Source: Acidobacteria bacterium RIFCSPLOWO2_12_FULL_66_21
GTDB taxonomy: Bacteria > Acidobacteriota > Vicinamibacteria > Vicinamibacterales > 2-12-FULL-66-21
Direction of reading: 5' to 3'
Length of the DNA stretch: 49,442 nt
Assembly (NCBI GenBank): GCA_001767455.1
Contig: MELC01000037.1
Location: forward strand, 1 to 49,442
Shown here: positions 1-49,442 of the stretch, in pieces
Numbering within the stretch: the stretch's first letter is position 1
How the letters are laid out: every line of letters starts with the position of its first letter
Position numbers and translations under genes: made by a program
Notes under the pieces: generated by a model
Told to the model about the DNA's origin: nothing
Seen by the model: the letters and a program-made list of their open reading frames with translations, nothing else
Database searches by the model: none

Positions 1-15
1 CGTGCTCACTGAACT

Positions 16-297
16 TCAGGATCCGGAATCCGTTGAACCCGGTGGCGCCTTCTCGAGCACCGTGCAGTCCAGACCGTGCACGCGGGTGAAGTCGCCGTCG
101 AAGGTGAGCAGGCACGCGCCCGTATCCACTGTGGCCGCGGCAATCCACATGGCGTTCACGGGAATGGGAGTGCCGGCCCGGCGGAGGGCCGCATAGATGC
201 GGCCGTAGTGACGCGCGACACTCGGGGAGGTCGGAATCACCGTCACGAACGGCTCGGCGAGCACAAATGTGAATGCACGCATCGGACTGGTCGGCAT
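16..297 (-). pseudogene. VapC-like PIN-domain toxin, C-terminal fragment
   Basis: The reading frame gives 93 residues that match the second half of a type II toxin VapC (PIN-domain ribonuclease). The recognisable part runs from AEPFVTVIP through RRAGTPIPVNAMWIAA to LLTFDGDF, which carries the conserved late Asp residues of the PIN fold. A full VapC is about 130 residues. The N-terminal half, with the first catalytic Asp of the usual LDTS-like start, is missing. I read the same frame upstream to about position 385 and found arginine-rich sequence with no PIN similarity. No VapB-like antitoxin gene is visible upstream. It is therefore most likely a decayed remnant, though it lies close to the window edge. 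The start at 297 is simply the first ATG and is not supported by a clear ribosome site. Confidence 0.55.
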
Positions 298-700
298 CGT
301 GCCACGACGCGATCTCAGCGTCTGTGGCCCATCTCGGCGTCTCGCAGCCGGTGAAACGGCTTCCGCACGGGCGGTTGCGCCGCGGGCGTCGTCGCCTCGC
401 GATCGCTGACGGCGCGGAGGATGCGGCGTCCGCCAAGCATGGCGACGGCACCGGCACAGAGCGCCGTGCTGACCCCGTATGCAATCAGGCGTTCGGCCAC
501 CGCTGGCCTATCCGTGAAGCGGTGCGCGCGGCCGTGCTCGCCGAGCACGCGCCCACCGGAGTCCGCGATCACGCCGTGGGAGACTTCGCCGAGATGATGC
601 GCCCCGAACCCGGGGGTCGCCGTCGGGCACGAAGCAGGATCTCATGGCCGTCGGGCTTGGCCGCAACCGCCAGGCTGCTGACGCCGGACACGCGGCGGTC
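298..700. other. 403-bp stretch without a recognisable gene
   Basis: This gap lies between the PIN fragment and the end of the DUF5916 gene. The minus strand has an open frame of about 85 codons (315-572, GTG start) whose middle contains one hydrophobic stretch, LIAYGVSTALCAGAVAMLGG, that could be a membrane segment. I do not recognise a family, the frame has no clear ribosome site and it is closed upstream by a TGA. It may be a remnant or chance. No RNA gene, repeat or convincing terminator was seen. Confidence 0.3.
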
Positions 701-2896
701 CTACCGGCTGACTGAATATGTCAGCTTCGCCACCAGCGATCGGTTGGACCGATTCTTGTACACGCCCGCCGTATACTGCGTGTCGTTGTAGACCAGGTAG
801 AAGTTGTCGATCGTGCGGAAGATGTAGTTCAGGCGCAGTTGCAGGGCCGCCAGGTTGCCGGTGTTGTTGTACTGCGCGTAGGCCGAGGCGAGCAGGCTGT
901 TCGTGAACGAGACGTTCGTCTTCACGCCCAGCAGGTGAGTGTGAAACGAGCCCTCGCGCAGGTCGATGTCGTTGAAGTCGTAGCTTGACTCGACCGAGAA
1001 GTTCTTGCCGGGGCGGTACTGCAGCCCGAACTCATAGGCGCCCTGCCTGCCCGAGTAGAACTGTCCGAGGTTCGCCTCGGCCCGGCCGCTGAACTTCCGC
1101 CCGTTGAAGGTGTCGAAGTTGACCTCGACCTGCTTCCATGTGTAATACCCCGCCGGCAGGACAATGCCCTGAAAGATCTCCAATGGCTCCGGAAGGCGTT
1201 CCGATTCGAACTCCACTTTCCCCGACATGCGATCGCCGCTCTGGAACAGCGAGACGAACGACACGCCGCTGACGCTCGTCTGCGCCACGCCCCTGCGATT
1301 CTGGTAGACCAGGGCATTCGGCGTGATCTCGAACTGACGCACGAGGCGGCCGCCGGGGCGTGGCTTTAACGAGAATTTCGCGCCGAGCATCCGGTCGTGA
1401 CGCCGGACGTAGCCGGCGCCCGGCGTGAAACCCTCGTCGATGCTCGCGAAGTTCACGTCGGCCTGCACGAAATCGGACAGCCACTCGGCGCCAACCTGCG
1501 TCGCCGATTTGGTGCCTGGTACCTGCGCGTCCGACGACGCGGCGGCCATCCCGACGACGCTGAAATACTTGCGCAGCACGAACCGCGCGTCCGCGCCGAC
1601 GACGTGGTTTGACGTATCGCCGCCCTCGCGGTTGGTGACGATTGCACCCACGTAGGATCGGTCCAGCATCTCCTTCCGGATCCGGGCGACGGCAAAATTC
1701 TCACCCGCCGAGCCGTCCGAATCCCCGGTCTGAACGTTGAGCAGACCGACGTCGAAGCCGGCGGCCTTGCCCGTCAGCTTGCCTCCGCCGAGGATACGAA
1801 TCGGCTGGCCCGTCGGCGAGAGCCCCATGGTTCGGGTATAGACGAGTTCCAGGAGGCGCGACCCGAACCCGAGCGTCTGGATGCCCATCTTCAGCGAGTC
1901 GGATCCCTCGATGAAGAATTGTCGCCGTTCGGGGAAGAACAGGCTGTATCGCGTCAGGTTCACGCGCTGGTCGTCGACCTCGACCTGCGCGAAGTCGGGG
2001 TTGATGGTGAGGTCCGCGGTCAGGTTCGACGTGACCGTGAACTTGAGATCGTCGATGCCAACCTCGCGGAGCCCGTGTGTCGGATCGGGAGATGACACGG
2101 CGTCGAGTTTCTCCACGCCGGTGGCGACGTACGGACGGATACGCAACCGCTCGGCCTGGCGGATGCCTTTGAGGTCCGTAAGCTGGCCCGCCTGCGACAC
2201 CGCCGTGAAGGCGAAATTCCGATGCCAGGACGTCCAGTAATCGAACTCGTTCTTGCGCTTGATGACGCGTTCGAAATTGAGGCCCCAGACCTGCACGTCG
2301 CCGAGCGAAAAGCGCAGGATCTTGAACGGAATCGCCATCTCGATCGTCCAGCCCCGTTCACCGATGACGGAGGCGGCGGACCACTCCTCGTCCCATTCCG
2401 CGTCGACCACCGGCGACTCGTTGCGCACGACGGCGTCGAAACGCGTGCCGAGCGGGTTCACGCGGAAGATGAAGGCGTTGCGGCGGTCGTGGTACGTGTC
2501 GAGCAGAACGGCGAACGAATCGTCGCTCACCAGGGCATTGTCGCGCCGCAGCTCCGTCGCGCGAATGAGAGCCGGTTCTCGGTCATCGAGCTCGGCCGCA
2601 ATATAGAGGTGCGTCTTGCCGTAGACGATCCGGACCCGCGTGGATTCGGTCGCCGGCCTGCCTTCCGCGGGTTCCTTCTGCCGGAAGTCACCAACGACGG
2701 CGGCGCTCGCCCATACGGTGTCGTCGAGCCGGCCGTCGACCCGAGGGGCGTCTGCGACCGCGACCGCCCTGGCCACCGGTCTGGCTTCAGGCCCCTGCGC
2801 CACCGCCGCATCGGCGATCGCCATCGTCAGGACGCACGGGCAGGCTGACAGCACGAGCGAGACCCACGGGCGCCGCGTGCGGGCAGTCGGATCCAC
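701..2896 (-). CDS. DUF5916 / CBM9-like outer-membrane protein
   Basis: The 731-residue product begins with a signal peptide ending near AVAQ (residues 1-34). A carbohydrate-binding family 9-like domain follows (about 40-230), recognised by PRVDGRLDDTVWASA, the TRVRIVYGKTHLYIA strand and the DSFAVLLDTYHDRRNAFIF motif. The rest is the DUF5916 region with repeated amphipathic strands (FFPERRQFFIEGSD, then many FxV/YxN strands to the C-terminus), as expected of an outer-membrane beta-barrel. This layout is common in Acidobacteriota and Bacteroidota, and its substrate is unknown. It starts 6 nt after the methyltransferase stop, so the two form an operon. The family call is firm; a role in binding or importing a glycan or other ligand is only inferred from the CBM9-like part. 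Confidence 0.85.
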   Translation of the reverse strand: MDPTARTRRPWVSLVLSACPCVLTMAIADAAVAQGPEARPVARAVAVADAPRVDGRLDDTVWASAAVVGDFRQKEPAEGRPATESTRVRIVYGKTHLYIAAELDDREPALIRATELRRDNALVSDDSFAVLLDTYHDRRNAFIFRVNPLGTRFDAVVRNESPVVDAEWDEEWSAASVIGERGWTIEMAIPFKILRFSLGDVQVWGLNFERVIKRKNEFDYWTSWHRNFAFTAVSQAGQLTDLKGIRQAERLRIRPYVATGVEKLDAVSSPDPTHGLREVGIDDLKFTVTSNLTADLTINPDFAQVEVDDQRVNLTRYSLFFPERRQFFIEGSDSLKMGIQTLGFGSRLLELVYTRTMGLSPTGQPIRILGGGKLTGKAAGFDVGLLNVQTGDSDGSAGENFAVARIRKEMLDRSYVGAIVTNREGGDTSNHVVGADARFVLRKYFSVVGMAAASSDAQVPGTKSATQVGAEWLSDFVQADVNFASIDEGFTPGAGYVRRHDRMLGAKFSLKPRPGGRLVRQFEITPNALVYQNRRGVAQTSVSGVSFVSLFQSGDRMSGKVEFESERLPEPLEIFQGIVLPAGYYTWKQVEVNFDTFNGRKFSGRAEANLGQFYSGRQGAYEFGLQYRPGKNFSVESSYDFNDIDLREGSFHTHLLGVKTNVSFTNSLLASAYAQYNNTGNLAALQLRLNYIFRTIDNFYLVYNDTQYTAGVYKNRSNRSLVAKLTYSVSR

Positions 2897-2902
2897 CGAC
2901 GT

Positions 2903-3568
2903 CTACTTCCGGCCGTAGATGACAAACCACCTGGCGTCGGTGAACAGGTCGTCGATCCGCTGGATCGGCTTGAAGCCGATGTCGGCCATCCAGGCGTCGA
3001 GCTGCTCCTTGGTAACCTGGAGCGCCGGCGCGGCATTGTGGGGGCCCTTCACCGCGTCGTACTCGACGATGGCGATCCGCCCGGCGGCCTTGACGCTGGG
3101 TGCGAGTGCCTTCAGGAAACCCGGCCGGTCTGCGATGTGGTGCAGCACGTCGTGGAAGAAGGCCATGTCGACCTCCGCCGGGAGTCTGGGATCGGTGAAG
3201 GCGCCCAGCACGGGCTGCACGTTGGTGACGTGCTGTTCCAGCAGCTTCCGCTTGATGTGATCGACGAACGCCTGGTCGACTTCTTCCGCGTAGACCTTGC
3301 CCGCCGGTCCGACGGCCTTCGCCAGCGCGAAGCTGAAGAGGCCTGGCCCGGCGCCGATGTCGGCGACGACCTGGCCCGGTTTGAGGTCGAGGCGTCCGAT
3401 GATCTCATCGACCTTGAGCCCGGCGATGCGTTCCGGGCGCTCCAACGACGTGATCCAGGTCTCGGCGGGCCTGCCGCCGAGCTGCGCCCTGGTGACGCCG
3501 CTCATGCCGATCGTCAGCACGAGGCCGATGAACACTGTCGCCACGTGGCGCGCGTGAATCCTGACCAT
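2903..3568 (-). CDS. Class I SAM-dependent methyltransferase with a secretion signal
   Basis: The 221-residue protein has the class I methyltransferase fold. Motif I is ADIGAGPG at about residues 69-76, then VYAEEVDQ at the second strand, DMAFFHDVLHHI as motif post-I/II, and a late GRIAIVEYD strand. The start chosen is the internal ATG at 3568 because GGAGG lies 5 nt before it; an ATG at 3580 would add four residues. Residues 1-29 look like a signal peptide or membrane anchor (VFIGLVLTIGMSG, then TRAQ). That is odd for an enzyme whose cofactor S-adenosylmethionine is made in the cytoplasm. It is the first gene of a pair with the DUF5916 protein (6-nt gap). Similar secreted-looking methyltransferases occur in Acidobacteriota and Planctomycetota; the substrate is unknown. 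Confidence 0.8.
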   Translation of the reverse strand: MVRIHARHVATVFIGLVLTIGMSGVTRAQLGGRPAETWITSLERPERIAGLKVDEIIGRLDLKPGQVVADIGAGPGLFSFALAKAVGPAGKVYAEEVDQAFVDHIKRKLLEQHVTNVQPVLGAFTDPRLPAEVDMAFFHDVLHHIADRPGFLKALAPSVKAAGRIAIVEYDAVKGPHNAAPALQVTKEQLDAWMADIGFKPIQRIDDLFTDARWFVIYGRK

Positions 3569-3634
3569 GCGGACCTCCATTGTCGTTGTCAGCCTCAGCC
3601 ATCCGTGTCGCCGAGAGCAAAGCAGAAAGTCGAA

Positions 3635-3658
3635 AGGCCCGGCGAACTGGCCGGGCCT
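3635..3658 (-). terminator. Hairpin downstream of the hydrolase gene
   Basis: AGGCCCGGC and GCCGGGCCT form a perfect 9-bp stem around a 6-nt loop, in the gap between the hydrolase stop (3723) and the methyltransferase start. Read on the minus strand, the stem is followed by a loosely T-rich tail (TTTCGACTTTC), so it is a plausible terminator for the hydrolase transcript. The tail is not a clean T-run, so efficiency is uncertain. Confidence 0.5.
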
Positions 3659-3722
3659 CTCGATGCGCGTAGAAGGGGCCCAGAGCGGACGGTCACGCCG
3701 GCCGTCTTGGAGGCTCGAACCG

Positions 3723-4838
3723 TTACTTGGGGAACTTCTCGACCAGCCAGGCAGCCACGTGCGGCATCACGACTGGATAGTACTCCACCGCGCAATGCTC
3801 GCCGAGGCCGAGCAGCCACAGATCGCCCACCTTCGCCGACTGGTAGGTCGACATCAGGTCCGCGACGGGGCTGCCGGGATCGCGCGTGCCGTTGACCACG
3901 AGCAGGGGCCCGTTGATCAGCTTGTCGCCGACTTTTGCCTCAGGCACCAACGAGTTCTTCTCGCCCAAGTGCAACGCCCCACAAAAGGCCACGACCGACG
4001 TGACGCGTGGATCGTTTCGCAGGGCCGCACGCAGGGAGGCGCCCGCGCCATAGCTTTGCCCGAAGAGGCTGATGCGCTTGGTATCGATATCCCCTCGCTT
4101 CAGGTAGTGCTCCAGGATGGCGATATGGGCGTCCGACTTGGGATCTCTTTCCCATTGCCTGCTCTCGCCGAAGCCGGGCAGGTCGAAGGTGGCGACGGCC
4201 AGTCCTTTGGCGAGAAAGTCCTGGACGGGGCGGTAGTGGTTCGCCTTGTACTGGTCGACGCCCCCGGCATAGAGGACGAGCGGCGGCTTCTCGACCCCCA
4301 CCGGCTTGTGCAGATAGGTGGTGATAACGCCGTCCTTGAACGGCACCTTCACCACCTCCAGCGGCACGTCGAACAGCGTTCCTGCCTTCTGATACGCGCG
4401 CAGCTGCTGATCGTAGGCCTTGGCTTCATCGGCGTTGGTGACCCTCGGGAACCAGGCGAGCGCGTAGTAGGCGACGGACGTCACATAGGCGTCGAGGGCG
4501 GCTCGACGCGGTCCCCGCTTGGCGAGCGCGTCGCCGCGGCCCTCGTAGTACTCGCCGAGGGTGCGCCACTCGTAGACCCAGGATCCGGGGGCATCGCCAT
4601 CCTGCTTGGTGATCCGCTGGACCGTCTGGCGGATGATGTTCTCATCGCCGCCGAGGTACGTGTACGCCCGGATGCGGCGCTCTTCCAGCACCGCATGCCC
4701 GTCTTTTACGTTCTGGGTGTTCTGGGAGGTCTGGGCGAAGCTGGCCGAGACAGCCAGGAGGACGAACAGTGGCACCGCCAGGCAGATCGCCGCCGATCCG
4801 CAGAGTGCCCGCGTAAGGGTCTTCCTGAGACGGGGCAT
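3723..4838 (-). CDS. FrsA-like alpha/beta hydrolase, secreted
   Basis: The chosen ATG at 4838 has AAAGGA 7 nt before it; a longer frame to 5081 lacks this. The 371-residue product has a signal peptide (hydrophobic 11-34, SFAQ). A helical cap region follows (about 60-160), then an alpha/beta hydrolase core. The nucleophile elbow is GQSYGAG (Ser262), the acid is probably Asp320 in NGTRDPGS, and the base is His348 in GEHCAV. The cap plus core order and the LPGFGESR strand match the FrsA/DUF1100 esterase family. It is probably a monocistron: the LVIVD gene ends 178 nt upstream and a hairpin follows. The substrate cannot be told. An esterase or acyl-group hydrolase acting in the periplasm is the most likely role. 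Confidence 0.8.
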   Translation of the reverse strand: MPRLRKTLTRALCGSAAICLAVPLFVLLAVSASFAQTSQNTQNVKDGHAVLEERRIRAYTYLGGDENIIRQTVQRITKQDGDAPGSWVYEWRTLGEYYEGRGDALAKRGPRRAALDAYVTSVAYYALAWFPRVTNADEAKAYDQQLRAYQKAGTLFDVPLEVVKVPFKDGVITTYLHKPVGVEKPPLVLYAGGVDQYKANHYRPVQDFLAKGLAVATFDLPGFGESRQWERDPKSDAHIAILEHYLKRGDIDTKRISLFGQSYGAGASLRAALRNDPRVTSVVAFCGALHLGEKNSLVPEAKVGDKLINGPLLVVNGTRDPGSPVADLMSTYQSAKVGDLWLLGLGEHCAVEYYPVVMPHVAAWLVEKFPK

Positions 4839-5016
4839 GAGATTAGTCCTTTCTTTATCTACTGTGAAGCCATCGCCACGCCGTTCGAGTGGCGGTTTAC
4901 CAACCTCCACGAGCTGTTGCGAAAGCTCGACGCCTACGCCGTCGCCCTCGCACCGGCCGCGTGACGCGGAATACGTTGCCGAACCTATGAACCGATGTAC
5001 CAAGCCCCGATTCAGG

Positions 5017-6762
5017 TCAGACCTGCATGGCTCCTCGACCGAAGTAGAACGCCACCGGCGTGGCATCGTCCCAACCGGCATTCAGAAACGGCTGGGTCCA
5101 GTGGTCGACCTTGCGGGGTTCGAGCACGGGCTTGCCGAGCGCCGGTGTCGAGAGACAGTACGTTCCGGCGTGGGTGGCCAGCCAGATGAGGTTGCGGTCC
5201 CACTCCACGAAGGTGGATTCCGACGTCCCGCGCCACCAGGTGCTGTACTCCTCGATATTGCCGTCGCGCGCCGGGACGTACCACGCGACCTCCTTCACCT
5301 GCGTGGGGTCCGACAGGTCGTGGACCCGTGCGCCGGCGACGTCCCACGCGCACGTGAAGAGCTCGGGGCGCGCGGTGCCGGGGGCGACCCAGGATTGGCA
5401 GTTGTGCGTGCCGAAGCGACCGCGTGCCAGGCAGAAATCGGCGTAGGGCGCGTCCTTCGGGGGCATCGGGCGCGGGAAGAACCCGATGATCCTGGGTTTC
5501 GTGGGGTCGCTGATGTCGATCACCCGCGGGAAGCGGACCGGCTCACGGCAGTCGGCCTGGATCGTCTCGCCGACCCCGATGACGAGGTTTCCGTGTCGCG
5601 GGTGGGCGGCGTTGCCAATCAACGGGAGCACCGTGTGGTAGGGGATGCCGCCCGGGGTCTCCTGATCCCAGAGGTACCGCGCGGCGGCCTTGGGTTTCGT
5701 GATGTCCGCGAAGTCGTAAACCACGAAGCCGTAGTGGCCGTGGCCGCCGTAGCCGTAGCGGCCGCCGTCCTCGATACGTTTCGGGACGGCTGGGGCGCAG
5801 TGCGTGCCGTTCCAGGCCGCCCCGTCACCGGCGAACCAGTACTTGTAGTACTCGGCCTCTTCGCCCTTGCGCTGGCCGGGGATCCAGAACTTCGACACTT
5901 CCTTCACGTTGGCCGGATCCGTCAGGTCGACGACCATCATGCCCGAGCCCTGGGTCCGCTGGGTGTTCTCGAAGAAGAACTGGTCGTCCCAGGAGGCCGC
6001 GAGATACGCGTACTTCCCGCCGTCGTAGAAGTTCATGTGGGTGCCCCAGCCGGTGGGGCCGAAGTTGTATTCCTGGAGCAGGATGGGCTTGGTCGGGTCG
6101 GTGATGTCCCACGTCCGGATGCCGCGAAGCCCCTTGTAGCCGTCGGACCTCTTGCGCTCCGCCTCGTGGTACTGCCCGTCCGGGAACTCCGGCCTGGAAC
6201 TCGTGATGGGTTGCCCGGCCGAGCTCATCGCGATCCACTTCTTGAGTCTCGTGTTGTAGGCGATGCAGCCTCCAGGCCGTGGTGTCCGCGATTCCCCCTC
6301 ACCACCGCCGCCCCGTCCGCGGCCGCCACGTCCCGCCGCCGCGCCGGAGGCGACTGGTCGGCCGTCGGCGCCGATGATGATCGGGTTCTTGGGCTCGGTG
6401 ATATCGAGCCATCCGCCCCCTCCCGGGAGCATCCGCTGCTTCCCTCTCGCCCACATGTTCATCAGCGGCTCGCCTCCGCTGATGGTGACCCCGGGCGTGT
6501 AGGAGATGATCTCCATGTTGTGGATGTATTCCTTGCGGTCCAGATACGTCATCGCGCCCTTCGGCAGGCGATAGGGTATCGTCGCGCCGCCGGGCCTCAC
6601 CCCCGTGACCTGGGCTTTTGCGCCCACGGCACCTGCCGCCACCGCGGCGACGGCGGCCGCCGCGCCCGTGAGAAGCTCTCGCCGGCTGATGCCTGTGCGC
6701 TCTTCCGGTGATGTGCGATCCGCCGCTTCCGAGGACTCTGGATCCTTGGGGACCATCGACAT
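5017..6762 (-). CDS. Tat-exported LVIVD-repeat protein
   Basis: The 581-residue protein carries a twin-arginine signal, ISRRELL at residues 25-31, followed by an alanine-rich hydrophobic stretch. The mature part holds repeats of the type TWDITDPTKPIL, VVDLTDPANVKEV, VIDISDPTKPRIIG and VHDLSDPTQVKEV. This is the LVIVD-repeat pattern (bacterial beta-propeller-like surface proteins, function unknown). Residues 138-165 form a glycine/arginine-rich insert between two repeats. Several Cys residues (for example in GTHCAPAV and TIQADCREP) could form disulphides. The gene is preceded by a strong promoter and operator (6849-6928) almost identical to that of the moxR operon. Tat export implies cytoplasmic folding, often with a cofactor, but no cofactor motif is evident. 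Family call firm, function unknown. Confidence 0.8.
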   Translation of the reverse strand: MSMVPKDPESSEAADRTSPEERTGISRRELLTGAAAAVAAVAAGAVGAKAQVTGVRPGGATIPYRLPKGAMTYLDRKEYIHNMEIISYTPGVTISGGEPLMNMWARGKQRMLPGGGGWLDITEPKNPIIIGADGRPVASGAAAGRGGRGRGGGGEGESRTPRPGGCIAYNTRLKKWIAMSSAGQPITSSRPEFPDGQYHEAERKRSDGYKGLRGIRTWDITDPTKPILLQEYNFGPTGWGTHMNFYDGGKYAYLAASWDDQFFFENTQRTQGSGMMVVDLTDPANVKEVSKFWIPGQRKGEEAEYYKYWFAGDGAAWNGTHCAPAVPKRIEDGGRYGYGGHGHYGFVVYDFADITKPKAAARYLWDQETPGGIPYHTVLPLIGNAAHPRHGNLVIGVGETIQADCREPVRFPRVIDISDPTKPRIIGFFPRPMPPKDAPYADFCLARGRFGTHNCQSWVAPGTARPELFTCAWDVAGARVHDLSDPTQVKEVAWYVPARDGNIEEYSTWWRGTSESTFVEWDRNLIWLATHAGTYCLSTPALGKPVLEPRKVDHWTQPFLNAGWDDATPVAFYFGRGAMQV

Positions 6763-6848
6763 ACGTCACCTCGCTGGTCGAAAAAGTACCGAACCTCGAA
6801 GCGGCCATGCCTCGAGGCGCCCTGCCGCCCCGAACCGAGTCTCAAGTT

Positions 6849-6928
6849 CTGGTAGGACCATCATACCAGTCTCGCCATCGCGCGAATAATACGCCCGTTT
6901 TTGAATCACGTAAAGGGTGATTCTCAGG
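6849..6928 (-). promoter_or_regulatory. Promoter with GntR/FadR-type operator before the LVIVD gene
   Basis: Read on the minus strand, the order is CCTGAGAATC (6919-6928), 4 nt, a -35 box TTTACG (6909-6914), a 17-nt spacer and a -10 box TATTAT (6886-6891). An inverted repeat with CTGGTA and TACCAG ends follows at 6849-6869, containing TGGTCCTACCA. That core fits the TnGTnnnACnA consensus of FadR-subfamily GntR repressors. The operator would lie at about +11 to +31, so binding would block initiation or elongation. The same set of boxes recurs before the moxR operon (12575-12653) with almost the same spacing, which strongly supports function. Confidence 0.7.
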
Positions 6929-6934
6929 CGCACG

Positions 6935-7816
6935 TCAGGCCCTGACCCTCGTCGCAAACAGCGACAACATCTGCTCGACAGGGTTCTGATCCGTGCGCAC
7001 GAAGACGTGATCCATCGGCACGCGGTAGAAGGCTTGCGTGAGCGTCTCGCGGCGTTGGCGCGCCCGTTCGCTGTACGCGGCGCGGGCGCGCCGGCCCAAT
7101 CCGACCGTCGCCGCGCGGCCCGATTCCAGGTCCCGCAGGCGGAGATACCCGAGGCCCGCCGGAAGCGAAGATTCGGCCGGGTCCTCTGGAACGACAGCGA
7201 TGACGTCGTGATGCGCGGCGAGCACCGAGAGGTCGCCGCCCGCGAACACGTCCTCGTCGGTCATGAAGTCCGACACGAGAAACACGACCGTCAGCCTTTT
7301 GAGCTTGGACACGAGGGTGCGGACGGCGGGCACGATCGTCGTCCGCCCCGGTTGCGGCGCCAGCGCCCAGAGCCGCTCGAGGATCGTCCAGGCTGCGGCG
7401 CGCGCGCGTCGCGGCGGGCTGAAATCGACGACCCTGTCGGCAAAGGCGAGGAAGCCGGTGTTGATCTGGTCCGACAGGGCGGAGAACAGCAACGACGCCG
7501 TGATCACCGCCAGGGACTCCTTCTTGGAGGCGTGCGAGGTGCCCAGCTCCATGGAGCGCGAGACGTCGAGCGCGATCATCACGTCGAGCTCGCGTTCGGC
7601 GCGCGTCTCCCGCACATATGGTGCGTTCATGCGGGCGGTGACGCTCCAGTCGATCGTCCGCACGTCGTCACCGGGCCGGTAGGGCCGGAGCTCCTGGAAA
7701 TCGAACCCGGTGCCGCGCAGCCGGCTCGTGTGGGCGCCCACCCGCAGGTTGCGGATCTTCCTGGCGGAGTACACCTCGAGATACCGCAGTTCGCGCATGA
7801 CGTGGTCGGGAATCAT
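6935..7816 (-). CDS. DUF58-domain protein of a MoxR operon
   Basis: The 293-residue soluble protein carries the DUF58 signature YRPGDDVRTIDW at residues 46-57. A von Willebrand A-like half follows: MIALDVSRSM gives a DxSxS metal-site motif, and FLVSDFMTDED is the later conserved strand. DUF58 proteins accompany MoxR ATPases and VWA proteins in almost all bacteria that have them. They are thought to help MoxR-driven maturation or metal loading of partner complexes. It is the last gene of the operon, starting 16 nt after the upstream VWA gene. The next gene (LVIVD) has its own promoter just after this stop. Confidence 0.88.
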   Translation of the reverse strand: MIPDHVMRELRYLEVYSARKIRNLRVGAHTSRLRGTGFDFQELRPYRPGDDVRTIDWSVTARMNAPYVRETRAERELDVMIALDVSRSMELGTSHASKKESLAVITASLLFSALSDQINTGFLAFADRVVDFSPPRRARAAAWTILERLWALAPQPGRTTIVPAVRTLVSKLKRLTVVFLVSDFMTDEDVFAGGDLSVLAAHHDVIAVVPEDPAESSLPAGLGYLRLRDLESGRAATVGLGRRARAAYSERARQRRETLTQAFYRVPMDHVFVRTDQNPVEQMLSLFATRVRA

Positions 7817-7832
7817 GGGTCGGCGCTCATCG

Positions 7833-8846
7833 TCAGGTCAGGTCCGTGAAGTGGGGAATCGTGCACAAGGCCAGGGTGAGCGCGAGGCAGGCGAGCGCCG
7901 GAATCACGAACCAGTGGAAGACCGGCACGTCGCGAAGGTCCACCTTGCTCGTGAGCACGCCTTTCTCGATCCCGTCGATGGTCCGCGAGGCGGCGTCGAG
8001 ATCCGCGACGGTGTTCGCGTCGAAGTAGCGGCCCCCGTAGCTCCGAACCGAAGCAACTAGGCGTTCCACTTCGGGCTTCTGCCGAACTTGCGTCTCGAGG
8101 TCCACGCCGACGACGTGCACGCGGATGCGCGCGGCGTCCGACTGCGCCAGCACGTCGACCGGATCGCGCCCGCGATTGTTCTCCCCGTCGGTGAACAGCA
8201 CCACCACGCGTCCGCGGGTGTCGCTGCCAACGGTCTGGCGCGCCAGCAGGTAGTTGGCCAGCGCGAGGCCCTCGCCCACGGCCGTCATTCCCTCTCCCTT
8301 CAGGATCTCGGCGTCGACCATGTCGATATAGCGAATCAGGTAGTCGTGATCGGCGGAGAGGGGGCTGACGACGTACGCGTTGTCGGAGAAGACGACGAGA
8401 CCCAGGCGGTCCCCGCGGCGGCGCGCCGCGAAGCTCTTGATGGCGTCCTTCGTAGCTTCGAGCCGGGTCTTGAGGGCTGGCTGATCGCGCCTCGGGGCCG
8501 CACCCTCGACGATGGGCCCCATGGACCGCTGCATCGCCTGTATGCCGATGGGCTCCTGCATGCTGGACGACAGATCGAGCACCGTGACGAGGTCCAGCCC
8601 GCGCGACTTCACTTCGCCTTCGGCAAACGGCAGGACCGGCTGCATGAACCCCAGGCCGGCGAGCGCCATCGCGGCGAAGAGCGTGAGTGAAGGAACCCGG
8701 CGGAGCAGGGAGGCGCGGCTGGCGCCGTCGATCCAGCCGACGGTGGTCGACGCGGCGTAGCGTCGGCGTCGTTGCCACTGGATCACGAGCAGGACAGCCA
8801 GGGCTCCCAGCAGCCACCAGCCGTAGTCCGGCCGCAGGAACCGCAT
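7833..8846 (-). CDS. BatA-like VWA-domain membrane protein
   Basis: The 337-residue protein starts at the ATG at 8846, whose A is shared with the preceding TGA (TGATG). Two N-terminal membrane segments lie at about 10-22 and 53-68. A VWA domain follows with the metal-site motif VLDLSSSM (DLSSS 91-95), the VVFSDNAYVVSPLS strand and VLFTDGENNRG. A last membrane segment ends the protein (FHWFVIPALACLALTLAL). This is the BatA/Aerotolerance-type layout in MoxR operons. A second VWA protein (10964-11953) has the same plan, so the operon encodes a pair like BatA/BatB. The likely location is the inner membrane with the VWA domain exposed in the periplasm or cytoplasm. Confidence 0.85.
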   Translation of the reverse strand: MRFLRPDYGWWLLGALAVLLVIQWQRRRRYAASTTVGWIDGASRASLLRRVPSLTLFAAMALAGLGFMQPVLPFAEGEVKSRGLDLVTVLDLSSSMQEPIGIQAMQRSMGPIVEGAAPRRDQPALKTRLEATKDAIKSFAARRRGDRLGLVVFSDNAYVVSPLSADHDYLIRYIDMVDAEILKGEGMTAVGEGLALANYLLARQTVGSDTRGRVVVLFTDGENNRGRDPVDVLAQSDAARIRVHVVGVDLETQVRQKPEVERLVASVRSYGGRYFDANTVADLDAASRTIDGIEKGVLTSKVDLRDVPVFHWFVIPALACLALTLALCTIPHFTDLT

Positions 8847-9916
8847 CAGGACCGTCCCAGACCGATCAGCTGCTCGGCCTGATCGATGGCCGCCAGGCAT
8901 GCGCCCCGCGACGGCAGCTCCTCTGACCTGCCGTACCTCGCCTTCTCGCAGGCGTCGAGGAACGTGGTCGCCTCGGCGGATACCTCCCCTTTGCCCTCCG
9001 CTGACAGTGCCGAGACGATTTCGGCCGGCGTGAGACCATCCGCGCTCACTCCCCAGGCGCCGGTGACGTGCCTGCGCACCAGCGCGCTCAGCCGGTCGAA
9101 CGCCTCTCTGCGGCCGGCTTCGGCCTCGATATCGAGCGCGCGCACGTCGTCCAGCGAGGCGCGTTCGTCATGCCGCAGCTGTCTCACGGATTGCCGCCGC
9201 CGCCGGTGGTGCCACCGCCGCTGGAGCGCGACCATCCAGAGCGCGGCCGGCACAATCGACACGATCACGAGGCCGATCCCGATCGGCTGCAGCATGGCGA
9301 GCGCGGCGGCGCGCGGCACGGGCGGCCGCTCGCTGCGGTATTTCGCGTTGTTCGCGTCGTCGGGCAGCAGGCTCCGCACGAACACCATCGTCGCGGGCAC
9401 CACGACTTCGCCTGCCGGCTCGATGTCTTCCGGGCGCTGTCCCGGGCGCCGCACGTAGTATCGAAGGCGCATCTCGCCAATCCGCTTCGCCGCCGGCTCG
9501 AAGCTGTAGGTCGTCAGACGATAGGTGAAGCGGTAAACGGTGCGGCCGTCTCCGCGGTCCTCGCGCGTCTCCTCCACGCCGAGGATGTCGAGCTCGTCGA
9601 GCTGAAGCCGGTCGCGGGACAGATCGTCGGTCAGGATGTCCGTCCCGTGGCTGCAATCGACGTCGACAATGAAAGAGAAGCGATCGCCGATCCAGATGGC
9701 GCTTCGATCCACCGACGACCGGACAGCGACGAAGTCCCGGAGGCCCGCCGCCTCGGCCGCCCGCAGCTGGCGGTCCGCCGGGGGCCCGGTTCGCTGCGGC
9801 GGTTGTGCGGCGATCGCCGCAGGCCAGGCGATTCCCGCCGAGAGCGCGAATAATCCGGCGGACACGATGGCGAAGAGGCGGCCCCTGGCCGTCCTGCGAG
9901 GGCAATGGGGTGTCAT
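8846..9916 (-). CDS. BatD/DUF4381-like membrane protein
   Basis: The start at 9916 overlaps the moxR stop (ATGA), and the stop overlaps the next start (TGATG), so it is tightly coupled on both sides. The 356-residue protein has a signal peptide (RLFAIVSAGLFALSAGIAW). An extracytoplasmic beta-rich half follows (RSSVDRSAIWIGDRFSFIVDVDC, TVYRFTYRLTTYSFEPA), resembling the oxygen-tolerance BatD N-domain. After it come one membrane span (PIGIGLVIVSIVPAALWMVAL), a basic stretch and a helical cytoplasmic tail with DGLTPAEIVSAL. Position and topology match the BatD/DUF4381 component that sits between MoxR and VWA proteins. Sequence similarity to BatD is loose, so the family name is tentative. Confidence 0.6.
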   Translation of the reverse strand: MTPHCPRRTARGRLFAIVSAGLFALSAGIAWPAAIAAQPPQRTGPPADRQLRAAEAAGLRDFVAVRSSVDRSAIWIGDRFSFIVDVDCSHGTDILTDDLSRDRLQLDELDILGVEETREDRGDGRTVYRFTYRLTTYSFEPAAKRIGEMRLRYYVRRPGQRPEDIEPAGEVVVPATMVFVRSLLPDDANNAKYRSERPPVPRAAALAMLQPIGIGLVIVSIVPAALWMVALQRRWHHRRRRQSVRQLRHDERASLDDVRALDIEAEAGRREAFDRLSALVRRHVTGAWGVSADGLTPAEIVSALSAEGKGEVSAEATTFLDACEKARYGRSEELPSRGACLAAIDQAEQLIGLGRS

Positions 9917-10950
9917 GGGATGGGCACCGTTCTGGCGAGTTCGTGCAGGATTTCGTCGACGTCCACGTTCTGCGCCTGCGCACGGACGGTCCGGATGATC
10001 CGGTGCCGGGTCGCGTCGCACAGGATCTCCTTGACGTCGTCCGGCAGCATGTAGGTGCGGCCGTGGAGAAACGCCGTCACCCGCGCCAGCGCAAGCATGT
10101 GCTGGTACGAGCGCGGCGAGATGCCCAGCAGGATCATCTCTTTCAGGTGCGGGCAGCCTACCTGGTCGGGGGTCCGGGTGGCCCTTCCGATCCTGACGAT
10201 GTACTCGCTGACGCGATCGTCGACGTGGACGGTGTCGCGGATGAAATCGCGAAGCTGAACGACCTCCGCGGGAGAGATGCGGGGCTCGACCGAGGTCCTG
10301 GCCAGGCGGCGGCGTAGCATCTGGACTTCCTCGTCCGCCGAAGGGTAGCCCACGCGCAGCATCATCGAGAAGCGATCGAGTTGCGCTTCCGGCAGCGTGT
10401 AGACGCCCTCCTGTTCGACGGGGTTCTCGGTAGCCAGCACCCAGAACGGATCCGCCAGGGGAAACGTCTTGTCGGCCAGCGTGACCTGCCGCTCCTGCAT
10501 CGCCTCGAGCAGTGCGCTCTGCGTCTTGGGCGTACAGCGGTTGATCTCGTCCGCGAGGAGGATGTTCGTGAAGATCGGCCCCTTCTCGACCCGGAACGTG
10601 GCCGTTGCCGCCTCGTAGATCCGCGTCCCCACGATGTCAGCCGGCATCAGGTCGGGGGTGAGCTGGACGCGCTGGAAATCGGCGGCGATCGCCTGCGCGA
10701 TAGTCGTCGCGACGAGCGTCTTGGCCACGCCGGGAACGCCCTCGAGCAACACGTGGCCGCAGGCCGTGCCGCTGCCGGCGCGCAGGGTCGCGAACGGAAT
10801 GGCGGCGAACAGGGCCGTCAGCAGCCGCTTGATGAGCGCCTGCTGTCCGACGATCACCTTGCCGATTTCGTGCTCGAGCGCCGCGACGATTTCGAAGGCG
10901 CTCTCGGAGGTCGTCGCCGCCTGAATGGGGTCCTGGTATTGTCGGTTCAC
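9913..10950 (-). CDS. MoxR-family AAA+ ATPase
   Basis: The Walker A motif is GVPGVAKT (about residues 71-78). Walker B is LLADE with INRCTPKTQSALLEAMQER after it, and sensor 1 lies in FWVLATENPVEQEGVYTLPEAQLDRF. These are diagnostic of the MoxR branch of AAA+ ATPases, chaperone-like proteins that act with VWA and DUF58 partners. I prefer the GTG at 10950 (345 residues), 13 nt after the preceding stop, over the in-frame ATG at 10998, which would overlap the upstream VWA gene by 35 nt. The N-terminus (IVAALEHEIGKVIVGQ) then begins as in other MoxR proteins. It overlaps the next start by 4 nt (ATGA). In this operon moxR is third rather than first. Confidence 0.92.
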   Translation of the reverse strand: MNRQYQDPIQAATTSESAFEIVAALEHEIGKVIVGQQALIKRLLTALFAAIPFATLRAGSGTACGHVLLEGVPGVAKTLVATTIAQAIAADFQRVQLTPDLMPADIVGTRIYEAATATFRVEKGPIFTNILLADEINRCTPKTQSALLEAMQERQVTLADKTFPLADPFWVLATENPVEQEGVYTLPEAQLDRFSMMLRVGYPSADEEVQMLRRRLARTSVEPRISPAEVVQLRDFIRDTVHVDDRVSEYIVRIGRATRTPDQVGCPHLKEMILLGISPRSYQHMLALARVTAFLHGRTYMLPDDVKEILCDATRHRIIRTVRAQAQNVDVDEILHELARTVPIP

Positions 10951-10963
10951 GATTGCCGCCCGC

Positions 10964-11953
10964 CTAGAGGATGAGCCACAACACCGCGCCTGCGACAAGG
11001 GCCACCGTCAGGCCAGCGCCGTACAAATCCCGGTAGTCCGTCGTGGTCTTCCACCCGACGAGCTTGCGCTCGCCCCGGACGATGGTGTTGATGGCCGCCG
11101 CCATCTCGCTCCCGGTCGACGAGCGGACGTACCGGCCGCCGGTGGTCTCGGCAATCCGCCTGAGGGTCGATTCCGAGAACTGCGTCATGATCGGGCGATT
11201 CTCCTCGTCGAGGAGAATCGACTCTCCGCTCCCGCTCGTGCGAAGCCGAATCGGGACCGGCGCGTCGGACCCGATGCCGACGCAGTGCACGCGGATGCGC
11301 GCCGCGCGCAGCATGCTCAGCGCCGTGTCGAGTTCGGCGCCGAGATCTTCGCCGTCGGAGATCAGCAGGAACAGCTTCTGCGTCTTCCGCTGGTCCGTGT
11401 TCACCAGGGCGAGGGCCTTGACGAGCGCCCCGCCCATGTTCGTCCCGAACAGCGGCGACGCGTCGTCGTCGATCCAATCGAGGTAGAAGAACAGGCTGCC
11501 CATGTCCGCCGTGGGGTACGAGAGCACGAGCGAGGAATCGGCAAAGCCCACGAGCGCCACGCGGTCGATCGCGTCCGGACGGTGCCGGAGGAAGTTGCGG
11601 ATCTCGGACGTGGCGCGGACGAGCCTCGACGGCGCAATGTCGGGCGCGCGCATCGACACCGACCGGTCCAGGACGATGATGAGGTCCTGCCGCTCGAACT
11701 CGGGATTGCGCGCGGCCACGATCACCTGCGGCCGCGCCAGGGCGAAGACCATCGCGCTGGCGCACGTGACGGCTGTCGCGAGCACGACGGCGCGGGTGCG
11801 GGCGCGCGTGCGCCGCGACAAGGCGAGGAACCGTGGCGCAATGGGTGAGGCGTGGCTCACCCGGCGCAGGTAGTGGTTCTGGATCATCCAGCCGGCGACG
11901 AGCGCCGGCAGGATGAGCAGCCACTCCAGCATGTCGGGGCGAAGGAGTCTCAT
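10964..11953 (-). CDS. BatB-like VWA-domain membrane protein
   Basis: The 329-residue protein has an N-terminal span (about 11-24, LLILPALVAGWMI), a second span (about 55-72) and a VWA domain with IVLDRSVSM (DRSVS 96-100). It also has a threonine/serine strand (ALVGFADSSLVLSYPTADM) and LFLLISDGEDLG. A C-terminal span is VALVAGAVLWLIL. This is the BatB-type plan, paralogous to the product of 7833-8846. It starts 12 nt after the TPR-like gene and ends 13 nt before the preferred moxR start, so all lie in one transcript. Confidence 0.85.
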   Translation of the reverse strand: MRLLRPDMLEWLLILPALVAGWMIQNHYLRRVSHASPIAPRFLALSRRTRARTRAVVLATAVTCASAMVFALARPQVIVAARNPEFERQDLIIVLDRSVSMRAPDIAPSRLVRATSEIRNFLRHRPDAIDRVALVGFADSSLVLSYPTADMGSLFFYLDWIDDDASPLFGTNMGGALVKALALVNTDQRKTQKLFLLISDGEDLGAELDTALSMLRAARIRVHCVGIGSDAPVPIRLRTSGSGESILLDEENRPIMTQFSESTLRRIAETTGGRYVRSSTGSEMAAAINTIVRGERKLVGWKTTTDYRDLYGAGLTVALVAGAVLWLIL

Positions 11954-11965
11954 CGCGCGGTCGGA

Positions 11966-12553
11966 TCAGCCCACCCGCTTGGTCGGCACGGACCCGGGCC
12001 TGGGGTCCGGCCTGAGCAGCTTCATCAGCTCGCCGGGCGGCGTCTGCGGCTGCCTGCGGAGTTCGAAGGTGAGGCGTAGCGCCAGCTCCAGGTCGAACTT
12101 CGCGTCCCAATCGTCGGGGGCGGCGCCCACCGCCTTGATCAGTTCCTGCTGCGCGCGGCCGAAATACGCCAGCCTGGCGGACGGATCCGCCTCGGCGCGG
12201 CCCTGCTCGAAGCAGGCCGCGCCAGCCCAGAAGTGCGGATTGGCTCCCTCCGGCGCTCGCGCCGCCTTCTCGAGGGTCTCTTCGTTGCGATCGGTGTGGA
12301 ACAGCAACCGGAGCTGGTTGGCAATGATGCGGTCGTATTCGGACGACAGCAACCGCTTGAGCGGCGGCATCGCATCGAATCGCTTCTCCGCGACGGCGTA
12401 CGACCCGAGCGCGCGTCCAACATCACCGGCGGCCATCGCGGCGTCCGCGTCCGCGATGGGCTGCGTCCAGCGCGCGTAGGCGATCAGGGCGCACCCGCCG
12501 GCGAACAGCAGGACCATCGCCGACGAGCCGACAGTCGTCACCCACGATTTCAT
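11966..12553 (-). CDS. TPR-like membrane-anchored protein, first gene of moxR operon
   Basis: The 195-residue protein has one N-terminal membrane anchor or signal (SSAMVLLFAGGCALIAYA). A helical region follows with tetratricopeptide-like pattern (DADAAMAAGDVGRALGSYAVAEKRFDAMP; ANPHFWAGAACFEQGRAEADPSARLAYFGRAQQELIKA). Its place in a MoxR/VWA operon matches BatC/BatE-like TPR proteins, although no canonical 34-residue repeat can be set with certainty. It is the first gene after the promoter-operator at 12575-12653, with a 5' leader of about 50 nt and no strong ribosome site. A scaffold role for the VWA pair is inferred from context only. Confidence 0.6.
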   Translation of the reverse strand: MKSWVTTVGSSAMVLLFAGGCALIAYARWTQPIADADAAMAAGDVGRALGSYAVAEKRFDAMPPLKRLLSSEYDRIIANQLRLLFHTDRNEETLEKAARAPEGANPHFWAGAACFEQGRAEADPSARLAYFGRAQQELIKAVGAAPDDWDAKFDLELALRLTFELRRQPQTPPGELMKLLRPDPRPGSVPTKRVG

Positions 12554-12574
12554 AAGCGGATCCGGCTTGGTGCA

Positions 12575-12653
12575 CTGGTAGGACCATCACACCAGTGCGT
12601 CATTTGCCGCATACTACGCTGCTTCTGCGCGCAGGTAAAGGCGGATTCTCAGG
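12575..12653 (-). promoter_or_regulatory. Promoter with GntR/FadR-type operator before the moxR operon
   Basis: On the minus strand: CCTGAGAATC (12644-12653), 4 nt, -35 TTTACC (12634-12639), 17-nt spacer, -10 TAGTAT (12611-12616). An inverted repeat with CTGGT and ACCAG ends follows at 12575-12595, containing TGGTCCTACCA. Each box matches the promoter of the LVIVD gene (6849-6928), while the spacer sequence has diverged. That is the pattern expected when the boxes are under selection. The predicted start site is near 12604, 51 nt before the first ATG. Confidence 0.7.
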
Positions 12654-12685
12654 TCGGGACGCCCGGCGGGAAAGAACGCCAACCT

Positions 12686-15031
12686 TCACACCGGCCGCAG
12701 CGTAAGCGCGGCCTTCACTCGTTCGGGCGTGAATGGAGCCCGCCGGATGCGGGCGCCGGTCGCATCGAAGATCGCGTTGCCAATGGCGGCGGCCACGACC
12801 GTGGCGGCCGCCTCTCCCGCTCCCGCGGCTTCCGCATCGGCCCGATTGATGAGCACCGATTCGACAACCGGGATCCGGAAGCCCAGCGGGAACGTGTGAT
12901 AGGTCCGCCAATCGACGGATGTCACCTTCTGGTCGTCCCAGGTCAGTTCTTCCATCAACGCCCGGCTCATGCTGTGCAGCGTCCCGCCCTCGATCTGGTT
13001 CTTCATCCCATCTGGGTTCGAGCACGGGCCGGAGTCCTGGGCCACCACGAACCGTTTCACATCGATCGTCCCCGTGTCCTGGTTGACGTCCACCTCGGCC
13101 ACCGTTGCGACCCAGCCATTGCCGCCCTCGTAGACCACGCACGCGATTCCGCGGCCGGAGGCGACGCCGGTTCGTCGCGCATCGGGCTTCGGTGACGGCC
13201 GCGTGTCCCACTTGGCCGCCTTGGCCGCCGCGCGGACGACCTCGCTCAGTCGCGGATCGCCCAGGTGACGCAGGCGGTAGGCGACCGGGTCGGCTTTGAC
13301 GAGCGCCGCGACCTCGTCCATGAAGCACTCGTGCGCGAACGTGTTCTGCAGCCGTTCCGGTGACCGCAACGGCCCGGTAAAGAACGGCGACGCCACCCGG
13401 TGTGACAGGACGCGCTCGCTCTTGATGGTCCCGGCGCCGAGGCATCTGCCGGTGACGCAGCCCGCCAGGTACGAGGGTACGGTGTTGCGATTGTTGTCCA
13501 GCGGATCGGTGGGGGCCGGTGCCGGCGATCGGGGCGTCAGCGGCGCCGCCTCGAAACCTGCCAGCCGACCGGTGATGAGATTGCCTGGCCGATCGTACGA
13601 CGGACGGCCTCCCAACCCCGCCGACCAGCCCTCGTAGTCCCACGCGATCAGGGTGCCGGTCGCGTCGACGCCGGCGCGCTGATCGATGACGAAGGGCATC
13701 CCGTAGTTCTCCCAGGCCATTTCGTCTCTTCGCGACAATTCCACGCGAACGGGCTTGCCGACCGCCCTGGACATCAACGCGGCGTCCAGCGAAACGGTGT
13801 CCGCCCCATTGATGCCGTAGCAGCCCGAGCCGCGCACGAAGATCACGCGGACGTTCTCCGGCTGCAGTCCGAGGAGCGTCGCCAGCGAGTGTTTGAGCGG
13901 GTGCACACCCTGGGTGGGCGACCAGACCGTGGCCTTGTTCCCCTGCACGTCGGCGACGGCGCACGAGGCGCCGAGCGATCCGTGACTCTGATAGGGATAG
14001 ACGTACGTGGCCTTGACGACAGAGGCCGCAGCGGCCAGCGTCGCGTCCATGTCCTGCGAATTGATCAGGAAGGTGTCGCGCGTGGGCTTCTGGTTCCGCA
14101 ACTGCTCGTAGAAGTCTTTCTGCGCCGGCAGTCCCGTTCCGGGTGTCCACGTGACCTTCAGGCGCCTGGCCGCCTGGATCGCGTGCCAGGGCTTCTCGGC
14201 GACCACGCCGACGAAGTTGTTCTTCACGACGACCTTGACCAGGCCCGCAAGGCCCGCGACCGACGCCTCGTCGACACCGACCAGCGTCGCGCCCACCGCC
14301 GCCGGGCGCACGACGCGTCCGTGCAGCATGCCGGGGACGCGCACGTTGTGGACGAACTGGAATTGCGCCGTGACCAGCGCGGGGAGATCGATCCTGGGCA
14401 CCGGCGTGCCAAGGACGGTCCACTCGCTGGCGGGCTTCCGTTTCGCCGTGGGGCTCAGCGGGATGGTGAGCTTCTTCCCGCCGATCAGGTCGCCGTATGT
14501 CACGCTCTTCGAGGGGTCGGCCTGTACGACGATGGCGCCTTCCCTCGCGACGAGCTGATCGGCCGGCACGCCGAGGCGTTCCGACGCGGCCTTCACGAGC
14601 GCCTCGCGGGCGGTGGCGCCGGCCAGCGCCAGATTGCTGTGATTGAAGTTCGCCGGATGCGACTGCTGACCCGACGTGACGCCCTGATCGGGCGTCACCG
14701 CCGTATCGCACGCGACCAGCGTGACCCGGTTGACCGGGAGGCTCAGCTCCTCCGCAATCAACTGTGTCTGCGCGGTGAACATGCCTTGACCGATGTCGCA
14801 CTTTCCGGTGTAGGCGGTCACGGTCCCGTCCGCGCCAATCGCGATCCACGAATCGAGCAGGCTGGCGGCCGTGCGCCCGCCCTGCTGAGCGGCGGACGTG
14901 CCGGGTGTCCCCGCCAGGTCAGCCAGGCTGAACGTGACAATCAACGCGCCGGAACTCGCCAGGAACTCGCGGCGCGAGTAACCGGCCGACTCGAGCGCGG
15001 CGCGGGCGTCGGGCGTCATGCTCGTCTTCAT
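12686..15031 (-). CDS. Molybdenum hydroxylase large subunit, IorB-like
   Basis: The 781-residue protein is a xanthine-dehydrogenase-family molybdopterin-binding subunit of the isoquinoline 1-oxidoreductase (IorB) type. Evidence: a Tat motif SRREFLASSGA near residue 20; TGKCDIGQGMFTAQTQLIAEEL in the first domain; HGSLGASCAVADVQ, WSPTQGVHPLKHSLA and FVRGSGCYGING around the cofactor; and GAGEAA near the C-terminus, whose Glu is the expected catalytic base. The Tat signal implies a periplasmic enzyme carried out with its small subunit. Its start overlaps the [2Fe-2S] subunit's stop (ATGA). There is no FAD subunit, so electrons probably leave to a cytochrome c or quinone rather than NAD. The substrate (an aldehyde or N-heterocycle) cannot be read from the sequence. 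Confidence 0.85.
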   Translation of the reverse strand: MKTSMTPDARAALESAGYSRREFLASSGALIVTFSLADLAGTPGTSAAQQGGRTAASLLDSWIAIGADGTVTAYTGKCDIGQGMFTAQTQLIAEELSLPVNRVTLVACDTAVTPDQGVTSGQQSHPANFNHSNLALAGATAREALVKAASERLGVPADQLVAREGAIVVQADPSKSVTYGDLIGGKKLTIPLSPTAKRKPASEWTVLGTPVPRIDLPALVTAQFQFVHNVRVPGMLHGRVVRPAAVGATLVGVDEASVAGLAGLVKVVVKNNFVGVVAEKPWHAIQAARRLKVTWTPGTGLPAQKDFYEQLRNQKPTRDTFLINSQDMDATLAAAASVVKATYVYPYQSHGSLGASCAVADVQGNKATVWSPTQGVHPLKHSLATLLGLQPENVRVIFVRGSGCYGINGADTVSLDAALMSRAVGKPVRVELSRRDEMAWENYGMPFVIDQRAGVDATGTLIAWDYEGWSAGLGGRPSYDRPGNLITGRLAGFEAAPLTPRSPAPAPTDPLDNNRNTVPSYLAGCVTGRCLGAGTIKSERVLSHRVASPFFTGPLRSPERLQNTFAHECFMDEVAALVKADPVAYRLRHLGDPRLSEVVRAAAKAAKWDTRPSPKPDARRTGVASGRGIACVVYEGGNGWVATVAEVDVNQDTGTIDVKRFVVAQDSGPCSNPDGMKNQIEGGTLHSMSRALMEELTWDDQKVTSVDWRTYHTFPLGFRIPVVESVLINRADAEAAGAGEAAATVVAAAIGNAIFDATGARIRRAPFTPERVKAALTLRPV

Positions 15032-15495
15032 GCCTGCCTCCCGTCGGCGTACCGCTTGATGGCGCGGATCATCCGCTCATGCGTGAAGCACCGGCACAGG
15101 ATGCCCGACATCGCGCGGCTGATGTCCTCCTCGCTCGGCTTCGGGTTCCGATCCAGCAGTGCCTTCGCGGTCATGATGACCCCGTTCAGGCAGTACCCGC
15201 ACTGCGCCGCCTGTTCCTCGACGAAGGCCGTTTGCAGCGGGTGCGGTCGCTCCAGCGTCCCCAGCCCATCGAGCGTCGTGATCGCCGTTCCGGCGACGGT
15301 TCTGACCGGAGTGATGCACGAGCGAATCGCCTGACCCTTGACGATGACCGTGCACGACCCGCACTGGGCGAGCCCGCACCCGAACTTGGGACCTCGAAGG
15401 CCGAGGTCGTCGCTCAACACATAGAGCAAGGGCGTCGCCGGATCGAGGTCCAGCGTGTGTGTGTGGCCGTTGACGATCAATCTAATCTGGCTCAT
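15028..15495 (-). CDS. [2Fe-2S] subunit of molybdenum hydroxylase, IorA-like
   Basis: The start at 15495 gives a 155-residue protein beginning MSQIRLIVNG, as in IorA/CoxS-type subunits. A plant-type [2Fe-2S] cluster is bound by Cys40, 45, 48 and 60 (CGLAQCGSC then RSC). A second cluster in the helical domain is set by CGYCLNGVIM and ILCRC. Its electrons come from the molybdenum subunit encoded just downstream, with which it overlaps by 4 nt. It has no export signal of its own, which fits co-export on the Tat signal of the large subunit. Confidence 0.92.
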   Translation of the reverse strand: MSQIRLIVNGHTHTLDLDPATPLLYVLSDDLGLRGPKFGCGLAQCGSCTVIVKGQAIRSCITPVRTVAGTAITTLDGLGTLERPHPLQTAFVEEQAAQCGYCLNGVIMTAKALLDRNPKPSEEDISRAMSGILCRCFTHERMIRAIKRYADGRQA

Positions 15496-15601
15496 GTGAC
15501 CGATCCTCGTCGTGAAGAGCCGCGCCGCTTCGTTCGCGCCTCGCGCGTGACCCGCCCGGAAGCCGTCTTCGTCAATCCCCATCAGGGGACCACGATCGTC
15601 G

Positions 15602-16846
15602 TCACATCCGCGCGAACGTATTCGCGAACGCCTGGCAGAGCAGGGCGCCAACGACGCTCATCGAGAGTCCCCAGATGAGCAGCTTACGAAAGAGATCGCG
15701 CGCCATGTCGGGCTCGCTGACGGCAGCCACGCACAGCGCGCCGAGCGTCGACAGCGGCGACACGTCCACGAGCGACGCGCCGACGTTGATGCTGAGCGCG
15801 ACCGCGAGCGGATCCCCGCCGCCGACGCGCTGGACGAGGCCGGGCACGGTCGGCAGAAAGGAGGGCAGCACGACGGCGGAGGTGCTGCTGTAGGTCGAGA
15901 TCACTCCCGTCACAAACGCAATCATGCCATTGACGGTGGACGGGCGCGCCAGCTTCGCGAGCATCGCGGTGAACACGTCCATTCCCCCTGTCCTTTCCAC
16001 CAGGGTGACCAGCATCGTCATGCCGCACACCATCACGATGGCGGACCACGGCATGCGCTTGATGGCGGCGGTCTCGTCCCCCGCGCGCAGCACGATGATC
16101 GCCGCCGCGGCGGCGAACGCGGCAAGGCCGATCGACAACCCGAAGCCGACGACGCCGCCAACCCAGAGCGTGACGACGGCGAACGTGAGCCGCTGCGCGA
16201 CGGTCATCCGCTCCCTCGTCCCGCGCGACGGGGCCTGCGTCTTCTGCGCGTGGCGGATGAGCAGCACGTACGCCGCAAGCCCCACCATGCAGTGTGCCAG
16301 AAAATTCGCCGCCCACACCTTCCATTCGTGGCCGCCCAGCCCCGCCGCCGCCATCCGCGTGTTGGCGATAATCCCGACGGCGCTGAGCGGAGAGAGATTG
16401 CCGGCGTTTGCGCCGTTGGCGACCATCAGCGCGATGAGGAACGGCTGGATTCCCGCCTGCCGGCCGATCGCCATCGCCACGGGCACGACGATCGCGACGG
16501 CCACGATCGCGCCCGGCCCGACGGTCGAGACGAGGCAGGCAATCAGGAAGATGAGCGCCGGCACGAGCCGGTCCCTGCCGCGCGCGAGCCCGAGCAGCCG
16601 CCGCGCAAGGAGTCCGACGGTGCCGTTGGACTCGGAGAGCGCGAACAGGATGGTCACGCCGGACAGGGTGACGAAGAGCGCCGAGGGAAACCCGCCGAGC
16701 ACGAAGTCGGCCGGACGTCCCGCGTACGCGCCGACCGCCCACGCGAGCGGTATCGCGATCAGGCCGACGTTGATGCGCGACGTGCAGCTGATGAGAATCG
16801 CCGCCAGCAGCGCGCAGACCGAGGCCAGGGCGGGGGACACGGGCAC
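15602..16846 (-). CDS. Anion/dicarboxylate transporter of the MatC/DcuC kind
   Basis: The 414-residue protein is almost wholly hydrophobic with about 10-12 membrane spans arranged as two similar halves. Motifs typical of the ion-transporter superfamily are ACLVSTVGPGAIVAVAIVVPVAMAI with GNLSPLSAVGII in half one, and STYSSTSAVVLPSFLPTVPGL with NVGASLVDVSPLSTLGAL in half two. The N-terminal half resembles the dicarboxylate carrier MatC N-domain. It ends 106 nt before the IorA-like gene on the same strand, so it could share a transcript and supply that enzyme's substrate, but this is not shown. Substrate identity is open: malonate or C4-dicarboxylates are the usual ones for the family. Confidence 0.7.
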   Translation of the reverse strand: MPVSPALASVCALLAAILISCTSRINVGLIAIPLAWAVGAYAGRPADFVLGGFPSALFVTLSGVTILFALSESNGTVGLLARRLLGLARGRDRLVPALIFLIACLVSTVGPGAIVAVAIVVPVAMAIGRQAGIQPFLIALMVANGANAGNLSPLSAVGIIANTRMAAAGLGGHEWKVWAANFLAHCMVGLAAYVLLIRHAQKTQAPSRGTRERMTVAQRLTFAVVTLWVGGVVGFGLSIGLAAFAAAAAIIVLRAGDETAAIKRMPWSAIVMVCGMTMLVTLVERTGGMDVFTAMLAKLARPSTVNGMIAFVTGVISTYSSTSAVVLPSFLPTVPGLVQRVGGGDPLAVALSINVGASLVDVSPLSTLGALCVAAVSEPDMARDLFRKLLIWGLSMSVVGALLCQAFANTFARM

Positions 16847-16861
16847 AGTTTACTTCGCCGC

Positions 16862-16982
16862 GGTGCCGGGTGCTCGGTGCTGGGTTCCGAACTTACGAAC
16901 GCTTGGGGTTTGGTTTTCGAGTTTGCCCCTTTGGAGTTTAGCGTGCCTTTGGAGTTTGGACTTTGGAGTTTGGAGTTTGGAA
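16862..16982. repeat. Low-complexity intergenic repeats
   Basis: Two simple-repeat patches lie in the 275-bp divergent gap between the transporter and the first HlyD gene. At 16862-16885 there is GGTGC-type repetition (GGTGCCGGGTGCTCGGTGC). At about 16929-16982 there are degenerate copies of TTTGGAGTTTGGA/CTTTGGAG. Next to it, GCGCCGAAGGCGC is a short hairpin. The purine/pyrimidine bias and repeats look like slippage-prone spacer DNA and do not encode a protein on either strand. Confidence 0.65.
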
Positions 16983-17079
16983 GCGCCGAAGGCGCGAAGG
17001 CGGGTAAACAGGCGGGCTCGAGAGGGCGTATGACGAGTACAGGCGGCTGTCCCGGCCGCAGGTCCGCCTTTTCCCCGAC

Positions 17080-17085
17080 TATAAT
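17080..17085 (+). promoter_or_regulatory. Candidate -10 box of the HlyD operon
   Basis: TATAAT lies 36 nt before the ATG at 17122 and is a perfect -10 hexamer, in a GC-rich region where this is unlikely by chance. No convincing -35 box is seen 16-18 nt upstream, so the promoter may need an activator. The ribosome site AGGAG lies 4-5 nt before the start. Confidence 0.4.
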
Positions 17086-17121
17086 GGCGCGTCGCGCGCG
17101 CGTCAGTGCCGACAGGAGCCC

Positions 17122-18369
17122 ATGGGAAGCTGCGGCGTTGTTCGTGTCGTGACAGTGTCAGCGATCGTGACGGCCCTCTCGGTCGTCTGGGACGCCTGCG
17201 CGGCGCGATCGGGATCATCCTCGGCGGCCAACGGCGCAGCATCGACGGTCACGGTCGCCCGCGGCACATTCGAGCGCACGGTCCGAGTCGCCGGGATCAC
17301 CGAGGCCATCCGCGCGGCCGCCGCCACCGCCCCCCGCCTGGCGGGCCAGTCCTCGCCGACACTGGTCATCACGAAACTCGTCAAGGGCGGCACGCGCGTC
17401 AAGGCGGGCGACGTGCTGGTCGAATTCGACCCGCAGGATCAGATTCGCGCCGCCTTCGACCGCCGCACCGACTTCCAGGATCTCGAGCAGCAGATTCGTC
17501 GCGTCGAGGCCGAACAGGCGGCGGCGTACGCCGGCGACGAGACGGCCATGACGCAGGCCGCCAACGACGTGTCGCGCGCCGAGCTCGAGGTACGAAAGAA
17601 CACGGTGCTGCCCGCGATTGAGGCCGAAAAGAACACGCTGGCCCTCGAAGAGGCCCAGGCGCGGGAGAAAGAGGTACGCGAGGCTCGGATGCTCCGGCGC
17701 CAGACCGCCGAGGCCGAGCTGCGGCGGCTCCACATCCGGCACGAGCGGTCGGAGCGCGCCATGATGCACGCCGAGGAGAACACCCGGAACATGGTCGTGC
17801 GGGCGCCGTTCGACGGGCTCGTGGTCATGCAGCCCATCTTCAAGGGCTCGGCGCTCACCGAGGTGCAGGAGGGCGACGAGGTCCGCGCCGGCGTGCCGAT
17901 CGCCCAGATCGTCGACCCGTCCGCGATGCAGGTGCGGGCGCGCGTCAGCCAGGTCGATGCGGGGCTGGTCGCGGCCGGGCAGCCCGCCCGCATCTCGCTC
18001 GACGCCTACCCCGGATCGAACTTCGCCGGCATGGTGAAGCAGATCGCGCCGCTCGCCATCACGAGCTCGGTGACGCCGGCCGTTCGCGCGTTCGTCACGC
18101 TCGTGACGGTATCGGGGTCCGATGCGACGCTGATGCCCGACCTCTCCGCCGCGGCCGACATCCTCGTCGAGCGGCGCGAGAACGTCCTCGTGATCCCGCG
18201 CGACGCGGTGATCGTCGACTCGTCGGGCGCGTGGGTGCAACTCAAGCAGGGTGGGTCGTTCGTGCGCCAGAGCGTGACGCTCGGCGCCTTGAGCGACCTG
18301 CAGGCGGTGATTGCGTCGGGCGTGCCCGAGGGGGCGGTCGTGGCGCGGCGCGCGGCGGGTGTGAACTGA
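17122..18369 (+). CDS. HlyD-family membrane-fusion protein 1
   Basis: The 415-residue protein has an N-terminal export signal. A split biotinyl-lipoyl (barrel-sandwich) domain follows: VKGGTRVKAGDVLVEFDPQD is the first half and NMVVRAPFDGLVVMQPIF the second. Between them is a long coiled-coil hairpin rich in Glu/Arg/Ala (about 110-220). A beta-barrel domain and a C-terminal region (NVLVIPRDAVIVDSSGAWVQ) complete the adaptor plan. Such periplasmic adaptors link an inner-membrane pump to an outer-membrane channel. It is the first of three adaptor genes followed by a MacB-type permease; the next start lies 1 nt after this stop. Confidence 0.85.
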   Translation: MGSCGVVRVVTVSAIVTALSVVWDACAARSGSSSAANGAASTVTVARGTFERTVRVAGITEAIRAAAATAPRLAGQSSPTLVITKLVKGGTRVKAGDVLVEFDPQDQIRAAFDRRTDFQDLEQQIRRVEAEQAAAYAGDETAMTQAANDVSRAELEVRKNTVLPAIEAEKNTLALEEAQAREKEVREARMLRRQTAEAELRRLHIRHERSERAMMHAEENTRNMVVRAPFDGLVVMQPIFKGSALTEVQEGDEVRAGVPIAQIVDPSAMQVRARVSQVDAGLVAAGQPARISLDAYPGSNFAGMVKQIAPLAITSSVTPAVRAFVTLVTVSGSDATLMPDLSAAADILVERRENVLVIPRDAVIVDSSGAWVQLKQGGSFVRQSVTLGALSDLQAVIASGVPEGAVVARRAAGVN

Positions 18370-18370
18370 C

Positions 18371-19648
18371 GTGCGGGCTCGCTGGGCGTCCCTCGCGGCA
18401 CGGTGGCGCGCGGTCCTCGCGACCGCCGCGATCGCCGGCCTGGCGGTCGGGGCGTACTGCGCGAGCGCGGGCCGCTCGCAGGCCAGCGTGCCAACGACGG
18501 TGGTGACCCGTGGCGAGTTCGTCGACGTGGTGGAGCTGCGCGGCGACATCCGCCCGGTGCGGTCGGTCGTGCTCGGCGCGCCAACCCAGTCGGGCGATCT
18601 ACAGATTGTCCGCCTCGTGAAGAACGGCACGCCGGTCAAGGCGGGCGATGTGGTGATCGAGTTCGATGCCACCGCCCTGCTGCGGCGGCAGACCGACCGG
18701 CGCGCCGAGCTGAAGCAGGCCCAGGCCGAGACGGAGCAGGCCCAGGCCCAGGCGCACCTCGTCGAAGAGTCCAGCGCCACCAACCTGATGCGCGGGCGGT
18801 TCGATGTCAACCGCGCGCGGCTGGACGTGGTGGACCGCGACTTCGTGGCGCGCCTCGACTACGAGCGCGCGAAGCTGGCGCTCTCGGACGCCGAGCAGCG
18901 CCTCAAGGAAGCCGAAAAACGCCAGGTCGCCGAGGTCGCGTCGGCCGCCGTGGACGTGAACAGGCGCCAGCGCCGGCGGCAGCGCATCCAGGAGGATCTG
19001 GATCGCATCGATGCCGCCCTCGAGAGTCTGGTGGTGCGGGCGCCGTCGGGCGGCACGGCCAGCCTGATGCCGAACTCGCGCTCCGGCGGCGGCCCCGGGC
19101 AGTCACGCAACAGTCAGGACTTCCGCGAGGGCGACCGCGCGTGGCCTGGCGCGTCGGTTGTCGAACTGCCCGACCTGTCGTCGGTGCACCTGACGGCGCG
19201 CCTCGAGGAAGCCGACCGTGGGCGCGTGGAAGTGGGCCAGGCCGCGACCGTGCATCTCGACGCGGTGCCCGATCGCCCCTATCACTCGACGGTATCGAAG
19301 ATCTCGCTGCTGGCCCGCGTCGATTTCACCACTGCGTGGCCGCCGGCCCGCGACTTCGACCTCGAGCTGGATATGGCCGACCCCGACGTGCGTCTGAAGC
19401 CGGGCATGACGGCGACCGTGCGCATCGCGGTGGCCAGGCATCCGAATGCGCTCGTCGTGCCGGCCAAGGCGGTGACGCTCGTCAACGGGCAGCCCACGGT
19501 GTTCGTGCGGCGCGGATCGGCGTTCACGCCTCAGCCCATCGTCATCGCCAGGCGCGGGCGCGAACAGATCGCCGTCAAGTCGGGCGTGGAGGCTGGCGAT
19601 CGTATTGCCATCGGCAATCCCACGGCGCCGACGGGAGGCCGGAAGTGA
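18371..19648 (+). CDS. HlyD-family membrane-fusion protein 2
   Basis: It begins with GTG 1 nt after the preceding stop, so it is translationally coupled. The 425-residue product has an N-terminal hydrophobic anchor (LATAAIAGLAVGAY), a lipoyl half VKNGTPVKAGDVVIEFDATA, a long coiled coil (ELKQAQAETEQAQAQA, then SDAEQRLKEAEKRQ) and a second lipoyl half (LESLVVRAPSGG). Barrel and membrane-proximal domains end the protein (VRLKPGMTATVRIAVA). Compared with adaptor 1 it carries a short glycine/serine-rich insert (SRSGGGPGQSRNSQD). The three adaptors are clear paralogues, which suggests a hetero-oligomeric adaptor ring or alternative partners. Confidence 0.85.
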   Translation: MRARWASLAARWRAVLATAAIAGLAVGAYCASAGRSQASVPTTVVTRGEFVDVVELRGDIRPVRSVVLGAPTQSGDLQIVRLVKNGTPVKAGDVVIEFDATALLRRQTDRRAELKQAQAETEQAQAQAHLVEESSATNLMRGRFDVNRARLDVVDRDFVARLDYERAKLALSDAEQRLKEAEKRQVAEVASAAVDVNRRQRRRQRIQEDLDRIDAALESLVVRAPSGGTASLMPNSRSGGGPGQSRNSQDFREGDRAWPGASVVELPDLSSVHLTARLEEADRGRVEVGQAATVHLDAVPDRPYHSTVSKISLLARVDFTTAWPPARDFDLELDMADPDVRLKPGMTATVRIAVARHPNALVVPAKAVTLVNGQPTVFVRRGSAFTPQPIVIARRGREQIAVKSGVEAGDRIAIGNPTAPTGGRK

Positions 19649-20985
19649 CCCGGGCCACACGCAGCCTCGGGGCGCTGGCGGTGGCCGCGCTGGCGGCGGC
19701 CGGCGCGAGCGCGTGCGACGCGGCCGGCACGTCCACCGGGCGCCGCGTCCCGACCGCGCGCGTGGCCCGTGCGACGCTGAAGCTTGACGTGTGGACAACC
19801 GGCCAGTTCAAGGCGACCCGCGTCGTGTCGCTGGCGGCCCCGTCAACCGGCGGCGGGCTCCGCCTGATCCGCCTGGCCGACACCGGGACGGCCGTGAAGG
19901 CCGGCGACGTGGTGATGGAGTTCGATCCGGCCGAGCAGCAGTACGCGCTCGAGCAGGCCATGACCGAGCTGGCCGAGGCCGAACAGACCGTCATCATCAG
20001 CCAGGCCTCCATCAAGACCCAGGTGGCCGGCGACGAGGTCGGCCTGCTCAACGCCCGCTATGCCGTGCGCCGCGCAGACCTCGACGCGAAGACGCCGGAG
20101 CACCTGCTGCCCGGCAACGACTACAAGAAGCGCCAGTTGACGCTCGAAGAGGTCAAGCGCCGGCTGACACAGGCCGAACGCGACATCGTCTCGCGGCGCG
20201 TCAACCGGGAGGCAGGCCTCAGCATCCAGGAGGAGAGCCGCAACCGGTCGAAGATCAACGCGGATCGCGCGCAGTCGATCATCGACAGTCTCGTCGTCCG
20301 CGCGCCGATCGACGGGCTCGTGCTCGTCCGCGAGAACCGCGATGCCACCGGCGGCGTGTTCTTCTCCGGCATGTCGCTGCCCGAGTACCGGCTCGGCGAC
20401 ACCATCCCGCCCGGGCGATCGATCGTGGACGTGTCGGACACGGCCAACATGGAAATCACCGCCCGCGTCAACGAGCAGGAGCGCACCATGCTGGTCGTCG
20501 GGCAGCCGGCGATCGTGCGCGCCCATGCGCTCCCCGGGCAGAGGCTGGCCGCGACGATCACGGCGCTCTCGGGCGTCGCGGTGCGCACGCGCGACCAGGC
20601 CGGACCGCTTCGCCAGTTCGAGGCGACGCTGCGTCTCGACAGGCCAGACACGCGGCTCCGGCCGGGCACGACCGTCAGGCTGACGATCCAAGGCAAGGAA
20701 CTGCCGAACGCGCTCACGGTGCCGCGCCAGGCGGTGTTCCAGCAGGACGGGCGGTCGGTGGTCTACCTCCGCCGGAGCGATGGCTTCGAGCCGCTGACCG
20801 TCACGGTCGTCGGGCAGTCCGAGAGCCGCACGGCGATCGAGGGCATCGAGGACGGCGCCGAGATCGCGCTCATCAACCCGATCGCGTCCGCGTCGTCGTC
20901 GACCGCCGGGAGCAAGCCGGGGCCCGCGGCCGCCGCACCCTCGCCCGCGCCTGCGGCGGCGCCCGCAGGCGGAGGCCGGCGGTGA
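19645..20985 (+). CDS. HlyD-family membrane-fusion protein 3
   Basis: The GTG at 19645 overlaps the previous stop (GTGA). The 446-residue protein has a signal ending ALAAAGASAC, which could be a lipoprotein signal with lipid-carrying Cys. Lipoyl half one is ADTGTAVKAGDVVMEFDPAE, the coiled coil runs over about 90-200, and lipoyl half two is DSLVVRAPIDGLVLVREN. The barrel has LRPGTTVRLTIQG, and the C-terminal tail is Pro/Ala-rich low complexity. Its stop overlaps the permease start (GTGA). It resembles MacA-like adaptors that pair with MacB permeases. Confidence 0.85.
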   Translation: MTRATRSLGALAVAALAAAGASACDAAGTSTGRRVPTARVARATLKLDVWTTGQFKATRVVSLAAPSTGGGLRLIRLADTGTAVKAGDVVMEFDPAEQQYALEQAMTELAEAEQTVIISQASIKTQVAGDEVGLLNARYAVRRADLDAKTPEHLLPGNDYKKRQLTLEEVKRRLTQAERDIVSRRVNREAGLSIQEESRNRSKINADRAQSIIDSLVVRAPIDGLVLVRENRDATGGVFFSGMSLPEYRLGDTIPPGRSIVDVSDTANMEITARVNEQERTMLVVGQPAIVRAHALPGQRLAATITALSGVAVRTRDQAGPLRQFEATLRLDRPDTRLRPGTTVRLTIQGKELPNALTVPRQAVFQQDGRSVVYLRRSDGFEPLTVTVVGQSESRTAIEGIEDGAEIALINPIASASSSTAGSKPGPAAAAPSPAPAAAPAGGGRR

Positions 20986-22274
20986 ACCCGTCGAAGGGTC
21001 TGCCGCCAATCCCCGCCTGGCGGCTTCAGCTCGAGGAGGTCGCACCCGAGTTCTATCAGGGCCTCGACAACCTGCTCTCCCGCAAGCTGCGGTCGCTGCT
21101 GACGATGCTCGGCATGATCTTCGGCGTGGCGGCGGTGGTCGCGATGATGTCGATTGGCGCCGGCGCGCAGCAGGAGGTGATCGCGTTCATCGAGCAGCTC
21201 GGCGTGCGCAACGTGATCGTCGAGGCGCGCGAGGCACCCGACGCGACGACGCTCGAACAGGTACGCAAGCTGTCGTCGGGACTCACGCCGCAGGATGTGC
21301 GCGGGATCCAGACCAACGTCGACACGCTGGCCGCCACCAGCCCGCGCAAGCGCGTCATGCCGGTGAAGATGCTGCCCAAGCCGCAAAGCGAGATGCCGGT
21401 CGTCTACGGCGTCGCGCCGGCGTACGCGGGGATCGCGGGGCTGCGCGTGTCGGCCGGCCGTTTCTTCGACGCGGGCGATGGCGAGGCCGGCGCGGTGGCG
21501 GTGCTCGGCCAGGCCGCGGCCGCGTCGCTGTTCGGCACCGACGAGGCCGTCGGGCGCCACGTGAAGGTGAACCAGCAGTGGTTCCGGGTGATCGGCGTCG
21601 CGGGCCCGCAGCTGGCCGCGCAGACCGACATGGGCGGCCTCCCGGCGCAGGATCGCAACAACGTGATGTACGTGCCGCTGATGGCGGCCCTGCTCCGCGT
21701 CGAGGACCCGCAGAGCGCTCGCAAGGACGAGATCGACGCCGTCTACCTGTCCGTCGTGGCGGGTGGCGACATCGGGCTCGCGGGCGCCGCCGTGCGCGGG
21801 TTGCTCGAGGCCGCCCACCGCGGCGCGGGCGACTTCAGCGTGATCGTCCCCGCCGAACTGCTCGCCGAGCAGCAGCGCACCCGCCGGATGTTCCAGATCG
21901 TGATGGTGGCCATCGCGTCGATCTCGCTGCTGGTCGGCGGCATCGGGATCATGAACATCATGCTGGCGAGCGTCCTCGAGCGCACGCGCGAGATCGGCGT
22001 CCGCCGCGCCGTCGGCGCGCGCCGCACGGACATCATCCGGCAGTTCCTCATCGAGACGATGCTCATCACGACGACCGGCGGCCTGGCCGGCGTCGTGCTC
22101 GGCATCGTGCTGTCCCAACTGGTCGGCATGCTCGCCGGCTGGTCGACGATCGTGACCTTCTCCTCGGTGTTCCTGGCGTTCTTCGTCTCCGCCTCGGTCG
22201 GGATCATCTTCGGCGTTTACCCCGCCGTCCGCGCCTCGAGTCTGGATCCCGTCTACGCGCTGCACTACGAATAA
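20982..22274 (+). CDS. MacB-type ABC transporter permease
   Basis: The 430-residue protein starts at GTG 20982 within the preceding stop. It has the MacB/FtsX plan: a first span (SLLTMLGMIFGVAAVVAMMSIGAGA), a periplasmic MacB-PCD-like domain (about 60-300), then three C-terminal spans. Marker motifs are GGIGIMNIMLASVLERTREIGVRRAVGARRTDI and the end IIFGVYPAVRASSLDPVYALHYE. MacB normally has a fused or adjacent nucleotide-binding domain; none is present in this protein or the operon. The 3' part of this gene is repeated, with an internal deletion, at 40624-40926 on the far side of the nar-act island. A peptide or lipid efflux role is typical of the family. Confidence 0.87.
   Translation: MNPSKGLPPIPAWRLQLEEVAPEFYQGLDNLLSRKLRSLLTMLGMIFGVAAVVAMMSIGAGAQQEVIAFIEQLGVRNVIVEAREAPDATTLEQVRKLSSGLTPQDVRGIQTNVDTLAATSPRKRVMPVKMLPKPQSEMPVVYGVAPAYAGIAGLRVSAGRFFDAGDGEAGAVAVLGQAAAASLFGTDEAVGRHVKVNQQWFRVIGVAGPQLAAQTDMGGLPAQDRNNVMYVPLMAALLRVEDPQSARKDEIDAVYLSVVAGGDIGLAGAAVRGLLEAAHRGAGDFSVIVPAELLAEQQRTRRMFQIVMVAIASISLLVGGIGIMNIMLASVLERTREIGVRRAVGARRTDIIRQFLIETMLITTTGGLAGVVLGIVLSQLVGMLAGWSTIVTFSSVFLAFFVSASVGIIFGVYPAVRASSLDPVYALHYE
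21468..22274 (+). repeat. Left member of the direct repeat flanking the nar-act island
   Basis: Bases 21468-21665 (198 bp) and 22170-22274 (105 bp) of the permease gene recur in the same order and orientation at 40624-40821 and 40822-40926. Only one base differs by eye (GATCCC here, GACCCC in the copy). The 504 bp between the two blocks are absent from the other copy. The two copies enclose 18,349 bp that hold the whole nitrate-respiration gene set. Confidence 0.9.
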
Positions 22275-22294
22275 TCCCGCAGGCACTACGAATA
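22262..22294 (+). repeat. 12-bp duplication at the left island edge
   Basis: GCACTACGAATA occurs at 22262-22273, at the end of the permease gene, and again at 22283-22294, 21 bp further on. The same 12-mer also ends the right copy (40914-40925). The extra copy lies just inside the island and could mark the joining point or a slipped repair. Confidence 0.6.
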
Positions 22295-22299
22295 GCGGC

Positions 22300-22317
22300 G
22301 TATGACGAGCGTCATAC
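22300..22317 (+). promoter_or_regulatory. CRP/FNR-type palindrome before narK
   Basis: GTATGACGAGCGTCATAC is an inverted repeat with only the two central bases unpaired. The core TGA-N6-TCA is the spacing used by the CRP/FNR family. It lies about 100 nt before the narK start. A weak -10-like TTAGGC lies 30-35 nt after the centre, as in class II activation. The same core stands before narC at 40475-40494. Confidence 0.6.
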
Positions 22318-22408
22318 AACCCGGCGAAGGTGCGGGCTTAGGCTTGCCTGTCGTGCGCACCTGCCACTGGGCGGTAGGCGCGTTGTGTCGCTGGAAGGTG
22401 AGATAAAG

Positions 22409-23941
22409 GTGGGAGACACCGGCCCGAGCCAATCTGGTCCGGCCTGGCGAGCCGTCGCCGCAAGCACAGGCGCGTTCATCGTGTGCTTTGCCGTCTGGAT
22501 GATGTACGGCGTGCTCGTCACGTTTCTCGTGGACAACAAGGTGTACGCGTGGGACAAGGCGAGCCTTGGCTGGCTCATCGGCACGCCGGTCTTGACCGGT
22601 TCCCTCCTCAGGCTCCCGCTCGGCATCCTGACAGACCGGTACGGCGGCCGCATGGTGATGCCGGCGTTGATGCTGGTCACGGCCGTTCCGGTCTACCTGG
22701 TGAGTCACACCCACTCGTACCAGGGCATGCTGATCGCCGGTCTGGGCGTCGGCCTGGCCGGCGCCTCGTTTGCCGTGGGCGTCGCGTACGTCTCGGCCTG
22801 GTTCCCGCCCGAGCGGCAGGGCATGGTGCTCGGCATCTTCGGCGTGGGCAACTCGGGCGCGGCGCTCACCAGCCTGGTCGCGCCTCGGTTACTCAACGCG
22901 CTGACCGACAACGGCGCGAGCCTGAAATTGGATGCGTGGCGCACCCTGCCCAAGGTGTATGCCGCTGCGCTCGTCGTGACGGCCGTGGTGTTCTGGCTGA
23001 CCACCGATACGAGGAAGCCCGCGACCGCCGTCACGATGCGCGACCGTCTGGCGCCCCTCCGACAGATGCGTGTGTGGCGATTCGGTCTCTACTACGCGTT
23101 CCTGTTCGGCAGTTTTGTCGCGTTGTCTCAGTGGCTCGTGCCGTATTACGTCAACGTCTACTCGATGTCGATCGCGACGGCCGGCGCGCTTGCCGCGGCG
23201 TTCAGCCTGCCGGCGGGAATGATCCGCGTCGTCGGCGGCTGGGCCGCCGACCGTGTGGGCGCGCGCACGGTCCTGTACTGGTCGTTCGGCCTGAGCATCG
23301 CGCTGACGGTGTTGCTTTTCCCGCCGCGGATGGAGCTTCAGGCACCGGGACAGGGGCTGATGGCCGACCGGTCCGGCACGGTCACCGCCGTGTCCGACCG
23401 CGAGATCGTCGTTGACGACGTTCGTTACGTCCTGCAGCAGCCGGGCCCGGCGGAGGCAGAGATCCGCGTGGGTATCCACGAGGACGATGAAGGGTTCCAC
23501 CTGATGCCGAAGGCGTCATTCCGGCAGCGTCCGACCGTCGGCGTTGGTCAGCGCGTGGGCAAGGGCGAGCTGCTCGCCAAAGGAGTCACCGGGGTCTACT
23601 TCCAGGCGAATCGGTGGATCTTCACCGCGTTCGTCCTTCTCGTCGGCGCCATGATGGGGTTGGGAAGCGGCGCCGTCTTCAAACACATTCCTTCGTACTT
23701 CCCGGGTCGCGTGGGCGTTGTGGGCGGAGTCGTGGGCGTAATCGGCGGTCTCGGCGGGTTTGTCGAGCCCATCTTATTCGGCTACCTGCTGGCGGCGACG
23801 GGCATCTGGACCAGTTGCTGGGTGCTTCTGGCCGTATTCGCGACGACGTGCCTGATTTGGATGCACGTAGTGGTCCGCCGATTGATGACGGCGCAGGCGT
23901 CTACGCTCATGCGGGACCTCGATCGGGCGGAGTCATCCTGA
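22409..23941 (+). CDS. narK: NarK-type nitrate/nitrite transporter with a periplasmic insert
   Basis: The GTG at 22409 has AAGGTGAG 6 nt before it and gives 510 residues; GTG 22385 is an alternative. It is a major-facilitator protein with 12 predicted spans. NarK features include [28 protein letters not shown] with FGVGNSG (spans 4-5), and [16 protein letters not shown] (span 10), equivalent to the second nitrate-signature region. Residues about 305-399, between spans 9 and 10 and so probably periplasmic, form a soluble insert. It contains [16 protein letters not shown] and [16 protein letters not shown] and resembles a lipoyl-like sandwich barrel; ordinary NarK proteins lack it. It is first in the left arm of the island, behind the CRP/FNR-type site, and couples to the next gene by TGATG. 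Confidence 0.85.
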
Positions 23942-25014
23942 TGGTCTCGATCCGTGGATTCCGGTCCGTGCTGGCACAGGACATTGAGCACCTCACGCCC
24001 GCTTCGTTCGCGCTCGTGATGGCGACGGGCGTCGTGTCCATCGCCGCGTACAAGCTGGACATGACCCGCCTGAGCCTGGCGCTCTTCGGCATCAACGTCG
24101 TCGCGTACGCTGTTCTCTGGGCGCTGAACGTGGCGCGCGTCGTGTGGTACCCGCGACGCGCGCTCGCCGACCTCCTTGATCACACGCGCGGGTGCGGCTA
24201 CTACACGGTGGTCGCCGCCACGTGCGTGCTGGGCAGCCAGCTCATCCTCATGTTCGAGCAGTACCGCTTGGCCACGATGCTCTGGCTTCTCGGGCTGCTG
24301 TTGTGGATCGGGCTGACCTACACCATCTTTACGGCGCTCACGATTAAGGAGGACAAGCCGTCGCTTGCCGAGGGCATCAACGGCGCCTGGCTGCTGGCCG
24401 TCGTCTCGACGCAGTCGGTTGCACTCCTGAGCGCGCACCTGGCGTCCTATTTCGGTCCCTACCGGCTCGCCACCAACATCTTCGCGCTCTCGATGTGGCT
24501 GTGGGGCGGCATGCTGTACATCTGGATGATCTCGCTCATCTTCTATCGCTATACGTTCTTCAAGTTTGCGCCGGGCGACCTGACGCCGCCCTACTGGATC
24601 AACATGGGAGCCATGGCCATCTCCAGTCTCGTGGGGGCCGTGCTGATCGCGAACACCTATCACGCGCCGTTTCTGAATTCGATCCTGCCGTTTCTGAAGG
24701 GCTTCACGATCTTTTACTGGGCCACCGGAACCTGGTGGCTGCCGATGCTCGCGATCCTCGCGGTCTGGCGGCATGGCTACAAGCGCTTCCCCCTGGCCTA
24801 TGACCCACTCTACTGGGGCGCCGTGTTTCCGCTCGGAATGTACACGGCCTGCACGCTCGAAATGGCGCGCGCCATGGACCTGAACTTCCTCGAGGCGATT
24901 CCCCGGTACTTCGTGTTCGTCGCGCTCGCCGCGTGGACCGCGGCATTCGTGGGTCTCGTCCGCAGGCTCGGACAGAAGATCGCCATTGGGCTGGCGGCCG
25001 GAACGGCCGGATGA
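23941..25014 (+). CDS. TehA/SLAC1-type anion channel (TDT family)
   Basis: The 357-residue protein has ten predicted membrane spans and the TDT-family beginning [39 protein letters not shown]-like sequence and the late [19 protein letters not shown] motif also fit the family that includes bacterial TehA and plant SLAC1. SLAC1 channels conduct nitrate and chloride; TehA is a homologue of known structure. Its start shares a base with the narK stop. That coupling suggests it moves nitrate, nitrite or another anion in the same pathway. The older family label tellurite resistance/dicarboxylate transporter should not be read as its function here. Confidence 0.8.
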
Positions 25015-25027
25015 GGGTAAGCTTGAT

Positions 25028-25564
25028 ATGAGCCACGTCGCCATCGTTCAAAACGTGGAGGTCGAGGGCCCTGGCGCGATTGCGGACATCCTGCGTACGC
25101 ATCATCTCGACATCCGGCTGATCCGACCCGGCGCCGCACCGCCTGTGGCGGCCGCGATCGACGGGATGGCCGCGCTCGTGGTTATGGGCGGCCCGATGGG
25201 CGTCCGCGACATCGGCCGCGACCCACATCTGCAGAACACGATGGACCTGATTCACGCGGCGCTCGAGGTCGGCCCGCCCGTGCTGGCCGTGTGCCTGGGC
25301 AGTCAGCTGCTGGCGGCCGCGCTCGGCGCGGACGTCCGAGCCGGGGCGCGCAGGGAGATCGGTTGGCACACCGTTGCGCTCAATCTGCGGCGATCGTGGT
25401 CTCAGTCATTGCAGCCTCGTCATCGATCCGAGTGGGCCACACGTGCCGTCCATCTCCTGATCATGGACAACGACGGGACACACAAGTCCCCGTTGATCCG
25501 GAACTGGTTCGCCAACGCGAGCGTGCCCAGCAGCCGGGCCCAGAGACTTTCCCGCGAGTCGTGA
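25028..25564 (+). pseudogene. Truncated class I glutamine amidotransferase
   Basis: Residues 1 to about 119 match GMP-synthase-like class I glutamine amidotransferases: LVVMGGPMGVRD, then the nucleophile elbow AVCLGSQLLAAALG (Cys89), then AGARREIGWHTVAL. The part that should carry the catalytic His and Glu (about another 100 residues) is absent. The frame instead runs into sequence like an IS630 transposase and stops at 25564. The amidotransferase cannot be active by the usual triad. It follows the anion channel by 13 nt, so it was once the third gene of the narK transcript. Homologues sit in several unrelated operons, so its earlier role is unclear. Confidence 0.7.
25440..25520 (+). mobile_element. 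IS630-family transposase remnant
   Basis: In the amidotransferase frame, codons 25445-25516 read AVHLLIMDNDGTHKSP followed by LIRNWFAN. This matches the second catalytic Asp region of IS630-type DDE transposases (usually VHLxxDNYxTHK). Sequence before and after does not continue the transposase in any frame I checked. No inverted repeats or TA duplication could be seen. It is a short fossil, lying where the two convergent arms of the island meet. Confidence 0.5.
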
Positions 25565-25605
25565 TGATCCATTGGAGGACTCCGCAGTCGACGTGCCTGG
25601 TGCCT

Positions 25606-26778
25606 CTACGAGTGGTAGTGCAGACTGTGGGCGAGCAGGGGATCATTCAGGGGCACAATCGGTGCCCGGCGCAGCGCCCGGAGTACCAGGACGATTGACG
25701 CGCCTGCGACGAGCACGATCGAGGCAACCTCCCACAGGCCGAACGGCGGCACGGGTCCCGTCTTCACAGGAGTGATCATCAGGTACAAGTCCAGCCAGCG
25801 GCCGATCAGCACGACGGCAGCCACCTTCACGAGGATCTCGGGCCGCTGCTTCGGCGGACGCCGCAGTAGCACCAGGAACGGCACCGCCCAATTCAGCAAC
25901 ATATCGAGCAGGAACAGGACGCCCCACGCGCCCTGGGTCCGTTCGACGTAGTAGGTGGTCTCCTCAGGAATGTTGGCGTACCAAATCAGCATGTACTGGC
26001 TGAACCAGATGTACATCCAGAACGAGCTGAAGGCGAAGAGCAACTTGCCAAGATCGTGCAGGTGGTGCTCGCCGAGGATATCGCGCAGGGGACCTCGCCG
26101 GTGCAGCCACACCACGGCGATGATCATCGCGGCCAGCGCGCTCTGGAATAGGCCGGCGAATTGATACACGGCGAAGATCGTCGAGTACCAGTTGGGCTCG
26201 AGCGACATGATCCAGTCGAAGCTGGCCAGGCTCACGGTGATCGCGAAGAGCACGAGGCCACCGGCCGAGAGTGCGACGTTGCGAGAGCTGTGTCGCTCAT
26301 CGCCGTCGAGGTCCTGATGCCTCGACTGGCGAACGAGGGCGCTCGCCAGGACTATCCAGACGACGAAGTAGGCCACAGCGCGGGCCACGAAGAAGGGGTA
26401 CGACAGCCATGCGACCTTGAAGGCCGCCAGCGGACCCTCGTGCGCGGCCAGCCCGTGGAACCACGGATAGCCGGAGGGTCGAAACAGCAGGAGCGCCAGA
26501 ATCGCGATCGCCGAGGCCGGCAGCGTCGCGGCCATCGCTTCGGGCACCCGCCGGAAGGCGACCGCCCAGCTCGACCCGGTGACGTAGAGCAGCGAAACGA
26601 AGAAGAGACCGCCGAGCCCGAGCCCGAGCACGAACTCGCCGGCCACCAGCCAGGCGGCCCACGCGCGGTCGCTCCCGGCGACGAGGCCGGCGACCAGCGT
26701 CATGCCGCCGCCGATGGCCGCAACGGTCCAGAGACGTGGTGTCGCCGGCACATCGGCATCGGATCCCGGCGCGCTCAT
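25606..26778 (-). CDS. actF: Alternative complex III subunit ActF
   Basis: The 390-residue membrane protein starts at 26778, overlapping the actE stop (ATGA); a longer frame to 26841 lies inside actE. About ten spans are predicted. Typical ActF sequence includes SLASFDWIMSLEPNWYSTIFAVYQFAGLFQSA, LGKLLFAFSSFWMYIWFSQYMLIWYANIPEETTYY and GRWLDLYLMI. ActF resembles ActC in fold and is a membrane-integral subunit of the quinol:cytochrome c oxidoreductase. It is the last gene of the 11-gene chain. No actG, actH or oxidase gene follows; instead the convergent, broken amidotransferase gene is met. Confidence 0.88.
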   Translation of the reverse strand: MSAPGSDADVPATPRLWTVAAIGGGMTLVAGLVAGSDRAWAAWLVAGEFVLGLGLGGLFFVSLLYVTGSSWAVAFRRVPEAMAATLPASAIAILALLLFRPSGYPWFHGLAAHEGPLAAFKVAWLSYPFFVARAVAYFVVWIVLASALVRQSRHQDLDGDERHSSRNVALSAGGLVLFAITVSLASFDWIMSLEPNWYSTIFAVYQFAGLFQSALAAMIIAVVWLHRRGPLRDILGEHHLHDLGKLLFAFSSFWMYIWFSQYMLIWYANIPEETTYYVERTQGAWGVLFLLDMLLNWAVPFLVLLRRPPKQRPEILVKVAAVVLIGRWLDLYLMITPVKTGPVPPFGLWEVASIVLVAGASIVLVLRALRRAPIVPLNDPLLAHSLHYHS

Positions 26779-27365
26779 CGACGTGCCGTCTGCCGCTGCG
26801 CCACGGCCTGGAGCGAGCGCACGTAGCGAATCACCCGCCATCTGTCCTCCCGCGAAATCTGCGAAGCGTAGGACGCCATGTTGCCCTGGCCGTACGTGAG
26901 GATGTGAAAGATCTGGCCGTCCTTCAGGCCGACCGCCCTGTCGGCCAGCAGAGACGCCGGCGGGGGAAACCCACGTTGTGCGACGAGCCCGTCACCGCGC
27001 CCGCCCGCACCGTGACACGGGGTGCAGAAGGTCTCGAACACCTTTTCTCCGCGCGTCAGCGCCTGCTGATCGTCGGACGATACGGGGTTCTCGAGCTCGT
27101 TGCCGGCCCGCACCGCATCCTCGGGCGTGGCCGCGTAGTGAAGCGGCGGATAGCCGCGTGCGATCGCGCCGGCCGGCGCCCGCTGCAGCGTCTTCCCGTC
27201 TCGGAACACCGGGTTGGCTTCAAACGCCGCGTAGCGAGGGGAATGCGCCATCTCCGGCAGGAACTCGACGTTGGGCCGGGAGGCATCGGGTCGCGACACC
27301 CACAGGAGCCCGATCGACACAACGAACGCCGCTGCCATCGCCGCGTTGAGGCGACCGGCCATCAT
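26775..27365 (-). CDS. actE: Alternative complex III monoheme cytochrome c ActE
   Basis: The first of two adjacent ATGs at 27365 shares its A with the actD stop (TGATG). The 196-residue product has an N-terminal anchor (about 8-23). The ActE marker QRAPAGAIARGYPP follows, then one c-type heme site CTPCH (114-118) and a Met-rich tail GNMASYASQI that could supply the distal ligand. ActE is the periplasmic cytochrome that passes electrons from complex III to acceptors. It overlaps actF by 4 nt. Confidence 0.88.
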   Translation of the reverse strand: MMAGRLNAAMAAAFVVSIGLLWVSRPDASRPNVEFLPEMAHSPRYAAFEANPVFRDGKTLQRAPAGAIARGYPPLHYAATPEDAVRAGNELENPVSSDDQQALTRGEKVFETFCTPCHGAGGRGDGLVAQRGFPPPASLLADRAVGLKDGQIFHILTYGQGNMASYASQISREDRWRVIRYVRSLQAVAQRQTARR

Positions 27366-27895
27366 CAGGGAACCTCCTGCATCTCGCGCTCCTCGATGTG
27401 GACAACGTGGTGGCGCTCGAGCAGGCGGCTGACCTGTGTCACATCGAAGGCGGCATCGGTCTGTTCGAGCAGCAGGACGAATCGGTCGTCGGTGACGCGT
27501 GGGTGCACCAGCACCGCCTTGCGCCAGGGCCGGAGCCCCGCCACGAGGAAGAACGCGATGACCGTGCTGACACCGGCAAAGAGCACCATGACCTCGAACG
27601 TGACCGGCACGAAAGCCGGCAGCGAATTCCACGGCTTGCCGCCCACGTCGATCGCCCAGGAGCTGGCCGTCGTCCAGTATTCGAACCAGACCTTGGCCGT
27701 CGCACCGAAGAGACCGAGCAGGAAGCACACCCACGGCAGCCGCGAAGGCTGCAGCGCCATGGCCCGATCGAGTCCGTGCACGGCGTAGGGCGTGTACACG
27801 TCCAGGATTGTCAGGCCGCTGCGGCGCGCGGCGTCAGTCGCCTGCAGAATGTCCTCTTCGCGCTCGAACACACCGACGAGAGTCCGCATGCTCAT
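27365..27895 (-). CDS. actD: Alternative complex III subunit ActD (DUF3341)
   Basis: The ATG at 27895 overlaps the actC stop (ATGA), giving 176 residues. The N-terminal domain ([42 protein letters not shown]) and two central spans ([36 protein letters not shown]) are the DUF3341/ActD signature. ActD is a membrane subunit without cofactors that helps to hold the ActC-ActF pair. It is present at full family length. Confidence 0.9.
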
Positions 27896-29305
27896 GCCTC
27901 CATGCCGGCGAGCGCCGGCAGGCGTTCCGGCGGCCTCTCGGGCTGGCCGGTCGCACCCGCTGAGGGTGTGCCGATGACGCCCTTGACTTCGGACATGGCG
28001 ATGACCGGGATGAACCGGCAGAAGATCAGGAAGCAGGTGAAGAAGAGGCCGACGCTGCCGGCTAGCGTCGCGACCTCGATTGACGTGGGCGCGTAATCGG
28101 CCCAGCTCGACGGCAGGTAGTCGCGGTGCAGCGATGTCACGATGATCGTGAAGCGCTCGAACCACATCCCGATGTTGACGAAGATGGAGACGGCGAACAC
28201 GGCGCCGAGGTGCCGGCGCACGCGGGTGAACCAGAGCAACTGCGGCGCGATGACGTTGCACGAGACCATCGTCCAGTAGGCCCATGAAAACGGACCGAGC
28301 GCCCGGTTCATGAAGACGAACTGTTCGTACTGGTTCGCGGAGTAGAGCGCCATGAAGAACTCGGTGCCGTACGCGAGCGCCACCATGCCGCCGGTAGCTA
28401 TGACGAGCTTGCTCATGACGTCGACGTGGCGGCGTGTGATGTACCGCTCGAGGCGCATCGTCGCCCGCGCGATGATCATGAGCGTCAGGACCATCGCCAT
28501 GCCGGAGAAAATGGCGCCCGCGACGAAGTACGGCGGGAAGATCGTCGCATGCCAGCCTGGGATCACCGAGGTCGCGAAGTCCCAGCTCACGATGGTGTGC
28601 ACCGAAACGACGAGCGGCGTCGCCAGGCCCGCCAGGAGCAGGTAGACGATCTCGTAGCGCTGCCAGACGCGGTAGGAGCCGTTCCACCCCAGGCTGAACC
28701 AGGAGAGCAGCCGCTTGCCGAGCCCGGCGCGCGCGCGATCGCGCACGGTGGCCAGGTCGGGGATGAGGCCGACGTACCAGAACATGAGCGAGATCGTGAA
28801 GTACGTGCTGATCGCGAAGAAATCCCAGACGAGCGGCGATCGGAAATTGATCCACAGGGATCCGCGCGTGTTCGGGTACGGGAACATCCAGAACGCCAGC
28901 CAGGGGCGGCCCATGTGGATGAGGGGAAACAGCCCCGCACACATGACGGCGAACAGCGTCATCGCCTCGGCCGCTCGGTTCACCGACGTGCGCCAGCGCT
29001 GGCGCAGCAGGAAGAGGATGGCGGAGATGAGGGTGCCGGCGTGACCGATGCCGATCCAGAACACGAAGTTCGTGATGTCGAAGGCCCAGCCGACGGTCCG
29101 GTTGAGCCCCCACGTGCCGATGCCGGTGGCGATCTGGTAGCCGATCGCTGCGGTGCCCACGCCCAGCACGGACAGGGCCAGCAGGAATCCGACCCACCAG
29201 AGGACCGTCGGTCGGCCGCCGATCGGGCGGCAGATGTCCTCGGTCACCTGCGAGAGCGAATCGACCTCGACCCACGGCGCCTCGCGCGCCGCTGCCGCAA
29301 CGCGT

Positions 29306-29313
<8 letters not shown>
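27892..29313 (-). CDS. actC: Alternative complex III quinol-binding subunit ActC (NrfD-like)
   Basis: The 473-residue protein overlaps the actB stop by 8 nt. It has about ten spans and the NrfD/PsrC fold, with typical ActC stretches: [55 protein letters not shown] and [21 protein letters not shown]-like sequence near the end. ActC holds the quinol-oxidation site next to the iron-sulphur clusters of ActB. The conserved His in GIGHAG and Asp in WAFDITNF are at the expected place for proton handling. Confidence 0.9.
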
Positions 29314-32377
<3,064 letters not shown>

Positions 32378-32382
32378 GTGAA

Positions 32383-33036
32383 TCAGTAGTGGCACGTCAC
32401 ACAGTCGGTCGACGCGTTCACGGGTCTGCCGGCCACGCCCTGTGCCGTCGACGTGCGGTGACAGTTCACGCACCAGCCCATAGACAGCGTCGCCACCTGC
32501 CGCACTCGCTCCATGGTTTCGACGGGCCCATGACAGGTCTGGCACATGACGCCGGCTCTTACGTGGCTGCGGTGATCGAAATAGGCGAAGTCCGGCAGGT
32601 TGTGAACCTTCATCCACGCAACGGGTGTCGGCATACGCGCGGGATCCCGTTCGCCGCGATCGTCCAGCGCGAGCGCCGCATACAGCTTGGCCAGCTCGGG
32701 GCTCACGACTCGACGCGGCTTGCGCTTCTCCTGCTGTGCGCGCTCGTCCTCGGCACGGACGGCACCGGGCGGCGCGGTCACGAACTTGTGGCAGTTCATG
32801 CACACGTTGGCGGGCGGGATGCCGGCGCGACGGCTCCTCTCTGCCCCGGAGTGGCAGTAGAGACACGCCATCTGCAGGTCGCCCGCGTGGACGCGATGCG
32901 AGAAGGCGATGGGCTGCACGGGCTCGTAGCCCTGCTGATCCCCTGGCAGTCGCCAGGCGGTCAGCCGGGGTGCCAGCGCGAGCGTCGTGTAGCCCAGGCC
33001 GACGAGCAGCACGATGGTCAGGAGTCGATTCGACAT
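32383..33036 (-). CDS. actA: Alternative complex III pentaheme cytochrome c ActA
   Basis: The 217-residue protein has an N-terminal anchor (LLTIVLLVGLGYTTLALA) and five CxxCH sites: CLYCH (58-62), CMNCH (79-83), CQTCH, CVNCH and CVTCH, the last two residues from the end. IAFSHRVHAGDLQMACLYCH and FAYFDHRSHVRAGVMCQTCH supply distal His ligands as in the ActA family. It starts only 7 nt after the narI stop, with no room for a promoter or terminator. The nar and act genes therefore almost certainly share one transcript. Confidence 0.92.
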   Translation of the reverse strand: MSNRLLTIVLLVGLGYTTLALAPRLTAWRLPGDQQGYEPVQPIAFSHRVHAGDLQMACLYCHSGAERSRRAGIPPANVCMNCHKFVTAPPGAVRAEDERAQQEKRKPRRVVSPELAKLYAALALDDRGERDPARMPTPVAWMKVHNLPDFAYFDHRSHVRAGVMCQTCHGPVETMERVRQVATLSMGWCVNCHRTSTAQGVAGRPVNASTDCVTCHY

Positions 33037-33043
33037 CGCCGGT

Positions 33044-33751
33044 TCAGCCGTGCCGTGCCGGTGACGGCGCCCGGCGGTACCACCGCACGACCTGTGGGCG
33101 GCGCCACAGGTACGGATTGGGCACGACCAGCACGTGCACGAGGCGCGTGAACGGGAAGAAGAGAATCAGCAGGTAGGCGTTCGTGATGTGCAGCTTCACC
33201 GCCAGCGGCAACGGCGCAATGGCGCCGAGGTTCGGCGCGAGCTCCAGCAGCGACCACAGGTAGGGCGCCACGATCGCCGCAAACCACGACGAGCCCCACG
33301 GGTAGACCAGCGCGACATAGACACCGCTCGCGACCTGCATCAGCAGCAGCCCCAGGACGATCCAGTCGGTCACACTCGTCACCTCCCGAATCCGCGGCAC
33401 GTTCAGCCGTCGGGTGGCGATGGCGAGCAACCCCACGAGCGTCAGCAATCCGAAAATGAGTCCGGCCGCTTCGAGGACATAGAGGCGCGCCGGATGATCG
33501 TTCCACCACAGCAGTCCCGCGGGCAGGAAGAACGCGACGACGTGTCCCGTGAGCACCGTCAGGATGCCGTAATGAAACGGGACGAGGCCGTAGAAGTGCT
33601 GCTGGTTTTCGAGGAACTGTGACGACAGACTCGAATACGTGAACGCCTGGCCGCGATACCGCTCGATCGTCACCAGCAGGAAGGTGAACAGCGCCACGTA
33701 CGGCAGCACGCTGAAGAGCGCAACGTCGAGATAGTTGCCGGCGCTAGGCAC
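33044..33751 (-). CDS. narI: Respiratory nitrate reductase gamma subunit NarI
   Basis: The GTG at 33751 has GAGGAGG 6 nt before it and overlaps the narJ stop by 8 nt, so it is coupled. The 235-residue protein has five spans, starting LFSVLPYVALFTFLLVTIERYR. Heme b ligands are expected from the His pairs in YGLVPFHYGILTVLTGHVVAFFLP and in KLHITNAYLLILFFPFTRLVHVLV. NarI anchors NarGH to the inner membrane, oxidises quinol on the periplasmic side and passes electrons through two hemes b to NarH. Confidence 0.92.
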   Translation of the reverse strand: MPSAGNYLDVALFSVLPYVALFTFLLVTIERYRGQAFTYSSLSSQFLENQQHFYGLVPFHYGILTVLTGHVVAFFLPAGLLWWNDHPARLYVLEAAGLIFGLLTLVGLLAIATRRLNVPRIREVTSVTDWIVLGLLLMQVASGVYVALVYPWGSSWFAAIVAPYLWSLLELAPNLGAIAPLPLAVKLHITNAYLLILFFPFTRLVHVLVVPNPYLWRRPQVVRWYRRAPSPARHG

Positions 33752-34286
33752 CGTGGACCTCCTCGGCTGCAGCCGCGTGCGCCAGCAGGACGCTCCGGAC
33801 CGTGACCAGCAGCGCCTTGAATGGCGTGTCGGCGCTCTCGAGGCTGGCCAGCATCTTGTCGAGACCCGGCCGCAGGGCGTCGTCCAGTAGCGCGCGCGCC
33901 GCATCGGGGTCGAGGCACGCAGCCAGCTGGAGGAGGTGGGAGAGGTGGTCGGGCAGCTCGCCGTTCTCGACGATGCAGTGCCGGTCGAGCGCCTGTCGCA
34001 TGCGCACCATGAAGGCACCCCGCTCGTACTGCTCGCCAAACAGGTGCCAGCCCAGGTCCAGCGTGCACATCGGGTTGAGGTCGAAGGTGCGCGTGTACAG
34101 CTCCTGCTGCTGGTCGGTGGACAGGCCGCGCATGGCGTCGCCGAACGGCACGAACGCAGCCCGCAGTTCCGAGTCCAGTCGGCCGAGGTCCTCGCCGGTC
34201 GCGTCCACGTCTTCCAGGTAGCTCTCGCGCGGGTAGGTCACGAGGCGACCGAGCCTGACGAGAATCCCGTCGGTTGTTCGCGTCAC
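33744..34286 (-). CDS. narJ: Nitrate reductase assembly chaperone NarJ
   Basis: The GTG at 34286 overlaps the narH stop (GTGA). The 180-residue product is all-helical. TRTFDLNPMCTLDLGWHLFGEQYERGAFMVRM is the NarJ signature, followed by ELPDHLSHLLQLAACLD. NarJ (TorD-like family) inserts the molybdenum cofactor into NarG and holds NarGH until membrane docking. Its presence supports a working cytoplasmic nitrate reductase. Confidence 0.9.
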   Translation of the reverse strand: MTRTTDGILVRLGRLVTYPRESYLEDVDATGEDLGRLDSELRAAFVPFGDAMRGLSTDQQQELYTRTFDLNPMCTLDLGWHLFGEQYERGAFMVRMRQALDRHCIVENGELPDHLSHLLQLAACLDPDAARALLDDALRPGLDKMLASLESADTPFKALLVTVRSVLLAHAAAAEEVHGA

Positions 34287-35773
34287 AACCCCCTCCTCGG
34301 TCCCTGGAGGAAGCCGAAGCCGACGCCCTGCTTGTGCTCGAGCGGGTCCTCCAGCATCTCGATGGCCTCTTCCCGGTGCATGGGCGGAATCACGAACCGA
34401 TCGTCGAAGGTGCACAACGACGTGAGGCGGTAGATGGCCTCGGCCTCCTCGCTCGAGCAGTCGGCCTCGCGCAGCATGCGCTCGGCGACGCCCATCTCGA
34501 CGTCGCCCACCGTCAGCGCCCGCCGGTACCAGCGCACGGCCTTCTGCTTGCGCAGCGCGTAGCGCACCTTGCCCTCGTGGCCGGCCCCGAAGAGGTTCGC
34601 CAGGAACTTCATCGGCACGCGCGATGCGTCGATGTCATGAAAGAGATCGCCGGACACGTGCTCGACGACCCCACCAGTCTGCTGACCCATGACGGGCGAC
34701 ATCGGCGGCACGTAGAAGAGCATCGGCAGCGTCCGGTATTCGATGTGCGGCGGAAGCGCGATTTTCCAGATCTTCACGAATCGATAGACGGGCGACTTCT
34801 GGGCCGATTCCAGCACCGACTCGTGGATGCCGTTGCGGCGCGCCGCCTCGATGACCGCCGGATCGTGGGGATCGAGGATCAGCGACCGATGCGCGTCGAC
34901 CAGTTCCTCGTCGCTGCTCAACGCGACCTCGTGGATGCGGGCCGCGTCGTAGAGCAGCACACCCAGGTAGCGGATGCGCCCCACGCAGGAGTGGAAGCAC
35001 GCAGGTGCCTGTCCCGTCTCGAGGCGTGGGAAACAGAGGATGCACTTCTCGGACTTGCCAGTGGACCAGTTGTAGTAGGTCTTCTTGTAGGGACAGGCGG
35101 GCACGCACGCACGCCAGCCGCGGCACCGGTTCTGGTCGAGCAGGACGATGCCGTCCTCACCACGCTTGTAGAGCGCCCCTGACGGACAGGCGGCCACGCA
35201 GGACGGATTCAGACAGTGATTGCAAATGCGGGGGAAATAGAAGAAGACGAGCCGCTCCACCGCCGAGAGCTGGGCGCGCTGCTCCTCGGTGAGGCCGGCC
35301 AGATTCGGATCGTTCTCGGCATAGACCGGTGAGCCACCCAGGTCGTCGTCCCAGTTGGGACCGGCCTCGATGTCGATGTACTTGCCGGTGACCATCGAGA
35401 TGGGCTTGGCGGTCGGCTGATCGGGGCCCTCGGGCGCATTGAACAGCTCCTGGTAGTCGTAGGTCCACGGCTCGTAGTAGTCGTCCAGCGTCGGCAGGCT
35501 CGGATGGTGGAAGATGTTGGCGACAATCCGCGCCTTGCTCGTGGACTTCAGGCGCAGGTTCCCGTCGGCGACCTCCCAGCCGCCCCGATAGGACTGCTGG
35601 TCCTCCCACCGCGTCGGATAGCCGCAGCCCGGCTTGGTTTCGACGTTGTTCCACCACATGTACTCGGCGCCCCTGCGGTCGGTCCAGATGTTCTTGCAGG
35701 CAATGCTGCAGGTATGGCAGCCGATGCACTTGTCGAGGTGGAACACCATCGCGATCTGCGAGCGCACATCCAT
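34283..35773 (-). CDS. narH: Respiratory nitrate reductase beta subunit NarH
   Basis: The ATG at 35773 (AGGAG 7 nt before) is preferred to an in-frame GTG 3 nt earlier; it gives 496 residues. Four iron-sulphur sites are visible: CIGCHTCSIACKN, CNHCLNPSCVAACPSGALYKR, CRGWRACVPACPYKKTYYN (Trp replaces one Cys, as in the 3Fe-4S site of NarH) and CILCFPRLETGQAPACFHSCVGR. The sequence WWNNVETKPGCGYP is typical of NarH. NarH conducts electrons from NarI to NarG. A 39-nt gap containing a REP-like hairpin separates it from narG. Confidence 0.95.
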   Translation of the reverse strand: MDVRSQIAMVFHLDKCIGCHTCSIACKNIWTDRRGAEYMWWNNVETKPGCGYPTRWEDQQSYRGGWEVADGNLRLKSTSKARIVANIFHHPSLPTLDDYYEPWTYDYQELFNAPEGPDQPTAKPISMVTGKYIDIEAGPNWDDDLGGSPVYAENDPNLAGLTEEQRAQLSAVERLVFFYFPRICNHCLNPSCVAACPSGALYKRGEDGIVLLDQNRCRGWRACVPACPYKKTYYNWSTGKSEKCILCFPRLETGQAPACFHSCVGRIRYLGVLLYDAARIHEVALSSDEELVDAHRSLILDPHDPAVIEAARRNGIHESVLESAQKSPVYRFVKIWKIALPPHIEYRTLPMLFYVPPMSPVMGQQTGGVVEHVSGDLFHDIDASRVPMKFLANLFGAGHEGKVRYALRKQKAVRWYRRALTVGDVEMGVAERMLREADCSSEEAEAIYRLTSLCTFDDRFVIPPMHREEAIEMLEDPLEHKQGVGFGFLQGPRRGL

Positions 35774-35786
35774 CACTGAGCTCCTG

Positions 35787-35809
35787 GCGGCCCAAAGGCC
35801 GCGGCTACA
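35787..35809 (-). repeat. REP-like hairpin between narG and narH
   Basis: GCGGCC-CAAA-GGCCGC forms a perfect 6-bp stem at 35787-35802, flanked by GGCTACA. Its reverse complement reads TGTAGCC followed by the stem. The same plan (TGTAGC, stem, C) recurs at 48342-48365. It fills most of the narG-narH gap and could protect narG mRNA 3' ends or reduce read-through. Confidence 0.5.
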
Positions 35810-35812
35810 GGG

Positions 35813-38800
35813 CTACCACTTCAGTTCGGGCAGCTTGCGCACGAGGACGTGCGTATCGCGGTTGCAGCCCACCGGACCCCAGTAGTTGAAGTGGAACGTG
35901 AACTGGCCGTAGCCCCCCGCCATCAGGTTGGGCTTCAGCCGCGTCCGGGTGAGGCTGTTGTGACCGCCGGCGCGGCGGTACCCGCGCAGCGGCGACTTCG
36001 GAACCGAGTAGGTGCGCTCGGGCGAGTGGTACTGGATGCAGATCCCGCGCGGGATCCGCGCGCTCACCGCGGCGCGCGTGACGACCACGCCGTGATCGTT
36101 GTGCACTTCGACCCAGTCGTTGTCGTTAATCCCGATGTCGGCCGCATCGTGGTCGTTGATCCAGAACGGCTCCACGCCGCGCGAGAGCGTCGTCATCCGC
36201 TGGTTGTCGCCGTAGGTCGAGTGGATGTGCCACTTGCCGTGCGGCGTCAGGTAGTTCAGGAGCTTGGTCGGACCAACCTCGTGACTGACGCGCAGGTCCG
36301 CGTACTCGACCGGCTTGGGCTTTGGCTTGTAGGTCGGAAGGTGCTCGCCGAACTGGAGGTAGAGCGGGTGGTCGAGGTAGAGGTGCTGCCGTCCGGTCAG
36401 CGTGCGCCACGGCACCAGGCATTCGACGTTGTAGGTGAACGGTGAGTACGCGCGGCCGTTGCTCATCAGGCCCGACCACATCGGACTGTTGACGAAGCGC
36501 ATCGGGCGCGCCTGCAGGCCCTTGTAGTCGATCCGGACGTCGCGCGATTTCTCGGCGAGCTGCACGAGCGGACGGCCGACTCTGCGCTCCATGTCGCGGT
36601 ACGAGCGATAGGCCAGCTCCCCGTTGGTCACCGAGGCGAAGCGCAGGATCACGTTGCAGACGTCCTCGTCCTCAGCCAGCGAGGGATACCGCCGACCGCC
36701 CCAGGCGATCGAAGGGATGGCGACCAGCGCCTTGTCGTACTCGTCGTCAATCTCGTAGTGCGTGCCGTGCGCCCCGAGGCCCTTCTCGCGTGCAAGCGGA
36801 CCGAACGACACGTACTGGTTGAACAGGTTGCGGTAGTCCCGCGTGACCACCTTGAGGCCCGGCATGGTCACACCGGGCTGCGCCTGCACCTCTCCCTTGC
36901 GCCAGTCGGCCATGGTTGGCTGGGCGACTTCGGCAGCCGTGTCGTGGGCGAGTGGCGTCGCCACCAGGTCCTTCACAGGCTCGGGAAAGTGCTTGATGGC
37001 CAGCTCCGAGAACTTGCGGGCGATCGCCTTGAAGATCTGCCAGTCGGACTTCGACTCCCAGCAGGGAGGAACCGCCGCCGACAGCGGATGGATGAAGCTG
37101 TGCAGGTCGGTCGAGTTCAGGTCGGCCTTCTCGTACCACGTCGCCGCGGGCAGGACGATGTCCGAGTAGAGTGCGGACGTGTCCATCCGGAAATTGAGGT
37201 CGACCACGAGGTCCATCTTGCCCGTGGGCACCTTGTCGTGCCACGTCACCTCCTTGACCGAGTCCTGGGCGATCTCATCGGCGATCGCGTTCGAGTGCGT
37301 ACCGAGGTAGTGCTTGAGGAAGTACTCGTGGCCCTTGGCGCTGGCGAGCAGGGCGTTGCCGCGCCAGATGAACCAGACGCGCGGCCAGTTCTCGGGGGCA
37401 TCCGGGTCGTCGACGGCGAACTTGAGCCGCCCCGCCTCGAGCTCCTCGACCGCGTACCGCACGACGTCGTCGGGATCCGTGCGCCCGGCGGCTTCGGCGT
37501 CGCGCACGACCTGGAGCGGGCTCCGGTCGAACTGGGGATAGAACGGCAGCCAGCCACTTCGGACGGCGCGCGCCTGGACGTCGATCGTGTGTCCCCTGGC
37601 CAGCGTGTCGGCCGGCTGGTCGATCGGCACGGTGTGGTAGTCGGTGAAGTCCTTCTCGTAGCGCCACTGGTCGGTGTTGACGTAGTGCCAGCTCGGCGCG
37701 TTCTGGAGACGCGACGGTCCGTACCAGTCCTTGCCGAAGGCGATGGCGCTCCAGGGTTCGCCCGGAGCGAGCTTCTCCTGGCCGACGTAATGGGCCAGGC
37801 CGCCGCCGTTCACGCCCACGCACCCGCAGAACATGAGCGCGTTGATGGCGGCGCGGTACATCAGGTTGCCGTGGTACCAGTGGTTGATCCCGGCGCCGAT
37901 GATGACCGTGCACCGTCCCTTCGTGTGCTCGGCGGTCGTGCCCCACTCCCGCGCGAAACGCAGCAGCATCTCGCGCCCCATGCCGGTGTACTTCTCAGCC
38001 CACGCCGGCGTGTACGCCCGCATCGCGTCGTCGTAGCTCTCCGGGTAGTCGCCCGCGAGCCCGCGCGGCACGCCGTACTGTGCCATCAGGAGATCGTAGA
38101 CGGTGGCAACCGTGACGGTTGACCCGTTTGCCGTCTGGACCCGCTTGACCGGCACGCCACGCACGGTGATCCGGCCTTCGCCGAAGTCGTCAAGGCGCAC
38201 CTGCGCGATGGCGTCGTGGTCGTCGACGAAGGTGAGCACCGGGTCGATCTCCGCGCCGCTGATCCCGTCCTTGAGCTCGAGATTCCACTTGCCCGGCTCC
38301 TGGCCCCAGCGAAACCCGGAGCTGCCCATCGGCATGCGCGGGCGATTCTCGTCGCGGTTCCACATCAGGAACTTCCACTCCGGCTGCTCGATGCCCGCGT
38401 AGTCGGCGAGGCGTCCGGCGCGCAGCATCTGGCCCGGGCGGTACTCCCCGTCCATGGCTTCGAGCTCGACGAGGTACGGCGCGTCGGTGAACCGCTTCGT
38501 GTAGTCGATGAAGTAGGGCACCTGGCGGTCGTGGTGGAACTCCTTGAGCAGGACGTGGTTGACCGCCATCCACCACGCACCGTCCTGGCCGGCGTTGATC
38601 GAGACCCACTCGTCCGCGTATTTCGCCACCTGGTTGAAATCCGGCGCGAAGACCCAGAGCTTCGAGCCGTTGTGACGCGCTTCGGCGGCGAAGTGGCAGT
38701 CCGGTGTCCGCGTCATGTTCAGGTTCGAGCCCATGACGGCGAGCAGCTTGGCGTTGTACCAGTCCGCCGATTCGTGGACGTCGGTCTGCTCACCCCATGC

Positions 38801-39457
38801 TTCGGGTGAAGCCGGCGGCAGGTCGCAGTACCAGTCGTAGAACGAGAGCGACACGCCGCCCATCAACTGCAGGAACCGGGCGCCGGAGGCGTAGCTGATC
38901 ATCGACATCGCCGGAATGGGCGAGAAGCCGGCGATGCGGTCGGGGCCCCACTTCTTCGCGGTGTAGACGTTAGCTGCGGCGATGAGCTCGAGCATGGTCT
39001 CCCAGTCGGCCCGCCGGAACCCACCCTTGCCGCGTGCGCGCTGCCAGCGCTCGCGCTTGACCGGATCTTCGACGAGCGTCCGCCAGGCTTCGACCGGATC
39101 CTCGGTGGTGGCGCGCGCATCGCGCCACAGATCGAGCAATGCGCCCCGGGCGTATGGGTATTTCACGCGGAGCGGGCTGTAGAGGTACCAGGAGTACGAG
39201 ATCCCGCGCTGGCAGCCACGAGGCTCGTACGGCGGTAGCCCTTCTTCGAGCGACGGGTAGTCGAGACCCTGCATCTCCCAGGTCACGATGCCGTCCTTCA
39301 CGAAGATCTGCCACGTACAGCCGCCGGTGCAGTTCACGCCGTGCGTGCTGCGGACGATCTTGTCGTGCTGCCAGCGGTTCCGGTAGAACTCCTCCCAGCT
39401 GCGCAGGCGTGGGTTGGATTCGTCCTTGATCCAGGCCAGCACCTTCTTCGAGCTCAT
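35813..39457 (-). CDS. narG: Respiratory nitrate reductase alpha subunit NarG
   Basis: The 1214-residue protein aligns with E. coli NarG (1247) with a constant 10-residue offset. The [4Fe-4S] FS0 ligands are His39, Cys43, Cys47 (HGVNCTGGC) and Cys82 (RGCQRG). The molybdenum ligand is Asp212 in [10 protein letters not shown]. There is no Tat signal and no twin Arg, so the enzyme faces the cytoplasm. It reduces nitrate to nitrite at a bis-MGD molybdenum centre. The ATG overlaps the narC stop (ATGA), with GGAGAGG before it. Nitrite oxidoreductases of the Nitrobacter type share this family, so reverse catalysis cannot be excluded from motifs alone. Confidence 0.96.
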
Positions 39458-40317
39458 CGTGTGCCTCTCCGGGCTATGCGATCGACCAGCGTCCGCCGCA
39501 CGTTACGAAAGCGCTCCTGCCAGGCGAGATCGAACACGACCAGGCTGAAGACCGTTCCGGCCAGGCCAATGAGGAAGAACGTGAGAGGCGCCACCGGGCC
39601 CTCCGTGCCGCGGCGCAGCGCCGCGTCCTCCAGCAATGCGAGCAGCGGAAGGATCTCCTCCGCCCGGAGGGGCGCGGGCGAGAACAGGGTCTGCATGGTG
39701 GGCGTGGCCGGCGCGGTCAGCCATGCGCCGACTCCCTTGCGGCCACCCAGCCGTTCGTACACGAGAGTGAGATCGGGGCCGAGTTTGCCACCGCCCATGG
39801 CGCCGACGCCGCCGATGCTGTGACACGAGAGACAGGGCGGCCCACCTGTCGCGAGGCGCTTCGTGCCGAGGAAGATCTGCGTCCCTGCCGCCACGTCCGC
39901 CGGCGTGAACGGCCGATCGCTCAACTGCAACCCGACGAACTGCGATTTCTCGAGCTTCGACTCGGCCTCGATCAGGGCGATCAGGCCGTCGGCCATGGCG
40001 GGGTTCATCCCGGGCAGCGCCGGCATCACGACGCCGCGCGCCTCCTGCAGGAGTTGTGCGGCGTACGGGTCGCCCGAGTCGATGACCACCTTCGGGTTCT
40101 GGATGAAGTGCACCAGCCACGCGCGGTCCTTGCGGGCGACGACGTTCTTGAGATCGGGACCGGTGAGCCGGCCGCCCCCGACGGTATGGCACGCCACGCA
40201 GTTCTGTCGGAAGAAGGTCGCGGGTTCCTGTGCCCTGACTCGAGGCGCTACGCCTGCCGCCAGCACCGCAACGACCAACGGCATCCGTGCGGCCTTCATC
40301 GCCAGTGGCCAGTTCAC
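39454..40317 (-). CDS. narC: Diheme cytochrome c of the nar operon, NarC-like
   Basis: The GTG at 40317 has GGGAGG 6 nt before it. The 287-residue protein has a signal peptide (to about VRAQ, residue 30) and two c-type heme sites: CVACH (40-44) and CLSCH (162-166). A C-terminal membrane anchor lies at about 243-265, followed by a basic tail. A membrane-anchored diheme cytochrome as first gene before narGHJI is the arrangement of the Thermus narCGHJI operon, where NarC is needed for NarG-dependent respiration. It overlaps narG by 4 nt. I name it by position, heme number and topology, as I could not align the sequences. Confidence 0.75.
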
Positions 40318-40449
40318 GCTGTGCCTCCCGAAGGTTCGCCGAGAGCGGACAGGCCCACGAGCGCCGACGCGGGGTCGACCGAGAGGGCCGCGCGAGAAAA
40401 GCAGCCACAGGCCCGCAAGGAACCCCTCGTCCGTGGACGAAGTGCGAGA

Positions 40450-40494
40450 TTACTACCATGGCACCAGGCCCCTGCATATGACGGCCGTCATATG
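40450..40494 (-). promoter_or_regulatory. narC promoter with CRP/FNR-type palindrome
   Basis: CATATGACGGCCGTCATATG (40475-40494) is a perfect 20-bp palindrome with the TGA-N6-TCA spacing of CRP/FNR sites. On the minus strand a -10-like TAGTAA lies 30-35 nt after its centre (40450-40455). This puts the palindrome at -41.5 of the predicted start near 40443, the exact class II activator position. It precedes the 11-gene nar-act chain, with a leader of about 125 nt before narC. Confidence 0.65.
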
Positions 40495-40623
40495 CCCCGA
40501 GGAAGACTTGCGTTATCGACACGGTGACGGCAGTCCGCCACAGAACCAGGCGGCGTCATTGGACCTCCGTCCGCCGCGGGCTGGCCGTTCGGTGCCGCCG
40601 CATGAGATGGCGGATCCAGCGCG

Positions 40624-40926
40624 GACGCGGGCGATGGCGAGGCCGGCGCGGTGGCGGTGCTCGGCCAGGCCGCGGCCGCGTCGCTGTTCGGCACCGACGA
40701 GGCCGTCGGGCGCCACGTGAAGGTGAACCAGCAGTGGTTCCGGGTGATCGGCGTCGCGGGCCCGCAGCTGGCCGCGCAGACCGACATGGGCGGCCTCCCG
40801 GCGCAGGATCGCAACAACGTGTTCCTGGCGTTCTTCGTCTCCGCCTCGGTCGGGATCATCTTCGGCGTTTACCCCGCCGTCCGCGCCTCGAGTCTGGACC
40901 CCGTCTACGCGCTGCACTACGAATAA
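40624..40926 (+). pseudogene. Partial, internally deleted copy of the MacB-type permease gene
   Basis: This 303-bp segment repeats two blocks of the permease gene (21468-21665 and 22170-22274) joined directly, with one base difference. The join lies at a shared GTG, so a 504-bp deletion through short homology is likely; it is a multiple of three and keeps the frame. The frame from 40651 to 40926 encodes 91 residues, ending exactly like the permease. It lacks the first span and most of the rest, so it cannot be a working permease. No start signal is evident. It forms the right boundary of the island. Confidence 0.88.
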
Positions 40927-40940
40927 AGACCTCAGGGGGG

Positions 40941-41053
40941 TGCTGAGGGGTGCTGAAAGGTGCTGAAAGGTGCTGAAAGGTGCTGAAGGGTGCTGAAGGG
41001 TGCTGAAAGGTGCTGAGGGGTGCTGAAGGGTGCTGAGGGGTGCTGAGGGGTGC
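40941..41053. repeat. Decamer minisatellite TGCTGARRGG
   Basis: Eleven head-to-tail copies of a 10-bp unit, TGCTGAAAGG, TGCTGAAGGG or TGCTGAGGGG, run from 40941 to 41050, followed by a partial copy. The unit length is not a multiple of three, so it does not code for a fixed peptide repeat. It fills most of the gap between the permease fragment and the next gene's end at 41122. Confidence 0.92.
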
Positions 41054-41121
41054 CGCGAGCCGCGAGCTGCGAGGCCTGCCGCGCCGTAGCGCGTCAGCGC
41101 GGAGGCGGGTGCGAGCTGCAA

Positions 41122-42942
41122 TCACCGTATCGTAAGGTCCTGCGTTTTGCGCTCGCCCTCGGCCAGCCTGAGCTTCACGGCACTGGCGGCAAGGCGTTGA
41201 AGGACTTCCGGGTCGAACCACTCGCCGTCCTCCAGATCGGCGGCAGCCACGGCCAGGTACTCGCCCGGCGGCAGATTGCGCACTGTGAACCGGCCGGAGG
41301 GGTCGGGAGCAATCGCCGCAATGCGCCGCGAGTTGGCGAACCACGATGCCCTGTCCGAGCCGAACACGACGATGAAACATCCCGGGTCGGGATGGCCGCG
41401 CGCGTCGGTAACGGTGACCGCCAGCTCGGTCGCGCGTTCGGAGAATGTCACGACGACGTCGCTCGTGGATTGCCGCAGGTCCATGGGGCCATCGAGCAGC
41501 TCCTGGCCACCCGCCGTCAGGGACTTCACCCACCAGCTGCCAACGGGCGTACGGATACCTGGCACGTTGCTCCTGGTGAACCGGTAGGGACCGGGGATCA
41601 GATCGGGAATCGTGAAGCGGCCGGTGGCATCGAGCTGCAGCGAAGGGATGGGCATCGGCATGTTGCTGTTGGCCATCTGCATCGCCGGGATCGGGACGCG
41701 CAGTTTCGAGAAATCAACCGTTGGCTGGCGCGACCCCTCGAACACGACGCGGCCGGAGATCGTGATGCCGGGCTGCAGCGCGAGCGAGATGCCCGTGACG
41801 TCCTCCCCCTGCACCGTGACGCTCGCGAAACCCCAGTACATCGTGCCGCCGGTCGCGGTCTGCGGCGGGGGTGATCCGGCCATGCCTCCGAGAGGCGACG
41901 GCCGGACGGCCACGGTGTACTGCCCCGGCGGAATGCCGTTGAACGAGAATCGGCCATCGGCATCGGGCCCTGTGAGACGAGCCCTCCCGCTGGAGACGGA
42001 CGGGTCGGCTGAGTACAACCAGATTAACGTTCCGCGCGGAACGCTCGCTGGAGAAATCATGACGCCGTCGATCTTCGACGTCGGCACGTACTGCACCTGG
42101 ATGTCGAGGCCGTTTCGTTCCTCGCCGTGGATCACCGTCAGTGTCGAGGCCTCGGCGGCGACGGGGGTTCCCGGATAGTAGATCGGCGCGTACGTGACGC
42201 CGCGCGGCGATTCGGCTCGCGCCGCGGCATCCGAGTTGACACCTGCGGAGGCGGCGGAGCCGTTGCGCACCTCGGCCAGCGCCTGCTGGATCTCGGCCGT
42301 CGAGAGCAATCGCATGTCGGTATCCGCGGGCACTGGCAGGAGCCGCGGCTGGGTCTGGAGCACGTACCGTCCAGCCGCGAGCCCGTAAATGCGGTACGCG
42401 CCACGGTCGTCCGTGTATGTCGACTGACTCGCCACGAGCCGCCGCTCGCCGGTGCTCGTGTCCAGGCGGTACTTCATCGCGGCGACGTACGCGCGAGGCA
42501 GAGGCTGGCCCTCGGGATCCACGATGGTCCCGGCGATGACCGCCCCTCTGGGGATCTTGACCGTGACGGTCTGGCGCTGACCGTCAGCGAGTACGATCGG
42601 CGCGCCTCTCGAACCGGGGCGGCGCGCGCCGTACGTCATTGTGATGTACGCCTCCTTCCCCGCGCCAAGCGTATAGGGGCCCGCTGCGAGTCCGTCGAAG
42701 GCAAACGTGCCGTCCTCCGCCGTGACCGCCGCCAAACCGACCGGCAACTCGGCGCCGCTCAGGGCCACCCGGGCGCGGCGGAGCGGTCTCGGTTCCGGCT
42801 CATCCGACAGCACCACGCCCGCGATGGAGGCCGTGCCGGCTTTCGCCAGCGGCCGCCCGTCGCGCGCCGGCTGTTGCGCCGGCGCCGGCGACGCGGCAAG
42901 GCAGATCGCGAACGTCACAGCGAGCGACCGCGCGCTCATCAT
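41122..42942 (-). CDS. Carboxypeptidase-regulatory-like secreted protein, type A (copy 1)
   Basis: The first of two adjacent ATGs, at 42942, overlaps the upstream stop (ATGA) and gives 606 residues. A signal peptide ends near PAPAQQ. Several Ig-like carboxypeptidase-regulatory domains follow, each with a G-x-V strand and a later D-G-x-F/Y-x-F...PPG/AAGxYTL strand: IAGVVLSDEPEPRPLRRARV, IAGTIVDPEGQPLPRAYV and ISGRVVFEGSRQPTVDF. The C-terminus is PPGEYLAVAAADL with GEWFDPEVLQRLA. About 42 % of the array is built of this type. Such proteins are abundant in Acidobacteriota; no catalytic motif is present. It is the last gene of the array. Confidence 0.75.
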   Translation of the reverse strand: MMSARSLAVTFAICLAASPAPAQQPARDGRPLAKAGTASIAGVVLSDEPEPRPLRRARVALSGAELPVGLAAVTAEDGTFAFDGLAAGPYTLGAGKEAYITMTYGARRPGSRGAPIVLADGQRQTVTVKIPRGAVIAGTIVDPEGQPLPRAYVAAMKYRLDTSTGERRLVASQSTYTDDRGAYRIYGLAAGRYVLQTQPRLLPVPADTDMRLLSTAEIQQALAEVRNGSAASAGVNSDAAARAESPRGVTYAPIYYPGTPVAAEASTLTVIHGEERNGLDIQVQYVPTSKIDGVMISPASVPRGTLIWLYSADPSVSSGRARLTGPDADGRFSFNGIPPGQYTVAVRPSPLGGMAGSPPPQTATGGTMYWGFASVTVQGEDVTGISLALQPGITISGRVVFEGSRQPTVDFSKLRVPIPAMQMANSNMPMPIPSLQLDATGRFTIPDLIPGPYRFTRSNVPGIRTPVGSWWVKSLTAGGQELLDGPMDLRQSTSDVVVTFSERATELAVTVTDARGHPDPGCFIVVFGSDRASWFANSRRIAAIAPDPSGRFTVRNLPPGEYLAVAAADLEDGEWFDPEVLQRLAASAVKLRLAEGERKTQDLTIR

Positions 42943-44702
42943 CGGACATCCCTCGTGTGCAGATCCTGCGTTTTCTTCTCTCCGTCGCCGATGCTGACGC
43001 GCGTCGCGAGGCGCGCCAGCGACTCCATGAACTTCGTCTCCCGCCAGTCGGCCGCCTGATCGTCGTGAACGGCCACCGCGTAGTAGTCGCCTGGAAGGAG
43101 GGAAGGAAAGTTGTACTCTCCGGTTGCACTCGTCCGCACGCTGCGGATCCGTCGCGGGTTCATCCCGAAGGCGGACCACATCTGCTCATCTACGGGAAAG
43201 ACGAGGACGGTGGCGTCCGGATCCGGGCCGTCAGCGGATTGGACCATTCCCCGCATGCCGCTCCATCGATCGGTGAAGGTGATGACGAGCCCGGTGGCAT
43301 CGCCGCCCCGGAGATCGAAGGGCGTGTCGGCGACGTCGCGGCCGTTGTACATCGCCGATTTGAACATCCATCCCTGCGGCGAGCCGCCGATGCGGACGAA
43401 GTACTTGCCCGGTGGAACGTCGGCCGTCGTGAATTGACCACTCGCGTCCACGCGCGAGGGACCGGCGCCTCCGGAAATCGACGCCGGTCCGTCGGCGGCA
43501 TCGACGACAACCGGCACTTGCGCGAGCCGCTGCGCCGCCGGCTTCTCCATCGCGCCGTCGAACTCGAACCGTCCGGTCACGCGCAATCCCCGCTGCAGCG
43601 AGACGACAACGCCGTCGATGTCGGTTCGGCCGACGCTCAGGGGTGTGGCCGCCCATAGCACCGACGGCAGCGCCGTCTGTGCGCCCGGCGTCCTGGAGCG
43701 CGCGGCAACTCGGATCGTGTAGTCTCCCGACGCGACAGCGAAGAAGGTGAAGGCGCCCGTCTGATCGGAAATCGCGGAGGGGGCGTCCTGCTCGAGCGAG
43801 ACGGCCTCGTTGCCCGACGCGAGCATCTGGAGCTGCATCGAGGCGGCCGGTCCATCCGGACCGGTGACGACACCGGATACGCGCACGCCGCGGATCGGAT
43901 GCAGCGCGATGTCCACCGCCGTGCGCTCCTCTCCGGATCCGAGCGGCACGATAGTCGCCTGATCCAGGGGGCCCGACGGCGAGAACGTTGGTGGGTACAC
44001 GAACACCGCCTGGCCTTTCGATGGCGGCGGGACGGGAATGCCGCGCCCGATCGCATACGCAGGCTGCCCAAAGGCCGATCCAGTCATCATGACGGGCGCG
44101 GTGATCGGCTGCGCCGTTGCCGCGACGACGTAGTCGCCGGGTATCAGGTCACCGAGGCGATAGATCCCGCGATCGTCGGACATCGCGGTTGACGCGCTGA
44201 CGAAGCGGCGCCGCCCCTCGACGACGGAGCGCCGAAACGCCCTGATCTGTACGCCGACGATCGCCTCGCCCGCTTCGTCCACGACCGTGCCAGAGATGGA
44301 CGCGACCCGCCACATCTTCACCATCACATCGCCCACGCGCCCGCCCGGCTTGATTTCGATCGGTTGCGACGGACCGCCCGGCCGCCGGCGCCCGGTGGCG
44401 CCGTCCGCGTACCCACTCTTGTACGCGCTGATGGTGAAGCTGCCGCGCGGGAGATCGCGGAAGACGAAGTAGCCGTCGCTGCCGGTCAGGATCCGCGGGG
44501 GTGGCGTTGGGCGCGGCCCCGTAGCAGGGAACAAGAACTCGCCGCCGATCGAGACGATGGCGCCTGACAGCGGTTTACCGGTTGCCGCATCGACCACCTG
44601 GCCGACGATGAGACCCGTCCGCGGATCCGGCGCGGGCGGGCTCTGGACAGCGGTCTGTCCCAGCAACGCAAGCGCGAGCGCGCCGAATGGGATGATTTTC
44701 AC
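42939..44702 (-). CDS. Carboxypeptidase-regulatory-like secreted protein, type B (copy 1)
   Basis: The GTG at 44702 overlaps the preceding stop (GTGA) and gives 587 residues. Type B differs from type A in beginning after the signal with PDPRTGLIVGQVVDAATGKPLSGAIVSI and a GSDGYFVFRDLPRGSFTISAYKSGY strand. It then has ISGTVVDEAGEAIVGVQIRAFRR, and ends with LLPGDYYAVAVHDDQAADW and the tail GEKKTQDLHTRDVR. The middle FVRIGGSPQGWMFKSAMYNGRD motif is shared with copy 2. All domains look like beta sandwiches of the carboxypeptidase-regulatory class, and the function is unknown. It is coupled on both sides by 4-nt overlaps. Confidence 0.75.
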   Translation of the reverse strand: MKIIPFGALALALLGQTAVQSPPAPDPRTGLIVGQVVDAATGKPLSGAIVSIGGEFLFPATGPRPTPPPRILTGSDGYFVFRDLPRGSFTISAYKSGYADGATGRRRPGGPSQPIEIKPGGRVGDVMVKMWRVASISGTVVDEAGEAIVGVQIRAFRRSVVEGRRRFVSASTAMSDDRGIYRLGDLIPGDYVVAATAQPITAPVMMTGSAFGQPAYAIGRGIPVPPPSKGQAVFVYPPTFSPSGPLDQATIVPLGSGEERTAVDIALHPIRGVRVSGVVTGPDGPAASMQLQMLASGNEAVSLEQDAPSAISDQTGAFTFFAVASGDYTIRVAARSRTPGAQTALPSVLWAATPLSVGRTDIDGVVVSLQRGLRVTGRFEFDGAMEKPAAQRLAQVPVVVDAADGPASISGGAGPSRVDASGQFTTADVPPGKYFVRIGGSPQGWMFKSAMYNGRDVADTPFDLRGGDATGLVITFTDRWSGMRGMVQSADGPDPDATVLVFPVDEQMWSAFGMNPRRIRSVRTSATGEYNFPSLLPGDYYAVAVHDDQAADWRETKFMESLARLATRVSIGDGEKKTQDLHTRDVR

Positions 44703-46534
44703 CGCACCGTGACGTCCAACGTCTTGCGCTCGCCCTCGGCCAGCGAGAGCTTCGTCGCCAGGGGCGCGAGGCGCTGCAGGATCTCGGGGTCGAACCACTC
44801 TCGATCGTCGACATCGGCGGAGGCGACCGCGAGGTAGGTGCCCGGCGGGAGATTGCGGATCGTGAACCGTCCTTCCGCGTCCGGCCGGACGCCCGCGATC
44901 CGGCGCGAATCGGTGAACCAGAACTGGCTGTCGGCCGCGAACACGAGAGCAAAGGCATTGGACGCGGGGTTCCCCTGCGCATCGGTGACCGTGCCCGACA
45001 GTTCCGTGGCGCGATCCGAAAACGTGACAACCACGTCGTCGATCGACTGGCGGATGTCGACGACGCTGTCGAGGAGATCGCGGCCCCCGGCGACGACGGA
45101 TTTCAGCCACCACGCGCCGATGGGCGAGCGCATGCCCTGGGCCGTGGTCGTCAGTCGATACGGGCCGGGAATCACGTCGCCGATCGTGAAGCGGCCGGTG
45201 GCGTCGAGCCGCACCATCGGGCTCGGTATCGGAAGATTGCCGACGGCAAGCCGCAGCGGCGGCACGGGCACGCGCACCTGCGAGAAATCGATGGCCGGCG
45301 GCGTCGCGCCTTCGAACACGACGCGCCCGGAGATGGTGAGCCCGGGCTGGAGCGTCAGTGTCACGCCGGCCAGATCTTCTCCCTGGACGGCGACGGTGCC
45401 CAGCGCCCAGTACATGGAGGCACTCACAGCCCCAGGCGCCGCCGGCTGCGGGCGCGGAGCGCCCGCCATGGCCCCCAGCGGCACCGGCCTCACGATGAGG
45501 TTGTACTGCCCGGGCGGTACTGCGTTGAACGTGAAACGCCCGTCCGGTCCGGCGCTGGCGACGCGCACGCTGTCGACCGCAAGGGTGGGGTCCGACGAAT
45601 TCAGCATGACCGGCGTCACCTGAGGGAGGGCGGCAGCCGAGATCACCATGCCTTCGATTTTCGCGGTCGGAACGTACTGCATCTGAATGTCGATCCCGGT
45701 CCGCTCCTCGCCCGGTGCAACCGTGACCGTCGATGCCTGCGCGGAGACAGCCGTACCCGGGTAGTACACGGGAGCGTACGCGACCGTGCGCCGCGGCTCG
45801 TTGGCCTTTGTCGTCGCAGCGCTCGGGCTCTGTGCGGGCGCCTGCGGTGGTCCACCCTGCCGTTCAGACAGCGCCTGCTGGATTTCGCCAGCCGGAACGA
45901 CACGGATATCGAGGGAGCTGACTGAAAACTGCTCCACCCCCGCGGAGATCACGTAGCCTCCCGCCGGAAGCCCGAAGATGCGGTACTCGCCGCGATCGTC
46001 GGTCGCCGACGAGGGCGCGCCGGCCGACACCAGGCGGCGCTCGCCTACACCCGGCACGAATCGATAGGTGAGCGCGGAGACGAGCACGCCCCGCATCGGC
46101 TGCCCTTCGGGGTCGAGGACGGTGCCAGTGATGACGCTGCCTCTCGGGATCCGTAACGTCACGCGCTGGCGTTGCCCGTCGGCCACCGCGACCGGCGTGC
46201 CCTGGGCGTTCGGCCGGCGCGCGCCGTATGACATCCTCACGTAGGCTTCCTTCGCAGCCGCGAGCGTGTATCGGCCGGCCGGCAGCCTCTCGAACGTGAA
46301 GCTGCCATCGTCAGCGGTGATGGAGGTCCGACCCATCGCGAGCTCCGGGCCGTTCAGCGTGACGCGCGCGCGGCGGAGCGGCCGGGGTTGCGCCTCGTCG
46401 GACGTCACGACTCCGGAGATGGAAGCGGTGCCGATCTTATCCGCCGGCCGCGTGTCGCGCGGCGGCTGCTGCGCCGCCAGGTGCGCCGCGGCGAAGCAGA
46501 CGGCGGCGAATATGGAGAGCGCCTTGATCCGCAT
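44699..46534 (-). CDS. Carboxypeptidase-regulatory-like secreted protein, type A (copy 2)
   Basis: The ATG at 46534 shares a base with the previous stop (TGATG); the product has 611 residues. It is a close paralogue of 41122-42942: signal peptide ending LAAQQPP, then GTASISGVVTSDEAQPRPLRRARVTL, TYGARRPN-like and ITGTVLDPEGQPMRGVLVSALTYRF strands. The C-terminus is PPGTYLAVASADVDDREWFDPEILQRLAP. A low-complexity Pro/Ala/Ser stretch lies about residue 230. It shows that an A-B pair was duplicated in tandem. Confidence 0.75.
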   Translation of the reverse strand: MRIKALSIFAAVCFAAAHLAAQQPPRDTRPADKIGTASISGVVTSDEAQPRPLRRARVTLNGPELAMGRTSITADDGSFTFERLPAGRYTLAAAKEAYVRMSYGARRPNAQGTPVAVADGQRQRVTLRIPRGSVITGTVLDPEGQPMRGVLVSALTYRFVPGVGERRLVSAGAPSSATDDRGEYRIFGLPAGGYVISAGVEQFSVSSLDIRVVPAGEIQQALSERQGGPPQAPAQSPSAATTKANEPRRTVAYAPVYYPGTAVSAQASTVTVAPGEERTGIDIQMQYVPTAKIEGMVISAAALPQVTPVMLNSSDPTLAVDSVRVASAGPDGRFTFNAVPPGQYNLIVRPVPLGAMAGAPRPQPAAPGAVSASMYWALGTVAVQGEDLAGVTLTLQPGLTISGRVVFEGATPPAIDFSQVRVPVPPLRLAVGNLPIPSPMVRLDATGRFTIGDVIPGPYRLTTTAQGMRSPIGAWWLKSVVAGGRDLLDSVVDIRQSIDDVVVTFSDRATELSGTVTDAQGNPASNAFALVFAADSQFWFTDSRRIAGVRPDAEGRFTIRNLPPGTYLAVASADVDDREWFDPEILQRLAPLATKLSLAEGERKTLDVTVR

Positions 46535-48339
46535 CAGCGCACCTCGCGGACACGAAGGTCCTGGGATTTCTTCTCGCCTTCGTCGATCGTAATCCGCGTG
46601 GCGACGCGCGCCAGCGCCTCCAGGAATTTCGGATCCTGCCAATCGGCCGCGTCGTCCTCGGGAATGGCGACGACGTAGTAGTCGCCAGGGAGGAGCGACG
46701 GGAAGTTGTATTCGCCCGCGGCGTTCGCGCGCGCCTGGCGGATGCGGCGTGGATTCAGGCCGGTGGCCGTCCACATCCCGGCGTCGACAGGAAACACGAG
46801 GACGGTCGCGTCGGTCGCCGGCGCCTGGCCTGCCTGGACCACGCCGCGCAGCCCGCTCCATCGGTCGGTGAAGGTGATGACCACGCCCGTGGCATTCGCG
46901 CCCTGGAGATCGAACGGCGCATCGGCGATGTCGCGGCCGTTGTACATCGCCGACTTGAACATCCAGCCCTGCGGCGAGCCGCCGATCCGCACGAAATATC
47001 TGCCGGGGGGATAGTCGGCTGTCGTGAACTGACCGTTCGAATCGACTGACGGCGGCGGGGTCTGGCCGAGCATGGCCAGCGGACCGTCCGCGGGTTCCAC
47101 CGTGACCGGTATTTGCGCCAGGCGCTGCGCAACTGGTCGTGTCGCAACGCCATCGAACTCGAAGCGTCCGCTGATACGAAGACCGGCCTGAAGCGTCACC
47201 GTCACACCATCGATGTCCGTACGGCCAACCGCCACCGGCATCTCCGCCCACAGCACTTGTGCGATCTGCCCATCCGGGCCCCGAGTGCGCGGACGCGCCG
47301 AGACGCGGAGCGTGTACTGGCCGGACGGCACGCCCGCGAATGTGAACGCGCCGGTGTTGTCCGACACGGTCGAGGGCACGGCCAGGTCGAACCCGACATC
47401 ATCGCTATCGGGCGGGATCAGTTCCAGTGGCACGCCTGGCTGCGGGCCTTCCGCGCCGCTGACGACGCCCGAAAGGCGGACCGCACGAACAGGATGCAGG
47501 GCGACGTCAACGCCCGATCGTTCCTCTCCCGAGGTGAGTGTCACGACGGTGGCTTGAGTCGCTCCGCCGGAGGGCGAATAGGTCGCCGGATACACCAGCA
47601 ACTCGCCTTCCGCCGTCAATGCCGGCGTGGGAGTACCTCGCTCGAGCCCGTAGACCGCGTCGCCGACCTGGATGGCACTCCCCGTCCCGGGCGGCCTCAC
47701 CTCGGCGAACATGCCCGATCGCACCGCCGCGATCGGCGCCGTGACCGATCGCGTCGCCACGGCGACCACGTAGTCGCCTGGCGTGAGAGTGCCAAAGCGG
47801 TACATCCCGCGGTCGTCGGTCAGTGCGATCCCGGAAGTGACGGTCCTTCGGCTGCCGGCCACGACATTACGACGGTACGCCCTCACCTGCACGCGAACGA
47901 CCGCCTCGCCCGCTTCGTCGGTGACCGTGCCGGATATCGCGGCGTATTTCCACATGATCAACGTGAGGTTGGTGCGGCGTTCGGCTTCGCGAAGCGCGAC
48001 CGGCTGTACCGGACCACGGGGACGCCGTCGTCCGACCGAACCGTCCACGTATCCTGGCTTCGAAGCGGTGATCGTGAAGCTGCCGCGCTGCAGATCGCGA
48101 AACAGGAAATAGCCATCACTGCCGGTCAGGACGCGCGAGGGAGGCGAGGGACGCTGCCCGGGGGCAGGAGGTTCCGAAGGGGCGCTGATCGACACGATGG
48201 CCCCCGCGATTGGCTTGCCGCTGGTCGCGTCAACGACCTGCCCGACGATGAGCCCGGTCCGCGGATCGGGGGCAGCCGGCCGCTGCACGGCGGCCTGCAT
48301 CAGCAGCGCGATGAATATGAATGTTCCGAGTCTCATCAT
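46534..48339 (-). CDS. Carboxypeptidase-regulatory-like secreted protein, type B (copy 2)
   Basis: The 601-residue protein begins with adjacent ATGs at 48339 and 48336, with no strong ribosome site. It is a paralogue of 42939-44702: the start PDPRTGLIVGQVVDATSGKPIAGAIVSI, the block FVRIGGSPQGWMFKSAMYNGRD and the end LLPGDYYVVAIPEDDAADW are nearly the same. The B-type tail is GEKKSQDLRVREVR. The 28-nt gap to the upstream gene holds a REP-like hairpin, the only break in coupling within the array. Confidence 0.75.
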   Translation of the reverse strand: MMRLGTFIFIALLMQAAVQRPAAPDPRTGLIVGQVVDATSGKPIAGAIVSISAPSEPPAPGQRPSPPSRVLTGSDGYFLFRDLQRGSFTITASKPGYVDGSVGRRRPRGPVQPVALREAERRTNLTLIMWKYAAISGTVTDEAGEAVVRVQVRAYRRNVVAGSRRTVTSGIALTDDRGMYRFGTLTPGDYVVAVATRSVTAPIAAVRSGMFAEVRPPGTGSAIQVGDAVYGLERGTPTPALTAEGELLVYPATYSPSGGATQATVVTLTSGEERSGVDVALHPVRAVRLSGVVSGAEGPQPGVPLELIPPDSDDVGFDLAVPSTVSDNTGAFTFAGVPSGQYTLRVSARPRTRGPDGQIAQVLWAEMPVAVGRTDIDGVTVTLQAGLRISGRFEFDGVATRPVAQRLAQIPVTVEPADGPLAMLGQTPPPSVDSNGQFTTADYPPGRYFVRIGGSPQGWMFKSAMYNGRDIADAPFDLQGANATGVVITFTDRWSGLRGVVQAGQAPATDATVLVFPVDAGMWTATGLNPRRIRQARANAAGEYNFPSLLPGDYYVVAIPEDDAADWQDPKFLEALARVATRITIDEGEKKSQDLRVREVR

Positions 48340-48341
48340 CT

Positions 48342-48365
48342 GTAGCGCAGCCCTTCAGGGCTGCC
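48342..48365 (-). repeat. REP-like hairpin in the type A/B array
   Basis: GCAGCCC-TTCA-GGGCTGC (48347-48364) is a perfect 7-bp stem with a 4-nt loop, preceded on the plus strand by TGTAGC. It has the same plan as the narG-narH hairpin. It lies between the stop of the type A copy 3 gene and the start of type B copy 2. Confidence 0.5.
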
Positions 48366-48367
48366 TC

Positions 48368-49442
48368 TCATCGCACCGTCAGGTCCTGGGTCTTGTGCTC
48401 CCCGTCACCGAGCGCCGTGGTGGCCGCCAGCATCGCGAAGCGCTGGAGGAACGCAGGATCGTACCACTCCCCCTGCTCGACGTCGCTGACGGCCGCAATC
48501 AGGTACTCCCCGGGCGGCATGTTGCGGAGGCTGTACTTGCCATCGGACGCGGGCCGGATGGCATTGATGCGGCGCGACTGCGCCGTCCACTGCATGCGAT
48601 CGGTCGGCGCCACGACGACGTAGCACGCCGGCGACGGCTCGCCGGCCGCGTCGCGCACGACGCCCGCGAACTCCGTCGTGCGGTCCGTGAACGTGATGAC
48701 GGCGTCCTCGACGCTCTTCTGGAGCTGGTAGGGCGCGGTGAGCGTGTCCTGTCCGTCCATCACGGACGACTTCAGCATCCACGGCGATCGATCCGGCAGC
48801 CCGGCGGAGAGCGACGCGGCGGACAACGTCGCGGTCAGCCGGTACCGGCCCGGCGTGACGCCCGAGATCGTGAACTGGCCCTGGGCATCCACACGCGCAG
48901 GGGACGTCACGAGGCTCATTTCGCCGGGTCCCTGAATCGGCGTCAACGTGATTCGAATCGCTGCAAGGTTGGACGGCGGCGCCGTCGGCCCCTCGAACGC
49001 AAGCCGTCCCTTGATCGTGAAGCCGCGCTGCAGCGTGAGGGGAAAGTCGGTAAGGTCCGTACCTTCGACGGTGAGGTCGGCCGCGGCCCAGAGGGTACCG
49101 ACATCCGGCATGGCTGACGTCGACGTCGCCCCCGCCGACGCTCGCGAGCTGACGACGTATCGACCGGGCGCGATGCCGTTCACCGTGAACTTGCCTTCGG
49201 CGTCCGCGCGGGTCACGCGGATGCTGTCCATCATTGCAGCGGCGGACGCATTGGCGATGAGCGTCACCGTCGTCATCGCGGGCGGCGGCGTGCCGTCTGA
49301 GTTCGCGACAGTTCCGCTGACGCGCGCCATCGGCACGAACTGGAGCTGGAAGTCGATGCCGCCGCGTTCCTCCCCTTGGGCGACCGAAATCGTCGCGGCT
49401 TCCCCGAGCTGCGTGGTGCCGGGATAATACACCGCGGCATAG
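48368..49442 (-). CDS. Carboxypeptidase-regulatory-like secreted protein, type A (copy 3), partial
   Basis: The frame is open to the window end (reading YAAVYYPGTTQLGEA at the edge), so the N-terminal part lies outside. The visible 358 residues match the second half of the type A proteins: YYPGT, then GEERGGIDFQLQFVPMARVSGTV, LTLQRGFTIKGRLAFEG, VDAQGQFTISGVTPGRYRL and the C-terminus PPGEYLIAAVSDVEQGEWYDPAFLQRFA. It is more divergent from copies 1 and 2 than they are from each other, by eye. The promoter of the whole array must lie beyond the window. Confidence 0.75.
   Translation of the reverse strand, partial: YAAVYYPGTTQLGEAATISVAQGEERGGIDFQLQFVPMARVSGTVANSDGTPPPAMTTVTLIANASAAAMMDSIRVTRADAEGKFTVNGIAPGRYVVSSRASAGATSTSAMPDVGTLWAAADLTVEGTDLTDFPLTLQRGFTIKGRLAFEGPTAPPSNLAAIRITLTPIQGPGEMSLVTSPARVDAQGQFTISGVTPGRYRLTATLSAASLSAGLPDRSPWMLKSSVMDGQDTLTAPYQLQKSVEDAVITFTDRTTEFAGVVRDAAGEPSPACYVVVAPTDRMQWTAQSRRINAIRPASDGKYSLRNMPPGEYLIAAVSDVEQGEWYDPAFLQRFAMLAATTALGDGEHKTQDLTVR

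Follow-up and report, generated by a model that had tools for sequence, protein, structure and literature searches.

A B→A gene pair for related transthyretin-like domain proteins, repeated in tandem in an Acidobacteriota genome

Why would two kinds of related gene alternate without interruption along one strand of a bacterial genome? The window analysed here, a stretch of 49,442 bases, is a complete contig (C37) of a 6.48 Mb genome assembled into 91 contigs, and positions 41122-49442 of its minus strand carry five genes of two alternating paralogous types, A1 (partial), B1, A2, B2 and A3. The original prediction saw an A-B-A-B-A array in which a unit of about 3.6 kb is duplicated and all genes are joined by ATGA, GTGA or TGATG overlaps. 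The alternation and the repeat both stand, but the repeating unit is B followed by A, the array reads B-A-B-A-B-A, and the unit is present in three copies once a second contig, C22, is joined to the window.

That join rests on the last 74 bp of the window (49369..49442), which a sequence search of the genome found to be identical to C22:120171-120244. The sequence occurs at the right ends of these two contigs only, with no third site in the genome. A1, of which the window holds the 3' part (48368..49442, minus strand, 357 residues read, in the A clade of the tree), continues into its 5' part on C22 (L007:4434-5244). A misjoin at the contig end is unlikely, since the overlap is unique and the A1 frame is preserved across it, and near-identical assembly copies are ruled out by the 57-61% identity of the units measured. 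C22 thus contributes the 5' part of A1 and a further gene, B0, giving the transcription order B0-A1-B1-A2-B2-A3: three complete B→A units, head to tail, spanning about 11.0 kb by arithmetic from the gene coordinates. Extending the contig to count units, as had been proposed, therefore yields one more B before A1, after which the array stops, and the upstream sequence on C22 does not break the alternation.

The remaining genes, all on the minus strand, lie wholly within the window. B1 (46534..48339) encodes 601 residues with an N-terminal hydrophobic segment and four CarboxypepD_reg stretches, and A2 (44699..46534) encodes 611 residues with five such stretches, its start overlapping the B1 stop by 1 nt (TGATG); structure models were made for both. 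B2 (42939..44702, 587 residues, GTG start) overlaps the A2 stop by 4 nt (GTGA), as A3 (41122..42942, 606 residues) does the B2 stop (ATGA), and B0 and A1 are joined by a 4-nt overlap, GTGA. Four junctions thus have the overlaps first described, but A1 and B1 are separated by 28 nt (48340..48367, minus strand), the sole array junction without one. The terminal motifs are as described, with A proteins ending in a GEW-F/Y-DP-LQR tail and B proteins in a DYY-ADW-GEKK tail.

A and B are related families, each predicted to consist of about five transthyretin-like (CarboxypepD_reg) domains arranged like beads on a string. All five window proteins score above the curated cut-off of PF13620 (73.7-139 bits vs 32.3), with three to five matching stretches per protein and four or five in each complete one. 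The AlphaFold models have a mean pLDDT of 74.0 (A2) and 74.5 (B1) and a pTM of 0.59 and 0.57, respectively; each contains about five sandwiches, counted from the strands, with a weak stretch near residues 200-248. Judged by eye, the N-terminal hydrophobic segments resemble signal peptides, and in the four complete window proteins no 19-residue window exceeds 1.6 after residue 30, that is, no later hydrophobic segment was found. Both proteins are probably exported by way of an N-terminal signal peptide. Structure searches with the two models also return pilins, MSCRAMMs, teneurins and the SlaB stalk, in matches that mostly cover residues 28-285 of B1 and 32-396 of A2, so that other parts were barely tested. 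What is shared is a sandwich fold, and these matches therefore show no function.

Over aligned codons, A2 and A3 are 57% identical and B1 and B2 61%, compared with 30-35% between A and B in the window's own comparisons. The dN/dS comparison of A and B copies that had been suggested gives 0.27 for A2/A3 and 0.24 for B1/B2, with dS near saturation in each case and practically the same for the A and B copies of these two newest units (1.18 and 1.20), and these ratios indicate purifying selection on the single pair of units measured. Nine A and ten B sequences in a tree of 38 relatives, all of them from this genome, fall into two clades that branch alike. A 67-row tree with relatives from other genomes, in which eight solo A genes were included and the pair on contig C15 was excluded for its short A, has one branch (support 93) that sets apart 26 A sequences and another (support 100) that sets apart 26 B sequences. 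Units 2 and 3 of the array are sisters in both halves of this tree, and eight units, comprising the array's three and those of C38, G001, G005, G008 and G010, cluster in both (91 in A, 95 in B). The three array units arose by duplication of the whole B→A unit. A single recent burst of all copies was rejected, as the pairs on C29, C91, C20 and C79 branch outside the array's clade in the 67-row tree.

The same pair recurs well beyond the array. Among the 32 B genes that score at least 480 bits outside it, 31 are followed on the same strand by an A gene, four of these A genes being truncated at a contig end; the lone exception is a B without A on contig C66 of this genome. This count leaves out four of 36 B-like rows, all below 250 bits: two are truncated at contig ends, one is a remnant with an A remnant behind it, and one is a fragment ahead of a full A. 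Nine B→A pairs were found in this genome, three in the array and the rest at six other places, and pairs are present in 15 related genomes, which belong to two families of a single taxonomic order. When the matches are sorted with A, B and C models, 16 genomes carry B genes, namely 6 of 12 in family f1 and 10 of family f11. In f11, two pairs stand back to back in divergent orientation at three loci (L092, L094 and L096), and two more (L099 and L095) hold apparent remnants of a second pair. At 1e-115 or better the B profile matches 21 of 193 genomes at class level and 7 of 396 in a phylum sample, some of these matches being A genes. Since no more than the best seven, six and three candidates per genome were scored at order, class and phylum level, respectively, the numbers of B genes and pairs outside family f1 are lower bounds. 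A scan of genome contigs gave 13 loci, one of them with a B→A pair (L021, the same record as one f11 genome) and the others C-type or more distant, and 13 further loci sorted later by A, B or C type contained no B. A-type genes without B also exist: 18 such rows were counted, of which one begins at a contig edge, along with a single fragment. The eight solo A genes of the 67-row tree lie outside the paired A genes, sharing one 34-row group with them (support 98). Because the B→A order recurs at six other places and in 15 genomes, chance is excluded as the source of the array pattern. What is conserved is the B→A pair, and the strict alternation follows from three tandem copies of this two-gene unit.

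The way in which the two genes meet is conserved as well. Of the 34 B→A junctions measured in the array and its relatives, 25 have a stop-start overlap of 4 nt and 6 one of 1 nt, 31 in all, and the other 3 have none. For the 31 junctions outside the array the figures are 23, 5 and 3 (C20, G001 and G010 lacking the overlap), and the five junctions measured last all have 4 nt. Start codons were picked among candidates, and several junctions have alternatives. In an offset control over these 31 junctions, 86 start codons were seen among 1141 in-frame codons inspected; start codons occupy the overlap-4 position in 23 junctions and the overlap-1 position in 7, and every other offset has at most 7. 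A 4-nt or 1-nt overlap, taken as the mark of a translationally coupled pair, is thus conserved across relatives. Huber and colleagues report that genes with short overlaps are coupled in translation and that such overlaps are overrepresented where the products are subunits of heteromers, that 4-nt overlaps are common in bacteria, short overlaps being the commonest spacing of same-strand genes, and that spacings of about 20 nt nearly abolish coupling (PMC10666635). An earlier paper of the same group describes strict coupling in 13 of 14 gene pairs tested (PMC6728339); its text contained neither of two terms on complexes for which it was searched. Where B and A overlap in this way, translation of the second gene is probably coupled to that of the first. 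Because its 28-nt gap exceeds the spacing given in PMC10666635, A1-B1 should be uncoupled, which leaves B→A as the coupled unit.

The tree of A and that of B agree for the most part. Across 27 pairs, A and B distances are correlated with r = 0.81. A Mantel test on this genome's nine pairs gives r = 0.82, a value that none of 20000 shuffles reached; leaving out the truncated C15 pair gives 0.85 (reached by 19 of 20000), and keeping just one of units 2 and 3 as well gives 0.65 (184 of 20000). The five deepest pairs of this genome show no Mantel signal (r = 0.27; 5691 of 20000 shuffles as high). The 14 pairs of family f11 reach r = 0.95, and when partners were swapped within genomes 1272 of 20000 draws were at least as high as the observed correlation, as would be expected if the true pairing ranked first among 16. 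There are also mismatches: C79 groups with G061 among B (support 100) but not visibly among A, G065 and G067b are joined in the A half alone (95), and the positions of G005 and G008 differ between the two halves of the tree. Overlaps at 31 of 34 junctions and largely congruent trees together support the pairing and likely coupling of A and B in the original prediction.

Upstream of B0, on the same strand, is a gene for a FAD-binding, berberine-bridge-type oxidase, preceded by an amidase gene on the opposite strand. Just downstream of A3 is a tandem decamer (GGGTGCTGAA; 40938..41053, 11.6 copies), beyond which lie a cytochrome c gene and a nitrate-reductase-like cluster. The same decamer repeat is found upstream of B0 (C22 117328-117367), and it is probably a flank of the array and not a member of it. 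Nor was it taken as part of B→A pairs generally, being scattered genome-wide with 108 matches. A scan for promoters and terminators gave no promoter-like sites, and four terminator-like sites vs 3.2 in shuffles.

The best explanation that we can offer, and one to which we give an even chance, is that B→A is a two-gene operon encoding a secreted heteromer of related rod-like proteins. B and A would lie on one transcript, B first; the stop-start overlap would couple translation of A to that of B; both products would be exported by their N-terminal signal peptides; and the two would join outside the cytoplasm, in the periplasm, on the outer surface or in the medium, where the heteromer may serve as a structural or binding rod. 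It is the conservation of the pair, the overlap and the co-inheritance of the two genes that together favour a secreted heteromer. Against it count the A genes without B, the B without A on C66, the tree mismatches, the null Mantel result in the five deepest pairs and a swap test in family f11 that attains no better than 1 in 16; duplication of a dicistron would by itself yield congruent trees, and 4-nt overlaps are common and also join C-type genes. Alternatively, A and B may be functionally separate secreted proteins, kept together as one operon that is copied as a unit, with overlaps that make co-expression compact and have no part in complex formation. We consider this somewhat unlikely. 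Unit duplication would suffice for mirror trees, short overlaps are the commonest same-strand spacing in PMC10666635 and occur in the C-type relatives too, and solo A genes fit readily, but across two families 31 of 34 junctions preserve the order and the overlap although most pair proteins in other loci are only about 30-45% identical to the window copies. Moreover, B without A is seen once in 32, and by BLAST clustering even the most frequent neighbour family is present in just 6 of 29 loci.

That neighbour family, large M14 zinc carboxypeptidases (three members scanned), prompts a further reading in which the pair would assist exported peptidases or transporters, acting for instance as a rod for docking or substrate binding, a role compatible with a heteromer. 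A large M14 gene adjoins A on the same strand in G008, at a distance of 77 nt, and in G067, and in convergent orientation in G069; clustering adds an M14 neighbour in G072 and in G068 (same genus as G069), and other pairs have genes for M61 (C38), met-zincin (C91) or M28 (G001) peptidases or MacB/FtsX permeases (C38, C29 and C15) nearby. However, the peptidase family varies by locus, and M14 genes are not rare (each of 16 genomes has between 2 and 18 stretches that match) and are the next gene in none of the nine pairs of this genome, the nearest being about 5.7 kb off on C15. The pattern was, besides, spotted after the fact and without a control, so that exported peptidase genes beside several pairs are a lead only, and we give the accessory role little credence. 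An extracellular fibre or S-layer in which A and B alternate as subunits, the structure suggested by the original prediction, perhaps with tandem copies that raise dosage or vary the surface, is possible, with no specific support, and we think it quite improbable. Domains of pilins, MSCRAMMs and S-layer stalks are indeed similar to these chains of Ig-like sandwiches (best Foldseek E 9.6e-16), and one SlaB domain aligns at Z 11.5 and 9.4, but the carboxypeptidase D domain scores higher, at 12.0 and 12.5. The four complete window proteins have neither a later hydrophobic segment nor a sorting tail, no Lys stands in columns conserved at 90% or more, and units 57-61% identical are unlike a recent dosage array. 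Weak NCBIfam matches to an anammox S-layer protein (best E 5.8e-10) reach 37 bits against a cut-off of 1400, far too low to identify an S-layer protein.

Coupled runs of such proteins are frequent in this genome. CarboxypepD_reg loci are very numerous in genomes of this lineage, and this one has 313 candidates, the best 150 of which were scored and all matched. Contig C39 carries a run of C-type genes that are joined at two junctions by 4-nt overlaps and separated at the other two by short gaps, and contigs C30, C52 and C81 have C-type gene pairs with 4-nt overlaps. Among these runs, B→A is the pair type traced here across relatives, and a module that has preserved its order and overlap in two families marks out a subset with a clear and testable heteromer hypothesis; the presence of at least nine pairs in one genome would permit a test of partner choice among paralogues. 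A search of open-licence papers by domain and lineage names found none on the role of CarboxypepD_reg proteins or of such pairs. A bolder claim, which we think unlikely to hold, is that B→A forms a class of its own in Acidobacteriota, not described before, of secreted heteromers made of two transthyretin-rod subunits. If it did, one genome would provide a natural set of at least nine diverged paired rods, three in one row, that keep their own partners and perhaps have differing targets or peptidase clients.

How do these proteins compare with systems that are known? The first domain matches the transthyretin-like domain of human carboxypeptidase D (Z 12.0, rmsd 1.6 for B1; Z 12.5, rmsd 1.4 for A2; 81 residues), and the domain type is that of the CarboxypepD_reg (PF13620), SdrD_B and SpaA domain families. 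In contrast to other CarboxypepD_reg proteins, there are about five such domains in a row, with no peptidase, receptor barrel or anchor domain. The plug and β-barrel of TonB-dependent receptors were not found, with no Pfam match at E 1 or better in the five window proteins, and the A2 and B1 models stop after the last sandwich without a receptor barrel. Among PDB sequences, both profiles match NOMO best (E 6e-19 for A and 1.4e-21 for B), a BOS complex subunit in which transthyretin-like domains follow one another in a row. NOMO is a eukaryotic ER membrane protein that forms a membrane-anchored lumenal rod of about twelve domains, whereas the proteins described here are bacterial, have about five domains in the A2 and B1 models, and have no membrane segment beyond the N-terminus in the four complete ones.

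Chains of CnaB-like sandwiches, namely the Gram-positive pilins and MSCRAMMs (BcpA, RrgB, SpaA/SpaD, PitA and SdrD) and a TIE protein, fill the top Foldseek rows, but the whole-chain TM-scores of the pilins and MSCRAMMs are low, mostly 0.1-0.2. The C-terminal sorting signal with hydrophobic segment of sortase pilins and MSCRAMMs was not found in the four complete window proteins, and Lys-Asn/Asp isopeptide bonds are not indicated as a family-wide feature, with no Lys or Asn in columns conserved at 90% or more among 20 B and 19 A sequences. The two-component S-layer SlaA/SlaB (8qox) is likewise made of two different exported proteins, export being predicted for ours, but it is a single SlaB domain that aligns with one A or B domain, and nothing more matches. 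In organisation, the pair resembles the heteromer-coding overlapping gene pairs described in PMC10666635. Unlike those, the partners here are paralogous multi-domain proteins, probably exported, and their heteromer is inferred; as in those, overlaps of 4 or 1 nt are kept and the two genes are inherited together.

Paired genes, in which a B gene precedes an A gene, are not the only form in which these CarboxypepD_reg (PF13620) relatives occur. A-type genes without a full B gene before them were found at L104-L106, L126, L128-L134, L136-L142 and L115; the one at L138 begins at a contig edge, and at L134 a short B-like fragment lies immediately upstream. All eight of the solo A-type genes that were put in the tree fall outside the paired A genes. 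Two genomes of f11, one of the two families of related genomes with B-to-A pairs, carry stretches (L099:8341-9318 and L095:8904-9554) that appear to be what is left of another pair, divergent from the first.

Within the array's own genome, contig C39 carries five C-type frames in a row at positions 75484-85565 (L002, L003); they are relatives of both A and B, and part of their junctions are 4-nt overlaps. CarboxypepD_reg places are very numerous across this genome (313 candidates, of which the best 150 were scored) and include frames of more than 900 codons.

A tandem decamer repeat, GGGTGCTGAA, lies on either side of the array, at window positions 40938-41053 and at C22:117328-117367. It is scattered genome-wide, with 108 matches to a two-unit query at no more than one mismatch, versus 0 for the reversed control. 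Elsewhere in the window are a nitrate-reductase-like cluster of gamma, beta and molybdopterin subunits (33044-40317), adjoined by a cytochrome c gene, and two adjacent genes (27892-32866), one encoding a molybdopterin Fe4S4/ferredoxin-type protein, the other a membrane protein of NrfD type.

In three genomes, G008, G067 and G069, the A gene of a pair adjoins a large M14 zinc-carboxypeptidase gene (L089:9828-12884, L103:10912-14000 and L094:12447-15617), a placement that could reflect a peptidase-linked role of B-to-A pairs.
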